64,000 nt of DNA from Erythrobacter sp. JK5 (GTDB taxonomy: Bacteria > Pseudomonadota > Alphaproteobacteria > Sphingomonadales > Sphingomonadaceae): contig NZ_CP073577.1 in NCBI RefSeq assembly GCF_018205975.1, forward strand, positions 3,224,001-3,288,000. Direction: 5' to 3'. This document shows positions 1 to 64,000 of this stretch, piece after piece. The first letter of the stretch is position 1, and each line of letters begins with the position of its first letter. The notes under the pieces were generated by a model. That model was given only the letters and a program-made list of their open reading frames with translations, ran no database searches and was not told the DNA's origin. A program made the position numbers and the translations under genes.

Positions 1-1
1 G

Positions 2-280
2 CTGGAACACGACGGGCCGGATCTGCCACCGTTGCGCCTCCCGGCCCCGCGCGGATGCGTGGTTTCGCGAGAAGGCGAGCGCCCGGCCTTCATGTTGGTC
101 GATCTCGACCGCGCCAACGCCTTCACCGCGATGCAGGCAGGGGCGAGTTACGGCGAGATAATCGCATTGCTGGCGGGCGATGACGCAGGCGAGGACGAGG
201 TGCAGAGGGCCGCGATGCGTGCGGGCGAAATGCTGGGGGAATGGCTTCAAGAGAAATTGATCATAGGCCTGAAAGCTTGA
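2..280 (+). CDS. HvfC/BufC-like protein, C-terminal fragment
   Basis: The reading frame is open from the window edge and stops at 278-280, so only the last ~92 residues are visible. The pattern is a Pro/Arg-rich stretch, then a short beta-like segment (AFMLVDLD), then helices with an 'AMQAGASYGEIIALLAG' stretch and a final 'LGEWLQEKLIIGL'. This resembles the C-terminus of HvfC/BufC (DUF2063) proteins, which pair with DUF692 (BufB/HvfB) metallophore-type enzymes. The partner gene would lie upstream, outside the window. The family call is by pattern only and is tentative. Confidence 0.45.
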   Translation: MEHDGPDLPPLRLPAPRGCVVSREGERPAFMLVDLDRANAFTAMQAGASYGEIIALLAGDDAGEDEVQRAAMRAGEMLGEWLQEKLIIGLKA

Positions 281-323
281 CTCCGCGCTTCGGTCCGGCA
301 GGTCTTTCTGCAAGGAGAGAGCC

Positions 324-1262
324 ATGCTGACCGATACATCGATCGAATTGCGCACCACCCGGGCGAGCATGCTGTTGCGCGCCGTCGTCTGGCTGATGAG
401 CAAGCGCAAGCCGGTCTTCCCGAAGCAGGCGAGCGAAGCGAAAACCTATCTCGAACTGCGCGACCCGCCGCGCGATGCCGCCATGCCGGAAAGCATGGAG
501 CAGCGATTCACCGTGGAGCACTGGACGGCAGCAGAGCAGCAGGTCGTGACGATCCATCCGAAATCCGGCCCGGGCGAATGGCACATGCTGTACTTCCACG
601 GCGGCGGCTTCGTATTGCCGATGTTCAAGGAACACTGGCCGCTCGCCGCAGCGCTGGTCGAGAAGTGCGGTATCAGCATCACCCTGCCGCTTTACAACGT
701 CGTTCCCGAAAGCAGCTACGCCGATCAGGACGCGGTGGCCGATGCGGCATTCGCCAGACTGGCGGCAGAACACGACCCGGCCAGAATCGTCCTCAACGGC
801 GACAGCGCGGGCGGGCACATGGCGTTGAGCCTGGCCTTGCGGCTCGCGCGCGCCGGAGGTCCGCAACCGGGCAAGCTCGCGCTGTTCGCGCCGTGGCTCG
901 ACGTGACGATGCAGGACGAAGCGATGCGGGCGGTCGAACCGCACGATACCATGCTCAGGATCGACGCTTTGCGGGAGCTGGGGCGGGTCTGGGCCGGCGA
1001 TCGCGACCCGGCTTCGCCGGAATGCAGCCCGCTCTACACCCCACCCGAACAGTTGGCGCAGCTGCCGCCGACGCGTATCTGGACCGGACGGCACGATCTC
1101 TTCATCATCGATTCCCGTACCTTCACCGCAAGGCTGCGTGAAGCCGGGGTAGACGCCCGGCTTTATGAATACGCAGGCGCTCCGCATGTCTTCATGGCGG
1201 TTACTCCCACGCGCGAGGCAAAGGATGTGTTCGCGTTGCTGGAAGAATTCCTCGCCAGCTAG
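324..1262 (+). CDS. alpha/beta hydrolase, HSL-type esterase
   Basis: The 312-residue product has the hormone-sensitive-lipase family signature: an oxyanion-hole HGGG (YFHGGGFVLP, ~residues 90-99) and the nucleophile elbow GDSAGG (~161-166). The acid is probably in 'PTRIWTGRHDLF' and the catalytic His in 'GAPHVFM' near the C-terminus. Such enzymes hydrolyse short-chain esters in the cytoplasm; the natural substrate is unknown. A GGAGAGAG ribosome-binding site lies just before the ATG. Its stop codon overlaps the stop codon of the convergent SDR gene. Confidence 0.9.
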   Translation: MLTDTSIELRTTRASMLLRAVVWLMSKRKPVFPKQASEAKTYLELRDPPRDAAMPESMEQRFTVEHWTAAEQQVVTIHPKSGPGEWHMLYFHGGGFVLPMFKEHWPLAAALVEKCGISITLPLYNVVPESSYADQDAVADAAFARLAAEHDPARIVLNGDSAGGHMALSLALRLARAGGPQPGKLALFAPWLDVTMQDEAMRAVEPHDTMLRIDALRELGRVWAGDRDPASPECSPLYTPPEQLAQLPPTRIWTGRHDLFIIDSRTFTARLREAGVDARLYEYAGAPHVFMAVTPTREAKDVFALLEEFLAS

Positions 1263-2209
1263 GCCGCGAAGCTCTCGCCCGCCATCGCCTCGCTGATTGC
1301 CCACAGCCGGTCGGCCCTGGCCTGGTCGAGCGCGTAGCTGCGCACCCCGCCTTTGGTCGATTGATCGTCGACCGGCGCGACATGGCAATCCTCGCAATAG
1401 ACGCCGCCCTTTCCTTCCAGTTGTTCCGCCGTCGCAGCCCACACCGATGTGGCCGCGCCCTGCGGTATCGACTTCCATTGAAAGCTTGGATCGCTGGTGG
1501 TGACGCGTTCGACAAGCGCAGCGGCCTGTTCTTCGGAAAGATGCCGACCAAGGTTGGTGTCGATCCCGCCCGGATGCACCGCGTAGGCGTGGATGCCCTT
1601 GCTGCCAAATCGCTGCTCAAGCCCGACACTGAACAATACGTTCGCGGTTTTCGACTGGCCATAGCTGAGCCACGGATCGTACGGTGCATTCTCGAAATTG
1701 GGATCGTCGAGGTTGGCGGGCGCAATGTGGTGCCCGCGGCTCGACAGGTTGACGATCCGCTTGTCTTCCCCGGCTTCGATCAGCGGCATCAGCTGCTTCG
1801 TCAGCAGGAAGTGACCGATGTGGTTGGTGCCGAACTGCAGCTCGAATCCGTCGGCGGTATGGGATAAGGGGCAGGCCATCACACCGGCATTGTTGATGAG
1901 CATATCGATCTTGTCGAAGCGCTTGTTCGCCTCCGTGCCGCAGGCGCGCACGCTATCGAGCGACGAGAGATCGCACACGATCGTCTCGACATGGGCGTCG
2001 GGGTGATCGGCTGTGATGTTGGCCGCCGCCTCGTCGAGCCTGGCCCGGTCGCGCCCTGCCAGCACCACGCGTGCGCCCTTCGCCGCCATCGCCCGCGCGG
2101 TTTCCAGCCCGAGCCCGGAGTTGCCGCCGGTCACGAATACCGTCTTTCCCGACAGATCCTTGCCCGCCAGCACCTCGTCGGTCGTCGACGCCCAGCCAAA
2201 CTCGCTCAT
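1259..2209 (-). CDS. SDR family NAD(P)-dependent oxidoreductase
   Basis: A 316-residue short-chain dehydrogenase/reductase. The cofactor site is TGGNSGLG (~residues 27-34), followed by the NNAG strand motif (LINNAGVM). The active-site Ser is in 'NLSSRGH' and the Tyr-x-x-x-Lys pair is in 'YGQSKTAN'. The length and the 'PGGIDTNLGRHL' loop resemble the retinol-dehydrogenase/WW-domain-oxidoreductase-like SDRs that bacteria annotate generically. The substrate cannot be predicted. It converges on the esterase gene, with overlapping stops, and is divergent from the asparaginase gene. Confidence 0.9.
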   Translation of the reverse strand: MSEFGWASTTDEVLAGKDLSGKTVFVTGGNSGLGLETARAMAAKGARVVLAGRDRARLDEAAANITADHPDAHVETIVCDLSSLDSVRACGTEANKRFDKIDMLINNAGVMACPLSHTADGFELQFGTNHIGHFLLTKQLMPLIEAGEDKRIVNLSSRGHHIAPANLDDPNFENAPYDPWLSYGQSKTANVLFSVGLEQRFGSKGIHAYAVHPGGIDTNLGRHLSEEQAAALVERVTTSDPSFQWKSIPQGAATSVWAATAEQLEGKGGVYCEDCHVAPVDDQSTKGGVRSYALDQARADRLWAISEAMAGESFAA

Positions 2210-2295
2210 TTCCGTTCTCCTCGCACCCTGTGTTGCGCTGGGCAGTAGCTTGGCGGGGCCGATTGATCTAGAATGCAGTGACAGGGGAGGAGACC

Positions 2296-3342
2296 ATGAG
2301 GCACCTATTTCTGCTGGCGCTAACCGCGCTGTTCACCGCCGCCGCGCCTGCGGCCGCACAGGATACCGAAGCGCGCTGGTCGATCGCGATCCACGGGGGA
2401 GCGGGCACGCTGGATCCCGACGCGATGACGCCTGCGCGCCGTGCAGCCTACGAAGCGGCGCTGCAGAACGCGCTCGATGCCGGAGCGCGGGTGCTGGCCG
2501 CAGGCGGCAGTGCGACGGACGCGGTCAAGGCGGCGATCGTTCCGCTGGAGGATGAGCCGCTGTTCAACGCCGGTCGCGGCGCGGTGTTCACCTGGGAAGG
2601 CGAGAACGAGCTCGACGCGTCGATCATGGACGGACGCGATCGCAGCGCGGGCGCAGTGACGGGTGTGAAGAGCATCAAGAACCCGATCCTGCTTGCCGAC
2701 ACGGTCCGGACCGATAGCCCCCATGTGTTTCTGACCGGCGCCGGTGCGGAGGAATTCGCCGCCGAACACGGGATCGAGACCGCGCCGCCCGAATGGTTCG
2801 CGACCGAGCCGCGCCGGGAATCGCTGGAGCGGATGAAGGCGCAGGAGCTGTCGTCGCTCGATGTCGATCACAAGTTCGGCACGGTTGGCGCGGTGGCGCT
2901 CGACATGCAGGGCAATCTCGCGGCGGGCACCTCTACCGGCGGGATGACGGGCAAGCGCTGGGGACGGGTCGGCGATTCGCCCGTAGTCGGCGCGGGCACC
3001 TATGCCGACAACCGTGCCTGCGCGGTCTCGGCAACCGGCTGGGGCGAATATTTCATCCGCGTCGGCGTCGCGCACGAAATTTGCAGCCGTCTGCGGTTCC
3101 TGCGTTCGACCAACTGGCTGACCCTGGGCAACAGGCGCGTACCGTCCGGCGAAACCCAGGCGATCTCGCAGCTGGCGGCGGACGCGGTGATGAACGAAGT
3201 GAAGGAACTGGGCGGCGATGGCGGAGTGATCCTTGTCACTCCCGAAGGCCACGCCCTCTACAGCTTCAACACCACGGGGATGTATCGCGCGCGCGCGACC
3301 AGCGAAGGCGTCAACGAAGTGGCGATCTTCGCCGACGAGTAG
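2296..3342 (+). CDS. isoaspartyl peptidase/L-asparaginase (Ntn-hydrolase), exported
   Basis: A plant-type (Ntn) asparaginase that removes beta-aspartyl residues or Asn amide. It is made as a proenzyme that cuts itself before the catalytic Thr in 'KFGTVGAVALD' (~residue 194). The typical 'IHGGAGTL' N-terminal motif and the 'TSTGGMTGKRWGRVGDSP' substrate loop are present. A Sec signal peptide (MRHLFLLAL...AAAQ) precedes the mature protein, so it should act in the periplasm. I chose ATG 2296 rather than the in-frame GTG at 2278, because a GGGGAGGAG ribosome-binding site lies between them and the signal peptide starts at 2296. It ends 3 bp before the convergent beta-lactamase stop. Confidence 0.92.
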   Translation: MRHLFLLALTALFTAAAPAAAQDTEARWSIAIHGGAGTLDPDAMTPARRAAYEAALQNALDAGARVLAAGGSATDAVKAAIVPLEDEPLFNAGRGAVFTWEGENELDASIMDGRDRSAGAVTGVKSIKNPILLADTVRTDSPHVFLTGAGAEEFAAEHGIETAPPEWFATEPRRESLERMKAQELSSLDVDHKFGTVGAVALDMQGNLAAGTSTGGMTGKRWGRVGDSPVVGAGTYADNRACAVSATGWGEYFIRVGVAHEICSRLRFLRSTNWLTLGNRRVPSGETQAISQLAADAVMNEVKELGGDGGVILVTPEGHALYSFNTTGMYRARATSEGVNEVAIFADE

Positions 3343-3345
3343 GAG

Positions 3346-4260
3346 CTAGAGCGGAGCTCCGCCATCGATCCGGGCAAGATCGGCGATCACCGCGCCGATT
3401 CTGGCCAGAACCGCTTCGGAAGCTGGATCGATCGTGTCGTGGGTCTCCCGCGCACGGAAATACGCGGCGAAGGTGATCGGCGCGCGCTCCGGCGGCTCGA
3501 CGAAGCCGATATCGACATAGAGACCGCCCATCCCTGGCCAGATCGAGGTGCCGGTCTTGTCACCCGCACGCCAGCCTTGCGGCAACCCGGTGCGGACTCG
3601 GCGCGCGCCCGTGGTGGTGTCGGCCATCCATTGCCTCAACATCGCGCGCTCGGCTTCGGGAAGGATATCGCCGAAGCACAGGTTCGCGACCGTCCGCGCC
3701 ATCGCTGCCGGGGTGGTGGTGTCGCGGATCTCGGTGGGCGGAACGTTGTTGAGCGACGGCTCGATGCGGTCGAGCCGGCTGCTGGCGTCCCCGATTTCAC
3801 GCCAGAAGCCGGTCAGCGCCGAAGGCCCGCCAAGCTCGCGCAACAGGATATTGGCCGCGGCGTTGTCCGAAAATTTCTGCGTCGCTTCGGCGAGTTCGCG
3901 CAAGGTCGCGCCCTCGCTCAACCGCCGAGTGGTGAAGGGCGATACCGACATGAGATCGTCTTCGCTCCAGCTCACCCGCCGGTCCGCGTCGATGGTGCCC
4001 GCGACATCGCGCGCCAGCACCAAAGCCGCCAGCGACAGCTTGAACGACGAGCAGTGCCCGAACCGCATCGTCTCGTTCAGCCCAAGCGAATTGCCGCTCC
4101 CGGTGTCGAAGATCTCCGCGCCGAGAGTGCCGCCCGATGCCGCCTCGATAATCCGCAGCCGGGCATCCAGCCGTCCGGCCGGGGATCGATCGAGCGGCAC
4201 GCAGGCGCCTGCCGCCATCGCCGCCGCTCCGGCCAAGACCATCCGCCGCTCGAACGTCAC
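3346..4260 (-). CDS. class A beta-lactamase
   Basis: A serine beta-lactamase of 304 residues. All class A landmarks are visible: SxxK as SSFK, the SDN loop in 'KFSDNAAAN', the omega-loop general base in 'RIEPSLNNV' (E-x-x-L-N), and KTG in 'GDKTGTSIW'. The N-terminus has a twin-arginine-like ERRMVLAG segment and an AAGAC sequence, so Tat export, perhaps with lipidation, is plausible. The GTG start overlaps the stop of the upstream acetyltransferase (GTGA), which implies translational coupling. It is the last gene of the long MoxR-containing run. An intrinsic chromosomal enzyme is likely; the spectrum cannot be judged. Confidence 0.9.
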   Translation of the reverse strand: MTFERRMVLAGAAAMAAGACVPLDRSPAGRLDARLRIIEAASGGTLGAEIFDTGSGNSLGLNETMRFGHCSSFKLSLAALVLARDVAGTIDADRRVSWSEDDLMSVSPFTTRRLSEGATLRELAEATQKFSDNAAANILLRELGGPSALTGFWREIGDASSRLDRIEPSLNNVPPTEIRDTTTPAAMARTVANLCFGDILPEAERAMLRQWMADTTTGARRVRTGLPQGWRAGDKTGTSIWPGMGGLYVDIGFVEPPERAPITFAAYFRARETHDTIDPASEAVLARIGAVIADLARIDGGAPL

Positions 4261-4721
4261 AGGTGCTTCTCCATGCACAGGCTGAATTCGTCGGAGACGT
4301 AATCGCCGAACGCCGGGCATTCGGCAAAGCCGTGCTTTTCATAGAGGCGCTGGGCGGGAGCGAATTCGGCCGGGCGACCGGTCTCGAGACCCAGCCAGGT
4401 GTAGCCGCGCCGCTGCGCCTCGCCGATCAGGTGCTGCAGTAGGGCTTCGCCTGCGCCTTTCCCGCGATATTTGGGCGCGGCGCGCATGGATTTGAGTTCG
4501 CCCCGGCCATCGCCGAGCTCCTTGAGTGCGCCAACGGCTGCGAGGCGGTCAATGTCCCACACCGCGAAGAACGAAACGTCGGGTTCGCGCAGCCGCTCGG
4601 GCGGCATCGCATGGACTTTGCAGGCCGGGGACCATTGGTGCATTTCCGCGAGATGCAGCCGCAACAGATCGAGCACCGCTGCTCCGGTCAGATCGTCGGG
4701 CGCAATCCGATACCCGGTCAT
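4257..4721 (-). CDS. GNAT family N-acetyltransferase
   Basis: A 154-residue acetyltransferase. The acetyl-CoA pyrophosphate-binding loop is in 'APKYRGKGAGEALLQHL', preceded by the 'GELKSMRA' strand and followed by 'RLYEKHGFAECP'. It resembles PanM/YafP-type small-molecule acetyltransferases that act on amines. Start and stop both overlap neighbours by four bases (ATGA with the RDD gene, GTGA with the beta-lactamase), so it belongs to the same transcript. The acceptor is unknown. Confidence 0.88.
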   Translation of the reverse strand: MTGYRIAPDDLTGAAVLDLLRLHLAEMHQWSPACKVHAMPPERLREPDVSFFAVWDIDRLAAVGALKELGDGRGELKSMRAAPKYRGKGAGEALLQHLIGEAQRRGYTWLGLETGRPAEFAPAQRLYEKHGFAECPAFGDYVSDEFSLCMEKHL

Positions 4722-5653
4722 GAATGCTTGTCCGCCTTGCGCTTGCCGAACCGCATGTCGCTTTCGAGCTTGTGGCGCAGCTGGGAATAGAACGCTTCGA
4801 GAAAGGCGCGTTCGTCCCCCGCGCCCGGATCCCAGCCGATCTTGCGGCAGATCGTCTCGTGCACGGCCGAAAGCGCATCGGACTGGTTTTCGCGCAACAC
4901 CCGCTCGAGCGTCTGGAGTTCGCGCTCGCCATAGACGGCGAGCTCGGCCTCGCCAAAATCGTAGCGCGCCCCGGTCAGCGTGCTGGTTCCCCGGGAAGCG
5001 CCCTGGGTCGACAATGCATCGGCCAGCTTGGTTCGCGGTGCTTCGACCACCCAGGTGCCGGCAATGATGTCGCCTGCGCGCAGGGCGTCCTTGTTGAGAA
5101 ACGGAATGGCGAGGATCACCAGCAGCCAGGCGAGGCCGGCATAGCCGAAATTGCCCATTTCGCCGCTCGGCGCGACCATCAGGAACACGAGCGGCATGAA
5201 CAGCTCGATATCGCGCAGCAGGTTGCGCGCGATCACCGCCTCGGGCGTGAGCCTTCCGCCGTCGCGCGCCGCCACCCGGATGCCGACCGCGCGCTTGCCG
5301 AGCGTCGCTCCGCGCGGGCCGAGCTCGAGCCCGAGGAAATATCCGTAGCGGGCAAGGAACAGGAACAGGATGAAGACGATCAAGATGAACTCGCCCGCGC
5401 CTTCGACATTCTGGTCCGCGTTGTCGACGATCTCCTCGAACAACCCGCCCGCGATCCATCCCAGCAGGAGCACGAACACCGTCAGGCCAACATAAAGCAG
5501 GATGAAATCGAGGATCAGCGCGCCGATCCGCGATCCGCGCGAGGCGACCGTAATCGGCACCGCGATCCCTTCGGGCGTGATCAGCACCCGCTCGCGCTTG
5601 TTCGCCGCATTGGCATTGGGCAGGGAGGGCGCTTCGGCCAGAGCGGGGTTCAT
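4718..5653 (-). CDS. RDD family membrane protein
   Basis: A 311-residue inner-membrane protein. The RDD domain covers roughly residues 30-180. It starts with 'ASRGSRIGALILDFILLYVG', has two or three hydrophobic segments, the 'GATLGKRAVGIRV' motif after the second, and ends with 'AGDIIAGTWVVE'. The C-terminal ~100 residues are soluble and helical. RDD proteins are often found with MoxR/DUF58/SpoIIM genes, as here. The role is unproven; membrane-protein quality control or transport is inferred. The start overlaps the spoIIM-like stop by four bases. Confidence 0.88.
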   Translation of the reverse strand: MNPALAEAPSLPNANAANKRERVLITPEGIAVPITVASRGSRIGALILDFILLYVGLTVFVLLLGWIAGGLFEEIVDNADQNVEGAGEFILIVFILFLFLARYGYFLGLELGPRGATLGKRAVGIRVAARDGGRLTPEAVIARNLLRDIELFMPLVFLMVAPSGEMGNFGYAGLAWLLVILAIPFLNKDALRAGDIIAGTWVVEAPRTKLADALSTQGASRGTSTLTGARYDFGEAELAVYGERELQTLERVLRENQSDALSAVHETICRKIGWDPGAGDERAFLEAFYSQLRHKLESDMRFGKRKADKHS

Positions 5654-6714
5654 GCCTCGTCTCCGATCCGTTTCGGGCGGTACAGCAGGAAATAGGCCAG
5701 CCAGAACACCAGCATCCCGCCGCCGATCATCAACCGGTTCTCGGTCCCGCCGACGAGCTGGCGCGGAAACGCCTCGAGCAGCGCCGCGACCACCATCATC
5801 AGCACCACTCCGACCATCACCATCGCCCCGCGCCGACCGCTTTCCGCCGCGGCAGCGAGCACCGACTTGTCGCCCGGAAAGGCCATCGACCGCCCGATAT
5901 GCATGCCCGCTGCGCCCGCCAGCAGGATCGCGAACAGCTCGGTCGTGCCGTGCACGCTGAGCCACGCGGCGAATTCCCATCCCAGCCCCTGTCCGGCGAA
6001 CAGCCAGAACATCGCGCCGAGCACAGCGAGGTTGTAGACCAGCAGCAGCAGCGAAGGGATGCCGAACGCGAAACCCAGCGCGAAGGCGAGGATCGCCACC
6101 CCGGCGTTGTTGCTGAACAGATAGGCGGCGAAGGACGACAGCCCGCCCGCGTTCTCTTCGACCGCCAGCGTTTCGAGCAATTGTTCGCGGCTTGCGCCGG
6201 GCACGCGGGTATCGGCGAACTGGGTCGGGACCAGCCGATAATACCAGTCGCGGTCCTGCTCCACCAGCAGCCAGCCCACGATCGTGCCCGCGACCATCAC
6301 GAACAGCGCGACGCACATGTCGAGCCAGATCTCTCGGATCGAGCGGCTCCAGCCGCCCAGCAGGAATTCGCGCAACCACCCGAACAGCCCCTTGCGCGGG
6401 CCGTAGACCTGGAACCAGGCACGCTGGACCAGGCTTTCGAGATAGCGCAGCGTCGCCGCGTCGAGCGAGGTTTCGCGCGCGACCGAGAGGCTGGAGGCCG
6501 CGGTGCGATACAGCGTGGGCAGCGCCAGCAGTTCGTCGTCGTCGACCCGGCGCAGCCCGCCCTTTTCCATCCGCTTGACGATATCCTCGAGCCGTCGCCA
6601 GTCGCCCTCGCGCTCCAGTCGGAAGCGGTCGGAGCGCAGCGCCGCGCTCTCGATATCGGGCGGTGCGGCGATCTCGCCGCGCCCGAACCAGGCAGACAGG
6701 GACGGCGCCTTCAT
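5650..6714 (-). CDS. SpoIIM-like membrane protein (stage II sporulation protein M family)
   Basis: 354 residues. A charged N-terminal helical part (~1-110) is followed by about five to seven membrane spans, including 'WLDMCVALFVMVAGTIVGWLLV' and 'GVAILAFALGFAFGIP'. This is the DUF95/SpoIIM fold seen also in non-spore-formers, where the gene sits next to moxR and DUF58 genes. The organism does not sporulate, so the name reflects family only. The ATG shares one base with the DUF58 stop codon (TAATG). Confidence 0.88.
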   Translation of the reverse strand: MKAPSLSAWFGRGEIAAPPDIESAALRSDRFRLEREGDWRRLEDIVKRMEKGGLRRVDDDELLALPTLYRTAASSLSVARETSLDAATLRYLESLVQRAWFQVYGPRKGLFGWLREFLLGGWSRSIREIWLDMCVALFVMVAGTIVGWLLVEQDRDWYYRLVPTQFADTRVPGASREQLLETLAVEENAGGLSSFAAYLFSNNAGVAILAFALGFAFGIPSLLLLVYNLAVLGAMFWLFAGQGLGWEFAAWLSVHGTTELFAILLAGAAGMHIGRSMAFPGDKSVLAAAAESGRRGAMVMVGVVLMMVVAALLEAFPRQLVGGTENRLMIGGGMLVFWLAYFLLYRPKRIGDEA

Positions 6715-8060
6715 TATCCTATCGCCTCGCTGTTCTTGATGATGAAGTAGCGGTCAATCAGGCGATAGCCGATCGACTCCCACGGGGCCTCGATCACGTC
6801 GACGCCCATGCGGCGCAGGCGCTGGAGGACGATGCTGCGCTGGTGCGCCAGTGTCTCGGCGGTGACGCTGCGTGCGAGCGTGGCGATATCGCCGGGTTCG
6901 TCCGCGATAAAGGTTTCGAGCTCGCTGTCGGCGATGGTGACGAACAGCACGAGGTGTTTGTGCACCAGCCGCCCGATGCTCTCGACCATCATTTCGGCGG
7001 CGGTCGGATCGGTGAAATCGGAAAACAACACGATCAAAGATCGGCGTTTCAGCTTGGCCGTCAGCGTCGCGAGGGCGAGTGTGAAATTGGGTTCGTTGGC
7101 GGTGTAGTCGAGCCCGGCGGCAGCGCTTTGCAGGCGGTGGAAGGCGCGGGCATCGCCGACGAAAGGGGTCATCACCTGCGGGCGCTGCGAAAAGCCGAAC
7201 AGAGCGACCTTGTCGCCGCCCTTGAGCGCGACATAGGCGCAGGTGAGCGCGGCAGAGACCGCGCGGTCGATGCGCGGCATCCCGTCGACCGGTTCGCACA
7301 TCGCCTGTCCGCAATCGAACGCGAAGACGATCTGGTTGTTGCGTTCGCTTTCGTTCTCGCGGGCGTAGAGGTGGTTGTGCCGCGCGCTGGCTTTCCAGTC
7401 GATCCGGCGGCGGTCCATGCCCGGCTCGTATTCGGACAGCGCCTCGAACTGCGTGCCTTCGCCGCGGATGCGCCGGGCGATCAGCCCGGTCTGGGCATCG
7501 CGCAGGAAGGTCTGCAATTCGCGGCTGCGCACTGGCGAGAGATCGGGCCAGATCCGCACCTCGTCGGCGAGGCTGCCGGAGACCTGGCGCGAGCCGAGGC
7601 CGAGCGGCCCGGTCCAGCGCAGCCACGCGCGCGTCACCCTCGTCGTGCCCCGCCGCGTAGGATGCGCGACATGCGCCCCGCGAACGTGTTCGTCGAATTC
7701 GACCGGTTTCAAAAGAAAGCGACCCACTCCGCGATCGCCCATGCGCGGGTCGAATTCGAGCGCGCCCTCGACCCTCGAGATCGCGCGGGATGGCAGCACG
7801 GCCTGCATCGCGAGCTCGGTCGGCTGGCCGACTTCGGTGTCGCTGGGCACGAAGATGCGCCAGTCCCTGCGAGCGCCGGCAAGCGCGCCGTCGAGCAGCA
7901 CCAGCGCGATCAGCGCCAGTGCGGCGATCGGCGCGACGATCCATGTTCCCGGCGCGATCGCCGCGATCAGCACCGCGACCGGCGCCGACGCGGCGGCGAG
8001 CCACGCGGTGCGTTCGGTCGGGACGATCGGCAGCGTCCAAGAGATCTCGCGCAGCTTCAT
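6714..8060 (-). CDS. DUF58 domain protein (MoxR-associated, VWA-like)
   Basis: 448 residues: an N-terminal membrane hairpin (about residues 20-60), then the DUF58 region with 'EPGMDRRRIDWKASARHNHLYARE' as the family core, and a C-terminal VWA-like alpha/beta part ('VFAFDCGQAM'...'IVLFSDFTD'). DUF58 proteins work with MoxR AAA ATPases, probably as substrate-binding or metal-binding partners. It lies 4 bp downstream of moxR and overlaps the spoIIM-like gene. Confidence 0.9.
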   Translation of the reverse strand: MKLREISWTLPIVPTERTAWLAAASAPVAVLIAAIAPGTWIVAPIAALALIALVLLDGALAGARRDWRIFVPSDTEVGQPTELAMQAVLPSRAISRVEGALEFDPRMGDRGVGRFLLKPVEFDEHVRGAHVAHPTRRGTTRVTRAWLRWTGPLGLGSRQVSGSLADEVRIWPDLSPVRSRELQTFLRDAQTGLIARRIRGEGTQFEALSEYEPGMDRRRIDWKASARHNHLYARENESERNNQIVFAFDCGQAMCEPVDGMPRIDRAVSAALTCAYVALKGGDKVALFGFSQRPQVMTPFVGDARAFHRLQSAAAGLDYTANEPNFTLALATLTAKLKRRSLIVLFSDFTDPTAAEMMVESIGRLVHKHLVLFVTIADSELETFIADEPGDIATLARSVTAETLAHQRSIVLQRLRRMGVDVIEAPWESIGYRLIDRYFIIKNSEAIG

Positions 8061-8064
8061 CCGG

Positions 8065-9027
8065 TCAACGCGGCGCCTCGGTGCTTTCGACCAGCTCCGC
8101 CACGAGCGCTTCGATATCGCGGCCCTCGATTTCCGCTGCCGGGCTCAGCGTCAGCCGGTGGCGCAGCACCGGCACCGCCAGGGCTTTGACATCGTCGGGG
8201 ATCGCATAGGCGCGGCCATCGAGTGCAGCGCGCGCGCGCGAGGCATTGGCGAGCATCACGGCGGCGCGCGGCGACGCCCCGACCGCGAGTTCGGCATGGT
8301 CGCGGGTCGCGCGCACCAGCCGGACCACGTATTGGGTGATCTCTTCGGCCACGGTCACCTGATCGAGCGCGGTGCTGGCGGCGGCGAGGCTCGCCGCATC
8401 GGCGACCGCCGAGACGCCCAGATCGGCAGGCTTTGTCGGCCCCTGCCGCTTGCCGTAATCGGTCACGATGCGGGTCTCCTCGGCCTCGTCGGGATAGGGG
8501 ACCAGCAGCTTGAACAGGAACCGGTCGAGCTGCGCTTCGGGAAGCGGATACACCCCCTGGTTCTCGATCGGGTTCTGGGTCGCGACCACCATGAACCGGG
8601 TTGGCAGTTCGTGGGATTCGCCATCCAGCGTCACGCGGCGTTCCTGCATCGCTTCGAGCAGCGCGGCCTGCGTCTTGGGCGGGGTGCGGTTGATCTCATC
8701 GGCCAGCAGCAACTCGCAGAAGATCGGCCCGCGCGTGAGGGTGAACGAGCTGGTCTGGAAGTTGAACAGGTTCGATCCGAGGATATCACCCGGCAGCAGA
8801 TCCGGCGTGAACTGGATCCGCCCGAAATCGAGGCCGAGCGCGGTCGCGAACGTGTTTGCGAGGAAGGTCTTGGCGGTGCCCGGCGGGCCTTCCAAAAGGA
8901 CGTGCCCTTCGCTCACCATCGCGACCAGCAATTGCTCGATCATCTCGTCCTGGCCGATGATCGCCTTGGCGACCTCGGCGCGGATCGCATCCGCGAGCGC
9001 GCGCAGTTCTTCGAGGCTCATGCTCAT
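8065..9027 (-). CDS. MoxR family AAA+ ATPase
   Basis: 320 residues with Walker A '[11 protein letters not shown]' (~residues 40-50), Walker B in '[14 protein letters not shown]', sensor 1 'VVATQNPIE', and the MoxR-specific C-terminal '[16 protein letters not shown]' sensor-2 region. MoxR proteins are chaperone-like ATPases that mature or remodel partner complexes, often together with DUF58/VWA proteins. It is the enzymatic centre of the eight-gene run at 3.3-11.0 kb and overlaps the DUF4350 gene by four bases. Confidence 0.95.
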
Positions 9028-10289
9028 CTGTGCAATTTCCCTTCAAGTTCCTTGAGCGCCTGTGCGGCGCGCAGAATTTCCATCGGTGTCCGGGCGTCGC
9101 GCAGACGGGCTGCGCGTCGCGAATAGGGCTCATCGTTTGGCAGGCGCACGGCCAGCGCCTTGTCGATCGCTTCGGGATCGTGCCGCGTCAGCCCCAGCGC
9201 CTCCGCGAGCCGCCGGGCCGACAGCGCGGCATAGGGTTCCGCGAGCAGCCGCAGCCGCCCCGCGCGGACGATCAGCGCCGCTCCGTTGCGCACCAGCCGC
9301 GACTTGCCGAAAGCGATCGCCGGACCATGGGCGACCGGCGGGCCGAAGCGCTGGAATGCGCGCCAGCCGACGATCAGGATCGCCAGGATCAGGCACAAGG
9401 TCGCAGCCAGGAACGGGGGCCGAAATGCCAGCGTCAGCAGGTTGATCGAGCCGCCAAAACCGTTGAGCGTCAGGTCGAAGGTAACCGGGTAGCTGTCGCC
9501 ATACCCCGCGTCTTCGACTAGCTTGAGTGCGAGCGCCGCCCGTTCCTTGTCCGCCAGGCCGTAATTGTTGACCAGGTCCGGTTCGAGCACGAACGTGACC
9601 CATTCGGTGTCGTCGCCGTAGCCCATCTCGTCTTCGACCGGGAGCGACACCGCCAGCCGACGGGCGGCACCGTCGACGACGAGCGCGGTGTGGTCGGTGT
9701 CAGGGTTTGCGCCGATGACCCGGGGGTGGGGTAGCGTTCCCCCGTTGCCGAATCCCGCCCATGTCGGCGTTTCGTCGGTCGTCAGCTCGGCGCTGAACGC
9801 ATAGCGGCCTTCAAGTTCGCCGAGCCATTCGGGCACATAGGCATCGCCGAGCTGCACCCATCCGTCCTTGACCTTCGCGCGCACCTCCTCGGGAAGGTCC
9901 TGTGGGAGACCCAGTGCCAACCATTTCGGCACGATCACCATGGTCGGGCCGACATAGGCCCGCCGCCGGAGGATGTCGGTCAGTTCCTCGGCTTCGAAAT
10001 AGGGCGGCGGGGTGATCACGAGCAGGTCGGGCGTGTCGAGACCGCTCTGCAGTCGCGAGCGGGATACCTCGTAGCCATTCGCCTCGAGCAGCTTCGCCAG
10101 CCCCGAATAGCCGTTGAGCGCATTGGACGCGGCGTGCGCTGCCCCGTCGTTGTCCCTGCGCCCGGTGTCGCCGATGCTGAGAAAATACAGCATCGCCACG
10201 AACGCGACAAAGCCGATCAGCACCATGCCGAGCACCGCGCCGCGGCCGAACGGACCGGAACCGCGACCGGAGCCGGCAGCCGCGCTCAA
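9024..10289 (-). CDS. DUF4350 domain protein, membrane-anchored
   Basis: 421 residues with an N-terminal transmembrane helix (~residues 18-38), an extracytoplasmic domain typical of DUF4350 ('[20 protein letters not shown]', then 'DLLVITPP'), a second membrane helix near residue 300 ('[17 protein letters not shown]'), and a cytoplasmic helical tail. DUF4350 proteins recur in MoxR operons. No enzyme activity is evident. The start overlaps the DUF4129 stop and its own stop overlaps moxR, both by four bases. Confidence 0.85.
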
Positions 10290-10993
10290 GCGACCGCTCC
10301 CACAGCGCGGCTCTGGTCGATCCGCGCGAGCGCGAACTCGGCATAGGCGGCGCGCGCGGCCTCCCAGTCGGCATGGTCGAGCGTACGCAGCGCGAACAGG
10401 CTGCGTTCGACCCGCTCCGAGATCACCCGGAATGCGCCGCGCGCCGCCTCAGAAAGCGCGGGCAGGGCGGCCAGCTCGCGCGCGGTGCTCGATGGTTCGA
10501 CCCAGTCCGGGCGCGCTGCGGCGATCTGCCCGACGCTGCGTTTCAGCAGCAGGTGTGTCGCCTCGTCGAAGCGGCCTTCGGCAGCGAGCCGGTCGGCCTC
10601 CTCGAGCAGTGCGAGGCTTTCTTCGCGCCCAGGCTGCCATTCCTGTTCGTCGGGTTCACCCGATTGCGAACGGCGCCAGCGCCAGGCGGGATCGACCAGC
10701 CGATAGATCAGGTACACCACGAACAGCGCGAGCAGCCCCAGCAGCACCCATTGCAGCACCGGCCACGACAGCCCCAGAGCCTGCCCTATCGGCGCAAACA
10801 GGTCGGCGAGAAAATCGATCACGACCTGCATCGCGCGTTCGAACCAGTTGGGTTCGCGCGGCGGCTGGTCCGGAATGACGATCTGTTCGAACTGGATATC
10901 CGGATTGCGTCGCAATTCCTGCCAACCCTCCGGAGCCGGAGAACCGGCCAAGGCAGTGGTTGGCGCCGCAGGAGATTGCATCACGGTGGTCAT
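10286..10993 (-). CDS. DUF4129-like membrane protein
   Basis: 235 residues. One transmembrane helix in 'LSWPVLQWVLLGLLALFVVYLIY' is followed by a cytoplasmic helical domain with 'LLEEADRLAAEGRFDEATHLLLKRSV', the DUF4129 pattern found at the start of MoxR operons and at transglutaminase C-termini. I chose ATG 10993, because the upstream extension (to 11056) is Arg/Cys-rich and has no ribosome-binding site. This is the first gene of the run. Confidence 0.8.
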   Translation of the reverse strand: MTTVMQSPAAPTTALAGSPAPEGWQELRRNPDIQFEQIVIPDQPPREPNWFERAMQVVIDFLADLFAPIGQALGLSWPVLQWVLLGLLALFVVYLIYRLVDPAWRWRRSQSGEPDEQEWQPGREESLALLEEADRLAAEGRFDEATHLLLKRSVGQIAAARPDWVEPSSTARELAALPALSEAARGAFRVISERVERSLFALRTLDHADWEAARAAYAEFALARIDQSRAVGAVA

Positions 10994-11065
10994 GCGAGCG
11001 CCGTGGTGGCACGGTCCATCGCGCGGTGCAACTCCCCAGCGTCGGGGATCGTCCACAGCGCCGGA

Positions 11066-11959
11066 TCAGCCGCGTTCGCGCCCCTGTTCATAGGTGCCCA
11101 GCAGCCGCAATTCCTTGGAATGAAACGCGCATTCCTCAAGCGCGCGATCGACCGCCGGATCGCCCGGCGCACCGGTGATATCGGCATAGAACATCGTCGC
11201 GGCAAAGCTGGTGCCTTGCTGGTAACTTTCCAGCTTGGTCATGTTGACGCCGTTGGTCGCGAAACAGCCCAGCACCTTGTAAAGCGCGGCGGGTATGTTC
11301 TTCACTTCGAAAATGAAGGTCGTGACTGCATCCCTGCCCGCCAGCGATGCAGGCGCGAGAGGTTCACCTGCGAGGATCACGAACCGGGTCATGTTGTCGG
11401 GACTGTCCTCGACGTGTCGCTCGGCGATGTCGAGGCCGTAGAGTTCGGCTGCGATGGCCGGTGCGATCGCGGCGATTTTCGGGTCGCCGCGCTCCGCCAC
11501 AAAGGCTGCCGCGCCGGCGGTGTCGGCATGGCTGAGCGGCACGATCCCGCGGTCGCGCAGGAACCGCCGCGACTGGCCGAGCGCCTGCGGGTGGCTGTAG
11601 GCCGCTTCGAACGGACCGGGGCCGATCCCCATCAGCGCGTGATGGATCGGCATGAAATATTCGCCGACGATCGACAGTCCGCTTTCGGGCAGCAGGAAGT
11701 GGATATCGGCAACGCGGCCGTGCTGCGAATTCTCGATCGGGATGATCGCCTGCCCGGCGCGGCCATCCTTCACCGCGTCGAGTGCATCCTCGAAGCTGAA
11801 GCACGGCAGGGGCAGGGCATCGGGCCGTGCTTCGGTGGCGGCCCGGTGCGAATTTGCGCCCGGCGATCCCTGAAACGCGATCGCGCGCGCCGGGTCCGCT
11901 TCGGCCGCTTTGCGCAGCTGGTCGACAATTTCGAGAGCAGGCCCGGGGAAACTTCGCAT
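11066..11959 (-). CDS. pheA: prephenate dehydratase
   Basis: Monofunctional prephenate dehydratase, which makes phenylpyruvate for phenylalanine synthesis. The catalytic part starts with 'FQGSPGANSHRAA' and contains 'IIPIENSQHGRVADIHFLL' and the TRF motif in 'NMTRFVIL', the sites usually tied to catalysis. A C-terminal ACT domain (~residues 200-280, with the ESYQQGTSF regulatory region) would bind Phe for feedback inhibition. 297 residues is normal for the stand-alone form. Confidence 0.95.
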   Translation of the reverse strand: MRSFPGPALEIVDQLRKAAEADPARAIAFQGSPGANSHRAATEARPDALPLPCFSFEDALDAVKDGRAGQAIIPIENSQHGRVADIHFLLPESGLSIVGEYFMPIHHALMGIGPGPFEAAYSHPQALGQSRRFLRDRGIVPLSHADTAGAAAFVAERGDPKIAAIAPAIAAELYGLDIAERHVEDSPDNMTRFVILAGEPLAPASLAGRDAVTTFIFEVKNIPAALYKVLGCFATNGVNMTKLESYQQGTSFAATMFYADITGAPGDPAVDRALEECAFHSKELRLLGTYEQGRERG

Positions 11960-12054
11960 CGAGCGAGACTGCTAGAGCGGGGAAGCACCTGCGGCAAGCC
12001 CACTTGCAACCTGTGCAAGGAATGATGATGCGATCGCCCTTGCGCCCGGCGTGA

Positions 12055-12072
12055 CGCCCCATTAATGGGGCG
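12055..12072. promoter_or_regulatory. 18-bp perfect palindrome at the cytochrome c start
   Basis: CGCCCCATTAATGGGGCG is fully self-complementary and ends 5 bp before the ATG of the cytochrome gene. It covers the position where a ribosome-binding site would be expected. As RNA it would fold into a stem over the initiation region; as DNA it could be an operator. It has no T-run, so it is not a standard terminator. The function is not known. Confidence 0.4.
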
Positions 12073-12077
12073 CCGGG

Positions 12078-12776
12078 ATGACACAGGAAAACTCTTCGGA
12101 AACGACGCCCAAGACTGAAACCGGTTCGGGCGATTTGTTCAACACCGCTGCGGGCTGGGTTTTGTTCGCGGCAGGTCTCGGCCTCGGCCTTTCGATCCTG
12201 TCCGGGAAATATTTCCACGGCGACAGTCCGGAACGTCCGGAGCAGCTCGGCTACGTGATCGAAGGCGTGATCGAGGAAGGCGGCGGCGAAGCCGAAATGA
12301 CCATGGCGGCGGCGCTCGCGATGCCGGATACGACGGTCGCTGCGGGCGAGAAGATCTATGCCAAGTGCCAGGCGTGCCACACGATCAACCAGGGCGGCGC
12401 CAACGGCGTTGGTCCGAACCTGTACGGGATCATGGGATCGCCGATCGGCAAGCATGCGGCCGGCTACGATTACAGCGCGGCCATGGCGTCGTTTGGCGGC
12501 CAGTGGGGCTGGGAAGAAATGAACGCCTGGCTGAAGAATCCCAAGGGCTACATCGAAGGCACCAAGATGGGTTTTGCCGGTCTTTCGAAGATCGAGGATC
12601 GCGCCGCGCTCGCCTTGTACCTCAACTCGCAGGGCTCGGGCCTGCCGGTTCCCGAATATGTGGAAGCCGTGGCCGAAGGCGCCGAGGAAGCGGAAGCCGA
12701 GACAGACGAGGTTGCGGCAGCCGAAGCCGATCAGGGCGAACTCGCAGCGTCCGAAGAAGCCGCCGCCGCACAATAG
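12078..12776 (+). CDS. membrane-anchored class I cytochrome c
   Basis: 232 residues. An N-terminal uncleaved anchor ('GWVLFAAGLGLGLSIL', ~residues 27-43) holds a periplasmic mono-haem domain. The haem site is CQACH (~residues 97-101), the distal Met is probably in 'GTKMGFAGL', and 'GVGPNLYGIMG' is typical of the mitochondrial-type c family. It matches the CycM/c552 type that carries electrons from the bc1 complex to the terminal oxidase. The last ~45 residues are very acidic (Glu/Ala repeats), an unusual low-complexity tail. Confidence 0.92.
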   Translation: MTQENSSETTPKTETGSGDLFNTAAGWVLFAAGLGLGLSILSGKYFHGDSPERPEQLGYVIEGVIEEGGGEAEMTMAAALAMPDTTVAAGEKIYAKCQACHTINQGGANGVGPNLYGIMGSPIGKHAAGYDYSAAMASFGGQWGWEEMNAWLKNPKGYIEGTKMGFAGLSKIEDRAALALYLNSQGSGLPVPEYVEAVAEGAEEAEAETDEVAAAEADQGELAASEEAAAAQ

Positions 12777-12794
12777 CCGGCCTGCCAAGGGGCG

Positions 12795-13460
12795 TCAGTC
12801 GCGCCCCTTGAACCCCTGCGCCACGACATACCATTCGGACGAACCCTTGCGGCTCGCCGGGGGCTTGGCGTGCTTGACGCTGGCAAAGTGCCTCTTCAGC
12901 AGCGCGAGCAGTTCCGCGTCGGTTCCGCCGGCCAGCACCTTGGCGACGAACGCGCCGCCTTTTTCCAGCGTTTCGACCGCGAACCACGCGCCCGCTTCGA
13001 CCAGCGCCATGGTGCGCAGGTGGTCGGTCTGTTTATGCCCAACGGTGTTCGCGGCCATGTCCGACAGGACGAGGTCCGGCGGTCCGCCCAGCGCTTCCTC
13101 GAGCGCGGCGGGTGCCGCATCGTCCATGAAGTCCATCTCGAAGATGGTCACGCCCTCGATCGGCTCGGTCGGCAGCAGGTCGATCCCGACCACGCCGGCC
13201 CTGGGTGCCCTGGCGCGCACCACCTGCGACCAGCCGCCCGGCGCTATCCCTAGGTCGACCACGCGTTTGGCTCCGCGGATCAGCCCGAACCGCTCGTCGA
13301 GCTCGATCAGCTTGTAGGCGGCGCGGCTGCGATAGCCATCGGCCTTGGCCTGCTTGACATAGGGATCGTTGAGCTGGCGTTCGAGCCAGCGCACCTGCGA
13401 CGCGGTGCGCCCTTTGGCGGTCTTGACCCGCCGGTCCGAATTGCGCCCGGACCTGCTCAT
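12795..13460 (-). CDS. rlmE: 23S rRNA (uridine2552-2'-O)-methyltransferase
   Basis: 221-residue RrmJ/FtsJ family protein. The N-terminal 'RSRAAYKLIELDERFGLI' supplies the first catalytic Lys. The SAM motif is 'VVDLGIAPGGWSQVV', the second catalytic residue is in 'VLSDMAANTVG', and the Lys of 'FVAKVLAGG' and the Glu of 'SSEWYVVAQGF' complete K-D-K-E. It methylates the ribosomal A-loop late in 50S assembly. The start ATG overlaps the ppx/gppA stop by four bases. Confidence 0.95.
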   Translation of the reverse strand: MSRSGRNSDRRVKTAKGRTASQVRWLERQLNDPYVKQAKADGYRSRAAYKLIELDERFGLIRGAKRVVDLGIAPGGWSQVVRARAPRAGVVGIDLLPTEPIEGVTIFEMDFMDDAAPAALEEALGGPPDLVLSDMAANTVGHKQTDHLRTMALVEAGAWFAVETLEKGGAFVAKVLAGGTDAELLALLKRHFASVKHAKPPASRKGSSEWYVVAQGFKGRD

Positions 13461-14749
13461 TGCGGAGGGTTTTCCGCGCGCAGGCCCTGCAGGGTCCTGA
13501 GCGCGCGTTCGCTTTGGCGTTCGGCCGCCATCAGGCTGCGCAGGATGCCTTCGCGAATCCCGCGATCCGCGACTCCCAGCCGCTCGGCAGGCCACAAGTC
13601 CAGGATCGATTCGAGGATGGCGCAGCCCGCGACCACCAGATCGGCGCGATCCTGGCCGATGCACGGCAGTTCGCTGCGCTGGGCGGGCGACATCCCGGAA
13701 AGCCGCGCGCTGATTTCGCGCATCGAATCCGAAGGAACGATCAGCCCATCGACCGCCTTGCGATCGTAATGCGGCAGTTCGAGATGCAGGCTCGCCAGCG
13801 TCGTCACCGTGCCGCTCGTACCCAACAGACGGATATCGTCGCACTCGGCCGCATCGGCGATCCGTTGCGCGAACGGAGCGAAGCTTTCCGAGACCACCCG
13901 GCGCATCTCGCGGTATCGTTCGAGCCGCGCTCCTTCGGTATTTTCCCTGCGCCCGACCGTGTCGGTGAGCGACACCACCCCCCACGGCACGCTCTGCCAA
14001 TCGAGAATCCGCGGAACCTTGCGCGATTCGGGGCCGCTCGGTTCGAGCAGCACCAACTCGGTCGAACCGCCGCCGATATCGAAGATGACCGCCGGACCTT
14101 CGCCCGCTTCAAGCAGAATGTGACACCCCAGCACCGCAAGCCGGGCTTCCTCTTCGGCGCTGATGATGTCGAGCACGATTCCCGTCTCGCGCCGGACCCG
14201 CTCGATGAAGGCCGGGCCGTTGGCTGCGCGGCGGCAGGCTTCGGTCGCCACCGACCGGGCGAGCCTGACCTTGCGACGGCGCAGCTTGTCCGCGCAGATC
14301 GACAGCGCTCCCAGCGCACGGTCCATGGCGTGATCGGACAGGCGGCCAGTCGTGGCGAGATCCTCGCCCAGCTTCACCACGCGGCTGAACGCGTCGATCA
14401 CGGTGAAATCCCTGCCCGAAGGCCGGGCGATCAGGAGACGGCAATTGTTGGTCCCGAGATCGAGCGCAGCATAGGCTTCGCCGGGGCGGGCGTGGTGGCC
14501 GGGCGTGCGCAGCGGAGCCGGTTTTGGCCCCCGGGCATCGCCGTTGGGTCGGGTGGTTTCCAGATTTGCAGACGGAGTATCCGCGCAATTCTGGCGCGAA
14601 CCCTTGCGACGCTCCCGGTCCCTGCGGGGTCGCGGTGCTTCTTGTGGCTGGGAGGAGCGCTTGTAGCGAAAATCGGCTACCTTGCCGGACCTGCTGCCCC
14701 TCTTTGTACCAGCGCTCCTGTTCTCGTCCGGCGGAAACGCGTCCGCCAT
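13457..14749 (-). CDS. Ppx/GppA family exopolyphosphatase
   Basis: 430 residues of the actin-like Ppx/GppA fold: phosphate 1 'LDLGTNNCRLLIA', 'VATEACRRAANG', 'ISAEEEARLAVLG', phosphate 2 'VIFDIGGGSTELVLL' and 'GTSGTVTTLASL'. It hydrolyses polyphosphate and/or pppGpp. The first ~85 residues are a basic, low-complexity extension before the domain. I chose ATG 14749 (MADAFPP) because it follows an AAAGAAAGAG stretch; the start at 14800 would add only basic filler. It is coupled to rlmE, as in several Sphingomonadales. Confidence 0.9.
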   Translation of the reverse strand: MADAFPPDENRSAGTKRGSRSGKVADFRYKRSSQPQEAPRPRRDRERRKGSRQNCADTPSANLETTRPNGDARGPKPAPLRTPGHHARPGEAYAALDLGTNNCRLLIARPSGRDFTVIDAFSRVVKLGEDLATTGRLSDHAMDRALGALSICADKLRRRKVRLARSVATEACRRAANGPAFIERVRRETGIVLDIISAEEEARLAVLGCHILLEAGEGPAVIFDIGGGSTELVLLEPSGPESRKVPRILDWQSVPWGVVSLTDTVGRRENTEGARLERYREMRRVVSESFAPFAQRIADAAECDDIRLLGTSGTVTTLASLHLELPHYDRKAVDGLIVPSDSMREISARLSGMSPAQRSELPCIGQDRADLVVAGCAILESILDLWPAERLGVADRGIREGILRSLMAAERQSERALRTLQGLRAENPPQ

Positions 14750-14941
14750 ACTCACTCTTTCTTTTCCTCTCGCACGTCCGCGGTGCGAGGACCTGAGCAA
14801 AAACTAACCGAACCATGGCGATAGGGCAAGCGAACGGCGCGCGACGGGTGTGCGGCTCGCATCGCGGCCTTGACCTTCATCGGCGGCAAACCTAGATGCG
14901 CGGCTCGCCCGGCGCAGCCGATTCTGCGGCGCGCGGGCCAA

Positions 14942-15015
14942 TGCCCCGTCGTCTAATGGTAAGACTACGGACTCTGACTCCGTCAATTGAGGTTCGAATC
15001 CTCACGGGGCATCCA
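14942..15015 (+). tRNA. tRNA-Gln (anticodon CTG)
   Basis: The sequence folds as a standard cloverleaf. The acceptor stem TGCCCCG pairs with CGGGGCA, the D-arm contains TCTAATGGTAAGA, the anticodon stem ACGGA/TCCGT holds the loop CTCTGAC with CTG at positions 34-36, and the T-arm has GGTTCGAATCC. The 3' CCA appears to be encoded (TCCA at 15012-15015). Confidence 0.95.
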
Positions 15016-15094
15016 ATCCTCCCGGTTGCAGCTCTTCGCCATGCGGGTGATCTCGACCATTGCAGGACCGCGGGCGGAGCCCTAGGGCGAAGCG

Positions 15095-15979
15095 ATGACC
15101 GAAAAGCAATCCGATCACGACCTTACCGACCGCAAGTTCTACCGCGCCGGAGAGGAAAGCCGGTTCGCCGCCGAAGCGCCCGAGCGCACGCCGCAGACCC
15201 AGCATCCGGCCTACAAGCTGGCGTTCAACGATCACGATTTCATGCTGCGGGACGAGTTGCGCCCCGTCCGTTTCCAGCTCGAGCTGCTGAAACCGGAAAT
15301 GCTGCTCGACGAGGCGCGGGTCGGTTCGACGCTGGTGATGTACGGCTCTGCGCGCATTCCCGCTCCGGAAGAGGCGCAGGCCCGGATCGATGCAGCCAAG
15401 ACCGGTGACGAATACGAACAGAAGGTCGCCGCGCGGCTGGCCGAAAAGGCGAAGTACTACGAAGAGGCGTACAAGCTCGCCCGGCTGATCTCGGAAAAGG
15501 CCATCATCGAAGACGGCAAGCGGCAGTTCGTCGTCACCACCGGTGGCGGGCCGTCGATCATGGAAGCGGGCAATCGCGGCGCGAGCGATGCCGGGGCCGA
15601 GTCCATCGGGCTCAACATCGTCCTGCCGCACGAGCAGGCGCCCAACGGTTACGTCACGCCCTATCTCAGCTTCCAGTTTCACTATTTCGCGCTGCGCAAG
15701 ATGCATTTCCTGCTGCGCGCGCGGGCAGTCGCGGTGTTTCCCGGCGGGTTCGGGACGTTCGACGAATTCTTCGAATTGCTGACGCTGATTCAGACCGGCA
15801 AGATGAAGCCAATCCCGATCCTGCTGTTCGGCAAGGATTTCTGGACCCGCGTGGTCGATTTCGAGGCGATCGCCGAGGAAGGCACGATCTCCAAGCAGGA
15901 CCTCGACCTGTTCCACTGGTGCGAGACCGCCGACGAGGCGTGGGGCCACATCGCGGAATTCTACGAGCTCGAGCCCTGA
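15095..15979 (+). CDS. LOG family (TIGR00730-like) nucleotide phosphoribohydrolase
   Basis: 294 residues with the lysine-decarboxylase-like Rossmann fold. The glycine-rich 'VTTGGGPSIMEAGNRGA' and the signature 'FPGGFGTFDEFFE' (PGGxGTxxE) are those of LOG/YgdH proteins, which hydrolyse nucleoside 5'-monophosphates at the N-glycosidic bond. The old name 'lysine decarboxylase' is wrong for this family. The long N-terminal part (~85 residues before 'LVMYGSARIP') puts it in the larger proteobacterial subgroup. Confidence 0.85.
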   Translation: MTEKQSDHDLTDRKFYRAGEESRFAAEAPERTPQTQHPAYKLAFNDHDFMLRDELRPVRFQLELLKPEMLLDEARVGSTLVMYGSARIPAPEEAQARIDAAKTGDEYEQKVAARLAEKAKYYEEAYKLARLISEKAIIEDGKRQFVVTTGGGPSIMEAGNRGASDAGAESIGLNIVLPHEQAPNGYVTPYLSFQFHYFALRKMHFLLRARAVAVFPGGFGTFDEFFELLTLIQTGKMKPIPILLFGKDFWTRVVDFEAIAEEGTISKQDLDLFHWCETADEAWGHIAEFYELEP

Positions 15980-16006
15980 CAAGCGTCGGGGACTGCCAAG
16001 ATCCGG

Positions 16007-16819
16007 CTAGTCGAGACTCCGCACCGCGTGGTGACCGAGCGGGCCGTTGCCCGCGCCGAAACCCGGCGCCGCCTTGATCGCGGCAAGGACGAATTTCCGC
16101 GCCAGCCGCACCGCGTGTTGGAGCGGCTGGCCGTGTCCGATCAGCGTCGCGATGGCCGCCGACAGGGTGCAGCCCGTCCCATGCGTGTGCGGCGTATCGA
16201 TCCGCGCGTGATCGAACGAGACCGCGCGCGCATGGTCGCCCGGCTCGTACAGGATATCGATGATCCGCGCGTCGGGAGTATGGCCTCCCTTGGCGAGGAC
16301 AGCGGCGCCCGACATCGCTGCCAGCTCTTCCGCGGCGTCCGCCATCTGCGAGGAATCGGCCAGGCTGCGCCCGAGGATATGTGCCAGTTCGGGCAGATTG
16401 GGGGTGATCAGCGTCGCGAGCGGGAACAGCTTCTGCCGCAGGGCATCGATCGCGGCGGGATCGATCAGCGCCGCACCTGAGGTCGCGATCATCACCGGGT
16501 CGAGCACGATCGGTGCCACGACGCCGTGCAGGGCCTCGGCCGTGTGCGCGATGATATCGGCATCGTGCAGCATGCCGATCTTGATCGCATCGACGCCGAT
16601 ATCGTCGATGCAGGACCTGATCTGCGCGCCGACGAATTCGCCCGACAACGGAGCAATGGCCTGCACGCCAATGCTGTTCTGCGCGGTTGCCGCCGTGATC
16701 GCGGTCATCGCATAGCCGCCGAGCATCGCAATGGTCTTGATGTCGGCCTGGATTCCAGCGCCGCCGGACGAGTCCGATCCGGCGATGGCAAGAATCCGGG
16801 GCGGGGATCGTGTGGTCAT
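16007..16819 (-). CDS. thiD: hydroxymethylpyrimidine kinase / phosphomethylpyrimidine kinase
   Basis: A 270-residue ribokinase-fold enzyme that phosphorylates HMP twice for thiamine synthesis. Family motifs are 'AIAGSDSSGGAGIQADIKT' near the N-terminus, 'VLDPVMIATSG', 'ITPNLPELAHILG', and the anion-hole motif 'THGTGCTLSAAIA' with the catalytic Asp position replaced in the usual GTGC form. The start overlaps the upstream small DUF1272 gene by four bases. Confidence 0.95.
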   Translation of the reverse strand: MTTRSPPRILAIAGSDSSGGAGIQADIKTIAMLGGYAMTAITAATAQNSIGVQAIAPLSGEFVGAQIRSCIDDIGVDAIKIGMLHDADIIAHTAEALHGVVAPIVLDPVMIATSGAALIDPAAIDALRQKLFPLATLITPNLPELAHILGRSLADSSQMADAAEELAAMSGAAVLAKGGHTPDARIIDILYEPGDHARAVSFDHARIDTPHTHGTGCTLSAAIATLIGHGQPLQHAVRLARKFVLAAIKAAPGFGAGNGPLGHHAVRSLD

Positions 16820-17040
16820 CCCTTGAACTTGCGCTCCGTAGCGGGCGGAAACTTCTGGTGCAGCGATCTTGCCCGCGTCGGCCGGTCCATCAGTTCTCCG
16901 CCGCAATTCGGGCAGCGATCGTCGAGCTCCTCGGCGCAGGACGCGCAGAAAGTGCATTCGAAGCTGCAGATGAACGCGCCCGGCGCTTCGGCGGGCAGAT
17001 CGGTGCCGCAGCGTTCGCAATCGGGTCGCATGTCGAGCAT
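16816..17040 (-). CDS. DUF1272 small zinc-ribbon-like protein
   Basis: 74 residues with eight cysteines arranged as CERC, C-SFEC-TFC-ASC and CPNC, matching DUF1272. Metal binding (probably zinc) is likely; the cellular role is unknown. It sits between glmM and thiD and overlaps thiD by four bases, so the three are probably co-transcribed. Confidence 0.88.
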   Translation of the reverse strand: MLDMRPDCERCGTDLPAEAPGAFICSFECTFCASCAEELDDRCPNCGGELMDRPTRARSLHQKFPPATERKFKG

Positions 17041-17052
17041 GTCCTTGCCTTC

Positions 17053-18390
17053 CTAGGCTGCCGCGCGCACCGCGTCGCATACCCGGTCGACCACCGCTTC
17101 GACCTGGGCGGAATCGTCGCCCTCGGCCATGACGCGGATCACCGGCTCGGTGCCCGACGGGCGTATCACCAGCCGGCCCTTGCCCTGCAGTTCGCCTTCG
17201 GCATCGGCGATCACCGCCTTGACGGTGTCGTTTTCGAGCGGTTTGCCGCCTTCGTAACGGACGTTCTTGAGCAATTGCGGAACCGGATCGAACAGGTGCA
17301 GGATCTCGCTCGCAGGGCGTCCGGCACGCACCAGGCTGGTGAGCACCCGCAGCGCCGCGACCGTGCCGTCCCCGGTGGTCGCGTGGTCGAGCAGGATCAT
17401 GTGCCCGGACTGCTCGCCGCCGACATTGAAGCCGCCTTCCTTCATCCGCTCGAGCACATAGCGATCGCCGACCTTGGTGCGTTCGAGCGTCAGATCCCTG
17501 CCAGCCAGATAGCGTTCGAGGCCGAGATTGGACATCACCGTCGCGACCACGCCGCCGCCGGTGAGTGCGCCCTTTTCCTGCATGCGCGTGGCGATCAGCG
17601 CCATGATCTGGTCGCCGTCGACCGCGCGGCCCTTTTCGTCGACCACGATCAACCGGTCGGCATCGCCGTCGAGAGCGATCCCGATATCGGCGCTTTCCTC
17701 GACCACTCGCGCCTGCAGTGCCTCGATCGCGGTCGACCCGACGCCGTCGTTGATGTTGGTGCCGTTGGGCGTGACGCCGATTGTCACCACATCCGCGCCC
17801 AGTTCCCAGATCGCCGAGGGTGCGACCTGGTATGCTGCACCGTTGGCGCAATCGACCACCACCTTCAGCCCATCGAACCGCACTTCGGACGCCACCGAAT
17901 CCTTGACCGCGTGGATATAGCGCCCGCGCGCATCGTCGATCCGCCGCGCGCGACCGATCCTTTCGGCGGGGGCGAGCGGAATGTCGGTTTCCATCAAGCG
18001 CTCGATCTCCGCTTCGGCTTCGTCGGACAGCTTGAAGCCGTCGGGCCCGAACAGCTTGATGCCGTTGTCGGGAAACAGATTGTGGCTGGCGGAAATCATC
18101 ACGCCCATGTCGGCGCGCATTTCGCGGGTGAGCAGCGCAATGGCAGGGGTGGGCAGCGGCCCGGTCATGATCACGTCGATCCCGACGCTGGTGAACCCGG
18201 CGACCAGCGCGCTTTCCATCATGTATCCCGAAAGCCGCGTGTCCTTGCCGATAACCACCCGGTGGCGGTGCCCGCCGCGGACGAAGTGACGGCCCGCCGC
18301 CTGCCCGACCTTCATGGCGGTGGCCGCAGTCATCACCCCGGCATTGGTGCGGCCCCTGATCCCATCGGTGCCGAAGAACTTGCGTGACAT
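17053..18390 (-). CDS. glmM: phosphoglucosamine mutase
   Basis: A 445-residue alpha-phosphohexomutase that converts GlcN-6-P to GlcN-1-P for UDP-GlcNAc, peptidoglycan and LPS. The N-terminal '[13 protein letters not shown]', the phosphoserine loop 'GVMISASHN' (Ser ~101), the metal loop '[10 protein letters not shown]', the sugar-binding '[10 protein letters not shown]', and the C-terminal phosphate loop '[12 protein letters not shown]' are all intact. I chose ATG 18390 (MSRKFFG), not 18411, by homology to the family N-terminus. Confidence 0.97.
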
Positions 18391-18490
18391 ATCGGGCTGT
18401 GCCCCTTTCATCCCTGCGTCCGATTGTCAGGCGCTTGTGGCGCGGTTATCGCGCGAAGGGAAGGGCGCAGCGCATCACGAGGGGCACGAA

Positions 18491-19755
18491 TTGTTGACTG
18501 AACAGGCCGACACGGCACCGACATCGCGTTTCGAGCTGATCACCATCCGTTTGCCGGTGGTCGCGACCTTCGCCGCGCTGATCGTCGGGCTGGGTCTGGG
18601 CGTCGCCGCATCCGGCGCGGCGCTGCCCGATTGGCTTCGCGATGCGATCGCGGTGGTCGGGACACTGTGGTTGCGCGCCTTGCAGATGACGATCATCCCG
18701 CTGGTCGCGGCGCTGCTGGTTCTGGGCCTGGCGCAGATGGCGCAGGCGGCGCGTGCGGGTGCGGCGGCGCGACGGTTTCTCGCGCTGCTTTTCGGAGTGC
18801 TGATAGCAGGGGGGTGTTCACCGCCATCGTGTTGCCGCTGGTGCTGACCGTCTTTCCCATCCCCGACAGCGCGAGCGGTTTCCTGGCCGAAGTGCCCGGG
18901 GGCGAGCAGCAGGTGCCGGGCATCCTCGATTTCCTCGCGTCGCTGGTCGCGCCCAACATCATCGCGGCGGCGGCTGAAACAGCGATGCTGCCGCTCACGA
19001 TATTCTTCGCACTGTTCGCGATCGCGATCACCCGCCTGCCGGAGGAGCAGGGCGAGCGGTTGCTCGGGTTTTTCCATGCGCTCGCCAATGCCATGCTGAT
19101 GATCATCGGCTGGGTGCTGTGGGTCGCACCGGCAGGGGTGCTGGCGCTTGCCTTCGGGGTCGGACTGAGGAGCGGAGGCGGAGCGTTCGCGGCGCTGGCG
19201 CACTATATCCTCGTCGTTTCCGCGATGGGCGGCTTCGTCCTCGTGCTCGCCTATCTGGTCGGCTGGCTGCTGGGAGGGATCAGCCCGCTGAGGTTCGCCG
19301 TTGCGCTGCTGCCGGCGCAGGCGGTGGCGGTTTCCACCCAGAGCTCGCTGGCGAGCCTGCCCGCGATGCTGGACAGCGCCACGCGGCTGGGCTTGCGCCA
19401 GACCACCAGCGAGTTCGTCTTGCCATTGGCGGTGGCGATCTTCCGCGCGACCAGTCCGGCAATGAACATGGCGGTGGCGCTTTACGTCGCGGCGCTGGCC
19501 GGAGTGGAGATTTCGCCGACGCTGGCGTGTGCCGGGATCGTCGTGGCGCTGATCATCAGTGTTGGCTCGGTCAGCCTGCCCGGTTCGATCAGCTTCGTCG
19601 TGTCGATCGGCCCGATCGCGCTGGCCATGGGCGTGCCGATAGAGCCGCTAGCGCTGCTGGTCGCGGTCGAGATGCTGCCCGATATCATGCGGACGCTCGC
19701 CAACGTGACGATGAATGTGGCGGTGACGAGTGCGGTCGATCGCGGCAATCGCTAG
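18491..19755 (+). pseudogene. dicarboxylate/amino acid:cation symporter, frameshifted
   Basis: Two frames together encode one DAACS/SDF transporter of ~420 residues. The first frame runs to 'LLFGVLIAGG', then continues in another frame with 'VFTAIVLPLV'. The break lies in the G-run at 18809-18814 (six G; seven would restore the frame). Downstream features are normal for the family: re-entrant-loop-like 'AVAVSTQSSLASLPAML', the 'SPAMNMAVALYVAALAG' helix (NMDGTALY-like) and 'SVGSVSLPGSISF'. No ATG fits; TTG 18491 or 18494 after an ACGAGGGGC site is likely. It may be intact in the living strain if the base was missed in sequencing. Confidence 0.8.
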
Positions 19756-19764
19756 CCGGGCAGG

Positions 19765-20385
19765 CTAGGGTTTGGCTGCGGCGATCCCGTTTCCTGCGGC
19801 GACCTGGTCTAACTCTTCGAGAATCGCGCGATGCGCGCTCGCGTCATCGATCGAACGCTGCGGGATATCGTCGTCTGCGAGCATCGAATTGAGGGTCGCG
19901 CGCGCGCGACCGACGCGGCTCTTGATGGTCCCGACGGCGCAGCCGCAGATTTCCGAGGCTTCCTCGTAAGAAAAGCCCCCTGCGCCCACGAGCAGCAGCG
20001 CCTCGCGCCGTTCGGGCGGCAAGGTCAGCAGCGCGCGATGCATGTCGGACAAGTGGATCGGCTCTTCCTGGCCTGCCGGAGCGGTCAGGATGCGCTCGGC
20101 GACGCCCTCGTCGTATTCGCCGCGAAACCGGTTGCGGCGCATGTCGGTGAGATAGGCGTTGCGCAGGATCACGAACGTCCATGCCCGCATCGATGTGCCC
20201 GGTTCGAATCGCTCCTGCGCCGCCCACGCCTTGAGCATGGTTTCCTGTACGAGATCGTCGGCCATGTCGGGACGGCCGCACAGACCGCGTGCGAAAGCGC
20301 GCAAATGCGGGACGACTTCGGTAAGTTCGCGTTTGAATTCCGCTTTTTCGGCTGGCGTGCGCTTGGTTTTCTGCTTTTCGGTCAT
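19765..20385 (-). CDS. ecfG: general stress response sigma factor EcfG
   Basis: 206-residue ECF sigma factor. Region 2 is at ~residues 20-90 ('LRAFARGLCGRPDMADDLVQETMLKAW', 'TSMRAWTFVILRNAYLTDMRR') and region 4 at ~120-170 ('LLTLPPERREALLLVGAGGFSYEEAS', 'AVGTIKSRVGRAR'). The sequence type and the adjacent NepR, HWE kinase and PhyR genes identify it as EcfG, which directs RNA polymerase to GGAAC-N16/17-CGTT promoters. It shares one base with the nepR stop codon, so anti-sigma and sigma are made from one message. Confidence 0.95.
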   Translation of the reverse strand: MTEKQKTKRTPAEKAEFKRELTEVVPHLRAFARGLCGRPDMADDLVQETMLKAWAAQERFEPGTSMRAWTFVILRNAYLTDMRRNRFRGEYDEGVAERILTAPAGQEEPIHLSDMHRALLTLPPERREALLLVGAGGFSYEEASEICGCAVGTIKSRVGRARATLNSMLADDDIPQRSIDDASAHRAILEELDQVAAGNGIAAAKP

Positions 20386-20606
20386 CAGCCGGGTGCGCCT
20401 TTGCCCGATGTTCCGGCATCGCCGTTGGATACCGGTGGATCTTCATCGAGCTTGTCGAGCAGATCCTTGAACGCATCGGGCAGCGGCTCCTCGACGACGG
20501 CGTCGTAGAGCTGCTTGAGGCCATCGGCCCAGTCCGGATTTGCAGGGGGCACCGCAGCGGTTCCCGAGGCGGGCTTGACTTGATCAGATCGCTTGTCGAA
20601 TGCCAT
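20385..20606 (-). CDS. nepR: anti-sigma factor NepR
   Basis: A 73-residue acidic helical protein with the NepR core 'GLKQLYDAVVEEPLPDAFKDLLDKL' (~residues 29-53). NepR holds EcfG inactive until phosphorylated PhyR, a sigma mimic, pulls it away. The location directly upstream of ecfG, overlapping by one base, is the usual alphaproteobacterial order. Transcription probably begins at the sigma-EcfG promoter at 20701-20725, giving autoregulation. Confidence 0.93.
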   Translation of the reverse strand: MAFDKRSDQVKPASGTAAVPPANPDWADGLKQLYDAVVEEPLPDAFKDLLDKLDEDPPVSNGDAGTSGKGAPG

Positions 20607-20698
20607 TCGCTTGGTTGACCACCTAATTCCCGTTTATCGATTCCCGCCAACACCGTTAGCCGAACGGAGCGGGCGGTGATAGCTGTGAGGATGAAGCG

Positions 20699-20725
20699 GG
20701 AACGATCGGTATCGCGTGTGGTTCC
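20699..20725. promoter_or_regulatory. interlocked divergent sigma-EcfG promoters (nepR-ecfG and kinase)
   Basis: On the minus strand GGAAC (20725-20721), then 16 bases, then CGTT (20704-20701) is an exact match to the EcfG consensus and points at nepR-ecfG, about 95 bp away. On the plus strand GGAAC (20699-20703), then 16 bases, then GGTT (20720-20723) points at the histidine kinase start at 20755. Each -35 box overlaps the -10 box of the opposite promoter, so the two promoters occupy the same ~27 bp. Confidence 0.75.
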
Positions 20726-20754
20726 CTTCAACACACGAAATGCGTTGGGGGCGG

Positions 20755-22434
20755 ATGTCTAACAAAGCCGGATCAAGCAGCCAATCACCGGCAGTCAGCC
20801 GCGCGCGGCGATGGCTGGTGAGTTATCCGCGGGCGGTCCCTTTGGCGATTTTTCTGGCCATTGCTGCAATCACCGCGCTCAGCGTGTATGTGATCGAAAG
20901 CAATTCCCGCGTGCGGCAACAGGCGCAAATGACGCAATACGCGCAATCGATCGCCACCGCGCTCGATCGCGGCGGGACCAGCTTTTCGTCGTATCTGAGG
21001 GCAGGTGCTGCGCTGTTTTCCAGCTTCGATCAGGTCACGCCCGAACTGTTCCGCCAGTTTGGCGCGGAACTGCGCCTCGATGTCGAATACCAGGGCGCCG
21101 AAGGGATCGGCTGGATCGAGGTCGTTGAACCCGGCGATATCGATGCATATCTCGCGCGGACCCGGGCGGCGCAACCGGGCTTTGCGGGGATCCGGCCCGA
21201 ACCCGCAAGCAGCGGGCAGGGGATCGCCCCGGTCACGTATTTTGCCCCCGATACCGTTCGCAACCGCCGTGCGCTCGGCTACGACATGGCCTCCGAACCG
21301 GTCCGCGCCGCAGCGCTGGAGGAAGCGCGCCGCACGGTCCGTCCGACCGCATCGGGTCGGGTCGTTCTGGCGCAGGAAGGCGCCGGCGACGCGCCGGGGC
21401 TGGTCATTTTCATGCCGGTCTACAAGGCAGTCGGCAACGAGCGCCGGTTGTCCGGCTTCGTCTACAGCCCCTTCAATGCCGGGCGCTTTCTCGACTCGGC
21501 GATCGACCTCGCCGAACCGAACGAAAACGGTGTGCGGCTATACGATGGGGAGGCCGATGCCGCGAACCTGCTGGTCGCGCGGGGGTTCGACAATGCCCGT
21601 GCCGCGAAGGTCGAACTGCCGGTAACCATCGCCAACCGGCAACTGCTGCTGGTGGTCGAGACCGCAGCACCGCGAACGCTCGCACCGCTGTCGATGGCAA
21701 CACTGCTGTTCGGCTTTGCGGTGGCAAGCCTGCTGATGCTGCTCGCACGATTGCTGACGCAGCAGGCATTCGAAGACCAGCGCCGGCTCGCGTTTTTCGA
21801 GGAACAGCACTCGATCCGCAACTCGCTGACCCGCGAACTCAATCACCGGGTCAAGAATACTCTCGCGAATGTCCTGTCGATCCTGTCGTTGACCCGGCGC
21901 CGGGCTACCGATCTCGATGACTTCGCCAACAGCCTCGAAGGGCGCATTCGCGCGCTGTCGGCAACACACGACCTGCTTACCAATTCCGACTGGGGTACGA
22001 TCCCGATGCGCGCGGTGATCGAGGCGGAGATGCAGCATTTTCGCGCCGCGCGCGAGCGGCCGGTCACCCTCGAAGGCCCGATCGTCGAACTGGCCCCCAA
22101 CGATGCGCTGTCGTTCGGGCTCGCGATCCACGAACTGGCGACCAACGCCGCCAAGTTCGGATCGCTGAGCGTTCCAGGTGGAACGGTATTGATCCGTTGG
22201 AACACCGTTTCCGACGATCTCGCCGAAGTCGAATGGTCCGAGAGCGGCGGCCCGCCGGTGGCGGAAACGCGGAGCCGCGGCTTCGGAATTGAACTCATCG
22301 AGAAGATCGTGGCGCACGAATTGCGGCAGCCGGTCGAACTGGTGTTCGAACGCGAGGGCGTGCGCTGTCTCATGCGGGTGCCAATCCGGCGGCTGAGCCA
22401 GTTCCGAATGCGCGAAACCGACGTCGCGAATTGA
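20755..22434 (+). CDS. CHASE-domain HWE/HisKA_2 sensor histidine kinase of the stress response
   Basis: 559 residues. TM1 lies at ~27-46 ('VPLAIFLAIAAITALSVYVI'), a periplasmic CHASE domain covers ~50-300 ('GIGWIEVVEPGDIDAYLARTR', 'SGFVYSPFNAGRFLD'), and TM2 is in 'MATLLFGFAVASLLMLLARLL'. The cytoplasmic part has the phospho-acceptor His of HisKA_2 in 'ELNHRVKNTLANVLSI' and an ATP-binding domain with 'IHELATNAAKFGSL' and 'GFGIELIEKI'. By position next to nepR-ecfG and phyR it should phosphorylate PhyR; the ligand is unknown. I chose ATG 20755, downstream of both the promoter and a GGGGG stretch. Confidence 0.9.
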   Translation: MSNKAGSSSQSPAVSRARRWLVSYPRAVPLAIFLAIAAITALSVYVIESNSRVRQQAQMTQYAQSIATALDRGGTSFSSYLRAGAALFSSFDQVTPELFRQFGAELRLDVEYQGAEGIGWIEVVEPGDIDAYLARTRAAQPGFAGIRPEPASSGQGIAPVTYFAPDTVRNRRALGYDMASEPVRAAALEEARRTVRPTASGRVVLAQEGAGDAPGLVIFMPVYKAVGNERRLSGFVYSPFNAGRFLDSAIDLAEPNENGVRLYDGEADAANLLVARGFDNARAAKVELPVTIANRQLLLVVETAAPRTLAPLSMATLLFGFAVASLLMLLARLLTQQAFEDQRRLAFFEEQHSIRNSLTRELNHRVKNTLANVLSILSLTRRRATDLDDFANSLEGRIRALSATHDLLTNSDWGTIPMRAVIEAEMQHFRAARERPVTLEGPIVELAPNDALSFGLAIHELATNAAKFGSLSVPGGTVLIRWNTVSDDLAEVEWSESGGPPVAETRSRGFGIELIEKIVAHELRQPVELVFEREGVRCLMRVPIRRLSQFRMRETDVAN

Positions 22435-22439
22435 CGGCT

Positions 22440-23234
22440 TTAGCCCAGGGGCTTGCTGGATCCGAAGAAGAGCGCCTGTCCGATTGCCGCGCGCACCGTG
22501 CTTTCTTCGAACGGCTTGGTCACGAGATAGGTCGGCTCGGTCCGGTCGCCGGTCAGCAGCCGTTCCGGATAGGCCGTGATGAAGATCACAGGCACTTCGG
22601 CAATGTCGAGAATATCGTCGACCGCGTCGAGCCCCGAAGAACCGTCCGCCAGCTGGATGTCGGCCAGCACCAGACCCGGCGTTCCTTCGGCCACCAGCTT
22701 CTGAGCCTGCGTGCGGGTTGCGGCGGTGCCGTAGATGTCGTGTCCGAGCGATGTCACCAAGTCTTCGAGCTGCATCGAAATCAGCGGCTCGTCTTCGATA
22801 ATCAGCACTTTGGTTGCCTGCTCGGCATCGATTTCGCTCACCGCTTCACTGACGAGCGCCTCGATCTCGTTCGCTTCGAGATCCATGATCTGTCCCGCCT
22901 GCGCCGAAGAAAAATCTTCGAGTGTGGTGAGCAGCAGGGCCTGGCGGTTGAGTGGGGTGATCGCACCGAGCCGATGCTGGGCTCCAAGCTCGTGTTCGCC
23001 CACCGCGTCGCTTTCCGCGTCGATCTGCAGGTAAGCGCTCGACCATACCTTGTTGAAGGCCCGGTAGAGCGGGATCCGGCCGCCATCCAGCGAACGCTTC
23101 AGTTCTTGATCGGCGAGCACAGCTTCGAGTGTGGCGCGCACGAAAGCGTCGCCGGTCGCCTGCGAGCCGGTAAGTGCGCGCGCGTAGCGACGCAGGAAAG
23201 GAATGTTGGCGGCGACTTGCTGGCCCAGTGACAT
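22440..23234 (-). CDS. phyR: response regulator PhyR (sigma-mimic anti-anti-sigma factor)
   Basis: 264 residues. The N-terminal half (~1-135) is ECF-sigma-like without DNA-binding function ('FLRRYARALTGSQATGDAFVRATLEAVL', 'LNRQALLLTTLEDFS'). The C-terminal half is a receiver domain with the acidic pair in 'LIIEDEPLI', the phospho-Asp in 'VLADIQLADG', Thr in 'VIFITAYP' and Lys in 'LVTKPF'. When phosphorylated it binds NepR and frees EcfG. An AGGGAG ribosome-binding site precedes the ATG. Confidence 0.96.
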   Translation of the reverse strand: MSLGQQVAANIPFLRRYARALTGSQATGDAFVRATLEAVLADQELKRSLDGGRIPLYRAFNKVWSSAYLQIDAESDAVGEHELGAQHRLGAITPLNRQALLLTTLEDFSSAQAGQIMDLEANEIEALVSEAVSEIDAEQATKVLIIEDEPLISMQLEDLVTSLGHDIYGTAATRTQAQKLVAEGTPGLVLADIQLADGSSGLDAVDDILDIAEVPVIFITAYPERLLTGDRTEPTYLVTKPFEESTVRAAIGQALFFGSSKPLG

Positions 23235-23283
23235 GCGGTGGCTCCCTGCGGTGCATTCCCGATATTGGGATGCCGGATTATGT

Positions 23284-23308
23284 AATGATTCGGGGCCATA
23301 GCGGTTCC
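23284..23308 (-). promoter_or_regulatory. candidate sigma-EcfG promoter for phyR
   Basis: Minus-strand GGAAC (23308-23304), 16 bases, CATT (23287-23284). The -35 is exact and the spacing is the EcfG spacing; the -10 differs from CGTT by one base. It would start transcription ~40 bp before the phyR ATG. The same CATT variant with the same spacing occurs in the small-RNA promoter 75 bp away, which supports it. Confidence 0.5.
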
Positions 23309-23381
23309 CCCTTCGGACGTCGCCCCCATCGCTACCGCAAGATCAAGAATGGGATGGCGCGACAAAAAACTTCAGTTGGCG

Positions 23382-23406
23382 GGAACCGGGCTCCGGGCAG
23401 TGCATT
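23382..23406 (+). promoter_or_regulatory. candidate sigma-EcfG promoter for the small RNA
   Basis: GGAAC (23382-23386), 16 bases, CATT (23403-23406) on the plus strand. No protein gene follows on this strand; what follows is a hairpin with a C-rich loop and a strong terminator ending at 23500. Confidence 0.55.
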
Positions 23407-23412
23407 TTAAGA

Positions 23413-23500
23413 CTGTCACCGCCGAGACCCCCCCTCCCGTCCAAGCGGCTGGTGATACGATCCCGAAAGGCCTCCACTTACCCAAGTGGAGGCCTTTTTT
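23413..23500 (+). ncRNA. putative sigma-EcfG-dependent small RNA with C-rich loop
   Basis: About 88 nt from the predicted start (~7 bases after the -10) to the T-run. Hairpin 1: TCACC-GCCG (23416-23424) pairs with CGGC-T-GGTGA (23446-23455), exposing a 21-nt loop with seven consecutive C and further CCC (23428-23439). Hairpin 2 is the terminator. No plus-strand reading frame of note exists, and the flanking genes phyR and the acetyltransferase are both on the minus strand. C-rich exposed loops are typical of alphaproteobacterial sRNAs that pair with ribosome-binding sites. I recall sigma-EcfG-controlled sRNAs (EcsR) and Caulobacter GsrN of this type, but cannot check identity. Confidence 0.65.
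23469..23500 (+). terminator. Rho-independent terminator
   Basis: GGCCTCCACTT (23469-23479), loop ACCC, AAGTGGAGGCC (23484-23494), then six T. The 11-bp perfect stem followed by T6 reads on the plus strand. On the minus strand it has only three T, so it is mainly a plus-strand terminator. Confidence 0.9.
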
Positions 23501-23524
23501 CCTGTGGCCAAAGGCTACGTGCGG

Positions 23525-24685
23525 TCAGCCGATCGGCTTTTCGTAAATCGCGTATTCGCGATTGATCGTGCTCTGGATCGTGTCGGCGATGGCCACCATC
23601 CCCTGATTGTCTTCGAGGATCCAGCCGATCTCGCCCCGGTTTGCATCGAATTTGTGGTACGCCTCCTTGCGGATCTGGCTGATCATCATGAAGGCGAGCT
23701 GGCTGGCGAGGCGCGAATTGTGCAGCTCCTTGAGCACCCCCATCAGTGGCACCCGCATGTCGCTGCCGCGCGGTTTGCGCAGCCACCGCAGGATGTGGAA
23801 CCAGCCGAACGGGAACAGCTTGCCGCCGGTTTTTGCCAGGACATGATTGATATCGGGGAAGGTCAACATGAACGCGACAGGCCGGCCGTCGAGCTCCGCG
23901 ATCATGTTGAGTTCCTCGTGGATGATCGGCTTCAGCTTCACGCCTGTGTAGGCGACCTCTTCGGCCGTCAGCGGGACAAAGCCCCAGTTGTCGGACCAGG
24001 CATCGTTGAGGATCGAAAGGATCGTTGCCGCTTCCTCGTCCCAGCGCGACTTGTCGACCTTGCGAACGTTGATGCGCTCGTTGCGCTCTCCGGACTGGAC
24101 GATCCGCTGGACCAGGGGCGGGAAATCGCCGGCTATGTCGAGATCGTAGGTGTAGAGCGTCTTGGCGCGCGCATATCCGGCACCCTCGATCCAGCCGGCG
24201 TAATGGGCGGGGTGGTGCCCCATCATGATGATCGGCGGATGGTCCTGCCCGCGCACCAGCAGGCCGGGTTCCTCCCAGATCGAAAGCGATATCGGTCCGA
24301 TAGCCCGGGTCATGCCCTGGCTGCGCAGCCACGTTTCGGCAGCGGTGAGGAGAGCGTGCGCGGAGGCCTCGTCCTCGGCATCGAAATAGCCGAACATGCC
24401 TGCTCCGGGTCCGAAACCCTGTTCGGGTGGCACGGCGAGTGCCAGATTGTCGATATGTGCTGAAATCCGTCCCACCGGCCTGCCCGCACGGCTTGCGATG
24501 AAGAATTGCGCCTTGGCGTGTCCGAAAAACGGATTCTTGCCAGGATCGACCAGCTCGAGCTGTTCGCTGCGCAATTGCGGAACCGCATTCTCCAGCCGCG
24601 CGGCGAAGGCGCGCCCGAGGTCGACGAACCGCGCCCGGCCACGCTTGTCGCTGATGGCTTCGATTACTATATCCGCGTCCGTCAC
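23525..24685 (-). CDS. GNAT-like protein often called 'dATP pyrophosphohydrolase'
   Basis: A 386-residue protein of a family common in Alphaproteobacteria: 'NPFFGHAKAQFFIASRAGRPVGRISAHI', 'GMFGYFDAEDE' and 'GPISLSIWEEPGLLV', with a C-terminal acyltransferase-like half ('MIAELDGRPVAFMLTFPDIN', 'RKEAYHKFDANRGEIGWILEDNQGM'). The fold is probably two GNAT-like domains; 'dATP pyrophosphohydrolase' is a propagated label without support here. No clear ATG was found; GTG 24685 (VTDADIV) is the likely start, since the sequence upstream to 24814 looks non-coding. Confidence 0.7.
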   Translation of the reverse strand: MTDADIVIEAISDKRGRARFVDLGRAFAARLENAVPQLRSEQLELVDPGKNPFFGHAKAQFFIASRAGRPVGRISAHIDNLALAVPPEQGFGPGAGMFGYFDAEDEASAHALLTAAETWLRSQGMTRAIGPISLSIWEEPGLLVRGQDHPPIIMMGHHPAHYAGWIEGAGYARAKTLYTYDLDIAGDFPPLVQRIVQSGERNERINVRKVDKSRWDEEAATILSILNDAWSDNWGFVPLTAEEVAYTGVKLKPIIHEELNMIAELDGRPVAFMLTFPDINHVLAKTGGKLFPFGWFHILRWLRKPRGSDMRVPLMGVLKELHNSRLASQLAFMMISQIRKEAYHKFDANRGEIGWILEDNQGMVAIADTIQSTINREYAIYEKPIG

Positions 24686-24828
24686 AGCGGTTGCCCCGTA
24701 TTGTTCTATGTCAATGCGTGTGTGTCGCGCCGCGCCGATACGCGCAACCCAGTCGATCACTCTTGCCAACAAGACGCATTTGTCCCGGACCCGTGCTATG
24801 CGGTAAGGGCACATTCGAGTTTGAAGCC

Positions 24829-25938
24829 ATGAACGTACAGTCCAAGACCGTCCAGCAGGGCCTCGACCCCGCGACCGCCGCTGCCCGAGAGGGCGGCCCG
24901 GCGACGCGCGCGCAGTTCCAGACCGAGGACGACAAGGCGATGCTGCGCGCGGCCCGCGACCTGACTAAGGATCTGGGCGAGGCGAAGCCGCAAATCTACT
25001 GGACCGACATGCTGGTTTCGACCGGAATCGGGTATGGCGGCATCGCGACCGCAATCGTGGTCGACAATGTCGCGCTGGCAGCGGCGGCCGGACTGGTCGC
25101 GGCGCTCGCGCTCTACCGCGCGCTGATGTTCATCCACGAGCTGACCCACATTCACAAGAATGCGCTGCCCGGCTTTCGCACCGGCTGGAACCTGGCTGTA
25201 GGCATCCCGCTGCTGACGCCGAGCTTCATGTACGAAGGCGTGCACGTGATCCATCACAAGCGCACGCAATACGGGACGATCGAGGATCCGGAGTACCTGC
25301 CGCTGGCTCTGATGAAACCGTGGAGCCTGCCGGCGTTCGTGCTGGTGGCGCTGCTCGCGCCGGTCGCGCTGATCTTTCGCGCGGCGATCCTGGTGCCGCT
25401 GGGGCTGGTGATCCCGGCGATCCGCCGGCTGACGTGGGAGCGGGCCTCGTCGCTGTCGATCAACCCCGATTTTCGCCGCAAGCTCCCGGAAGGCGACTTT
25501 CGCAAGCGGGTTGCATGGCAGGAATTCGGCGTGTTCGTGTGGTCGTGGACACTGCTTGCCAGCACGCAGGTGCTGGGGTGGAAGCCGCTGCTGGTGGCGC
25601 TCGCCATCCTTTCGCTCACGGCAACGCTCAACCAGCTGCGCACGCTGGTTGCGCATCTGTGGGAGAACGAGGGCGAGCCGATGACTGTGACCGCGCAATA
25701 TCTCGACAGCGTCAACGTGCCGCCGCCGGGCCTTGCCGCGGAAATCTGGGCGCCGGTGGGCCTGCGCTATCACGCGCTGCACCACCTGATGCCGTCGATG
25801 CCTTACCACGACCTGCCCGAGGCGCACCGCCGGTTGGCGAAGGAGCTGGGCATGGGGTCGACCTACGAAGGGGCGAACCATGGTGGGATGTGGCCGCTGG
25901 TCGGACGGATCGCGCGCAGCACCATGATGCGCGGCTGA
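24829..25938 (+). CDS. fatty acid desaturase family protein
   Basis: A 369-residue integral membrane di-iron protein. The three His clusters are 'FIHELTHIHK' (~residues 100-109), 'GVHVIHHKRTQ' and 'HALHHLMPSMPYH' (C-terminal). Membrane spans are 'GYGGIATAIVVDNVALAAAAGLVAAL' and 'LPAFVLVALLAPVALIFRAAILVPLGLVIPAI'. It inserts a double bond or hydroxyl in a lipid chain; the substrate is unknown. I chose ATG 24829 because upstream codons overlap the start region of the divergent gene. Confidence 0.85.
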   Translation: MNVQSKTVQQGLDPATAAAREGGPATRAQFQTEDDKAMLRAARDLTKDLGEAKPQIYWTDMLVSTGIGYGGIATAIVVDNVALAAAAGLVAALALYRALMFIHELTHIHKNALPGFRTGWNLAVGIPLLTPSFMYEGVHVIHHKRTQYGTIEDPEYLPLALMKPWSLPAFVLVALLAPVALIFRAAILVPLGLVIPAIRRLTWERASSLSINPDFRRKLPEGDFRKRVAWQEFGVFVWSWTLLASTQVLGWKPLLVALAILSLTATLNQLRTLVAHLWENEGEPMTVTAQYLDSVNVPPPGLAAEIWAPVGLRYHALHHLMPSMPYHDLPEAHRRLAKELGMGSTYEGANHGGMWPLVGRIARSTMMRG

Positions 25939-25954
25939 AGCCATTGGCTGGCCT

Positions 25955-26302
25955 CTATTGCGGGTCGGCCTTCAGCAGTTTCGATCCCTTCGGCGGACGC
26001 GCTCCGTCCGGGTTGCTGCCGCTTTGCATGGTGTCCGAACCGGGCGAGCTCGCAGCCGATGCATTCGATCCGCTGCGCCCTCTCGCGCTCGAACTGCCGC
26101 CCGATCCACCGGTGGTGCCGGTATAGGGGGTGGCATCGTCGGTTGGACCTTCGCTGACGATTTCATCGCCGCCCGCCGTTTGCGGAGCGACCGGGGCGAT
26201 GCTGTCCTCGCTCGATCCCGCTTCGCCTTCCTCGGGCTCGTTTCGGCATCCGGCCAGCGACAGGCCGAGAGCAAGGGCGGCGGCGAACGCGAAACGGTTC
26301 AT
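25955..26302 (-). CDS. hypothetical lipoprotein, low-complexity
   Basis: 115 residues. The N-terminus 'MNRFAFAAALALGLSLAGC' is a lipoprotein signal with lipobox LAGC. The mature part is Ser/Gly/Pro/Asp-rich and shows no domain. I chose ATG 26302 for the signal peptide; the longer start at 26350 would spoil it. Function unknown. Confidence 0.65.
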   Translation of the reverse strand: MNRFAFAAALALGLSLAGCRNEPEEGEAGSSEDSIAPVAPQTAGGDEIVSEGPTDDATPYTGTTGGSGGSSSARGRSGSNASAASSPGSDTMQSGSNPDGARPPKGSKLLKADPQ

Positions 26303-26364
26303 GCGTGTTTCCATGGAGACCATCATAGCCCCTGTTGGATAACGCGCCAAACCCCGCAGTCGGG

Positions 26365-26892
26365 TCAGTCGAGAAAGCAGATCATCGCGCAGCGCCTGTC
26401 GCGCGGGAGGCCGAATTCGACGGCGGCCTCCAATCCGGCTGCGAGCCGTGGATAGGCATCGAGGTCTTCGACAGTGACGAAGCCGTGGCGCTCATAGAAT
26501 GGCGCATTCCAGGGAATGTCGCGATAGGTGTGCAGGGTGATCGCGCGCACTCCCGCGTTGCGGCAGTCCACCTTCAAGGCGTTGATCAAGGTGGCACCGA
26601 TACGTCTGCGCTGGAACGCGCTGGCGACGCTCAACTCGTGCAGATGCACTTCGCGCCCGATCCGCCGCGTGGCTGCGAACCCAACCACGGTATCCTCGCT
26701 CAACGCCGTCAGGCAGTGGCGCTGGCGGATCATCTCACGGTATTCTTCGGGGCTGCGGCTTGGCGGAACCGGCAGGCCCGCAAGGCTCGGCTCCTCTTTC
26801 AAGAGCTGCGCCGCATCTTCCTCGACATCGTGAAACGCCTGCGCATCTTCTGGCCGCGCGAGCCGCAGCGACCAGTCGCTTCGCCCGCTCAT
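26365..26892 (-). CDS. GNAT family N-acetyltransferase
   Basis: 175 residues with a complete GNAT core: 'VVGFAATRRIGREVHLHELSVA' (strands 3-4), the acetyl-CoA loop 'AFQRRRIGATLINALK' and 'NAPFYERHGFVTVEDL'. The acceptor is unknown. The start overlaps the lptG stop by four bases, so it rides on the lptFG transcript. Confidence 0.88.
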   Translation of the reverse strand: MSGRSDWSLRLARPEDAQAFHDVEEDAAQLLKEEPSLAGLPVPPSRSPEEYREMIRQRHCLTALSEDTVVGFAATRRIGREVHLHELSVASAFQRRRIGATLINALKVDCRNAGVRAITLHTYRDIPWNAPFYERHGFVTVEDLDAYPRLAAGLEAAVEFGLPRDRRCAMICFLD

Positions 26893-27986
26893 TCCTCCGT
26901 CCGGATCAGCACCGTCTCACCCACCAGCAAGAACAGGAAGAACGGTGCCCAGGCAGCGAGGAAGGGCGGGTATCCACCGAAACTGCCCATCGCCAACGCG
27001 GCATTGTCGATCACGAAATAGGCAAAGCCCAGTGCCATCCCGATAATTGCCCGCACGAACAGCTGGCCCGAGCGTGCGAGACCGAAGGCGGCAACCGAGC
27101 CGAGCAACGGCATCAGCAACGCCGAAAGCGGACCGGAAATCCGGTGCCACCATTTGGCGCGCATTTCGGTCGTGCGGCGTCCGACCGCATCGAATGCGTC
27201 GATCGTCTCGCCCAGTTCGAAGAAGGATTGCGAATCCGGATCGACCGATTGCAGATCGATCCGTTCGGGTGTCAGCATTTCGCCGACCACCAGCGTTTCC
27301 AGCTGTTCGGTTTCGGCACTGCCGACATCGAACCGCACCGGCTCGGCCAGTCGCCAGCCGGGCGCAGCGTATGTCGCCTCGCTCGCCCGCACCTGCTCAC
27401 GGATTATCCCGCCCGGTCCGCGCAGGTACCAGGTGACATTGCGGAGCCTGATGGCCTCGCCCGAGCCGACTAGCGATGCGGCGGTCAGGATATTCTCCCC
27501 ATCGGTCAGATAGACGTTGGCTCGCACACCGGTCTCTTGCGGGATCGCGCCGTAATCGACCGCTTCCCACGCCTTGAGCGTCGCATTCGCCCGGGTCACG
27601 ACGCGCTCGTTGAAGCCGAAGCTGAGCAGCGCGACCACGACGGATGTCAGCAGCAGCGGGGCGAGCACCTGGTGCGCGGACAGCCCCGCGGCCTTCATCG
27701 CTACGACCTCGCTGTTCTGGTTGAGCGTTACCAGTGCGATCAGCGTCGCCAGAAGTACCGAATAGGGCAGGAACCGGGCGATCAGCTGCGGGATGCGCAG
27801 GCTTGCATATTTGATGATTTCAGCTTGGCCATTGCCTGCCGGCTCCAGAATCTTTCCGGTTTCCCCGAGCAGATCGAGTGCCAGTAGCACCAGCACCAGC
27901 ATCACCAGCACCGCCAGGATGCGCACGACGAACATCTTCGCGAGGTAAAGGGTCAGCGTGCGCGAGGGAAAGAAGTCGAGCTGCAT
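26889..27986 (-). CDS. lptG: LPS export ABC transporter permease LptG
   Basis: 365 residues of the YjgP/YjgQ family. Three N-terminal membrane spans, a periplasmic jellyroll domain (~residues 100-270) and three C-terminal spans ('GPLSALLMPLLGSVAAFGLARSG', 'AIIGMALGFAYFVIDN'). With LptF and the LptB ATPase (not in the window) it pulls lipopolysaccharide from the inner membrane onto the Lpt bridge. Assigned G rather than F because it is second in the pair. Confidence 0.9.
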   Translation of the reverse strand: MQLDFFPSRTLTLYLAKMFVVRILAVLVMLVLVLLALDLLGETGKILEPAGNGQAEIIKYASLRIPQLIARFLPYSVLLATLIALVTLNQNSEVVAMKAAGLSAHQVLAPLLLTSVVVALLSFGFNERVVTRANATLKAWEAVDYGAIPQETGVRANVYLTDGENILTAASLVGSGEAIRLRNVTWYLRGPGGIIREQVRASEATYAAPGWRLAEPVRFDVGSAETEQLETLVVGEMLTPERIDLQSVDPDSQSFFELGETIDAFDAVGRRTTEMRAKWWHRISGPLSALLMPLLGSVAAFGLARSGQLFVRAIIGMALGFAYFVIDNAALAMGSFGGYPPFLAAWAPFFLFLLVGETVLIRTEE

Positions 27987-28004
27987 GGTCGGGTGTCGCC
28001 GGGC

Positions 28005-29249
28005 CTATTCCGCCGGGCTCATCTGCGCGTCGCCTGGAGCCGCGATCGAAGGCCGCGGCGAATTGCGCTTGAACAGTTTTCCGATGCGCTTGGTGAGCTT
28101 GGCGAACACGGTCTCGAGCGCCCCGATCGCCTGCCCGCCGGGCACAAAGGCGACACGGTAATACATCCACACGATCAGCGCTGCGAACAGTGCGAAGGGG
28201 CCCCACAATGCAAGGATCGGATCGACCCGGCCGAGCGAGGCGATGTCTTCCCCGTACTGATTGACCTTGTGATAGGCGACCACCATCACGATCGAAACGA
28301 ACACGCCGAGCGCACTGGTCGATCGCTTGGGCGGGATGGCAAGCGATACGGCGAGCAGCGGCATCAGCAGCATCATCACGATCTCGACCAGCCTGAAATT
28401 GAAGCTCGCCTGGCTCGCGTCGCGCTGTTCGGCATCGCTGCCGTCGCTCCAGCCGATGCGGAGCAATTCGGGCAAGATGTATTCGCGCGTGGCATCGCCG
28501 CGGGCGCGGAATTGCTCGATCGCGGGCAGATCGATCGGCAGATCGTGCCGACTGAACGACAGCACGCGCGGGGTCTCGCTGCCGGTGTCCTGCACGATGG
28601 TGCCTTCGCTGAGCCGCAGGATGATCGTGTCGGGATCGTCGCTGGTCGCAAGGAACGAGCCTTCGCGCGCGCTGATCGAGAGCACCTGCCCTTTCGAGTT
28701 CGCAACGCGTGCGAAAATGCCGATGAGCTTGCGCCCGTCATCTTCGCTTTCCTCGATCCTCAGCGCCATCCGGTCGGCGAGGGTGGTGAATTCGCCGACC
28801 TTGATCGACGCACCGAGCGCGCCCGAACGCAGCTCGTATTCCATCTGTTCGTAATAATAGCGGCTGACCGGCTGAATGTAGAACACCAGCGCGACGTTAA
28901 CCGCCATCAGGACCAGCGTAATCGCGTAGGGCAGGCGCAACAGGCGCCCGTAAGACAGGCCGACCGCGCGCATCACGTCGAGCTCGCTCGAGGTCGCGAG
29001 CTTGCGGAAGGCGAGCAGTATGCCGAGCAGCAGGCCTAGCGGGATCGCGAGGCTGGCATATTCGGGGATCAGCGCGCCGAGCATCTTGAACACGACATCG
29101 ATCGGACCGCCTTCGACCGCGACGAAATCGAACAATCGCAGCATCTTGTCGAGCAGCAGCAGCGAAGCGGCGAGCGCAAACACCCCGAGCATCGGGAAGA
29201 TCACCAGCCGGAATATGTACCGGTCAATGCTGGGGATGAAGCTTGTCAC
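28005..29249 (-). CDS. lptF: LPS export ABC transporter permease LptF
   Basis: 414 residues of the same family as its downstream partner, 18 bp away. 'SIDRYIFRLVIFPMLGVFALAASLLLLDKML' is the first span; the 'LMRAVGLSYGRLL'-like coupling-helix region that contacts LptB appears as 'DVMRAVGLSYGRLLRLP'. A ~40-residue charged tail follows the last span. First gene of the lptF-lptG-GNAT transcript. Confidence 0.9.
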   Translation of the reverse strand: MTSFIPSIDRYIFRLVIFPMLGVFALAASLLLLDKMLRLFDFVAVEGGPIDVVFKMLGALIPEYASLAIPLGLLLGILLAFRKLATSSELDVMRAVGLSYGRLLRLPYAITLVLMAVNVALVFYIQPVSRYYYEQMEYELRSGALGASIKVGEFTTLADRMALRIEESEDDGRKLIGIFARVANSKGQVLSISAREGSFLATSDDPDTIILRLSEGTIVQDTGSETPRVLSFSRHDLPIDLPAIEQFRARGDATREYILPELLRIGWSDGSDAEQRDASQASFNFRLVEIVMMLLMPLLAVSLAIPPKRSTSALGVFVSIVMVVAYHKVNQYGEDIASLGRVDPILALWGPFALFAALIVWMYYRVAFVPGGQAIGALETVFAKLTKRIGKLFKRNSPRPSIAAPGDAQMSPAE

Positions 29250-29355
29250 GGGATCAGCATTCGGCCTTGGTCTGAACTGGGTCGCGCCGCGCCATAGCGT
29301 GAATTTGACGCGCGGTCATGGGGTGATGTGGGCGCGGCTGTTGACCGTGCCTGAA

Positions 29356-29865
29356 CTACCAGAAGCGGCTGCCCGGGACCCCCTTGAACGGGCCGGCTTC
29401 ATACCGGCTGATCCAGCCGCCGTAGAATCCGCCCGGCTGCGGGGTGATTGCCTCGCCATCGATCAGGCACCGGTCGAACGGTTCCGGGTAGAATGCAAGG
29501 CAATCCTTGATCGCCGCAAAAGCGGGCGTCGGATCGGGGTACGACCACGCAGCCGCTTCGATCCGTTCGCCGTCGATCATGACGTCCCAGTAGCGCGCCT
29601 GCCCCTTCCATTCGCAGATCGTGCGACGCGAATTGGGCTGCAGATGATCCATCGCGATGTCGGACTGCGGAATGTAATAGGTCGGCGGATGGCTGGTTTC
29701 GAGCGTTCGCCATGCCGCACGACTGTCCACCAGTGTGCGGCCCCGGTGAATGATCTGGAGGTGCCGGTCGGTCGGCTCGGCGATGGCAGGGCGGGGGTAG
29801 TCCCACACGCTTTCCTGTCCCGGTCCGACCGGATCGGGTTCGGGATGGCCGGCAAACAGGCTCAC
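29356..29865 (-). CDS. DUF427 domain protein
   Basis: 169 residues matching DUF427: '[24 protein letters not shown]', '[14 protein letters not shown]', '[23 protein letters not shown]'. The family is widespread and small; no activity is established. Its start overlaps the clpS stop by four bases. Confidence 0.9.
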
Positions 29866-30251
29866 GCCTTTTCAAGCGTGCATTGCAGCGGGTGCTGGTT
29901 CTGCCGCGCGAAGTCCATCACCTGGTTCACCTTGGTCTCGGCAACCTCGTAGGGGAAGATCCCGCACACGCCGACGCCCTTCTGGTGGACATGCAGCATC
30001 ACCCGCGTCGCCTGTTCGAGGTCCATGCCGAAGAACCGCTTGAGCACCATCACCACGAATTCCATCGGGGTGTAGTCATCATTGAGCATCAGCACCTTGT
30101 ACTGGCTCGGCTTCTTGGGCTTGGTGCGGGTCTTGGTCGCGACACCGGTCTGGCTGTCGCCGTCCTTGTCCTCGTCATCGCCCGCACCCGTGACAGGCAC
30201 GAGCGTGAGTTCGGGCGCGTTCGGCGCGGTCGGGATCGGGGCGAAGGCCAT
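29862..30251 (-). CDS. clpS: ATP-dependent Clp protease adaptor ClpS
   Basis: 129 residues: a disordered ~50-residue N-terminal arm that feeds into ClpA, then the ClpS fold. The N-degron pocket motif is '[20 protein letters not shown]' followed by '[25 protein letters not shown]'. It delivers proteins with bulky N-terminal residues to ClpAP. I chose ATG 30251 (MAFAPIP); the upstream extension to 30389 has no family similarity. Confidence 0.94.
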
Positions 30252-30357
30252 CGCGGCTCCATTATGGGACTCGTTTGCGCAATCGCAAGATGTGTCGGCA
30301 GGCCATACGACCCACGGGATTAACAACTCCTCGGCGTGGCGGTTGTTTCGGATGAAC

Positions 30358-30395
30358 GAAAAAGGCCGGACGGACCTGTTCTGGTCCATCCGGCC
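30358..30395 (-). terminator. Rho-independent terminator of the phasin gene
   Basis: GGCCGGA-c-GGACC (30364-30376) pairs with GGTCC-a-TCCGGCC (30383-30395); on the minus strand the stem is followed by TTTTT. It lies ~75 bp after the phasin stop. The rest of the 220-bp gap between clpS and the phasin holds no gene. Confidence 0.85.
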
Positions 30396-30471
30396 CTGCG
30401 CCGCATGGGCGCGGTTTCATAAACCGGGATTGGGGAGAGAGAGGAGAGGCCCGGTTCAGAAATTCAGATGC

Positions 30472-31290
30472 TTACGCAGCCTTCGAAACCTTCTCGGCAG
30501 CGACGCTGACGCGGTTCGAAATCGGGGCGAACGCTTCGTTGTAAAGCTTGACCCAGGCTTCGGTACGCTTCGAGCCGTAGGACACGACCGCGTCGAAGTT
30601 GCGGCGAGCCAGTTCGCCCTGGAGCTGCATGAGCTCGGTCGGCGACTTGATGGAAGCCATCTTCTTGGCGTCCTCGGTGACGGTTTCGACCACGGTCTTG
30701 CCGGTTTCGACGTTGTCCTTCACGAGTTCCTGCGCACCGGCGAAGAAGATCTTACCGCTGGCAACGACGGCTTCGACGTTGGCCTTGTTGAACTCGTTTG
30801 CTTCGGCGGCGAATTCGCCAGCCTTGGCGTAGGCCGTCTTCACGCGCTCTTGCACGTCGGCAGCCATTTCCTTGGCGGTGGCGGTGATGTCGGTGTTCTT
30901 GGCAGTAGCCATGATGGTATCCTTGAGCTTGATGACGGGGTTCGTCTGGTTGGCGGGCTTGGCCGCGGCCTTCTTGGGGGCGGCCTTCTTCTTCGCCATG
31001 GCCGGGGCTTTCTTAGCAGCCGGCTTCTTGGCGGGGGTCTTCTTGACGGCGGCTTTGGCCGGAGCTTTCTTCGCCGCGGCCTTCTTTTTAAGCGGAGCCT
31101 TCTTGGCAGCCGGCTTCTTTGCCGGAGCGGCGACCGCCTTCTTGACGACGCCCGCCTTGGGGGCGGGCTTCGGTTGGCCGGCCTCTACCGCTTCGGCGAC
31201 CTTGGCAGCGCTCGCGGTCTTCGCGGCAGCTTCCTCGTAAGCCTTTTCGGCAGCGGCATCGATTTTCGATTGGGTGTTGGCGTCAGCCAT
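30472..31290 (-). CDS. phasin with histone H1-like Lys/Ala-rich N-terminus
   Basis: 272 residues. Residues ~40-115 are a repetitive, strongly basic AAKKAP/PAKK region like bacterial H1-like (AlgP/Hc1) tails. Residues ~125-270 are a helical phasin domain ('ERVKTAYAKAGEFAAEANEFNKANVEAVVASGKIFFAGAQ', 'LMQLQGELARRNFDAVVSYG'). Phasins coat polyhydroxyalkanoate granules; the basic part could tether granules to DNA, as PhaM/PhaF-type proteins do. It is downstream of phaC on the same strand and has its own promoter region with TGC-N3-GCA sites. Confidence 0.88.
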   Translation of the reverse strand: MADANTQSKIDAAAEKAYEEAAAKTASAAKVAEAVEAGQPKPAPKAGVVKKAVAAPAKKPAAKKAPLKKKAAAKKAPAKAAVKKTPAKKPAAKKAPAMAKKKAAPKKAAAKPANQTNPVIKLKDTIMATAKNTDITATAKEMAADVQERVKTAYAKAGEFAAEANEFNKANVEAVVASGKIFFAGAQELVKDNVETGKTVVETVTEDAKKMASIKSPTELMQLQGELARRNFDAVVSYGSKRTEAWVKLYNEAFAPISNRVSVAAEKVSKAA

Positions 31291-31307
31291 AAAATCCTCG
31301 CTTCATG

Positions 31308-31370
31308 TTGCAGTGCACAAAATAAGCATTGCAAGTGCGAAGTCAAGGGTTTTTTGTGCAGTGCACAAAA
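31308..31370. promoter_or_regulatory. paired TGC-N3-GCA operator sites upstream of the phasin gene
   Basis: TGCAGTGCACAAAA occurs twice as a direct repeat, at 31309-31322 and 31357-31370, 48 bp apart. The second copy is inside the near-palindrome TTGTGC-AGT-GCACAA (31354-31368). TGC-rich inverted motifs are the known type of binding site for the PHA regulator PhaR, which represses phasin genes. Assignment to PhaR is inference. Confidence 0.55.
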
Positions 31371-31419
31371 ATGGACAAACGCCTGATTAAACAGAGAAAA
31401 TTCCTGTTCCGACCGTTCG

Positions 31420-33348
31420 TCATCGCGTTTTCACGTACCGACCCGGCGCGTCTTCGATCACGGAATCGCCTCTTCCACCCGGCTTGCGCTTGCCGGTTGC
31501 AGGGACGCGCGCGGAATCCTGCCGCTCGAGCCAGCCGAGCCAGTGCGGCCACCAGCTGCCGGGATGTTCCGTGGCGCTTTCGATATAGGCCTCCAGCGAG
31601 AAAGCATCGCTGTCGCCGACCCAGTACTGGTACTTGTTCGCGGCGGGCGGGTTCACCACGCCGGCGATATGTCCCGACCCCGCGAGCAGGAATTCGACCG
31701 GCCCGGAGAAATGTTCGGTCGCGCGCCAGACGCTTTCGGCCGGGGCGATATGATCCTCGCGCCCCGCCTGGATGAAGCATGGCGTTTCGATTTTCGTCAG
31801 GTCGATAGGCGTCCCGTCGGCAGACAGCGCATCGGGCACCACCAGCTTGTTGTCGCGATAGAGATCGCGCAGGTAATCGTTGTGCCATCTGGCGGGCAGG
31901 TTGGTGACGTCGCCGTTCCAGTGCAGCAGGTCGAAGGCGGGGTAGTCTTCGCCCAGCAGGTAATTGTTGACGACGTAGTTCCAGATCAGGTCCTTCCCGC
32001 GCAGCGCGTTGAAGGTAGCGGCGAGATAACGCCCGTCGAGATAGCCCTTGGGCGATAGCTGGCCGATCATCTCCAGCTGGCTGTCGTCGATGAAATGCCT
32101 GAGCTCGCCGCTCTTCTCGAAATCGACCTGCGCGGTGAAGAAGGTCGCCGACTTGACCTTGTCCGCCTCGCCGCGCCGGGCGAGTATCGCCAGCGTCGCC
32201 GCCAGCGTCGTCCCGGCGACGCAATACCCGATGGTATGGACATGAGGCACCCTGAGCCGTTCGCGCACATGGTCGATCGCCCCGATCTGGGCGCGAATGT
32301 AATCGTCCCATACTATGTCCGCCATGCTCTCGTCGGCGGATTTCCAACTGACCACGAATACCGTGAGGCCCTGGTCCACCGCCCACTTGATGAAGCTTTT
32401 CTTCGGGGTCAGATCGAGGATGTAGAAGCGGTTGATCCACGGCGGAAAGATCACCAGCGGCACCTCGAACACGTCCTTGGTCGAAGGCGAGTATTGCACC
32501 AGCTGGTAGAGCGGGGTCTCGTGCACCACCTTGCCCGGCGTCGCGGCCAGGTTTTCGCCGAGAGTGAAAGCGTCGGTGTCGGTGTGGGTGAGCTGCCCGC
32601 GTTTCAGATCCGCGATCAGGTGCTGCATGCCACGCACCAGGTTCTGCCCACGGGTTTCGATCGTGCGCTTCATCACCACCGGGTTGGTGAGCAGGAAATT
32701 GTCGGGACTCATCGCTTCGGCGAGCGCGCTGACCGCGAATTCGAGCTGCTTGCGCTTCTCCTTGTCGAGCCCGCCCATCGCCTTGACCGATTGCTGAAAG
32801 TATTCGGTCAGCATCAGATAGGTCTGGTGCAACAGCGCAAATGCCGGGTGCTCGCGCCAGGCCGGGTCGGCGAAACGACGGTCCTCGCGCGGCAGTTCCG
32901 GCGCGTCCTCTCCGGAGGGCTTATCGAGGTATCGCCCGAGCACATTCTGCCACAATTGCAGCGATTCCTGTGCCAACCGCGTCGGAGCGGAAAACGCATC
33001 GACCGGCAATTGCTTGAGCATGCCCTGCGAAATCGTCAACCATTGCGCCGGATCGAACAGGTTGGCGTCCTGTGTCGCCTTGTCCGCAGCCCTGGTTGTC
33101 TGGAGCGCAGCGAATTCGAGCCACATCTGCTGCAGCTGGGTGCCAGCCTTGGCCCATTCCGCCATGTCACCGGGGCCGATCATCGATCCAAAGAGGCCCG
33201 CAGTAGCCCCGTCTTCGCCGGGTCGCGCGGCGGCGGAACCTGGCAAGGACCGGGCAAACATCTCGCGCATCGTCTCCCCTTGGACGTCGAACAAGGCGCG
33301 AAACGGCTGCATCGCGTCAGATGCGAAAGTGTCGTCTTTATCGGCCAT
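31420..33348 (-). CDS. phaC: class I poly(3-hydroxyalkanoate) synthase
   Basis: 642 residues: an N-terminal PhaC_N domain followed by an alpha/beta hydrolase catalytic domain. The nucleophile is the Cys of the lipase-like box 'GYCVAGT' (~residue 360); the catalytic Asp is near 'IDLTKIETPCFIQAGREDHI' and the His is in 'GSGHIAGVVNPP'. The enzyme polymerises hydroxyacyl-CoA on granule surfaces. The C-terminus has the 'SWWPHWLGWL' motif common in class I enzymes. A phasin gene follows. Confidence 0.95.
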   Translation of the reverse strand: MADKDDTFASDAMQPFRALFDVQGETMREMFARSLPGSAAARPGEDGATAGLFGSMIGPGDMAEWAKAGTQLQQMWLEFAALQTTRAADKATQDANLFDPAQWLTISQGMLKQLPVDAFSAPTRLAQESLQLWQNVLGRYLDKPSGEDAPELPREDRRFADPAWREHPAFALLHQTYLMLTEYFQQSVKAMGGLDKEKRKQLEFAVSALAEAMSPDNFLLTNPVVMKRTIETRGQNLVRGMQHLIADLKRGQLTHTDTDAFTLGENLAATPGKVVHETPLYQLVQYSPSTKDVFEVPLVIFPPWINRFYILDLTPKKSFIKWAVDQGLTVFVVSWKSADESMADIVWDDYIRAQIGAIDHVRERLRVPHVHTIGYCVAGTTLAATLAILARRGEADKVKSATFFTAQVDFEKSGELRHFIDDSQLEMIGQLSPKGYLDGRYLAATFNALRGKDLIWNYVVNNYLLGEDYPAFDLLHWNGDVTNLPARWHNDYLRDLYRDNKLVVPDALSADGTPIDLTKIETPCFIQAGREDHIAPAESVWRATEHFSGPVEFLLAGSGHIAGVVNPPAANKYQYWVGDSDAFSLEAYIESATEHPGSWWPHWLGWLERQDSARVPATGKRKPGGRGDSVIEDAPGRYVKTR

Positions 33349-33545
33349 GGCGAACTCAATTCTCCCGAAGCAGGATCGTGATTGTGGCGAAGCGAGCGAC
33401 CGCGCCGACGCCGTCCTAGCGAAAAGCCGGCCGCACTTCGACCCGTTTCAGGCGATCTCGACCGTTGCAGGTTCACGCCTTGGACCCTAGACTGATCGTT
33501 GCGTTCGCCATCATCATGATTGCGCGGACCGGGGCAGGGAAGGCA

Positions 33546-34744
33546 ATGAACGACCAATTCTATCGGATGAAGCGGCTTCCGCCCTATGTCATCGCGGAAG
33601 TGAACGCGATGCGCCATGCCGCTCGTCAAGCCGGCCAGGACATTATCGATCTCGGCATGGGCAACCCCGATCAGCCGCCTCCGCAGCACGTGATCGACAA
33701 ACTGTGCGAAGTCGCGCGCAAGCCCGACGCTCACGGCTATTCGCAGTCCAAGGGTATTCCCGGCCTGCGCCGGGCGCAGGCGAATTATTACGGGCGCCGG
33801 TTCGGGGTCGATCTCGACCCGGAAACCGAAGTCGTCGTCACCATGGGATCGAAAGAGGGGCTGGCCAGCCTTGCCACAGCGATAACCGCGCCCGGAGACG
33901 TGATCCTGGCGCCGAATCCCTCCTACCCGATCCACACCTTCGGGTTCATCATCGCCGGGGCCACAATCCGCTCGGTCCCGACGACGCCCGACGAGCGGTA
34001 TTGGCGCTCGCTTGAAAGTGCGATGAATTTCACCGTTCCGAGGCCCAGTGTTCTGGTGGTGAGCTACCCGTCGAACCCTACGGCCGAAACCGTCGATCTC
34101 GCCTTTTACGAGCGGCTGGTCGCATGGGCGCGCGACAATGGCGTGTGGCTGCTGTCCGACCTGGCCTATTCCGAACTGTATTATGATGGTAACCCGACCC
34201 CGTCGATCATGCAGGTTGACGGAGCGAAGGATGTGGCGGTCGAATTCACCAGCATGAGCAAGACCTATTCCATGGCCGGATGGCGCATGGGCTTCGCGGT
34301 CGGCAACCGCAAACTGATTGCCGCGCTCACACGGGTCAAATCCTACCTCGATTACGGCGCCTTCACTCCCATCCAGGCCGCCGCCTGCGCCGCGCTCAAC
34401 GGGCCGCAGGACATTGTCGAAACCAACCGCGAGCTGTACCGCAAGCGGCGCGACGTGCTGGTCGAGGCGTTTGGGCGCGCCGGATGGGACATCCCCTCGC
34501 CAGCAGCTTCGATGTTCGCGTGGGCTCCCTTGCCCCCGCGTTGGCGGAGATGGGAAGCTTGGAGTTCTCGAAGCAGTTGCTGACCGAGGCACAGGTCGCG
34601 GTCGCCCCGGGTGTCGGCTATGGGGAAGAGGGAGAAGGCTTTGTCCGGATCGCGATGGTCGAGAACGAACAGAGGCTGCGGCAGGCGGCGCGCAACGTGA
34701 AGCGTTACCTGACGTCGCTGGGAGTGAACAGCTCCGCCGCATGA
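33546..34744 (+). pseudogene. PLP-dependent class I aminotransferase (AlaC/DapL-like), frameshifted
   Basis: Two frames together give ~400 residues of a fold-type I aminotransferase. The N-terminal 'YVIAEVNAMRHAARQAGQDIIDLGMGNPDQPPP' is typical of the AlaC/LL-diaminopimelate-aminotransferase-like group, with 'NPSYPIHT' and the PLP Lys in '[15 protein letters not shown]' (~residue 238). The frame breaks in the C-run at 34533-34537 (five C; a sixth restores '[20 protein letters not shown]'). The second part then continues to the family's normal C-terminus '[23 protein letters not shown]'. A sequencing error is likely; otherwise the last ~70 residues are lost. Confidence 0.8.
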
Positions 34745-34847
34745 TACCAGCCGCTGCGAGCCAGCGCCGTTGTCGGCGCGGTTTCGGAGCCATACAGATG
34801 GTAAAGCGTTAGTGATGAGTACCGAAAAGACAACTTAGGAGGAAGAG

Positions 34848-35459
34848 ATGCCGCGCGCGGCCCAGCGGTCGCTGACCGAACGTCAGCGCGCTGTGATGGA
34901 GCGAATCGATCGGCGCGTACCGATCAAGTTGATCGCGCAGGACCTTGGCGTGTCCGAGACGCGAATCAACCAGCATATCCGTGCGCTGAAGGATATCTAC
35001 GAAGCCGGCAGCCTGGGCGATCTGGTCGAAAGATACCGGGCCGCGAGGGGCCCGGAAAAACCCTTACTAGGCGCAGAGTCCGCCAATATAACCAAGAACT
35101 TCGAGCGCAACGGGGCTTCCGGCAAGGGCTTCAGCGAACCTGCATATAGCAAAAATCAGGTCCCCCAACCGGCGCTGGTCGGAAATAACGGTGGCCGGGT
35201 CGACCAGGGCCAGCTCGTGATGAGCGATGTCTTGCCCCTCATCGAACAGGCGCCCTGGCTGCGCCCCGGTGAGCCCAGGGTCGTCCCCGGGGTGCTCGAT
35301 GGCGAACACGCCGTCCTGTTCCGCCTCGCGGCCATCGTGGGCATCGCTTTCGGCATCCTGTCGGCGGTGGTGCTGACGGTCACCGCAGGTGTCGCATTGA
35401 GCGAAGCGATGGATGGCAGGGCGCAGATCCCCGAAGAAAACACTCAGCCCACCGTTTGA
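34848..35459 (+). CDS. LuxR/GerE-type HTH protein with C-terminal membrane anchor
   Basis: 203 residues. An N-terminal GerE-like helix-turn-helix (~5-60: 'LTERQRAVMERIDRRVPIKLIAQDLGVSETRINQHIRALKDIY') is followed by a long unstructured linker and one transmembrane helix ('AVLFRLAAIVGIAFGILSAVVLTVTAGVAL', ~residues 155-184). The DNA-binding domain would therefore be tethered to the inner membrane. An AGGAGGAA ribosome-binding site precedes the ATG. First of five closely spaced plus-strand genes. Ligand and targets unknown. Confidence 0.75.
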   Translation: MPRAAQRSLTERQRAVMERIDRRVPIKLIAQDLGVSETRINQHIRALKDIYEAGSLGDLVERYRAARGPEKPLLGAESANITKNFERNGASGKGFSEPAYSKNQVPQPALVGNNGGRVDQGQLVMSDVLPLIEQAPWLRPGEPRVVPGVLDGEHAVLFRLAAIVGIAFGILSAVVLTVTAGVALSEAMDGRAQIPEENTQPTV

Positions 35460-35484
35460 GCGCGGTCGGGCTCGGAGAAACACT

Positions 35485-35835
35485 GTGACCGACCGCATCC
35501 TCAACGACGCCTACAACCTCAAGAAGCTGATTCGCGAAGCCGAAGCGCTGGCCGACGAATCGATGATCGCCTTTGCCCGGCTCAAGCAGGCGATGCTCGC
35601 CGCGCGCCAGAATCCGGGCGTCGAAGTCCACACCGGGCAGCGTGCCCTGATGCGCCTCAACCAGGCCGAAACACAGGCGATGGCGATGTCGACCAGCCTG
35701 CTGCGCGTGCATGACGAGCTGAGCCAGGTGGCGCGCGAGAAGATGGGTGGCGACACTGGTGTGCCGACCGAGATTCCGGAGAATGCCACGCTGGACAGCG
35801 AAACCGCCGAATTCTCAGCCGAAATGGCCGGTTAG
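35485..35835 (+). CDS. hypothetical small helical protein
   Basis: 116 residues starting at GTG 35485, 25 bp after the HTH gene. Predominantly helical ('DAYNLKKLIREAEALADESMIAFARLKQAMLAARQ', 'GQRALMRLNQAETQAMAMSTSLLRVHDELSQVAREKM'), probably coiled-coil, with an acidic C-terminus. No family recognised. Spacing suggests co-expression with its neighbours. Confidence 0.6.
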   Translation: MTDRILNDAYNLKKLIREAEALADESMIAFARLKQAMLAARQNPGVEVHTGQRALMRLNQAETQAMAMSTSLLRVHDELSQVAREKMGGDTGVPTEIPENATLDSETAEFSAEMAG

Positions 35836-35849
35836 GTCTCCCGACCTCA

Positions 35850-36362
35850 ATGTTCGAACTGTTCGTTGAATATCGCGACGTAGCTCAATGGCTTATCAGC
35901 ATTGTGCTGGGGTTTGCCATGTTCAGATGGGGCAGCGCTCCAGAACGGTTCGTCGCGGCTGTGTTTGTCGGGCTGTTCACCCTACCCATCATCGTCTTCG
36001 AAGTCATTTTAGGGATCCCCCTGCTGTACGCGGCAGGGGGACTCTATTACGCATCGATAGACATCGTCGCTGCGATTGCCTTCACCGTTATCGCCGTAAA
36101 CGCCAATCGCAATTACACATTGTGGATTGCCGGCTTCCAGCTTGTGGCGATGTCGGCCCACGGCGTCCGCTTCGTCACCGAAGCGGTCACGCCGCTGGCG
36201 CATGCGGTGATGGTCATCGGTCCGTCCTATTTCCAGCTTGCGCTGATGGCTGTCGGCCTCTTCCGCCACGTAAGTCGCAGCAAGCGCTACGGCGAGTATC
36301 GCGACTGGCGTGTGCCGCGGCGCGAGATCAAGCTCGCCATGGTTGCTGGCGGAGAGGGTTGA
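35850..36362 (+). CDS. hypothetical integral membrane protein
   Basis: 170 residues with four or five predicted spans ('WLISIVLGFAMFRWG', 'FVAAVFVGLFTLPIIVFEVILGIPLLYAAGG', 'IDIVAAIAFTVIAVNA', 'VMVIGPSYFQLALMAVGLF') and a basic C-terminal tail facing the cytoplasm. No family recognised. It starts 14 bp after the previous gene, so it belongs to the same transcript. Confidence 0.65.
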   Translation: MFELFVEYRDVAQWLISIVLGFAMFRWGSAPERFVAAVFVGLFTLPIIVFEVILGIPLLYAAGGLYYASIDIVAAIAFTVIAVNANRNYTLWIAGFQLVAMSAHGVRFVTEAVTPLAHAVMVIGPSYFQLALMAVGLFRHVSRSKRYGEYRDWRVPRREIKLAMVAGGEG

Positions 36363-36409
36363 CCGATGCAGCGCTTCACACCTGCCGATAACCTCAAGGG
36401 TGCTATGCA

Positions 36410-36832
36410 ATGATCCTAACCACGGAACGGGTCCGGACTCCCCACAGCGATGTGCGGGAGGCTCAACTGACCGCGATGATCGAATACCTGCGGTCGATGG
36501 TGCTTATGGCCCCGGGCGGCGGCGAGCGCTTTCACGCGGTTTTCGTCGATTCCCGCAAGGCCTATCTCGGCGACGAATCCATGGGCCGGGGCGAACGCGA
36601 CGCCTTGTCCCTGCGCTTGCGCGATCTGTTCGGCAAGGCGCTGCGCTACGGTGCCAGCGGCATAATCATCGCGCACAATCATCCGTCGGGCGATTGCCGT
36701 CCGAGCCAGTACGACATCGACGCCACGCAACGTGTGGCTGCCATTGCGCAGGCTCTGGACATCGAGCTGCTCGACCATCTCATTTTCAGTGATTCCGCGG
36801 TCTATTCGATGCGCGCAGGGGGCGATCTGTGA
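36410..36832 (+). CDS. JAB/MPN domain protein (RadC-like, short)
   Basis: 140 residues, only the JAB1/MPN part of RadC; the usual N-terminal HhH region is absent. The JAMM zinc motif is intact: 'AHNHPSGDCRPSQYDI' gives HxHP...SxxD. JAB-domain proteins of this size occur in mobile elements and in unknown regulatory clusters; the activity of bacterial RadC is not settled. The stop overlaps the start of the winged-helix gene by four bases. Confidence 0.8.
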   Translation: MILTTERVRTPHSDVREAQLTAMIEYLRSMVLMAPGGGERFHAVFVDSRKAYLGDESMGRGERDALSLRLRDLFGKALRYGASGIIIAHNHPSGDCRPSQYDIDATQRVAAIAQALDIELLDHLIFSDSAVYSMRAGGDL

Positions 36833-37224
36833 AGGCAACCGCGGCTACGGCATCATTTCCCGACGGCAACACGCTGATCCCCCGCTTCCGCGAGGCTGGC
36901 GACGTCACGCTCGACCTGTTCCATCGCGATGGCCGCGTCGAGGATCGCTGGCTGGGCCTTCACCCGCGCGAATTCGAACTGGTGTGGCGGCTGGCCGAAC
37001 AACCCGGCGAACGTCTCACCCGCAAGCAATTGCTGGCCGACGTCTGGCGCATCACCTTCGAGCCGGAGACCAACAGCCTGGCCGTGCATGTCGCCAGGGT
37101 TCGCGCCAAGCTCGCGCCGTTCGGTCTCTCGGCCATGCTCGCGACGCACCCGGAGGGCGGCTACCTGCTCGATACTCCGCCGGGCCCGAGCGCCTATGCC
37201 TTCGCCAGCTGCACGGAGCGCTGA
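36829..37224 (+). CDS. stand-alone OmpR/PhoB-type winged-helix protein
   Basis: 131 residues starting at GTG 36829 (GTGA overlap). 'LHPREFELVWRLAEQPGERLTRKQLLADVW' and 'TNSLAVHVARVRAKLAPFGLSAMLATHPEGGYLL' form a Trans_reg_C winged helix with recognition helix and wing. There is no receiver domain, so it is not a conventional response regulator. Last gene of the five-gene cluster; likely a DNA-binding regulator of unknown input. Confidence 0.75.
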   Translation: MKATAATASFPDGNTLIPRFREAGDVTLDLFHRDGRVEDRWLGLHPREFELVWRLAEQPGERLTRKQLLADVWRITFEPETNSLAVHVARVRAKLAPFGLSAMLATHPEGGYLLDTPPGPSAYAFASCTER

Positions 37225-37346
37225 ATCGGCCGCTGCGCCGCCGGGAGCACGTCTGGCTCGGCGGCGGTGGCAGATGAAACTGGACACCCGTGCCCCCATC
37301 AGCCATTCGTCGGCCATCCGGAAACCTGCAATGATTGAGGATTGCG

Positions 37347-38153
37347 ATGCCGATGCCAGCCAATGACAGGGTTTCGATCGATCTCGGCAACAATGGCGTT
37401 GCCCAGGTTCGGTTGACCCGCGGCGACAAGATGAATGCGCTCGACCCTGAAATGTTCGCGCGGATCATCGAAGCGGGCAGCGTGCTCCAACGCATGAAGG
37501 GCCTGCGAGCCGTGGTGCTTTCGGGCGAAGGGCGCGCTTTTTGCGCCGGGCTCGACACGTCGAGTTTCGCGCGTACGCCGAGCCCCGATGAGCCCGAGTT
37601 GACCGAGCGCACCTACGGCAATTCGAACAAGTTCCAGCAGGTCGCGATGCAATGGCGCAAGCTGCCGGTCCCGGTGATCGCGGCAGTGCACGGGGTGTGC
37701 TTCGGCGGCGGTTTGCAGATCGCAAGCGGGGCCGACATTCGCGTGGTTCACCCGGACACGCGGATGGCGATCATGGAACTCAAATGGGGTCTGGTGCCCG
37801 ACATGGGCGGGTACGCATTGTGGCGCGGGCTTGTGCGCGACGACGTGCTGCGCGAACTGATCTATACCAACCGCGAATTCAGCGGAGCCGAGGCGCAGGC
37901 GCTCGGCCTGGCGACCCATGTCGACGAGGATCCGCTGGCCCGCGCGACGCTGATCGCGGGCGAGATCGCCAATCGCAATCCGCATGCGATCCGCGCGGCG
38001 AAACGGCTTCAGGCCGGGATGCTTGAGCGCAAGACAGACGCGATCCTGCTCGAAGAAAGTATCGAGCAGCACGCCATCATGCGCAGCAGGAACCAGGTCG
38101 AAGCGGTGATGGCGGGCATGGAGCAGCGCGCGCCGAAGTTCGAGGATATTTAG
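37347..38153 (+). CDS. crotonase/enoyl-CoA hydratase family protein
   Basis: 268 residues with the crotonase fold. The oxyanion-hole segments are 'SGEGRAFCAGLD' and 'HGVCFGGGLQIASGADIRV'; the usual first catalytic Glu position in 'MAIMELKWGLVPDMGGY' is present. It hydrates or isomerises acyl-CoA, probably in fatty-acid or terpenoid-like degradation. I chose ATG 37347 because GAGGA lies 5 bases upstream. Confidence 0.88.
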   Translation: MPMPANDRVSIDLGNNGVAQVRLTRGDKMNALDPEMFARIIEAGSVLQRMKGLRAVVLSGEGRAFCAGLDTSSFARTPSPDEPELTERTYGNSNKFQQVAMQWRKLPVPVIAAVHGVCFGGGLQIASGADIRVVHPDTRMAIMELKWGLVPDMGGYALWRGLVRDDVLRELIYTNREFSGAEAQALGLATHVDEDPLARATLIAGEIANRNPHAIRAAKRLQAGMLERKTDAILLEESIEQHAIMRSRNQVEAVMAGMEQRAPKFEDI

Positions 38154-38177
38154 GCTCTCGCCGGATAGCGATTTCGA

Positions 38178-38957
38178 CTAGCCGAACACAGCAACGCACT
38201 GGAGCCCGTCGAGCACCTGGCGGCCCTGCGTGTCCCACATTCTCAGCCGTTCCGAAGAATACCCGGCATCGGCATGCTGGCTGGTGTTTTCCGCGAGGTA
38301 CCATCCGCCTTCGGACGCGTTGTCCGGATCGAGGACATTGAAGGACCAGTTGATCGAGCTGATCGGCCCCATCCGCTGCATGATCCGCATCGCGCCCGGC
38401 GGCATGACATCGCCCATCAGCACCAGTCTGGCGACCGGATCGAGCGCGTGATCCTCCGTCAGGCGGGCCCAGCGCCTGATTGTCGCGCCATGGTCTTCGT
38501 TCTTTGCCTGCCCGAACCGGAGTTCGAAGTTGTTCTGGATGAAGGACGGACCCTGGCCCTTCATCGCCACTTCGTTGTCGTCCGGCGTTCCGGGCCAGCG
38601 TTCGGGTGCGTCGGCGGGCCGCAGGGCATTGGCACTGCGCGCTGCCCCGAACAGCCAGAATGCAGTCAGCGCGACCGTGCCGCCCGACCGGATCTCGCTG
38701 CGAACCTGAGTGACGTTGCGCCCCTGCCGGACCATCTCGGCGGACAGCTCGATTTCCTCGCCCACCGGTGCCACGAACCCGATCTGAGCAGCGCGCAGGG
38801 GCGGGAGATCGGGGAAAGCGCGGGTGGCCATGGTGTAGGCGACCAGCGCCGAGGCACCGCCGTAGAGCGTGCGCCCCTGCATCCAGTCTTCGGCGTTTTC
38901 GAGCCGGGTGGCACCAGGCTTTCCAGTTATGGGTTCGAGCAGGCTGGCGATTGTCAT
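38178..38957 (-). CDS. acyl-CoA thioesterase family protein (double hotdog)
   Basis: 259 residues of the TesB-like/thioesterase family: an N-terminal hotdog with 'LYGGASALVAYTMATRAFPDLPPLRAAQIGFVAPV' and a C-terminal hotdog with 'PISSINWSFNVL' and 'GWYLAENTSQHADAGYSSERLRMWDTQG'. It cleaves acyl-CoA thioesters. It is convergent with the crotonase gene, 24 bp away; a shared role in acyl-CoA turnover is only suggestive. Confidence 0.85.
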   Translation of the reverse strand: MTIASLLEPITGKPGATRLENAEDWMQGRTLYGGASALVAYTMATRAFPDLPPLRAAQIGFVAPVGEEIELSAEMVRQGRNVTQVRSEIRSGGTVALTAFWLFGAARSANALRPADAPERWPGTPDDNEVAMKGQGPSFIQNNFELRFGQAKNEDHGATIRRWARLTEDHALDPVARLVLMGDVMPPGAMRIMQRMGPISSINWSFNVLDPDNASEGGWYLAENTSQHADAGYSSERLRMWDTQGRQVLDGLQCVAVFG

Positions 38958-39134
38958 GGCACGCCCTGTGCCCGCGCTGAGCCTGCGGGTCCAGACTGAC
39001 GTTGCGTCGCCTTGCGAAGATGCCGGCCGAAATCAGGCGGTGTGCAGCGACCCCGCCGCAACCGCGAATGTCCGATTGCGTTTGCGGCGACGAATCGCTA
39101 GTGCCCGCGCTCCGTCCGCTTAAGCGGGCGGCTC

Positions 39135-39208
39135 GGCCCGATGGCGGAGTGGTTACGCAGAGGACTGCAAATCCTTGCACGCCGGTTCGATTCCGGCTCG
39201 GGCCTCCA
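39135..39208 (+). tRNA. tRNA-Cys (anticodon GCA)
   Basis: Acceptor GGCCCGA pairs with TCGGGCC, the anticodon stem AGGA/TCCT encloses CTGCAAA with GCA, the T-arm contains GGTTCGATTCC, and 3' TCCA is encoded. It stands 32 bp before tRNA-Thr. Confidence 0.95.
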
Positions 39209-39240
39209 TTTTCCGATTGCGCGCTGGCGCAATCCGCAGT

Positions 39241-39316
39241 GCCGCTTTAGCTCAGTTGGTAGAGCACATCATTCGTAATGATGGGGTCACGTGTTCGAGT
39301 CACGTAAGCGGCACCA
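39241..39316 (+). tRNA. tRNA-Thr (anticodon CGT)
   Basis: Acceptor GCCGCTT pairs with AAGCGGC, the D-arm is AGCTCAGTTGGTAGAGC, the anticodon stem CATCA/TGATG encloses TTCGTAA with CGT, the T-loop is GTTCGAGTC, and ACCA is encoded at 39313-39316. Its 3' end is the integration site of the island that follows; the tRNA itself stays intact. Confidence 0.95.
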
Positions 39317-39319
39317 CCT
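39303..39319. repeat. attL (tRNA-Thr 3' end)
   Basis: CGTAAGCGGCACCACCT at the end of tRNA-Thr; its partner lies at 50087-50102 with one G missing. Confidence 0.65.
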
Positions 39320-39481
39320 GCCTGTTCGCAATTGCACGCGAAAGGTTGCAAGAACCCCGGAAAACTGCCAAAAATGAGGCTGGCTTTACCGCCGGTGCTC
39401 GCCATTGTTCGCTGAAATTCGGACCAGATTGGGGGCCTGCGTGGGGGCCTATCGGAAACGCACAATCGAAAAGGCCCCCAA

Positions 39482-40710
39482 ATGGCACTGACAGATTCCG
39501 GATTGAAAGCTCTCAAGCCCCGCGCCAAAGCCTACAAGGTAAGCGATGAGAAGGGCTGTATGTCCAAGTGACCCCGGCTGGCAGCAAGCTCTGGAAATTC
39601 AAATTTCGCAACAAGCTGGGGGCAGAAAAGAAGCTCTCGCTCGGGGCCTACCCAGACCTCTCCCTCAAAGAGGCGCGGGAATTGCGGGACGCGGCTCGAA
39701 ACAAGGTTGCGAGAGGGATCGATCCAGCCGAGCAAAAGCAGCGCGATAAGCGGGCGGCAAAGATCAGTGCGGCCAATTCATTCGAGGCGGTCGCAAAGGC
39801 TTACATCGCCAAGAATGAACGCGACGGCCTAGCTGAAGCAACAGTGCGCAAGCGCAGGTGGTTTTTGGACATCGTGCGCAAGCCGCTGGGAGCGCGACCG
39901 ATTGCCGAAATCGAGCCTTACGAAATTCTGGACGCTGTTCGCCCGTTTGAAGCAGCGAAGAATGACGAGAAGGCTCACCGCACCCTACAATTCATCGGGC
40001 AGGTCTTCCGCTATGCCGTGGCAAACCAGATTGCTGGATCAGACCCGACCCGCGACCTGCGCGGTGCCTTGTCGAGCCGAAAGCCAAAACACCACGCGGC
40101 AATTCTGGAGCCGGTTAAGGTTGGCGGCTTGATGCGGGCTATTGACGGCTACGATGGCCAGCCGATCACACAGTTTGCATTGCGCCTTTCGCCTTATGTC
40201 TTCGTGCGCCCCGGCGAGCTTCGCCGCGCCGAATGGAGCGAAATTGATCTGGAAGGGGCAGTCTGGCGCATTCCGGCTGCCAAAATGAAGGGGCGGCAGG
40301 AGCACGCTGTCCCGCTGGCCTCTCAATCGCTGGCTGTCCTAAAGCAAGCCCAAGAGCTGACCGGAGATGGGCAATATGTGTTTCCGTCAATCCGTTCACG
40401 TCGAAATCCGATGTCAGAAAACACGGTCAACGCAGCATTGCGACGGCTCGGCTTTGGCAGTGACGAAATGACCGCGCACGGCTTTCGGGCGATGGCCAGC
40501 ACCTTGCTCAATGAATCCGGCAAGTGGTCTGCGGACGCAATCGAGCGCGCTCTCGCGCACAAGGACAAGGATCATATCCGCGCGGCCTATCATCGCGGGG
40601 CTCACTGGCAGGAGCGCGTGGAGATGGCCCAATGGTGGGCCGACTATCTGGATATGCTCAGAGACGGTGCGGACGTTATCCCGATTTCCAACAATGTGGC
40701 GGCTGGCTAA
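39482..40710 (+). pseudogene. P4-type tyrosine integrase, N-terminal frameshift
   Basis: The gene begins at ATG 39482 with 'MALTDSGLKALKPRAKAYKV', the DUF4102 arm-binding domain of P4/tRNA-associated integrases. It then breaks frame near 39556: one missing C in GGG(C)CTG; the corrected reading is 'SDEKGLYVQVTPAGSKLWK'. From GTG 39568 the frame is open to the end. The catalytic set is present: Arg in 'YVFVRPGELRRAEW', His/Arg in 'TAHGFRAMAST', His in 'LAHKDKD' and Tyr in 'RAAYHRGAHW'. It would integrate at the tRNA-Thr 3' end. Either sequencing error or an immobilised element. Confidence 0.85.
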
Positions 40711-40749
40711 GACTCGACAAGTACATGAAACGCGGACCATTGTCCGCGC

Positions 40750-41436
40750 ATGGACGAGGGCGAACGCCAGCAAATAACTCTCTTAACCGAACGCGCCCTT
40801 CAACGAGGGCAGGAAAGATACGGTGCCGAACAGCGACAACTGTTCGCTGAACACTCTGCAAAAGGCATGCTTGGTAATAGCGCAACGATCACGCGCGCAG
40901 TCGCGCTTATGGGAGAAGTAGCGTCCGCAACACTCGATCAGCTCCTTACCGAATGCGGTGGGGTAAGCAAAACGAGTGAGGCATTCGATCAGATAGACAA
41001 GACGCTGACAGTCTTGCTTGACGCCTTCCACCAGCGCCTGCCGGAAGCAATAGGGATGGGCACTCGTGGTACGCCTAGTGAGTCGATAACGAAAGCATCA
41101 GAAGACCTATTCGCGAAAATGCGGGCTGACATCGAAGCTGATGTGAAAGTCGCCCGGTTTGGGTTTCTGAAGAGCAGCCAGACTGAGAGGCTAGATTCGT
41201 CGACCCCCAAACCAACAAAGAAGAACACAGGAGGCAAACCTTTAGCGAAGCACTGGGATGCTATGTGGGCTGATATAGCTACGCAGCTTTGGACGGGTGA
41301 ACTCGTTCCGAAAAGCCAAGCAGACATAAAGCGCTCAATGTTTGACTGGCTGAACACCAATGGAATTGAAGTTGGCGACACGGTTGTTACGGGACGCGCC
41401 CGCGCGCTCTGGCAACGAATGCAAACCGAAACTTAG
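40750..41436 (+). CDS. hypothetical island protein
   Basis: 228 residues, mostly helical, with a Lys/Pro-rich linker around 'STPKPTKKNTGGK' and a C-terminal 'HWDAMWADIATQLWTGELVPKSQADIKRSMFDWLNTNG' block. The C-terminal block resembles small helical modules seen in island and phage proteins, but no family is recognised. No membrane segment. It starts 39 bp after the integrase. Confidence 0.55.
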   Translation: MDEGERQQITLLTERALQRGQERYGAEQRQLFAEHSAKGMLGNSATITRAVALMGEVASATLDQLLTECGGVSKTSEAFDQIDKTLTVLLDAFHQRLPEAIGMGTRGTPSESITKASEDLFAKMRADIEADVKVARFGFLKSSQTERLDSSTPKPTKKNTGGKPLAKHWDAMWADIATQLWTGELVPKSQADIKRSMFDWLNTNGIEVGDTVVTGRARALWQRMQTET

Positions 41437-41456
41437 TTTCCGAACCTTTCCGAACC
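41437..41456. repeat. short tandem repeat (2 x 10 bp)
   Basis: TTTCCGAACC occurs twice head-to-tail immediately after the stop codon of the unknown gene, within the 102-bp gap before the AlpA-like gene. It could be a binding site of the adjacent HTH protein. Confidence 0.5.
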
Positions 41457-41538
41457 TTACCGCGCGATTCAAACCCCGGAGTCGCCGATGCATGTTTGCG
41501 CCCGCTGGTGATTGCCAGCTCAATTCTGGAGCACAAAC

Positions 41539-41706
41539 ATGGAAGTCCTACTCGTGTCGATCAACGAAGCCGCCACGGCTCTGAACCTCGGTCGCACATC
41601 CGTTTACAAGTTGATCGACGAAGGCAAGCTGGAAAGCCGCAAGATGGGGCGGCGGCGCATGGTGACGACTGCTTCGATTCGGCGGCTGGTCGACGACGAA
41701 GGGTAA
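41539..41706 (+). CDS. AlpA/excisionase-like HTH protein
   Basis: 55 residues: 'VSINEAATALNLGRTSVYKLIDEGKLESRKMGRRRMVTTASIRRLV' is the compact MerR-like winged HTH of excisionases and AlpA activators. It probably controls or assists excision of the island. I chose ATG 41539, which begins just before the domain. Confidence 0.8.
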   Translation: MEVLLVSINEAATALNLGRTSVYKLIDEGKLESRKMGRRRMVTTASIRRLVDDEG

Positions 41707-41711
41707 GGCCG

Positions 41712-42191
41712 ATGCCCTCGCGCCGGGTCAATCCCAATCGAGTGAAGACCAACTACAGCTACACAGTGAGCGAACTGGCCGAATGTCTTGGCACACATAA
41801 GAACACCGTGCGCCATTGGCAGCGCAAAGGCTTGGACCCAATCGATGACCGCCGCCCGTATCTTTTCCATGGCGAGGATGTGCGCGCATTCCTGAAGGAA
41901 CGTCGCGCCAGCCGTAAGCGCCCCTGCGCTCCTGGCACACTCTACTGCGTGTCCTGTCGCAAGCCGCGTCGCCCTGCGCTTGGCATGGTCGACTATCTTC
42001 CGATGCGCGCCGCAAGCGGCAATCTGCGCGGCATTTGCGAGGTCTGCGAAACTGTCATGCACCGCCAAATCCGTTTCGCGGACCTGCAAACGAAAATGCC
42101 GGGATGCGAGGTCAAAATAGCGGAAGGCCCTTCAAGCCTAAATGGGCAGGCGTCCCCCTCCCGTAATTGTGATTTGAAGAAGGAAGGCTAG
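41712..42191 (+). CDS. HTH protein with zinc-ribbon-like CxxC pairs
   Basis: 159 residues. An N-terminal MerR-type helix-turn-helix ('YTVSELAECLGTHKNTVRHWQRKGLDPIDDRRPYLFHGEDVRAFL') is followed by CVSC and CEVC pairs ~35 residues apart, which may bind zinc. It starts 6 bp after the AlpA-like gene and ends 3 bp before the second recombinase. In that position it may regulate or guide the recombinase; no named family recognised. Confidence 0.65.
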   Translation: MPSRRVNPNRVKTNYSYTVSELAECLGTHKNTVRHWQRKGLDPIDDRRPYLFHGEDVRAFLKERRASRKRPCAPGTLYCVSCRKPRRPALGMVDYLPMRAASGNLRGICEVCETVMHRQIRFADLQTKMPGCEVKIAEGPSSLNGQASPSRNCDLKKEG

Positions 42192-42194
42192 ACC

Positions 42195-43292
42195 ATGGCG
42201 AAACACAGTCCCGCAAATGAGCGCGTGAAGCGGGATTACTTCGCGTTCCTGAGGGAAGCGAAGGGCCGCGATACAGTGACAATCGACCGGGTGGCGCAAT
42301 CACTCGCAAAGTTCGAAAAGTCGACCCGGCACAAGGACTTCAAGAGCTTCCGCAAAGAGCAGGCAATTGCCTTCAAAAAGCGCGTTGGAGAGGCTGTGAA
42401 TGCGAAATCGGGCGAGCGTCTGAGCAAAGCAACCGTGCAGTCTACGCTGCGCGACCTGAAAGCCTTTGTCGAATGGCTTTCCCGTGAACCGGGCTATCGC
42501 TCGCATCTATCGTATTCCGATGCCGAATACTTCAACGTGAAGGAGAAGGACGCAGCTATTGCGAGGGCACGGCGGGAAAAGAAAGTGCCTACGCTGGAAC
42601 AGGTACGCCGTGTGCTGGAATCCATGCCAGCCGAAACGGTGCTGGAGCGCCGCGACCTGGCGCTTGTCGCCTTCGCAACGATCACGGGAGCACGGGTCAA
42701 CGCATTGGCCAGCTTCCGGCTGGAGCACGTCGACATTGAGAGGGGCTTTGTCGAACAGGATGCGCGGACGGTGCGAACGAAGTTCGCGAAGACCTTCCGA
42801 ACCTATTTCATGCCGGTCTCCGAAGGCGCGTTGGAGATAGTCTCCGATTGGGTGCGCGAGCTGCGTGAGGACTTGCTCCGGGGTCCAGTCGATCCGCTGT
42901 TTCCGGCAACCGAAGTGGGCGTGAGCGAAGCTGGGATATTCGAGCCGACTGGCCTTGCTCGCAAAGGCTGGGCGTCGACCGGGCCTGTGCGCGATGTATT
43001 CCGCAAAGCCTTCGAAGCGGCTGGCTTGCCCTATTACAACCCGCACAGCTTTCGCGACATGCTGGTGCGCCATGCGATGAAGTTGGACCTGACACCTGAG
43101 GAAATGAAGGCTTGGAGCCAGAACCTCGGTCACTCTGACGTGATGACCACACTTTCCAGCTACGGTCCCGTGCCGACCCATCGGCAGGGCGAGTTGATCC
43201 AGGAACTTGGGCAGGGGAAAGCAAACGACGAGGAGGCTCGCATAGCTAAGATTGTGGCTGAGACGATACGTCGGATGCAGGAAAAGGACTGA
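42195..43292 (+). CDS. second tyrosine recombinase (site-specific integrase)
   Basis: 365 residues. SAM-like N-terminal domain (~1-120), then the catalytic domain with Arg in 'TGARVNALASF', 'HSFRDMLVRH' (H-x-x-R), His in 'LGHSDVMTTLSSYG' and the Tyr nucleophile in the same segment. It differs from the P4-type integrase in length and domain type. Together with the HTH gene directly upstream it may form a separate mobility module. Confidence 0.85.
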   Translation: MAKHSPANERVKRDYFAFLREAKGRDTVTIDRVAQSLAKFEKSTRHKDFKSFRKEQAIAFKKRVGEAVNAKSGERLSKATVQSTLRDLKAFVEWLSREPGYRSHLSYSDAEYFNVKEKDAAIARARREKKVPTLEQVRRVLESMPAETVLERRDLALVAFATITGARVNALASFRLEHVDIERGFVEQDARTVRTKFAKTFRTYFMPVSEGALEIVSDWVRELREDLLRGPVDPLFPATEVGVSEAGIFEPTGLARKGWASTGPVRDVFRKAFEAAGLPYYNPHSFRDMLVRHAMKLDLTPEEMKAWSQNLGHSDVMTTLSSYGPVPTHRQGELIQELGQGKANDEEARIAKIVAETIRRMQEKD

Positions 43293-43374
43293 ATAGCCTT
43301 CTCGAGTTAGTTCCAAGACTTGTTGACCCGAATAGAGCTTTGCCAGATGAGTCGCTCCGTAACAGAGGGAAATC

Positions 43375-44901
43375 ATGGCAAAGTCAGTTAACAACAATGA
43401 GACCATCGAAAAGGCCATGTGGGCAGCGGCGGACAAGCTGCGCAAGAACATTGACGCGGCGGAATACAAGCACGTCGTCCTTGGCCTGATCTTCCTCAAA
43501 TACATCTCGGACGCTTTCGACGAGCTCTATGCCAAGCTTGTCGCAGGAGAAGGCGAATACGCGGGCGCAGACCCTGAGGATGTGGACGAGTACAAGGCCG
43601 AGAATGTCTTCTTCGTGCCGCCATCCGCGCGCTGGAAGTTTCTGCAAAGCCACGCCAAGCAGCCGACTATCGGCAAGACCGTTGACGAGGCGATGGACGC
43701 CATCGAGCGCGAGAACCCCAGCCTGCGCGGCGTGCTGCCCAAGGTCTATGCGCGAGGCAATTTGGACCCAACCAATCTCGGCGGTCTGATCGATCTGATC
43801 AGCAATTCCGAAAGTCAGCACGGCAAGGAAGGCAACGCCGACTTCCTCGGCCAGACCTTTGAATACTTCCTCGGCCATTTCGCGCTCGCAGAAGGCAAGA
43901 AGGGCGGCCAGTTCTATACGCCTGAAAGCGTGGTGCGCGTGCTGGTCGAGATGCTGGAGCCCTATAAGGGCCGCGTGTTCGATCCGTGTTGCGGGTCTGG
44001 AGGGCTGTTCGTGCAGTCGGAGAAATTCGTCGCCGCGCACCAGGGCAAGGTCAATGACATCTCGATCTATGGGCAGGAGAGCAATCAGACGACGTGGCGG
44101 CTGGCAAAGATGAACCTTGCCATTCGTGGGATAGACTCCAGCCAGGTCAAATGGAACAATGAGGGTTCATTCCTCAACAACGCGCATCCGGACCTAAAGG
44201 CCGATTTCGTGATTGCGAACCCGCCGTTCAACGATAGTGATTGGGGCGGTGACCTGCTTCGCGACGACGCGCGATGGACCTTTGGAACGCCGCCAGCGGG
44301 CAATGCCAATTACGGCTGGATTCAGCACTTCCTCTATCACCTGGCACCGGGCGGGAAGGCGGGCTTTGTTCTTTCCAAGGGGGCGCTTACAACCAAGTCA
44401 TCGGGTGAAGGGGAAATCCGCAAGGCCCTGATCGAAGCGGGGCTGGTCGATTGCATTGTCAACCTGCCTGCCAAGTTGTTTCTGAACACGCAAATCCCGG
44501 CGAGCTTGTGGTTCCTTAGTCGGGGAACGACTTATCGCCCCAATGAAATCCTGTTCATCGATGCGCGCAACCTGGGTCACTTGATCAATCGCCGCACGCT
44601 GGAGTTTTCGGATGATGACATCGCGCAGATCATCGGCACCTACCACGAGTGGCAGAAGGGTGACGAGGGTAGCTACGAGGACGTGAAAGGCTTCTGCAAT
44701 TCCGCCTCGCTGGAGCGTGTGCGCAAGCTAGACCATGTGCTGACTCCGGGGCGCTACGTCGGGCTGGCTGAGGAAGAAGACGATTTTGACTTTGCCGCGC
44801 GGTTCAAGAGCTTGAAGGCGGAGTTCGAGGCACAGTTGGAAGAAGAGGCGAAGCTGAATGCACGGATCGCGGAGAACTTAGCGAAGGTGCAGCTGCCGTG
44901 A
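43375..44901 (+). CDS. hsdM: type I restriction-modification system, methyltransferase subunit M
   Basis: 508 residues. N-terminal helical HsdM_N ('[36 protein letters not shown]'), then the N6-adenine methyltransferase domain with SAM motif '[12 protein letters not shown]' and catalytic '[11 protein letters not shown]' (NPPF). It ends with a coiled segment ('[19 protein letters not shown]') for HsdS contact. Its stop overlaps the GTG start of hsdS. Confidence 0.96.
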
Positions 44902-46043
44902 TCGAGGGGTGGCGAGAATACAAAATCGAGGACTTAGCTGAAATCAGGAATCAGTCTCGCGTTCCGTTGAGCAAACTTGAGCGGTCGCAACGGAGCGGGC
45001 CGTATCCGTACTACGGGGCTTCGGGGATCATCGATTATGTCGATGGCTTTCTGTTTGAAGGAGAGCACGTTCTCATCTCGGAGGACGGGGAGAACTTAAA
45101 ATCTCGAAAAACTCCGATTGCGTTCAAGGCTGATGGACGGTTCTGGGTCAACAATCATGCGCATATTTTGAAGGGTAAGAAGGCTTTTCACAATGATCTG
45201 ATCTGCCACTATTTCAGTCAGTTGGACTTGAGCGCTCACATCACAGGCGCTGTCCAGCCGAAGCTAAGCAAGGCAAGCCTAACCAGCATTCCGATACTCC
45301 TTCCGGAAGATGAGGGCGAACAAGAAACGATTGCGGAGGTCCTTTCATCGCTAGACGACAAGATTGATCTGCTTCGCCGCCAGGACGCCACTCTGGAGGC
45401 GCTTGCCGAGACCCTCTTCCGACAGTCTTTCATCGAAAACGCACAAGATGATTGGGAAGAGGGCACTCTTGATGATGTGCTGACAGTGAAAGGCGGAACG
45501 ACGCCGAGCACGAAGAACGAAGCCTTCTGGGATGGGGACATCCATTGGACTAGTCCGAAGGACTTGACCGGAAACAATGGGCTTTTCTTGCTAGACACAG
45601 CACGCAAAATCACACCGGAAGGGCTCGCAACGATTAGTTCTGGCTTGCTTCCGGCTGGGTCACTCTTGATGTCTTCAAGGGCACCCGTTGGCTGTTTGGC
45701 GTTCTCGGTAAATCCTGTGGCGATCAATCAAGGATACATAGGCATTCTGGATGAAAAGGGTTTCTCGAAAGAGTTTCTAATTCTTTGGCTCAAAACTCAC
45801 ATGGATTACGTCAAGAGCTATGCCAACGGTTCGACGTTCCAAGAGATCAGTAAGTCGACTTTCAAGAGGTTGGAAATCTCGAAGCCGCCCGAACCATTGC
45901 GACTTAAGTTTCAGGCAACCGTTTCGCCAATTTTCGGAAGACTATTCGAAAACGCCCTGCAAATTCAGAGTCTGGAGCGGCTTCGCGATACATTGCTGCC
46001 TCGACTTATGTCAGGTGCCGTGAGGGTCGACCTCAGCGCATGA
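44898..46043 (+). CDS. hsdS: type I restriction-modification system, specificity subunit S
   Basis: 381 residues with two target-recognition domains. TRD1 is ~1-140 and ends in the conserved helix '[37 protein letters not shown]'. TRD2 is ~155-330, starting with the typical '[33 protein letters not shown]', and ends with '[16 protein letters not shown]'. It sets the DNA recognition site for both methylation and cleavage. Recognition sequence cannot be predicted here. GTG start, coupled to hsdM. Confidence 0.95.
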
Positions 46044-46684
46044 GTATCGAACGTCTTGAAGCGATAATTGACCAACACGGGCGTTGGTCTGATCTGAAGG
46101 TTTACACTGACCGGATTGAAGCTCATGCCGAAAGTGATTTCAGTCATGCGCTGGAGAATGCGAAGGCGCTGTTGGAGACAATTTGCAAAGAGATTTGCGC
46201 TTCCAAGGGCGTGGACATGGGTGCGGCTGCGTCCATCCAAGCCCTTATGAAACGGGCGTTTAAGGAAATAGGCTATCCGCCCAGCGATTTGGTAACGCAG
46301 GTCTCCACTTCTCTCGGCACCATTGGCCAGAAAATGGGGGAGTTGAGGAACCAGATCAGCCCCACGTCTCATGGAAAGACACTGGATGATCTCAAGAAGA
46401 GAAATGACCTCATCGACGACCTAACAAGAGAGTTCCTGATTGATACGACAGTTTCCGTCGCCTCTCTCATGATCCGGACCTTTGAAGGGGCAAGCCCAAG
46501 GACGAAGCCTAAGGACGTTTTGCTGTACACCGATTGCGAGGACTTCAACGAACTGCTGGACGAGACCAACGAGCCCTTCCAAATTGGCATAAACAGCTAC
46601 CCTGCAAGTGAAGCATTCTACGGCGTTGATCGCACTTCTTACGAGTCAGAATATCGCAAGTTCTTGGAGGGTGACGATGAATAA
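46040..46684 (+). CDS. abortive infection family protein (Abi_C domain)
   Basis: 214 residues. 'DFSHALENAKALLETICKEIC' and 'GTIGQKMGELRNQISPTSHGK' match the Abi_C pattern (ALE-AK-LLE ... LRN ... HG); the C-terminal ~70 residues are variable and acidic. Proteins with this domain are tied to phage-triggered growth arrest. It overlaps hsdS by four bases and hsdR by eight, so it is an integral part of the RM operon and not a neighbour by chance. Whether it acts alone or senses RM failure is unknown. Confidence 0.8.
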   Translation: MSIERLEAIIDQHGRWSDLKVYTDRIEAHAESDFSHALENAKALLETICKEICASKGVDMGAAASIQALMKRAFKEIGYPPSDLVTQVSTSLGTIGQKMGELRNQISPTSHGKTLDDLKKRNDLIDDLTREFLIDTTVSVASLMIRTFEGASPRTKPKDVLLYTDCEDFNELLDETNEPFQIGINSYPASEAFYGVDRTSYESEYRKFLEGDDE

Positions 46685-49600
46685 GCTCACCGAATCTGAG
46701 ATCGAAGAGTTCGCAATTTCGCTCCTCGAACGGCAGGGCTATGACTATCTATACGCCCCTGAGATTGCGCCCGATGGCGACCGGCCTGAGCGGGCCAGCT
46801 TTGCCGATGTCGTGCTGGTGGATCGGCTGCGCGAAGCGGTGGCCCGGATCAATCCAAACATCCCGCCAGACAGCCGCGAGGAGGCCATCCGGCAGGTGCT
46901 GTGTTTTACCGCGCCGGACCTGATCGCCAACAATCAGGCGTTCCACCGCCTCCTGACCGAAGGTGTGAACGTCTCGCGCAATGCGGAGGGTAGTGAGCGC
47001 GGCGACCTTGTCTGGCTAGTAGATTTCGACAATCCGGAGATCAACACGTTCCTCGCCGTGAACCAGTTCACCGTTATCGAGGAACAGGTGCAGAAACGGC
47101 CCGACATCATTCTGTTCGTCAACGGCCTACCGCTGGGCGTGATCGAGCTGAAGAATGCAGGCGATGAACAGGCGACGGTCAAATCTGCTTTCAAGCAGAT
47201 CGAAACCTACAAGGCGACGATACCTTCGCTCTTCGCTTACAACGGCCTGTGCATGATCTCTGACGGTCTGGAGGCGAAGGCCGGATCGATCTCTGCCGGG
47301 TGGTCCCGCTTCATGAAGTGGAAGACCGCCGATGGTCTCTCCGAGGCAAACCCGTTGGTCGGCGAAATGGAGACAATGATCGCCGGAACGCTGAATAAGG
47401 CCACGTTCCTCGACCTGATCCGGCATTTCAATGTCTTCGAGACGGCGGAGAAGCAAGACCCCAAGACCGGGCTTGTCACCGTCCAGACGATCAAGAAGCT
47501 CGCCAGCTATCACCAGTACTACGCGGTGAACAAAGCCGTGCAATCGACCCTGCGCGCGGCTGGATTCATCAATTCCCGTGGCCAGCGGAGAAAAGGTGAT
47601 CTGCGCGAAGACCCTTTGAAGTACGGTCTGCCCACCACGAGCGGCAAACCCGCCAGCGACCGCAAGGGTGGGGTCGTCTGGCATACGCAAGGTTCGGGCA
47701 AATCGCTTTCGATGGTGTTCTATGCGGGCAAGATAGTGCTCGCGATGGACAATCCGACGATTGTTGTAATCACAGACCGTAATGATCTGGATGATCAGTT
47801 GTTCGACACTTTCGCCAGCTCGCGCCAATTGTTGCGACAAGACCCGGTACAGGCCGATAGCCAGAAACATCTGAAGGAGCTGCTCAAGGTCAGCTCTGGC
47901 GGGATCGTCTTCACCACCATCCAGAAATTCCACCCGGATGAGGGCAACGTCTACGAAACGCTTTCGGAGCGCGAGAACATCATCGTGCTGGCGGACGAAG
48001 CGCACCGCACTCAGTACGGCTTCCGCGCCAAGACCATCGACGAGAAGGACGACGACGGAAATGTAGTCGGCAAGAAGACGGTCTACGGCTTCGCCAAGTA
48101 TATGCGCGATGCCTTGCCGCACGCGACGTATCTCGGCTTCACCGGTACACCTGTTGAAAGCACCGATGCCAACACCGCGCAGGTATTTGGCGACTACGTC
48201 GATGTTTATGACATCGCGCAGGCCGTGGAAGACGGCGCGACTGTCCCGATCTTCTACGAAAGCCGCTTGGCGAAAATTCGCCTGAGCGAGCAAGGGCAGG
48301 AGCTAGTCAAGGCCCTGGACGATGAGCTCGCGCAAGAAGACCTGACTGAAAACCAGAAGAGCCTAGCCAAGTGGACGCAGCTCGAAGCGCTGATTGGGGC
48401 GGACGACCGTGTGAAGCGCGTAGCCTATGACATCGTGGAGCACTTCACCGCCCGCCAACAAGTGAACAACGGCGGCAAGGGCATGATCGTAGCGATGTCG
48501 CGCCGGATCGCTGCTGATCTGTTCGATGCCATTGTCGCCCTACGCCCTGATTGGAACGATGAAGACCTCGCCAAAGGCAAAATCAAAATTGTGATGACCG
48601 CTGCCTCTTCCGATGGACCGGACATCGCCAAGCACCACACAACCAAGGGCCAGCGCCGCGATCTGGCGGAGCGGATGCGCAATCCAAACGATCCACTCGA
48701 ACTGGTTATTGTTCGCGACATGTGGCTGACGGGCTTTGACGCGCCTTCGATGCACACGCTCTACATCGACAAACCGATGAGGGGGCACAACCTGATGCAG
48801 GCCATTGCCCGTGTGAACCGCGTCTATGGTGACAAAGAGGGCGGACTGGTTGTCGACTACCTCGGAATTGCGCACGACTTGAAGAAGGCGCTTAGCTTTT
48901 ACTCCGACGGGGGTGGCAAGGGTGATCCAGCCGTTGCGCAGGAGCAGGCCGTTGCTGCAATGCTGGAGAAGCTCGAAGTCGTCTCACAGATGTTCCATGG
49001 CTTCGCCTATGAAGAGTATTTCACGGCAAACACAGGCCGCAAGCTATCAATTATCCTTGAAGCCGAAGACCACATTCTTGGCCTAGAGAATGGCAAGACC
49101 CGCTTCGTGAACGAGGTAAGCGCGCTGTCGGGGGCGCTCTCGATTGCTATTCCCCATGAGCAAGCGATGGATGCCAAGGACGAGGTCGCATTCTTTCAAG
49201 CGGTGAAGGCGCGGCTGGTGAAGTTCGATGCATCAGGCGCTGGTCGCACCGACGAAGAGCTTGAAACCGCCATCCGCCAGACCATCGATCAGGCTCTAGT
49301 GAGTGAGCAGGTAATCGACATCTTCGATGCGGCTGGGATCAAGAAGCCAGATATTTCGATACTATCCGACGAGTTCCTTGCGGATGTCAAAAACCACAAG
49401 CACGAGAACGTCGCGCTCGAGCTGCTCAAGCGTCTGCTTGATGGAGAGATCAAAGCCCGCACGAAGAGCAACCTCGTGCAGAGCAAGTCGCTGATGGAAA
49501 TGCTCCAGGACTCTATCAAGCGCTATCACAACAAGGTGATCACGGCGGCAGAGTTCATGGACGAGCTGATTGGCCACGCGAAGCATATGCGCGACCTAGA

Positions 49601-49913
49601 CAAGGAGCCGGAAGAACTTGGTCTAAGTGCCGAGGAGTATGCATTCTACACGGCGGTTGCCAACAATGAGAGTGCGCGAGAGCTGATGGAGAAAGAGAAA
49701 CTTCGCGAGTTGGCTATCGTGCTGTTTGAGAAAGTTCGAGAGAACGCCTCAATCGACTGGACAATCAAAGAGAGCGTGCGGGCTAAGCTCAAGGTCATCA
49801 TCAAACGCACCCTGCGCCAGTTCGGCTATCCGCCAGACATGCAGTTGCTGGCTACTGAGACAGTCTTGGAGCAAGCGAAACTTATCGCACAGGAACTGAA
49901 TGGGGCAGGCTGA
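46677..49913 (+). CDS. hsdR: type I restriction-modification system, endonuclease/translocase subunit R
   Basis: 1078 residues. N-terminal PD-(D/E)xK nuclease with 'RPDIILFVNGLPLGVIELKNAG' (D...ELK, ~residues 140-160). SF2 motor with Walker A 'TQGSGKSLSM', DEAH box 'LADEAHRTQYG', motif III 'FTGTPVE' and motif VI 'QAIARVNRVYGDKEG'. A helical C-terminal domain binds the M/S complex. I chose ATG 46677 (MNKLTESEI); it overlaps the Abi_C gene by eight bases. The enzyme looks intact. Confidence 0.96.
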   Translation: MNKLTESEIEEFAISLLERQGYDYLYAPEIAPDGDRPERASFADVVLVDRLREAVARINPNIPPDSREEAIRQVLCFTAPDLIANNQAFHRLLTEGVNVSRNAEGSERGDLVWLVDFDNPEINTFLAVNQFTVIEEQVQKRPDIILFVNGLPLGVIELKNAGDEQATVKSAFKQIETYKATIPSLFAYNGLCMISDGLEAKAGSISAGWSRFMKWKTADGLSEANPLVGEMETMIAGTLNKATFLDLIRHFNVFETAEKQDPKTGLVTVQTIKKLASYHQYYAVNKAVQSTLRAAGFINSRGQRRKGDLREDPLKYGLPTTSGKPASDRKGGVVWHTQGSGKSLSMVFYAGKIVLAMDNPTIVVITDRNDLDDQLFDTFASSRQLLRQDPVQADSQKHLKELLKVSSGGIVFTTIQKFHPDEGNVYETLSERENIIVLADEAHRTQYGFRAKTIDEKDDDGNVVGKKTVYGFAKYMRDALPHATYLGFTGTPVESTDANTAQVFGDYVDVYDIAQAVEDGATVPIFYESRLAKIRLSEQGQELVKALDDELAQEDLTENQKSLAKWTQLEALIGADDRVKRVAYDIVEHFTARQQVNNGGKGMIVAMSRRIAADLFDAIVALRPDWNDEDLAKGKIKIVMTAASSDGPDIAKHHTTKGQRRDLAERMRNPNDPLELVIVRDMWLTGFDAPSMHTLYIDKPMRGHNLMQAIARVNRVYGDKEGGLVVDYLGIAHDLKKALSFYSDGGGKGDPAVAQEQAVAAMLEKLEVVSQMFHGFAYEEYFTANTGRKLSIILEAEDHILGLENGKTRFVNEVSALSGALSIAIPHEQAMDAKDEVAFFQAVKARLVKFDASGAGRTDEELETAIRQTIDQALVSEQVIDIFDAAGIKKPDISILSDEFLADVKNHKHENVALELLKRLLDGEIKARTKSNLVQSKSLMEMLQDSIKRYHNKVITAAEFMDELIGHAKHMRDLDKEPEELGLSAEEYAFYTAVANNESARELMEKEKLRELAIVLFEKVRENASIDWTIKESVRAKLKVIIKRTLRQFGYPPDMQLLATETVLEQAKLIAQELNGAG

Positions 49914-50086
49914 GGCCATCGGATAATGGCAACAGGAATCGGTGCTTGAATGTGTGAGTCACGAATGCGGTTCACACGCCACACCAGGGGTAAGTAACAG
50001 TAAATGGGGCCTTATTGGGGGCTTGGGCTTCAGCCTGCTGGGAGATTAAGAATAAAGTCAGAATCTTGGCCTGACTTTGCGGTTCC

Positions 50087-50102
50087 CGTAAGCGCACCAC
50101 CT
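50087..50102. repeat. attR of the island
   Basis: CGTAAGCG-CACCACCT repeats the tRNA-Thr 3' end (39303-39319) with one G missing in the acceptor region. It marks the right end of the island, ~175 bp after hsdR. Confidence 0.6.
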
Positions 50103-50103
50103 A

Positions 50104-50689
50104 CCCTTTTCCCGATGTTCCCTGAAGCCTTGTAACTCTCGCCCACAATATCCGGGATCTGGCCAATGGGGTTATTTCTCTCCCTGCGGGCGTGGGCCGG
50201 CTCGATTGCCGGTGATCGAGTGGCATGCCGTTCAGCTGGTTCGAAATTCCGAACCGCATCAGTCGGCGCGAGAGGAATCGGAGGTGGGGCTGCAAGCCCA
50301 TTGGGGTTCGACGTCATGTCGATTCCATCGGATCGGGGATTGATCCCAAGATTTCGCCGCCCGCACCGCGCTTTGCGTCTTGTTCCAGGCGCAGGCCACT
50401 GCGCTCCTATTGGCGCTGCTGGACGCCCGGGCGACGCCAGGCAAACTGCGTGTAGAGACCATGCTGCAAAGGGGGCGGGACCGTTCCGGGAGCCGGCTGC
50501 ATTATCGATACGCGGCCTTGCCCAAGTGCCGGTCGTCACACCGATATTTCTTTTTGTCAGTCCGAATGAATTGGTCTAGGCTTTGCCTGCCGCGGGGGGT
50601 TCAGCACATTATTTCGGGTCATTTTGCGTCCGGTGGCAGCTCTAGCGAGCAGGCGATGCGCCTGCGCAAATGGGGAGGACGGACCTGAA
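50104..50689. other. stretch without a supported gene
   Basis: Between attR and the first tail-collar gene no reading frame shows a recognisable family. The longest minus-strand frame here, ending at 50030, is compositionally weak and runs across attR into island sequence. Nothing else is seen apart from an AT-richer stretch around 50540-50575 that could contain the promoter of the next gene. Confidence 0.5.
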
Positions 50690-51226
50690 ATGGAAGGATA
50701 TCTCGCTCAGATCATCATGTTCGGGGGCAACTTTGCCCCGCGCAACTGGGCATTCTGCCACGGTCAGTTGCTCGCCATCAGTTCCAATTCCGCGCTGTTC
50801 TCGCTCCTGGGAACCGCCTATGGCGGCGACGGGCGGACCACTTTCGGGCTTCCGGATCTGCGAGGCCGCGTGCCGATCGGTCAGGGTGCCGGTCCGGGAT
50901 TGCCCAACAATATACTCGGACAGAAGGGCGGAAGTCCGACAACGACTCTGACCGTCGCCAATCTTCCGCCGCACAATCACGCTGCCACCCTGCACGCGGA
51001 AAGCGACGTGGGCAGCTCGGGGGCGCCGACCAATGCGCTGCTCGGCGTGGTCACCGGCGCGACCAAGATCTATGCGCCGTCGGTTCCTGCAGACCAGGTC
51101 GCGATGCATCCCGACAGCATCACCGTGGGCAACACCGGCGGCGGCACGTCGTTCAGCAACGAACAGCCGTATCAGGTGCTGCATTATGTCATTTGCACCC
51201 AAGGGATCTATCCGAGCAGGAACTGA
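50690..51226 (+). CDS. phage tail collar domain protein (MdpB-like), copy 1
   Basis: 178 residues. The N-terminal tail-collar domain is plain: 'IIMFGGNFAPRNWAFCHGQLLAISSNSALFSLLGTAYGGDGRTTFGLPDLRGRVPIG'. The C-terminal half has a Gly/Thr-rich part and ends in 'PSRN'. Such 'microcystin-dependent protein'-like genes are common in bacterial chromosomes without a complete phage; the function is unknown, with a secreted or surface fibre-like protein as the usual guess. I chose ATG 50690, which starts the domain. Confidence 0.88.
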   Translation: MEGYLAQIIMFGGNFAPRNWAFCHGQLLAISSNSALFSLLGTAYGGDGRTTFGLPDLRGRVPIGQGAGPGLPNNILGQKGGSPTTTLTVANLPPHNHAATLHAESDVGSSGAPTNALLGVVTGATKIYAPSVPADQVAMHPDSITVGNTGGGTSFSNEQPYQVLHYVICTQGIYPSRN

Positions 51227-51282
51227 GTGAGCGACGTGCGCGGCGCGCGCACCGCAGAAATTAATCGAGGGAGGGAGTATCC

Positions 51283-51819
51283 ATGGACCCGTTTATTGGA
51301 CAGATCGTGATGTTTGGGGGCAATTTCGCTCCGCGTGGCTGGGCATTTTGCGATGGGCAATTGCTGTCGATCGCGCAGAATACGGCGCTGTTTTCGATCC
51401 TTGGGACGATTTACGGCGGCGATGGGCGGACGAATTTCGCGCTGCCGGAAATGCGCGGCCGCGTGGTTATGCACGAGGGCAACGGGCCCGGACTCGATCC
51501 GAAAAACCTCGGCGAGCGCGGCGGCGTCAACACCAATACGCTGACTGTGAACAATCTGCCGCCGCACAATCACACCGCCACCCTGCACGCGGAAAGCGAT
51601 GTCGGCACTTCGGGCAACCCGACGAATTCGATGCTCGGCGTGATCACCGGTGCGAACAAGATCTACGCCCCGTCGGTCCCGGCGGCGAACGTGCCGATGC
51701 ATCCGGACAGCATCGTCGTGTCGAACACCGGCAGCGGGCAGTCGTTCACCAACGAGCCGCCGTACACGGTCGTCAACTACATCATCGCGCTGGTCGGAAC
51801 CTTCCCGAGCCGCAACTGA
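51283..51819 (+). CDS. phage tail collar domain protein (MdpB-like), copy 2
   Basis: 178 residues, the same length and clearly paralogous to the gene 57 bp upstream: shared 'VMFGGNFAPRGWAFCDGQLL', 'DGRT', 'NLPPHNH.ATLHAESDVG' and 'PSRN' end. A GGAGGGAG ribosome-binding site precedes the ATG. A tandem duplication followed by divergence is the simple reading. Confidence 0.88.
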   Translation: MDPFIGQIVMFGGNFAPRGWAFCDGQLLSIAQNTALFSILGTIYGGDGRTNFALPEMRGRVVMHEGNGPGLDPKNLGERGGVNTNTLTVNNLPPHNHTATLHAESDVGTSGNPTNSMLGVITGANKIYAPSVPAANVPMHPDSIVVSNTGSGQSFTNEPPYTVVNYIIALVGTFPSRN

Positions 51820-51834
51820 TCGCGACTACAAAGC

Positions 51835-51872
51835 AAAAGCGCCTGTCGGATCGTATCCGGCAGGCGCTTTTT
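51835..51872. terminator. bidirectional Rho-independent terminator
   Basis: GCGCCTG (51839-51845) pairs with CAGGCGC (51861-51867), extended by four inner pairs and flanked by AAAA/TTTTT. It lies between the tail-collar genes (+) and the 3' end of the lasso transcript (-), and can serve both. Confidence 0.85.
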
Positions 51873-51938
51873 GATTCAGCACCAGACTGATCTGCGCTGC
51901 GGCGGCCGCTTACCCGTTCAGGGTGACGGCCTTGCCGA

Positions 51939-52097
51939 TCAGGACATTTGCAAAATGGTCGGAAACTCGGACGGATCGGGAAACGGACCCGTCTCGGTGC
52001 CCTTCACGTCAAGGACGCGAAGTTCCGGTTTGACGAACGGCTTCCGGCCGCTGGCGGCGCTCACATTTTCACGGTCTGCCAATGAATATCTCCCCAT
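51939..52097 (-). CDS. putative lasso peptide precursor (A)
   Basis: 52 codons from ATG 52097, or 47 from TTG 52082, which has the better-spaced GGGGAGA site. The leader has the B1-recognition pattern aromatic-x-x-P-x-L ('FVKPELRVLDVKGTET'). A likely core is 'GPFPDPSEFPTILQMS': Gly1 to Glu8 would close an eight-residue macrolactam ring (a nine-residue ring Thr1-Glu9 is possible if cleavage is one residue earlier). The last residue is Ser, the site phosphorylated by the kinase in paeninodin-type lasso peptides. It lies ~56 bp after the C gene on the same strand. Confidence 0.75.
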   Translation of the reverse strand: MGRYSLADRENVSAASGRKPFVKPELRVLDVKGTETGPFPDPSEFPTILQMS

Positions 52098-52153
52098 GTC
52101 CTTTACGGGCGGTAAGCCCTAATCACCGAATGTGTCAATGGCTTGCCCCGCCG

Positions 52154-54013
52154 TCAGCGGGTCTCGTCCAGCCAGATCGACACCTGCCGCAATTGCCAGA
52201 AGTACATTCGGCGGCGCATGTCGGAATCTTCGAACCGGTCGCGCGAACGATGCAGCGCCTGCGCGGTATCGGCGAAGGCCGCAGGGTCGATGATCGAACG
52301 CAAAACGTCCGGCAATTCTTCGAATGCCATGGCCGGCGGGTCTTCTAGCGGTGGCCGCCCGCCGATAAACCCGCCCATGCTCTTGCCGACCTGCCATGCG
52401 ATCCGATCGGGAATTCTTCCGGCGACGGCCCGGCGGTGGAGATATCGCCCCATGTCCCGGCGCCGCTTCTCGATCGAGGGCGTCGCGAAGAATTGCTGGA
52501 TCAGTCGCCGGTCGAGCAGTGGAAAGCGGTAATCCATGCCGTAACTGGCAGCATAGATGACCGAGCTTTCGAGCCGCCCCTGTCGCCCAAGCCGGAATCC
52601 GGGATAGAGCCCGGCCAGCGTGTTGAGCGTCAGCTCGGATCGTTCGGGGCAAACCCACTCTTCGAGCTGCTGCGCCAGGCCCGAGTCTTCGACAAAGTCG
52701 CGGCGCAGGCAAGCGACATCGAGCTTCGTGGCGATCAGCTGCCGCATGGCGAGATCGGGGTCCTCGGGGCCGCGCTTCAGGCGCCTCGCGAGGCGCACGA
52801 GCCGACGCGGCAGCGAGCCTCCTAGCTCGTCGAGCATGGCACGGTATTCGCCCCGCGCATGCAGTTCGTCGATCAGGGGCTTGGCATAGCTGGTGGCGAC
52901 CTCGTCGCCGCCGAAGCCGGAGAACAGGGTCCTGATCCCCAACATGCCGCACCACTCGAAAAATTCCGGGTAGACCAGCGGCTGGCCATGTTCGGGCGGA
53001 TGGCCGAGGGTCGCCAGCGCGCGATCGAATGCGGCATCGACGCGCAACAGCCTCGGCTGCATCAGGACGTGGGTATGGCGGATGTCGCACATCGCCGCGC
53101 ACGCCATCACCGTTTCTGGCTCATCTTCCATCGCGATCATTGCGAAGGTGTGAAAATCGTCGCGATCATGCGGCAGGCGTTCGGCGAGCGACGCAATCAC
53201 CGATGACGAATCGAGCCCGCCGGTCGCTTCGGCACCGATCAGGAAGTGGCTGCGCGCGCGATCCGCGACTGCACGGTCGAACGCATCGCGATAACGCTCG
53301 ACCCAGCGAACGTCGCGGCGGGTCGCGTGCGGCGCTGCGAGATCGAATGCAAAGAATTCGCGCGGCTCGCACGTTCCCTCACGAACGATCAACAGGTCGT
53401 GCGCTGACGGAAGCTTCTTCACCTCTTCGTAAGCGGCCTGCGTATGCGCGAAATTGAGCACCGATGCGAACAGTGCGATCCATTCGCGGCTCGGGGCCAA
53501 CGCCTGCCCCGTCAGCACTCGCATCACCGCGACCGAAGTGGCGGCGACGAAATGCTCATCGGTCAGGATGTAGTAAAGCGGCTTGGCTCCGATCGCGTCG
53601 CGTGCGCACCAGGCTTCATGCCGGGCGGGATCGTAGATGACGAAGCTGAAATCGCCTTCAAGCCTGGCCGCACAATCGCGGCCCCAGCGGCGATGCGCGA
53701 CGAGCACAATCTGCGGGTCGGTGAGCGTCGCCCGGGGCTGCAGGCCGAGTTCGGCGCACAGCTCCGCGCGATTATCGAGCCGCATCCAGCTGGCGATCAC
53801 CCGGCCGGTTTCGGGGCAGGTTTCGGGCGCGTGCTCGTGGAGCGATTCGGGCGTGTTGTGCCACAGCGCCTGCGCGACGATCGCGTGATCGCCTTGCCAC
53901 ACACCCTGCTTGTCGGGTTTCGCAAAGGGCATCATCGCCGCAAGCAGCGCCTCGCCGGTTGCGAGCTCCTGCGGCGCGGCGCGCGAGCCGCGCATCAAGA
54001 TGGCGGCGAACAC
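52154..54013 (-). CDS. lasso peptide cyclase (asparagine synthetase-like, C protein)
   Basis: 619 residues of the AsnB fold. The N-terminal glutaminase-like domain lacks the catalytic Cys2 (it starts Met-Phe-Ala), as expected for cyclases that need no ammonia. The synthetase domain keeps the PP-loop as 'ATGGLDSSSVIASL' and 'FSGFGGDEVATS'. It adenylates the ring Asp/Glu and forms the isopeptide bond with the core N-terminus. It follows the PqqD-like gene by 6 bp and precedes the precursor gene. Confidence 0.9.
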   Translation of the reverse strand: MFAAILMRGSRAAPQELATGEALLAAMMPFAKPDKQGVWQGDHAIVAQALWHNTPESLHEHAPETCPETGRVIASWMRLDNRAELCAELGLQPRATLTDPQIVLVAHRRWGRDCAARLEGDFSFVIYDPARHEAWCARDAIGAKPLYYILTDEHFVAATSVAVMRVLTGQALAPSREWIALFASVLNFAHTQAAYEEVKKLPSAHDLLIVREGTCEPREFFAFDLAAPHATRRDVRWVERYRDAFDRAVADRARSHFLIGAEATGGLDSSSVIASLAERLPHDRDDFHTFAMIAMEDEPETVMACAAMCDIRHTHVLMQPRLLRVDAAFDRALATLGHPPEHGQPLVYPEFFEWCGMLGIRTLFSGFGGDEVATSYAKPLIDELHARGEYRAMLDELGGSLPRRLVRLARRLKRGPEDPDLAMRQLIATKLDVACLRRDFVEDSGLAQQLEEWVCPERSELTLNTLAGLYPGFRLGRQGRLESSVIYAASYGMDYRFPLLDRRLIQQFFATPSIEKRRRDMGRYLHRRAVAGRIPDRIAWQVGKSMGGFIGGRPPLEDPPAMAFEELPDVLRSIIDPAAFADTAQALHRSRDRFEDSDMRRRMYFWQLRQVSIWLDETR

Positions 54014-54019
54014 GTCCGC

Positions 54020-54313
54020 TCAGTTGGCGGCGGTTACGAGTCCGTTGCTGAGCAGCTTGTCGACGAATTCGGCGACGGTTCGTTCAAGATCCTCCACGTC
54101 GCTTGTGTCGAATTCGCGCCGCAGCTCGGCGACGATTTCCTCGAGCGTCGCCGGGCTGTCCATCGCCGCCCAGATCTGACTGCCTGTGCCCGTGATCGCG
54201 AAATACACCCCCTTGTCGATGTCCATCATCACGGTCTCGCCGTCCATTTCGGCGGCGACGACGCCGACGGTTTGTGTGAGCCTGGTGTCGGGTGCAAACG
54301 ATGGTGCGGTCAT
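54020..54313 (-). CDS. PqqD-like RiPP recognition element (lasso B1)
   Basis: 97 residues with the PqqD winged-helix fold: 'EMDGETVMMDIDKGVYFAITGTGSQIWAAMDSPATLEEIVAELRREF'. In lasso systems this protein binds the leader peptide and presents it to the B2 protease and the C cyclase. Its start overlaps the kinase gene stop (ATGA). Confidence 0.92.
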   Translation of the reverse strand: MTAPSFAPDTRLTQTVGVVAAEMDGETVMMDIDKGVYFAITGTGSQIWAAMDSPATLEEIVAELRREFDTSDVEDLERTVAEFVDKLLSNGLVTAAN

Positions 54314-55299
54314 GGTGTTGCCCTCATTGTCTCTCGGTCCGCGTCGCGGCCAGCGGGATCAGTGCCCGGAATGGTTCCGAATGTCGCCAGAAGAGCATCG
54401 ATCAACGCGTCTATATCGAACCCGGCGGTCGGGCGCGAGACCCGGAAAAGCGGTGTATCTTGAGCAATCGCCGCCACCCGCTTGAGATACAGAACCTCGA
54501 GTTCGAGGGGGAGGAGGTATTCCGGACGGTAGATATTGTTGCGCAGCACAGCGAATTTCTCGACCCCGTTGAGCTGTCGCACCTGAACCTGCGCTACATC
54601 TTCGGGCACCAGCCAGAAGAACGCGCCGATTGCCTGAGGCTTGCGGCACTGATCGTCCCCGATGGGCAGGTTGAACTTGGGGTCGGCTTCGCGAACGCGG
54701 GCCAGCTCCGACGTGTCGATGCCGAGCCGCTGCGCGGTGTCGAGCCACAGCTTTGCGCGCGGCATGCCGGGCAGCACCCGTCCATCCGCGCCGATCGGGC
54801 ACACGTCATCGGCGAGCATCGCGTGGCCACGCTGCAGCATGGCAATCGCGGTGGTCGATTTGCCCGCGCCGGTATCGCCGATGCACATGATCGCCCGGTC
54901 GGAGCCATCGACGGACACCGCGTTGCCGTGAACGACGACATGCCCGCGCTGCATCAGGATCGCGCCAAGGCCCGAGCCGAGCAGGAACAGCCGCATCTCG
55001 TCCTCCGCCACGCCGGGGTAGCGCGTGTAGATGATCGAGCGGCCGTCGCTGATTGTCATGCGCAGCCGGTCAGGGAAATCGAGCCACAACCGGCCGGGTT
55101 CTCCATCGACGAAAGTGCTGACATTGAGCGGATCGTCCGCTGTCGGGGGTGGAACATCCCCTTCGCGAATAACGATGTCGGGCTCGGCGGAGTCTTCGGC
55201 TGGATAAAGTTCGGGCAGATCGAGATCGCAGACGACATTGAGCCCGTACACCCGGCGCATCATCCTGGCGGGAGCGGCTGTGCTGCTCGTATCGGTCAT
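54310..55299 (-). CDS. HPr kinase-like protein of the lasso cluster (K)
   Basis: 329 residues. The C-terminal half is the HprK/P kinase fold: Walker A 'CIGDTGAGKSTTAIAML' (~residues 139-155), followed by 'ADDVCPIGAD' and a 'PGMPRAKLWLD' loop. No PTS HPr partner gene is visible. Kinases of this type in lasso clusters (PadeK, ThcoK) phosphorylate the C-terminal Ser of the precursor, and the precursor here ends in Ser. First gene of the transcript K-B1-C-A. Confidence 0.88.
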   Translation of the reverse strand: MTDTSSTAAPARMMRRVYGLNVVCDLDLPELYPAEDSAEPDIVIREGDVPPPTADDPLNVSTFVDGEPGRLWLDFPDRLRMTISDGRSIIYTRYPGVAEDEMRLFLLGSGLGAILMQRGHVVVHGNAVSVDGSDRAIMCIGDTGAGKSTTAIAMLQRGHAMLADDVCPIGADGRVLPGMPRAKLWLDTAQRLGIDTSELARVREADPKFNLPIGDDQCRKPQAIGAFFWLVPEDVAQVQVRQLNGVEKFAVLRNNIYRPEYLLPLELEVLYLKRVAAIAQDTPLFRVSRPTAGFDIDALIDALLATFGTIPGTDPAGRDADRETMRATP

Positions 55300-55410
55300 G
55301 CCGGTGCGCGCTCGCTCTTTCCATCATCCGGGCGCCGCGGCGTTCGCTTCCCCGGCACCTTGTCCGACAAACTGCTTTAAGCGCGTGCCGGAACCGATTA
55401 GGTCGCTAAC

Positions 55411-55905
55411 ATGCTTGGCAAGGCATTGGAACTGTTCCCGGCGCTTGGGCGAAAACTGCGGACGGCCGCCGGATTGCCGATCGCAACGGTGGGCCTGACG
55501 GGCGCGGTGTGGGTGCTGTTGTGGCCCGCCCGACTGGCGGTGGCCATCTTTCCGTTGCGCCGGCTGGTGCGTTTCTACGGGCGCGATCATGGCGCGCGGG
55601 TCGTGATCCCCGAAGCATCGTCCCGCGAACTGGACCTTGCCCGTCAGATCGGCGAAGCGATCGCGATCGCGGTGCGCTACAGCCCGGCTTCCGCCAATTG
55701 CTATCCGCAGGCGCTGGTGGCGCGGGCGCTGCTGCGCTGGCGGCGCGTGCCGCACGGTCTGTTCTTCGGATTGCGCCGGGGCTCCGACGACAAGGAGATG
55801 GAGGCGCATGCCTGGGTGATGGTTGGCGATTGCGCGGTGAGCGGCGGCAACAGCTTCGATCAATACACCGTGGTCCGCTGCTTCTCTTCGCCCGGTGTCC
55901 GCTAG
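55411..55905 (+). CDS. lasso peptide biosynthesis B2 protein (transglutaminase-like protease)
   Basis: 164 residues. The catalytic Cys is in 'SANCYPQALVARALLRWRRVPHGLFFGL', the His in 'EAHAWVMVGD' and the Asp follows ('VGDCAVSGG'). It removes the leader from the precursor. A membrane-like N-terminal stretch ('LPIATVGLTGAVWVLLWPARLAVAIFPL') is typical. It is divergent from the K-B1-C-A transcript with a 111-bp shared upstream region, where the other B, C and K parts usually share one strand. Confidence 0.9.
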   Translation: MLGKALELFPALGRKLRTAAGLPIATVGLTGAVWVLLWPARLAVAIFPLRRLVRFYGRDHGARVVIPEASSRELDLARQIGEAIAIAVRYSPASANCYPQALVARALLRWRRVPHGLFFGLRRGSDDKEMEAHAWVMVGDCAVSGGNSFDQYTVVRCFSSPGVR

Positions 55906-55932
55906 CCGCGCCGGCGCTCCGCCATAAGAAAA

Positions 55933-55962
55933 GGGCGGAGCAACCCGCTGGCCGCTCCGCCC
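55933..55962. terminator. hairpin terminator between B2 and the TonB receptor
   Basis: GGGCGGAGC (55933-55941) pairs with GCTCCGCCC (55954-55962), preceded by AAGAAAA (T-run on the minus strand). It separates two convergent genes and mainly suits the minus-strand receptor transcript. Confidence 0.75.
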
Positions 55963-55990
55963 CCGTTCCTTTCGGCCTGGGGCCGTCGTT

Positions 55991-58900
55991 CTACATCCGC
56001 ACGCGGGCACCGAGGTAGAAGTAGGTGCCGACCGGGCTGACCGGATAGGCCTGCTCGGTCACGAACGGCTGGCGGTCGAAGATGTTGTTCACCCCGCCAT
56101 AGACGTCGAACATGTCGCTCACATCGAGATTGAACGAAATGTCGTGGATGAAGGCATCGCTCGAAAGACCGTTTTCGGGCGAATAGAGATCCTGCCCGGT
56201 GTTGCCGACGCTCTCGATCTCGACCGCGCGCAGGCCCTGGCTGTCGACATAGGTGGTCGACCAGGTCAGGCTGATTGCGTTCCAGTCCCAGGTCAGCGAC
56301 GCACGGCCCGCCCATTCGGGCCGCTGCAGTTCGCCCAGCTCGGGATCGACGTTGGTCAGGTCGCTCGGATCGAAGAAATCGTCGAGCTTGTCGACCCAGG
56401 TCCCGCTGCCGTTGAGCGTGAAGGTGTGGTCGCCAAGATCGAAGCGATACTGCGCCGCCACTTCGACGCCCGCGGTTTCCCGGCGGGCGAAATTGAGCAG
56501 AACCTGTTCGAGGAAGGTGAAGCCGCCCGTGTTCGGGTTACGCGTCACGAGATCGCAGAACTGGTTGTCGATGCTCGAGCTGTCCACGCAATTGTCGACG
56601 ATGTCCTGCGCGGACACGTTGTTGATCGCGTCCTCGATTTCGATGTTGTAGTAATCGACACTGAGGATCAGGCCCGGCAGGAAGCGCGGGGTGATCTGGG
56701 CACCGACAGTCCACGTCGTGGCGGTTTCCACATCGAGTTCGGGGTTGCCCGCCTGCGTGCCGGAGAAGCGCGCGGTGAGCGGATCGACATAGCTGTAGCC
56801 ACCGCCGCCAAAGGTCGGATCGAAGCCGATATTGGCGAAGAAGGCGGAACAGTTCGCCTGGCGCAGGGTCGGATCGGGCGCCGAGCCGATGTTGCCGACA
56901 TCGCACGGATCGACCGGACGGAAGAACGCGCCCTGTGGCGGATCGAACAGCTCGTTGATGTTCGGCGCGCGCACGGCCTGAGCGTAGGTCCCGCGGAACA
57001 GGATGTCCTCGCTCGGTGCCCACAGTCCGTTGACGTTCCAGGTGAAATTGCCGCCCGAGGTCGAGTAGTCGGCATAACGACCGGCCGCACTCAATTCGAG
57101 CGTTTCGGCAAATGGCACGCCTGCGAGGATCGGCAGGCGAAGCTCGCCGAACAGTTCGTAAACGGTGAATTCGCCGCCGGCATTGGCGGTCTGTGTCGCC
57201 GGGTCGAACACCAGCGAATTCTGCACGCCGCCGGTCACGTCACCGACAAAGTCGCCGGCGTTGCCGAGATCGGTGGTCACCGGCAGGATGCCGAGGATCA
57301 GCGGATCGAACCGCGAATTGCTCTGCTCCTCGCGGAATTCGAAACCCGCAGCGAAGCCGACGGGGCCGCCGGGAAGCTCGAAGAACGCGCCGGTATCGCC
57401 GGTAAAGACCGCACTGAACACCAGCTGTTCGAGCGCGAAGCGATTGACCGTCGTGGTGGTAATGAAATCGATCGCATCCTGGCTGATCGCGCCGACACCG
57501 CCGAGGATGTTGGCCGGACGGCACGAGCCGTCGCCGGGGTTGAAGGTCAGGAACCCGGGGTCGCCCGCGGGGATGCCGAACGGCGTTGTCGCGGGCGGGG
57601 TGGGATCGATATCCGAGCGGCATATCGGCTGGCCGTTGGGCCCGGTCACCACGTCGATCGCGGCGAACCAGCGATCGGTGATTACCCGGTTGGCATCGTT
57701 CACCGTCAGGTCGAACTTGCCGTAATTGGCGCTGAATTCGTACGACAGGTGATCGGTAATGTCGCCGCGCAGGCCACCGACGAAACGCCAGGTTTCGGTT
57801 TCGTTGCGGTTGCGGTTCGGGCCGAGATCGGTCGGGTCGCGGGTGATGTAGAGCCCTTCCTGCACTCCGTCGCCGAACAGCAGTTCGCCGACAAAGGGTT
57901 GCAGCGCGGGCGTGATGAACGGGTTGTCGCTGCGGATCGTCAGCAGGTCGTAGAACGTATTCGGCTGAGCCTGGAATTCGGCCGAAGTCGACACGTACTT
58001 GCCTTCGAAGAACAGCTCCGCCTCGGTCGAGAATTCGTAGCTCGCATTGACGTTGATCGACCAGCGCTCGGTTTCGGGAGTGAGCGAGTTCTGATCGAAG
58101 TTGTTCTCGATGCCCGGGCCGCCGAACTGGTTGAACAGGCCGGTGATAAGTCCGTCCTGATACACCGAGACGCTGCCGTCCGGGTTGATGTTGGCACAGC
58201 CGCCGGCAAGCCCGAACGCGCCGGGCTGGAAGGTGCTGTTGAAGCCAACCGAGGATTCCAGGCAGTCCGGGATGCCGTTGTTGTTGATATCGGGGCCGTC
58301 ATCGACACCGATCAGGCCGGGCGCGACAACGCCGCCCGCCGACGACAGCGAGAACCGCGGATCGCTGGCGATGAAGCGGCGGGGCGCGTTCGCGGCGCGA
58401 TCGATGAGCGCGAGCTCGGCCGAGGTCAGCGTCGGGTTGACGCCGAACTCGTCGAAATAGTCCGCGATGAAATCGTCGGCCGAGGGAATCAGGAAACCGG
58501 TCGGGAAGCCACCGACACCGACTGCGAAGAAATCGGCGAAGTTCGGCGTATCGGTGCCGATATCGCCCGTCTGAAAGCGCAGCGCCGGATTGGCCTGATC
58601 GTCGAAGACACCGTTGTTGCGCGAGAAATCGCGGTCACCGAATTGCAGCTCTTCGCTATAGGCGTATTCGCCGGAAACGGTGATGTTCCCGCGCCCGTCG
58701 GCGAAATTGGAGCCCCACGTGAGGTCGCCGTTGATCCGCCAAGCATCGCCTTCGGACGAGATGCCCGACTGCACATTGCCTTCGATCCCTTCGAACTTGT
58801 CGCGCAGCACGAAGTTGACCACGCCGGTCACCGCGTCCGCACCGTAGATCGACGATGCGCCGCCGGTCAGCGTTTCGACCCGCTCTATCAGCGCGCTGGG

Positions 58901-59335
58901 GATCGAGTTGATATCGACCGCCTGCTGCCCGGCGACACCCGCAACATGGCGGCGACCGTTGACCAGCACCAGGGTCCGGTTGGCTCCAAGACCGCGCAGG
59001 TTGAGCACGGATTGCCCGACCGCGAGATCGCCCGAGAACACGCCTGCAATCGAATCCTCGGCCGAGGTCGAAGTCGACAGGGCTGGCACGTCACGCAGGA
59101 CGTTGACGACATCGGCGGTGCCCGATTGCTGGATTTCTTCGCTGCCGATTGCGATGACAGGCGCCGGCGAACCGATATTGGGGTCGCGCGCGATGCGCGA
59201 ACCCACCACGACGATCTGCCGGTCTTCATCGGCGGACTCGTCCTGATCGGGCTGGGTCTGCGCGTGCGCCGCGAAGGGCATGGTGCTTGCGGCGGCAAGG
59301 AGGAGAGCCTGCGCCGAGAATTTGAAGCGTTGCAT
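55991..59335 (-). CDS. TonB-dependent outer membrane receptor
   Basis: 1114 residues. Signal peptide 'MQRFKFSAQALLLAAASTMPFAAHAQ'; plug domain ~45-170 ('VVNVLRDVPAL', 'LNLRGLGANRTLVLVNGRRH', 'IPSALIERVETLTGGASSIYGADAVTGVVNF'); the rest is a 22-strand barrel ending in aromatic/hydrophobic 'TYFYLGARVRM'. The plug type is that of sphingomonad receptors for oligomeric substrates, including peptides and sugars. The substrate is unknown; the neighbouring lasso cluster and secreted amidohydrolase are possible links. A palindrome lies just upstream of the start. Confidence 0.93.
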   Translation of the reverse strand: MQRFKFSAQALLLAAASTMPFAAHAQTQPDQDESADEDRQIVVVGSRIARDPNIGSPAPVIAIGSEEIQQSGTADVVNVLRDVPALSTSTSAEDSIAGVFSGDLAVGQSVLNLRGLGANRTLVLVNGRRHVAGVAGQQAVDINSIPSALIERVETLTGGASSIYGADAVTGVVNFVLRDKFEGIEGNVQSGISSEGDAWRINGDLTWGSNFADGRGNITVSGEYAYSEELQFGDRDFSRNNGVFDDQANPALRFQTGDIGTDTPNFADFFAVGVGGFPTGFLIPSADDFIADYFDEFGVNPTLTSAELALIDRAANAPRRFIASDPRFSLSSAGGVVAPGLIGVDDGPDINNNGIPDCLESSVGFNSTFQPGAFGLAGGCANINPDGSVSVYQDGLITGLFNQFGGPGIENNFDQNSLTPETERWSINVNASYEFSTEAELFFEGKYVSTSAEFQAQPNTFYDLLTIRSDNPFITPALQPFVGELLFGDGVQEGLYITRDPTDLGPNRNRNETETWRFVGGLRGDITDHLSYEFSANYGKFDLTVNDANRVITDRWFAAIDVVTGPNGQPICRSDIDPTPPATTPFGIPAGDPGFLTFNPGDGSCRPANILGGVGAISQDAIDFITTTTVNRFALEQLVFSAVFTGDTGAFFELPGGPVGFAAGFEFREEQSNSRFDPLILGILPVTTDLGNAGDFVGDVTGGVQNSLVFDPATQTANAGGEFTVYELFGELRLPILAGVPFAETLELSAAGRYADYSTSGGNFTWNVNGLWAPSEDILFRGTYAQAVRAPNINELFDPPQGAFFRPVDPCDVGNIGSAPDPTLRQANCSAFFANIGFDPTFGGGGYSYVDPLTARFSGTQAGNPELDVETATTWTVGAQITPRFLPGLILSVDYYNIEIEDAINNVSAQDIVDNCVDSSSIDNQFCDLVTRNPNTGGFTFLEQVLLNFARRETAGVEVAAQYRFDLGDHTFTLNGSGTWVDKLDDFFDPSDLTNVDPELGELQRPEWAGRASLTWDWNAISLTWSTTYVDSQGLRAVEIESVGNTGQDLYSPENGLSSDAFIHDISFNLDVSDMFDVYGGVNNIFDRQPFVTEQAYPVSPVGTYFYLGARVRM

Positions 59336-59346
59336 GACGAACCTTT

Positions 59347-59363
59347 TTGTTGCGATGCAACAA
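59347..59363. promoter_or_regulatory. inverted repeat upstream of the TonB receptor
   Basis: TTGTTGC-GAT-GCAACAA, 7-bp arms and 3-bp spacer, begins 12 bp before the receptor ATG. A related half site (GTTGCAA) occurs at ~59440. Its position suggests an operator; the regulator is not in the window. Confidence 0.55.
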
Positions 59364-59507
59364 GGTCGCTCTGCATTCCGGCGAATGTCAAGACGGATCG
59401 GTCACATTGCATCCCTTCGATTGCGGGATCTGCAATTATGTTGCAAAAATGCCATGGCTGGCGCGCGCAGCCGTCGAACGCCGCGCGCTTCCGCCTTGCT
59501 CGAAGCG

Positions 59508-60782
59508 CTACTCGTTCTTGAAGATTTCGCCGGCCTTCATGACGAACTGCACGTTTTCAAGCAGCGCGACATCTGCAAGCGGGTTGCCATTCACCGCGAT
59601 GATATCGGCCGATGCGCCCGCCGCGATCACTCCGAGTGTACCCTTCTGCCCGAGGGCGTCCGCGGAATTGAGAGTCGCCGCGCGCAGCGCCTCCGCGCTC
59701 GTCATGCCGAACTGAACCATCCGCGACAATTGCCGGGCGTTCTGCCCGTGCGGGTAAACGCCGGCATCGGTGCCGAACGACATCTTCGCGCCAGCCCGGT
59801 GCGCCTTGCGGAAATTGTCGCGCTGCGTCTGACCGACCACGCGCTCCTTCTCGAGGCTCTCGGGCAGTATTCCCGCTGCTTCGCCTTCGCCGAGAATGAA
59901 TTCGGTGACGTAGATATCCATATTGAGATAGGCCCCGCTCTCACGCGCGAGCCGGATGCCTTCGTCGTCGATGAAGCTGGCATGCTCGATCGTGTCGACC
60001 CCGGCCTTGAGCGCGTTGACGATACCTTCAGCGCCGTGCGCATGGCTCGCTACCCTCAATCCATGGCTGTGCGCCTCCTCGACCAGCGCGGTCAGCTCCT
60101 CGACGGTGTATTGCGGAGCGCCGACCTTGGTGCCCTTCGACAGGACCCCGCCGGTCGAGCAGGTCTTGATAAGGTCGACGCCGAACTTGCGGTTCTTGCG
60201 CACCGCCGCGCGCGCCGCCCACGGGCCGTCCGCGACATTCTCGCCGCTCGCTTCGTATTCGGGCGGCAGCAGGTTGTTGTCCGAGCAATGCCCGCCGGTG
60301 ATTCCGATCGGCGGGCCGGAAACGAACATCCGCGGGCCGACGATGTCGCCTTCCGCGATGGCGTCGCGCAGATCGACATCTCCGAAACTCCCTGCGCCGA
60401 CGTTGCGCACGGTGGTGAAGCCCGCCATCAGGGTGCGTTCGGCGTTGACCACGCCGGTGATGACCGCGCGCTCGTCGGAAATCGCGAGCCGACGATAGCC
60501 GTGCACGTCACTGTCGCTGGTAAGGTGGACGTGCATGTCGATCAGGCCGGGCAGGATCGTCTTGCCCGCGAGGTCAACATAGTCGGCGCCATCTACCTGC
60601 GGCGCTGCGCCCGTCGTCACCGAAACGATGACGCCGTCCTCGATCGTGACCACCGGGTCGGCAACCAGTCGCCCGCGTTCGACATCGACCATTGCATCGG
60701 CAGTGAGGATCATGGTGTCGGCCAGCACGGCGGCGGGAGCGACCAGAACGGCGGCGGCGAGCGCGATGGTGCGTAGTTTCAT
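59508..60782 (-). CDS. exported amidohydrolase (Xaa-Pro dipeptidase/imidazolonepropionase-like)
   Basis: 424 residues with a Sec signal peptide ('MKLRTIALAAAVLVAPAAVLA'). The metal site is complete: HxH in 'GLIDMHVHL', a bridging Lys in 'VDLIKTCSTGG', His in 'VASHAHG', His in 'TIEHASF' and Asp in 'SFGTDAGVYPHG'. These M38-like enzymes cleave dipeptides, often with C-terminal Pro, Arg or Lys, in the periplasm. It lies upstream of the TonB receptor on the same strand. I chose ATG 60782 because the upstream stretch is only Arg-rich. Confidence 0.88.
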   Translation of the reverse strand: MKLRTIALAAAVLVAPAAVLADTMILTADAMVDVERGRLVADPVVTIEDGVIVSVTTGAAPQVDGADYVDLAGKTILPGLIDMHVHLTSDSDVHGYRRLAISDERAVITGVVNAERTLMAGFTTVRNVGAGSFGDVDLRDAIAEGDIVGPRMFVSGPPIGITGGHCSDNNLLPPEYEASGENVADGPWAARAAVRKNRKFGVDLIKTCSTGGVLSKGTKVGAPQYTVEELTALVEEAHSHGLRVASHAHGAEGIVNALKAGVDTIEHASFIDDEGIRLARESGAYLNMDIYVTEFILGEGEAAGILPESLEKERVVGQTQRDNFRKAHRAGAKMSFGTDAGVYPHGQNARQLSRMVQFGMTSAEALRAATLNSADALGQKGTLGVIAAGASADIIAVNGNPLADVALLENVQFVMKAGEIFKNE

Positions 60783-60857
60783 GCGAGGTCTCCTGCGAAA
60801 TCGCAGCAGGCGTATCAGCTTTCGGCGGAACGGCAAATGCCGCCGGCAAGAGGGCTG

Positions 60858-61985
60858 CTATTCGACCTTGAAGACATAGACCGGGCCGAGATCGACCGCC
60901 TGGACGCTCCCTCCGAAGAACAGCGAGAGTTCCGCGCCCCCGGCACCGTAGCTGCGTGGCGCCTTGGTCGTGATCTTCACCAGTTGCCAGGTGTCGCCGA
61001 TCTTGAACCGGTTGGAGGCGAAGGATTCGAATGGCGGCGCAGTCCCCTGAATGCGCGAGGCGGCGATCGCCTTGCCATCGGCGTTGGCGCTGCTGATGGT
61101 GCGCGCAGCGATCGCGACCACCAGGTCATCGCCCTCCTCGATCGCCTGGTTGATAGGCACGGTTGCGGAAAGACCGGTCAATTCGGTGCCATCCTGCGCG
61201 ACTTCGAACCGGGTTGCCTTCATCATCCAGATTTCGGGTTCGTCGCGATTGGCGTAGCTGCCAGCCGAGCCACCGAACTTCCAGCTGCCCTGGCCGGGAT
61301 CGTTGATCAGCGTGCCGGTGCCTGCGAGCCCTTCGGGCATCTCGACCTCGGCTGTCTGGACTCGCGCCGCCGCCACCTGCACCGGGCCCTGGTCGGCGAT
61401 CTTCGCCGCGCCGCTGACCACAATCGCCTGGCCGATCTCGATGATCTGTCGCGTGCGCCCGAACTGCACCGCGACGATCCCGTCCTTGCTGCGCAATTTC
61501 TGTTCGGCGGTGGCGGTCACTTCGTACCAGGCCCAATCCTTGCCGATCGAAAGCGTCTGTTCGCCGAAACCCGGGTAGGGCGCGACATTGCGCTGGAAGC
61601 GCAGCCGCAGCACGCCGTTCCCGTCGTCGCTGTCGGCCTCGACCGTGCGCGCGTAGAATCCGACGGTCACGGTATCGCCGCGATCGACATCCTCGACCAG
61701 TGGAATGTTGGCTCCGGCTGTGTAGATGAACTCGGCGGCACGCGTCACCGCGAAACGCCGCGCTGCGCCCCCGCCGGGAATGCTGTCATCGACAACCGCG
61801 CTGGCTTCGAGGTCCGCGCCGTAGCTTTGCCAGTCGATGCGCGATGGATCGTTGACGAGATCGCCCGGCAATTGCGCGTCGAGCGCCGCCAGCGCGTCCT
61901 TGTCCTGCGCGATACCCGGTGCGGCGGCAACCGCAGCAATCACCAGAGCGCCCGCTGCCCAGGCCGCCTTCAAGCGCGTGTTCAT
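60858..61985 (-). CDS. exported protein with tandem carbohydrate-binding-like domains
   Basis: 375 residues. Signal peptide 'MNTRLKAAWAAGALVIAAVAAAPGIAQ'. Two repeated beta-sandwich units of ~120 residues follow ('GDTVTVGFYARTV...LRLRFQRN...WAWYEVT' and 'GDDLVVAIAARTI...SRIQG...WQLVKIT'), which resemble CBM_4_9-type modules. No catalytic domain. It lies 101 bp after the halogenase gene; a surface or periplasmic sugar-binding role is inferred. Confidence 0.7.
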   Translation of the reverse strand: MNTRLKAAWAAGALVIAAVAAAPGIAQDKDALAALDAQLPGDLVNDPSRIDWQSYGADLEASAVVDDSIPGGGAARRFAVTRAAEFIYTAGANIPLVEDVDRGDTVTVGFYARTVEADSDDGNGVLRLRFQRNVAPYPGFGEQTLSIGKDWAWYEVTATAEQKLRSKDGIVAVQFGRTRQIIEIGQAIVVSGAAKIADQGPVQVAAARVQTAEVEMPEGLAGTGTLINDPGQGSWKFGGSAGSYANRDEPEIWMMKATRFEVAQDGTELTGLSATVPINQAIEEGDDLVVAIAARTISSANADGKAIAASRIQGTAPPFESFASNRFKIGDTWQLVKITTKAPRSYGAGGAELSLFFGGSVQAVDLGPVYVFKVE

Positions 61986-62032
61986 TCCTCAACCCTCTCC
62001 AAAGATTGTTTGCTGCCGTAGCGATCGCCAAC

Positions 62033-62060
62033 TTGTGAGAACGCTAACAGCAAATTTTGC
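62033..62060. promoter_or_regulatory. operator-like repeats upstream of the carbohydrate-binding gene
   Basis: TTGTGAGAACGCTAACA (62033-62049) reads on the minus strand as TGTTAGCGTTCTCACAA, with the central AGCGTT of LacI-type operators. It abuts GCAAATTTTGC (62050-62060). The AGCGTT/TCACAA elements recur at 63701-63716, before the divergent receptor gene. Confidence 0.45.
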
Positions 62061-62086
62061 ATCGCTCAATCGCCCGGCGCCTTTGG

Positions 62087-63598
62087 TCAGGCTGCCTTTG
62101 CCGGGCAATAGCGCGCGAGGTAATCGCCATGGCCCGGCATGTGCTGGACCAGGAAGCGGATCGATTGCTCCATCTCGTCGATTTCCTTGCGGGTCTTGGC
62201 GTTGATGAGCGAATCCGCCATCGGGTTGTGCGCCGCCATGCTGATGCCCTGGCCCATCATGACTGCGGCCCAGCTGGTCTCGGTGAACAGCTCGTCCTCC
62301 TCGCGGAAGATCTGGCCGTTTCCTTTGAACACCTCGACCTTCTCGGTCAGCGTATCCGGCACCTGCATTGTCCGCACGTAGTTCCAGAAGTCGGAATCGT
62401 CGCGCGAAGTCGCGTTGTAGTGCAGGATCAGGAAGTCGCGAATGCGGGCGTATTCGCGACCGGTCAGGCGGTTGAACGTATCCTGCTGGGCCTGCGTGAC
62501 CCCTTCGAGCGAAAGCAGCGAAAGCAGCTTGTCGATCCCGGTGTTGATGAGATGGATCGAGGTCGATTCGAGCGGCTCCATGAACCCGGCGGCGAGACCT
62601 AGCGCGACCACGTTCCGATTCCAGAATTTCTTGCGCCTCCCGGTGACGAACCGCAGGAAATTGGGGTCGGCCTGCGGCTTGCCCGCGATGTTGCCGACCA
62701 GGATGTCGTGCGCCTCGTCGTCCTCCATGAACTCGCTGCAATAGACGTGGCCGTTGCCGTTGCGGTGCTGCAGCGGAACTTGCCATTGCCATCCGGCCCG
62801 ATGCGCGGTGGCGCGGGTGAAGGGCGGGGGCGGGCTGCCGTCTTCGCGCAGGCAGGGGAGAGCGACCGCGCGGTTGCAGGGCAGCCAGCGGGTCCAGTCC
62901 TCGTAGCCGGTTTCCAGCGCCTGTTCGATCAGCAGCCCGCGAAAGCCCGAGCAATCGATGAACAGATCGCCGGCCATGATCGTGCCGTCCTCAAGCTCGA
63001 CCGAGGCGACGTTGCCGCTTTCACCCTCGAGCTGGACGTCGGCAATGCGCCCTTCGCGGCGGACGACACCGCGCGCCTCGGCGTATTTGCGCAGGAACGC
63101 GGCGTAGCGACCGGCGTCGAGATGATAGGCGTAATTGACCGGGGGCAGGTCTTCGCGCTGGTAATCCTGCGTCCGCGCGAACTTGCCGAAATAGGCGGCC
63201 ATGGTTTCGAGGTTGAAAACCTGGATCGGGCGATTGTCTCCGCCCTTGGCGAGCTTGTGCCAGATATGGTGGAACCCGATCCCGCCGATCGGATAGCCAT
63301 AGGCCCCGAACGGGTGGATGTAGCTGTCGCCAACCTTGCCCCAGTTTTCGAACTGGATGCCGAGCTTGAACGACCCGCCGACTTCGGCGAGCATTTCGCT
63401 CTCGTCGATTTCGAGCAGCTGGTTGAATTCGACGAACGGCGGAATCGTCGCCTCGCCGACGCCGACCGTGCCGATCGCTTCCGATTCGATCAGCGTTATG
63501 CCCAACTCGTTGCCGGTCTTGAGCCGCGACAGCGCTGCGGCCGCCATCCAGCCTGCAGTCCCGCCACCGACGATAATTATCTGTTGTATTGTCATCAT
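62087..63598 (-). CDS. flavin-dependent tryptophan halogenase family protein
   Basis: 503 residues. FAD site 'IIIVGGGTAGWMAAAAL' at the N-terminus; the halogenase motif WxWxIP appears as 'GWQWQVPLQHR' (~residue 270); 'FMEPLESTSIHLI' and 'GFRGLLIEQAL' are typical. In Caulobacter, Xanthomonas and sphingomonads such genes sit beside TonB receptors for carbohydrates, and halogenation of free tryptophan is not shown for them. The divergent receptor at 63786 fits this pairing. Confidence 0.9.
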   Translation of the reverse strand: MMTIQQIIIVGGGTAGWMAAAALSRLKTGNELGITLIESEAIGTVGVGEATIPPFVEFNQLLEIDESEMLAEVGGSFKLGIQFENWGKVGDSYIHPFGAYGYPIGGIGFHHIWHKLAKGGDNRPIQVFNLETMAAYFGKFARTQDYQREDLPPVNYAYHLDAGRYAAFLRKYAEARGVVRREGRIADVQLEGESGNVASVELEDGTIMAGDLFIDCSGFRGLLIEQALETGYEDWTRWLPCNRAVALPCLREDGSPPPPFTRATAHRAGWQWQVPLQHRNGNGHVYCSEFMEDDEAHDILVGNIAGKPQADPNFLRFVTGRRKKFWNRNVVALGLAAGFMEPLESTSIHLINTGIDKLLSLLSLEGVTQAQQDTFNRLTGREYARIRDFLILHYNATSRDDSDFWNYVRTMQVPDTLTEKVEVFKGNGQIFREEDELFTETSWAAVMMGQGISMAAHNPMADSLINAKTRKEIDEMEQSIRFLVQHMPGHGDYLARYCPAKAA

Positions 63599-63673
63599 TT
63601 CCTCTGTCCGGCCGCGCCCACACCGGTGCCCGGTCGGGGCGCAGGTGTGACCTCAAGTCCTCGCTCGCGACCA

Positions 63674-63716
63674 TGCAATATGTCGAATATATTGCAAGTC
63701 TTGTGAACGCTCACAA
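63674..63716. promoter_or_regulatory. two inverted repeats between halogenase and receptor genes
   Basis: TGCAATAT-N7-ATATTGCA (63674-63696) and TTGTGA-ACGC-TCACAA (63701-63716) lie side by side in the 187-bp divergent intergenic region. The second has the half sites and central element of LacI-type operators and resembles the site at 62033-62049. Confidence 0.55.
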
Positions 63717-63785
63717 TCTGCGCTACGCACCGCGATCAATGGACGGCAGATATGTCGCCACGGGGTTTGGGAGGTAAGAATTCAC

Positions 63786-64000
63786 ATGAACACCGCTCGT
63801 ATTGCGCCAGCGCGGCGTCTGATTGCTCTGAGCACCGCTTCGGGTCTGGCGATGTCGGCGATGATCGCCGCACCGGCATTGGCTCAGGATACCGATACCG
63901 AGGATACTCCTGAGGAAATTGCGGAGGGTTCGTACGAGGGTGAGATCGTCGTAACCGGCGGCTTCCTCAAATCACTCGAAAACGCGCAGAACATCAAGCG
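63786..64000 (+). CDS. TonB-dependent receptor, N-terminal fragment
   Basis: Open to the window end (71 codons visible). Signal peptide 'MNTARIAPARRLIAL...APALAQ' is followed by an acidic linker and 'GEIVVTGGFLKSLENAQNIKR', the TonB-box/plug entry typical of sphingomonad carbohydrate receptors ('IVVTGxRxSLxxAxxIK'). Divergent from the halogenase gene. Confidence 0.9.
   Translation, partial: MNTARIAPARRLIALSTASGLAMSAMIAAPALAQDTDTEDTPEEIAEGSYEGEIVVTGGFLKSLENAQNIK

Follow-up and report, generated by a model that had tools for sequence, protein, structure and literature searches.

A lasso peptide precursor gene in a kinase-bearing cluster of Erythrobacter sp. JK5, with phage-tail-collar genes as neighbors

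A short open frame on the minus strand of the Erythrobacter sp. JK5 genome, next to the genes of a putative lasso peptide cluster with an HPr-kinase-like protein, raises the question of whether it encodes the precursor of a lasso peptide and, if so, where its ring would close and which residue the kinase would modify. According to our analysis of the surrounding 64-kb stretch of DNA (here, the window), the frame is a genuine lasso precursor gene in a kinase-bearing cluster and is a fresh addition to the known group of such clusters, which includes paeninodin and SyanA/SyanK. The features are collected in Table 1. Translation of positions 51939 to 52097 on the minus strand gives MGRYSLADRENVSAASGRKPFVKPELRVLDVKGTETGPFPDPSEFPTILQMS followed by a stop codon, with LQMS at its C-terminal end. 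The earlier note had described an open frame here, 56 bp past the cyclase gene, with an F-x-x-P-x-L motif, a Gly-to-Glu ring spacing and a final Ser, all of which were confirmed by the translation and the coordinates. The frame may be opened either by ATG at 52097, 56 bp past the cyclase ORF (52154-54013), or by TTG at 52082, 71 bp past it. Judging from the nucleotide sequence, the TTG start with 47 codons appears likelier than the ATG start with 52, since a GGGGAG site lies 7 nt upstream of the TTG and since the orthologue in a congener (G009) has an ATG aligned to this TTG, with GGGAG at a similar spacing.

Table 1. Features of the lasso precursor locus (positions within the window).
Feature	Position	Strand	Remarks
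Second tandem collar-domain protein	50624..51226	+	PF07484 98.9 bits
Phage-tail-collar-domain protein, convergent with precursor	51283..51819	+	PF07484 102 bits
Lasso precursor gene A	51939..52082	-	47 codons from TTG; alternative ATG at 52097, 52 codons
Predicted core TGPFPDPSEFPTILQMS	51942..51992	-	Predicted ring Thr1-Glu9; Ser17 putative phosphorylation site
Leader, 30 residues	51993..52082	-	F-x-x-P-x-L motif, Thr at -2; read against homologues and the L118/L119 precursors
Shine-Dalgarno-like GGGGAGA	52089..52095	-	Upstream of TTG start, from sequence
C, asparagine-synthase-like macrolactam synthetase	52154..54013	-	PF00733 82.6 bits, cut-off 21; NF033535 228 bits, below cut-off 525
B1, PqqD-like RRE	54020..54313	-	PF05402 61.7 bits, cut-off 23.4
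K, HPr-kinase-like lasso precursor kinase	54310..55299	-	PF07475 (HPr kinase C-terminal domain) 33.7 bits, cut-off 33.3
B2, transglutaminase-like leader peptidase, divergent from K	55411..55905	+	NF033537 70.8 bits, cut-off 33; PF13471
TonB-dependent receptor, next to B2	55991..59335	-	PF00593, PF07715

The identification as a lasso precursor is borne out by the company that the gene keeps. K, B1, C and A run on one strand, and B2 lies on the opposite strand, 111 bp beyond K, so that a precursor with a leader motif, an RRE-type B1, a B2 peptidase and a cyclase, the constituents of a split-B lasso cluster, stand together with an HPr-kinase-like K. While B2 exceeds its NCBIfam cut-off, B1 and C exceed the Pfam cut-offs and stay below the NCBIfam lasso ones (69.1 bits against 80 for B1). 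The structures matched by B1 are the TbiB1 RRE (5v1u/5v1v, E 1.1e-7) and a lasso PqqD-family chaperone (9x90, E 2.6e-8); the best PDB matches of the kinase profile are HPr kinases, and a PDB search with the precursor itself gave no meaningful match. Against the profile of the paeninodin family precursor (NF033524), the precursor scored 14.4 bits (E 0.023), below the cut-off of 27, and it is therefore not filed in that curated sequence family. Reading by eye the ORFs at 44-62 kb, we recognized neither an exporter nor an isopeptidase; the TonB receptor beside the cluster may serve to take up the peptide or fragments of it. Farther out lie a Xaa-Pro dipeptidase-type amidohydrolase gene upstream of the receptor gene (59508-60836, minus strand; NF051886, 607 bits, above cut-off) and, to the left of the collar genes, what reads as a type I restriction-modification set of methylase, specificity and helicase-like subunits (43375-49913, plus strand).

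The cluster of paeninodin from Paenibacillus dendritiformis (PadeA/PadeK; order C A K B1 B2 D), as far as the accounts used here describe it, shares with the window the split B1/B2 pair, the cyclase, the HPr-like kinase and the C-terminal Ser of the precursor. The window differs in its order A-C-B1-K with B2 divergent, in having no recognized exporter and in carrying a TonB receptor and collar genes alongside; the ring acceptor is Glu in the window, whereas it is Asp in paeninodin. At the level of the cluster, and not by peptide sequence, the window can likewise be compared with SyanA/SyanK, the putative kinase-bearing lasso cluster of a proteobacterium, Sphingobium yanoikuyae ATCC 51230, for which passages of PMC9266682 describe phosphorylation of the terminal Ser up to four times; for one putative proteobacterial kinase cluster, the relevant passage of PMC5067487 gives the order A B1 B2 C K D. 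BsfA/BsfK from Bradymonas sediminis shares the kinase and the split B proteins. According to the sections of PMC10368454 on this system, the last residue of BsfA is Asp and BsfK phosphorylates its Ser3, and relatives with Ile/Val(-2) come from Sphingomonadales, whereas in the window precursor Thr occupies -2 and Ser is the final residue. The precursor WP_142339111.1 of Priestia aryabhattai shares the PEL-VLDV leader, Thr(-2), a 9-residue ring by position and the terminal Ser (the boundary is our reading), but its core, with the ring LGGSGEYTD, is unrelated.

Closer relatives of the precursor are few. In the genome itself and 60 relatives, a precursor match at E <= 0.1 was obtained in 4 of 61, of which only the gene itself and the one in G009 (contig C2) are convincing; the latter lies downstream of C-B1-K, and a B2 match is absent from the 15 kb around that cluster and was found only elsewhere in the genome. 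A four-precursor profile run against 397 genomes of the family returned five matches, namely, the gene itself, two genomes built into the profile (G269 and G454) and two from outside the profile-building set (G536 and G375), both with C, B1, K and B2 matches around the precursor within the 20 kb examined. In G375, which belongs to another genus, the precursor MDKFAAAESGGKKPFLKPELEKLQIERTGSGPVPDPFEFPMILQMS divides at the predicted boundary into KKPFLKPELEKLQIERTG/SGPVPDPFEFPMILQMS (the slash marks predicted cleavage), and the gene order is that of the window, with A-C-B1-K on one strand and B2 divergent. Two findings had been named beforehand as telling against the gene, loss of the frame where K-B1-C-B2 are kept and a better precursor nearby: G375 keeps both frame and arrangement, and a strict precursor pattern finds no rival in the window. 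Looser versions of the precursor occur in three further genomes (loci L061, L064 and L125). By tblastn, the lasso genes of the window found no counterpart in two loci with weak precursor matches (L054 and L055).

We consider it very probable that the gene encodes the precursor of a lasso peptide of the paeninodin kind, with a Thr1-Glu9 ring and a phosphate on Ser17; having no Cys, the peptide is class II by that criterion. What is observed is the gene, its conservation, its neighbors, the kinase residues and the conserved Thr(-2), Glu9 and terminal Ser; all of the chemistry, the sequence of its steps and the threaded fold are inferred. B1 would bind the F(-15)xxPxL motif and present the leader, the target of K would be the C-terminal Ser, B2 together with B1 would cleave after Thr(-2)-Glu(-1), and C would form the amide between the Thr1 amine and the Glu9 side chain. 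The predicted product is TGPFPDPSEFPTILQMS, threaded through a ring of nine residues, three of them proline, and carrying a phosphate on Ser17. The order B1, K, B2, C is taken from the paeninodin work as presented in parts of PMC9266682 and PMC5067487.

The neighboring kinase probably phosphorylates the last residue of the precursor. Its residues H124, K147, D164 and D165, invariant across 14 aligned kinases, form the His-Lys-Asp-Asp set that passages of PMC9266682 and PMC10368454 describe for lasso kinases, and two hallmarks of a kinase-tailored lasso cluster, an HPr-kinase homologue with this set and a precursor with a C-terminal Ser, are found here. The pertinent text of PMC9266682 states that PadeK phosphorylates the C-terminal Ser of its precursor and that this Ser is conserved in kinase clusters. 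The terminal Ser, pointed out beforehand as the last residue, is kept in six of six homologues (window, G009, G375, L061, L064 and L125). A kinase match at E <= 1e-6 was obtained in 37 of the 100 genomes searched in the genus; we examined 18 genus kinase loci and the two loci with weak precursor matches, choosing precursors by eye from motif ORFs. The kinase loci yielded 17 precursors in 15 of the 18, all 17 ending in Ser, while no precursor was seen by eye in L037, L045 and L047. From 12 order-level loci combining collar and lasso genes came 11 precursors, 10 ending in Ser and one in Thr (L080), with none seen by eye in L078. Including the window, 28 of 29 end in Ser, and L125 and L126 add two more. 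Over the kinase-bearing loci examined in the order, 30 of 33 by-eye precursors end in Ser (17 from the genus, 11 from order-level collar loci, the window, two in L125/L126 and two in L098). When motif ORFs are taken by rule alone, the Ser-ending share is 35 of 74 near a kinase versus 23 of 147 elsewhere.

The same lasso peptide could be phosphorylated on another hydroxyl (Thr1, Ser8 or Thr12), as BsfK phosphorylates Ser3, but we deem this unlikely. The kinase site does differ among clusters, according to the portions of PMC10368454 that deal with it, and all six homologues have a hydroxyl residue, Thr or Ser, at position 1; however, Ser8 and Thr12 are not kept across the six, Thr1 is required as the ring amine and sits at the cleavage site, and it is the terminal Ser that recurs in 6/6 homologues and in 30/33 precursors of kinase loci. 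Phosphorylation of Ser17 is thus preferred, and yet a kinase implying a terminal Ser is not a law, since the two L098 precursors lack it and L080 ends in Thr. L095 also counts against a strict rule, having a cyclase match and a pattern ORF with Ser at its end but no kinase match in its 20 kb. As a kinase-free control, 19 B2 loci without a kinase-profile match are uninformative on the terminal residue, since no aromatic-xxPxL precursor was recognizable in them by eye.

L098 (G000:C1:3089000-3108000) is a second kinase-bearing lasso cluster in the window's own genome. Its precursors (11052-11285 and 11457-11642, minus strand) end in Ala and Pro and read LTA/AGSGPLTE...RRA and LTA/GGSGAQTE...RRP at inferred boundaries, sharing a Ser at core position 3, which is the BsfK site in another system; its neighbors, by eye, are ABC transporter-like and methyltransferase-like genes. 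In the kinase tree, its kinase is the longest terminal branch, and the kinases of the window, G009, G013, L061 and L064 group together (support 97/96). Elsewhere, L044 (163-866, plus strand) carries three tandem precursor genes in one cluster, each ending in YGS, and in the kinase-linked precursors of L039, L043, L051 and L089 the predicted core starts with Asn (for example, DIE/NGFAPGVD and DVQ/NGSFAGND), with Ile, Val or Thr at -2. Asn would be an unusual first core residue, if this boundary is right.

Where the ring closes depends on the start of the core. Ungapped from the aromatic residue, the six homologues read as follows: window, FVKPELRVLDVKGTE/TGPFPDPSEFPTILQMS; G009, FEKPELHVLDIAGTA/TGPFPDPSEFPSILQMS; G375, FLKPELEKLQIERTG/SGPVPDPFEFPMILQMS; L061, YTAPVLHSLDASETR/TGPKTFTQEILTLFTPS; L064, YRKPELTCLDADQTA/TGPATFTQEVLIYYTPPS; and L125, YSKPVLQRMDASETE/TGTAVFTQEVLVYYTPPS. 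The boundary regions of the three looser versions are ETR/TGPKTFTQE (L061), QTA/TGPATFTQE (L064) and ETE/TGTAVFTQE (L125), and all three end in Ser. Thr(-2), Gly2, Glu9 and the last Ser are kept in 6/6, and core residue 1 is Thr in five and Ser in one. The aromatic-to-core spacing in this register is 15 residues, the same as in two precursors whose boundaries are our reading and not taken from their records: that of P. aryabhattai (44 residues, annotated in its record as 'paeninodin family lasso peptide'; WKKPELEVLDVNKTM/LGGSGEYTD...FES) and an unannotated ORF of Paenibacillus cellulosilyticus (WQAPVVEALEISETM/AGAGTKYID), both with Thr(-2) and Ser last. A MAFFT alignment at default gap settings put the Priestia core in a different position. 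Since Thr(-2), Glu9 and the last Ser occur in all six homologues at the 15-residue spacing, the core is most likely, on this alignment, TGPFPDPSEFPTILQMS with a Thr1-Glu9 ring instead of a Gly1-Glu8 one. Thr(-2) is described in PMC10368454, in the part concerned, for all previously reported lasso precursors, with Ile/Val as exceptions; the same source places YxxPxL of Bradymonadales precursors at -17 to -12 with Ile(-2), a spacing from which the window departs while retaining Thr(-2).

The boundary favored in the earlier note, one residue later, would give the core GPFPDPSEFPTILQMS with an eight-residue Gly1-Glu8 ring. Gly is the usual first residue of lasso cores, this Gly is kept in 6/6 homologues, and an acceptor Glu occupies position 8 in that register in all six as it does position 9 in the other. 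This reading is nonetheless quite improbable: the Thr/Ser would fall at -1 and the penultimate leader residue would be E (window), A (G009), R (L061), A (L064), E (L125) or G (G375), against the published Thr(-2) rule (PMC10368454, as far as its relevant part goes), and the aromatic-to-core spacing would be 16, compared with 15 in L118 and L119 under Thr(-2). The Thr1-Glu9 and Gly1-Glu8 rings would be told apart by mass, with calculated [M+H]+ values of 1845.87 for the Thr1-Glu9 lasso (1925.84 with HPO3) and 1744.83 for the Gly1-Glu8 lasso (1824.79 with HPO3). We also dropped a core beginning with the Gly of KGTETG, which would have Val at -2 and Asp9; its motif-to-core spacing would be 12, and that Gly is absent in L061, L064 and L125. 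The string GPFPDPSE was absent from the open-access literature searched, the scope of which does not include precursor databases.

That the frame is a chance one has next to no probability: it is short and its start is probably TTG, but changes relative to G009 are in excess silent, homologues in G009 and G375 occupy the same place beside C, and about 0.03 such frames are expected in shuffled sequence. Over 35 codons including the stop, window and G009 differ synonymously in 18 codons and non-synonymously in 6, with 11 codons identical, and of the 29 base differences 21 fall at third positions; among the 18 codons of the core and its stop, 11 carry silent differences and 1 a non-silent one. 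The precursor pattern, composed post hoc with the window sequence already known ([FYW]xxPx[LIV], then T-x-[GASTNC], D/E at ring position 8-9, then 5-25 residues), matched 1 ORF in the window, whereas 60 dinucleotide shuffles averaged 0.033. The examined loci, 1.38 Mb in all, contain 20 matching ORFs, two of them (L083 and L085, identical ORFs) in loci without a detected lasso gene.

The most surprising feature near the precursor is the association with phage-tail-collar genes, the nearer of which lies 122 bp away (stop-to-stop frames). A collar search of 396 genomes of the order gave matches in 70, and 40 full-length collar loci (39 genomes) were chosen among the matches listed; the query was the window's own collar and may therefore favor collar loci with lasso clusters. 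In the 13-20 kb examined around each, 12 of the 40 have both a cyclase and a kinase match, compared with about 0.5 expected from kinase matches per genome, every kinase-type match counted (Poisson P about 2e-13); 27 have no lasso gene match, and one (L095) has a cyclase only. Conversely, collars stand at 7 of 19 genus kinase loci (the 18 plus the window, with L037 and L047 being short contigs), and those of L044/G025 lie just outside the examined piece. Tandem PF07484 genes beside kinase-type lasso clusters were seen in the window, L041-L045, L051, L060, L061, L064, L067, L071, L073, L076, L078-L080, L089, L094 and L125. Of 16 loci in which the distance between precursor and collar gene was measured, 12 have them no more than 350 bp apart and the other four 4-6 kb apart; the two are convergent in L061, L064 and the window, and divergent in eight and on the same strand in one of the other nine close loci. 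On the kinase tree (32 rows), the distribution of the collar label takes 6 changes versus 10.4 in shuffles, with 3 of 500 shuffles as low, which indicates a clustered trait that was gained or lost several times. No collars were detected at the clusters of G009, the nearest kinase relative of the window, or G375. Collars also occupy another setting, since a GNAT-type gene (one representative typed) is present in 19 of 46 collar loci compared.

A sulfotransferase family is present in 17 of 18 collar-lasso loci compared (L041, L042, L043, L045, L051, L060, L061, L064, L067, L071, L073, L076, L078, L079, L080, L089 and L094), the sole exception being the window, where none was found at 44-62 kb; a family with an Asp/Asn beta-hydroxylase representative (PF05118) is present in 8, the two together suggesting more heavily decorated lasso peptides. 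A link between lasso peptides and collar proteins (PF07484) was not found in the open-access literature searched, where, in the excerpts concerned, 'lasso peptide' and 'tail fiber protein' were mentioned together as unconnected entries in separate table rows. We tentatively propose, at somewhat less than even chances, that the kinase-type lasso clusters of this bacterial family belong to a composite system, of which the window would be one instance. In it, the tandem collar proteins encoded beside the precursor gene would work with the phosphorylated lasso peptide, which in many relatives may also be sulfated; they might, for example, bind it, display it or confer immunity to it.

A 2022 review (PMC9266682), in the part consulted, describes the role of lasso phosphorylation and of most other added modifications as still to be unraveled. 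The window gene offers a small testable kinase substrate whose predicted masses are exact, and the residues that kinase, peptidase and cyclase have to recognize can be seen from its relatives. If functional, the collar neighbors may give a clue to the site where the lasso peptide acts.
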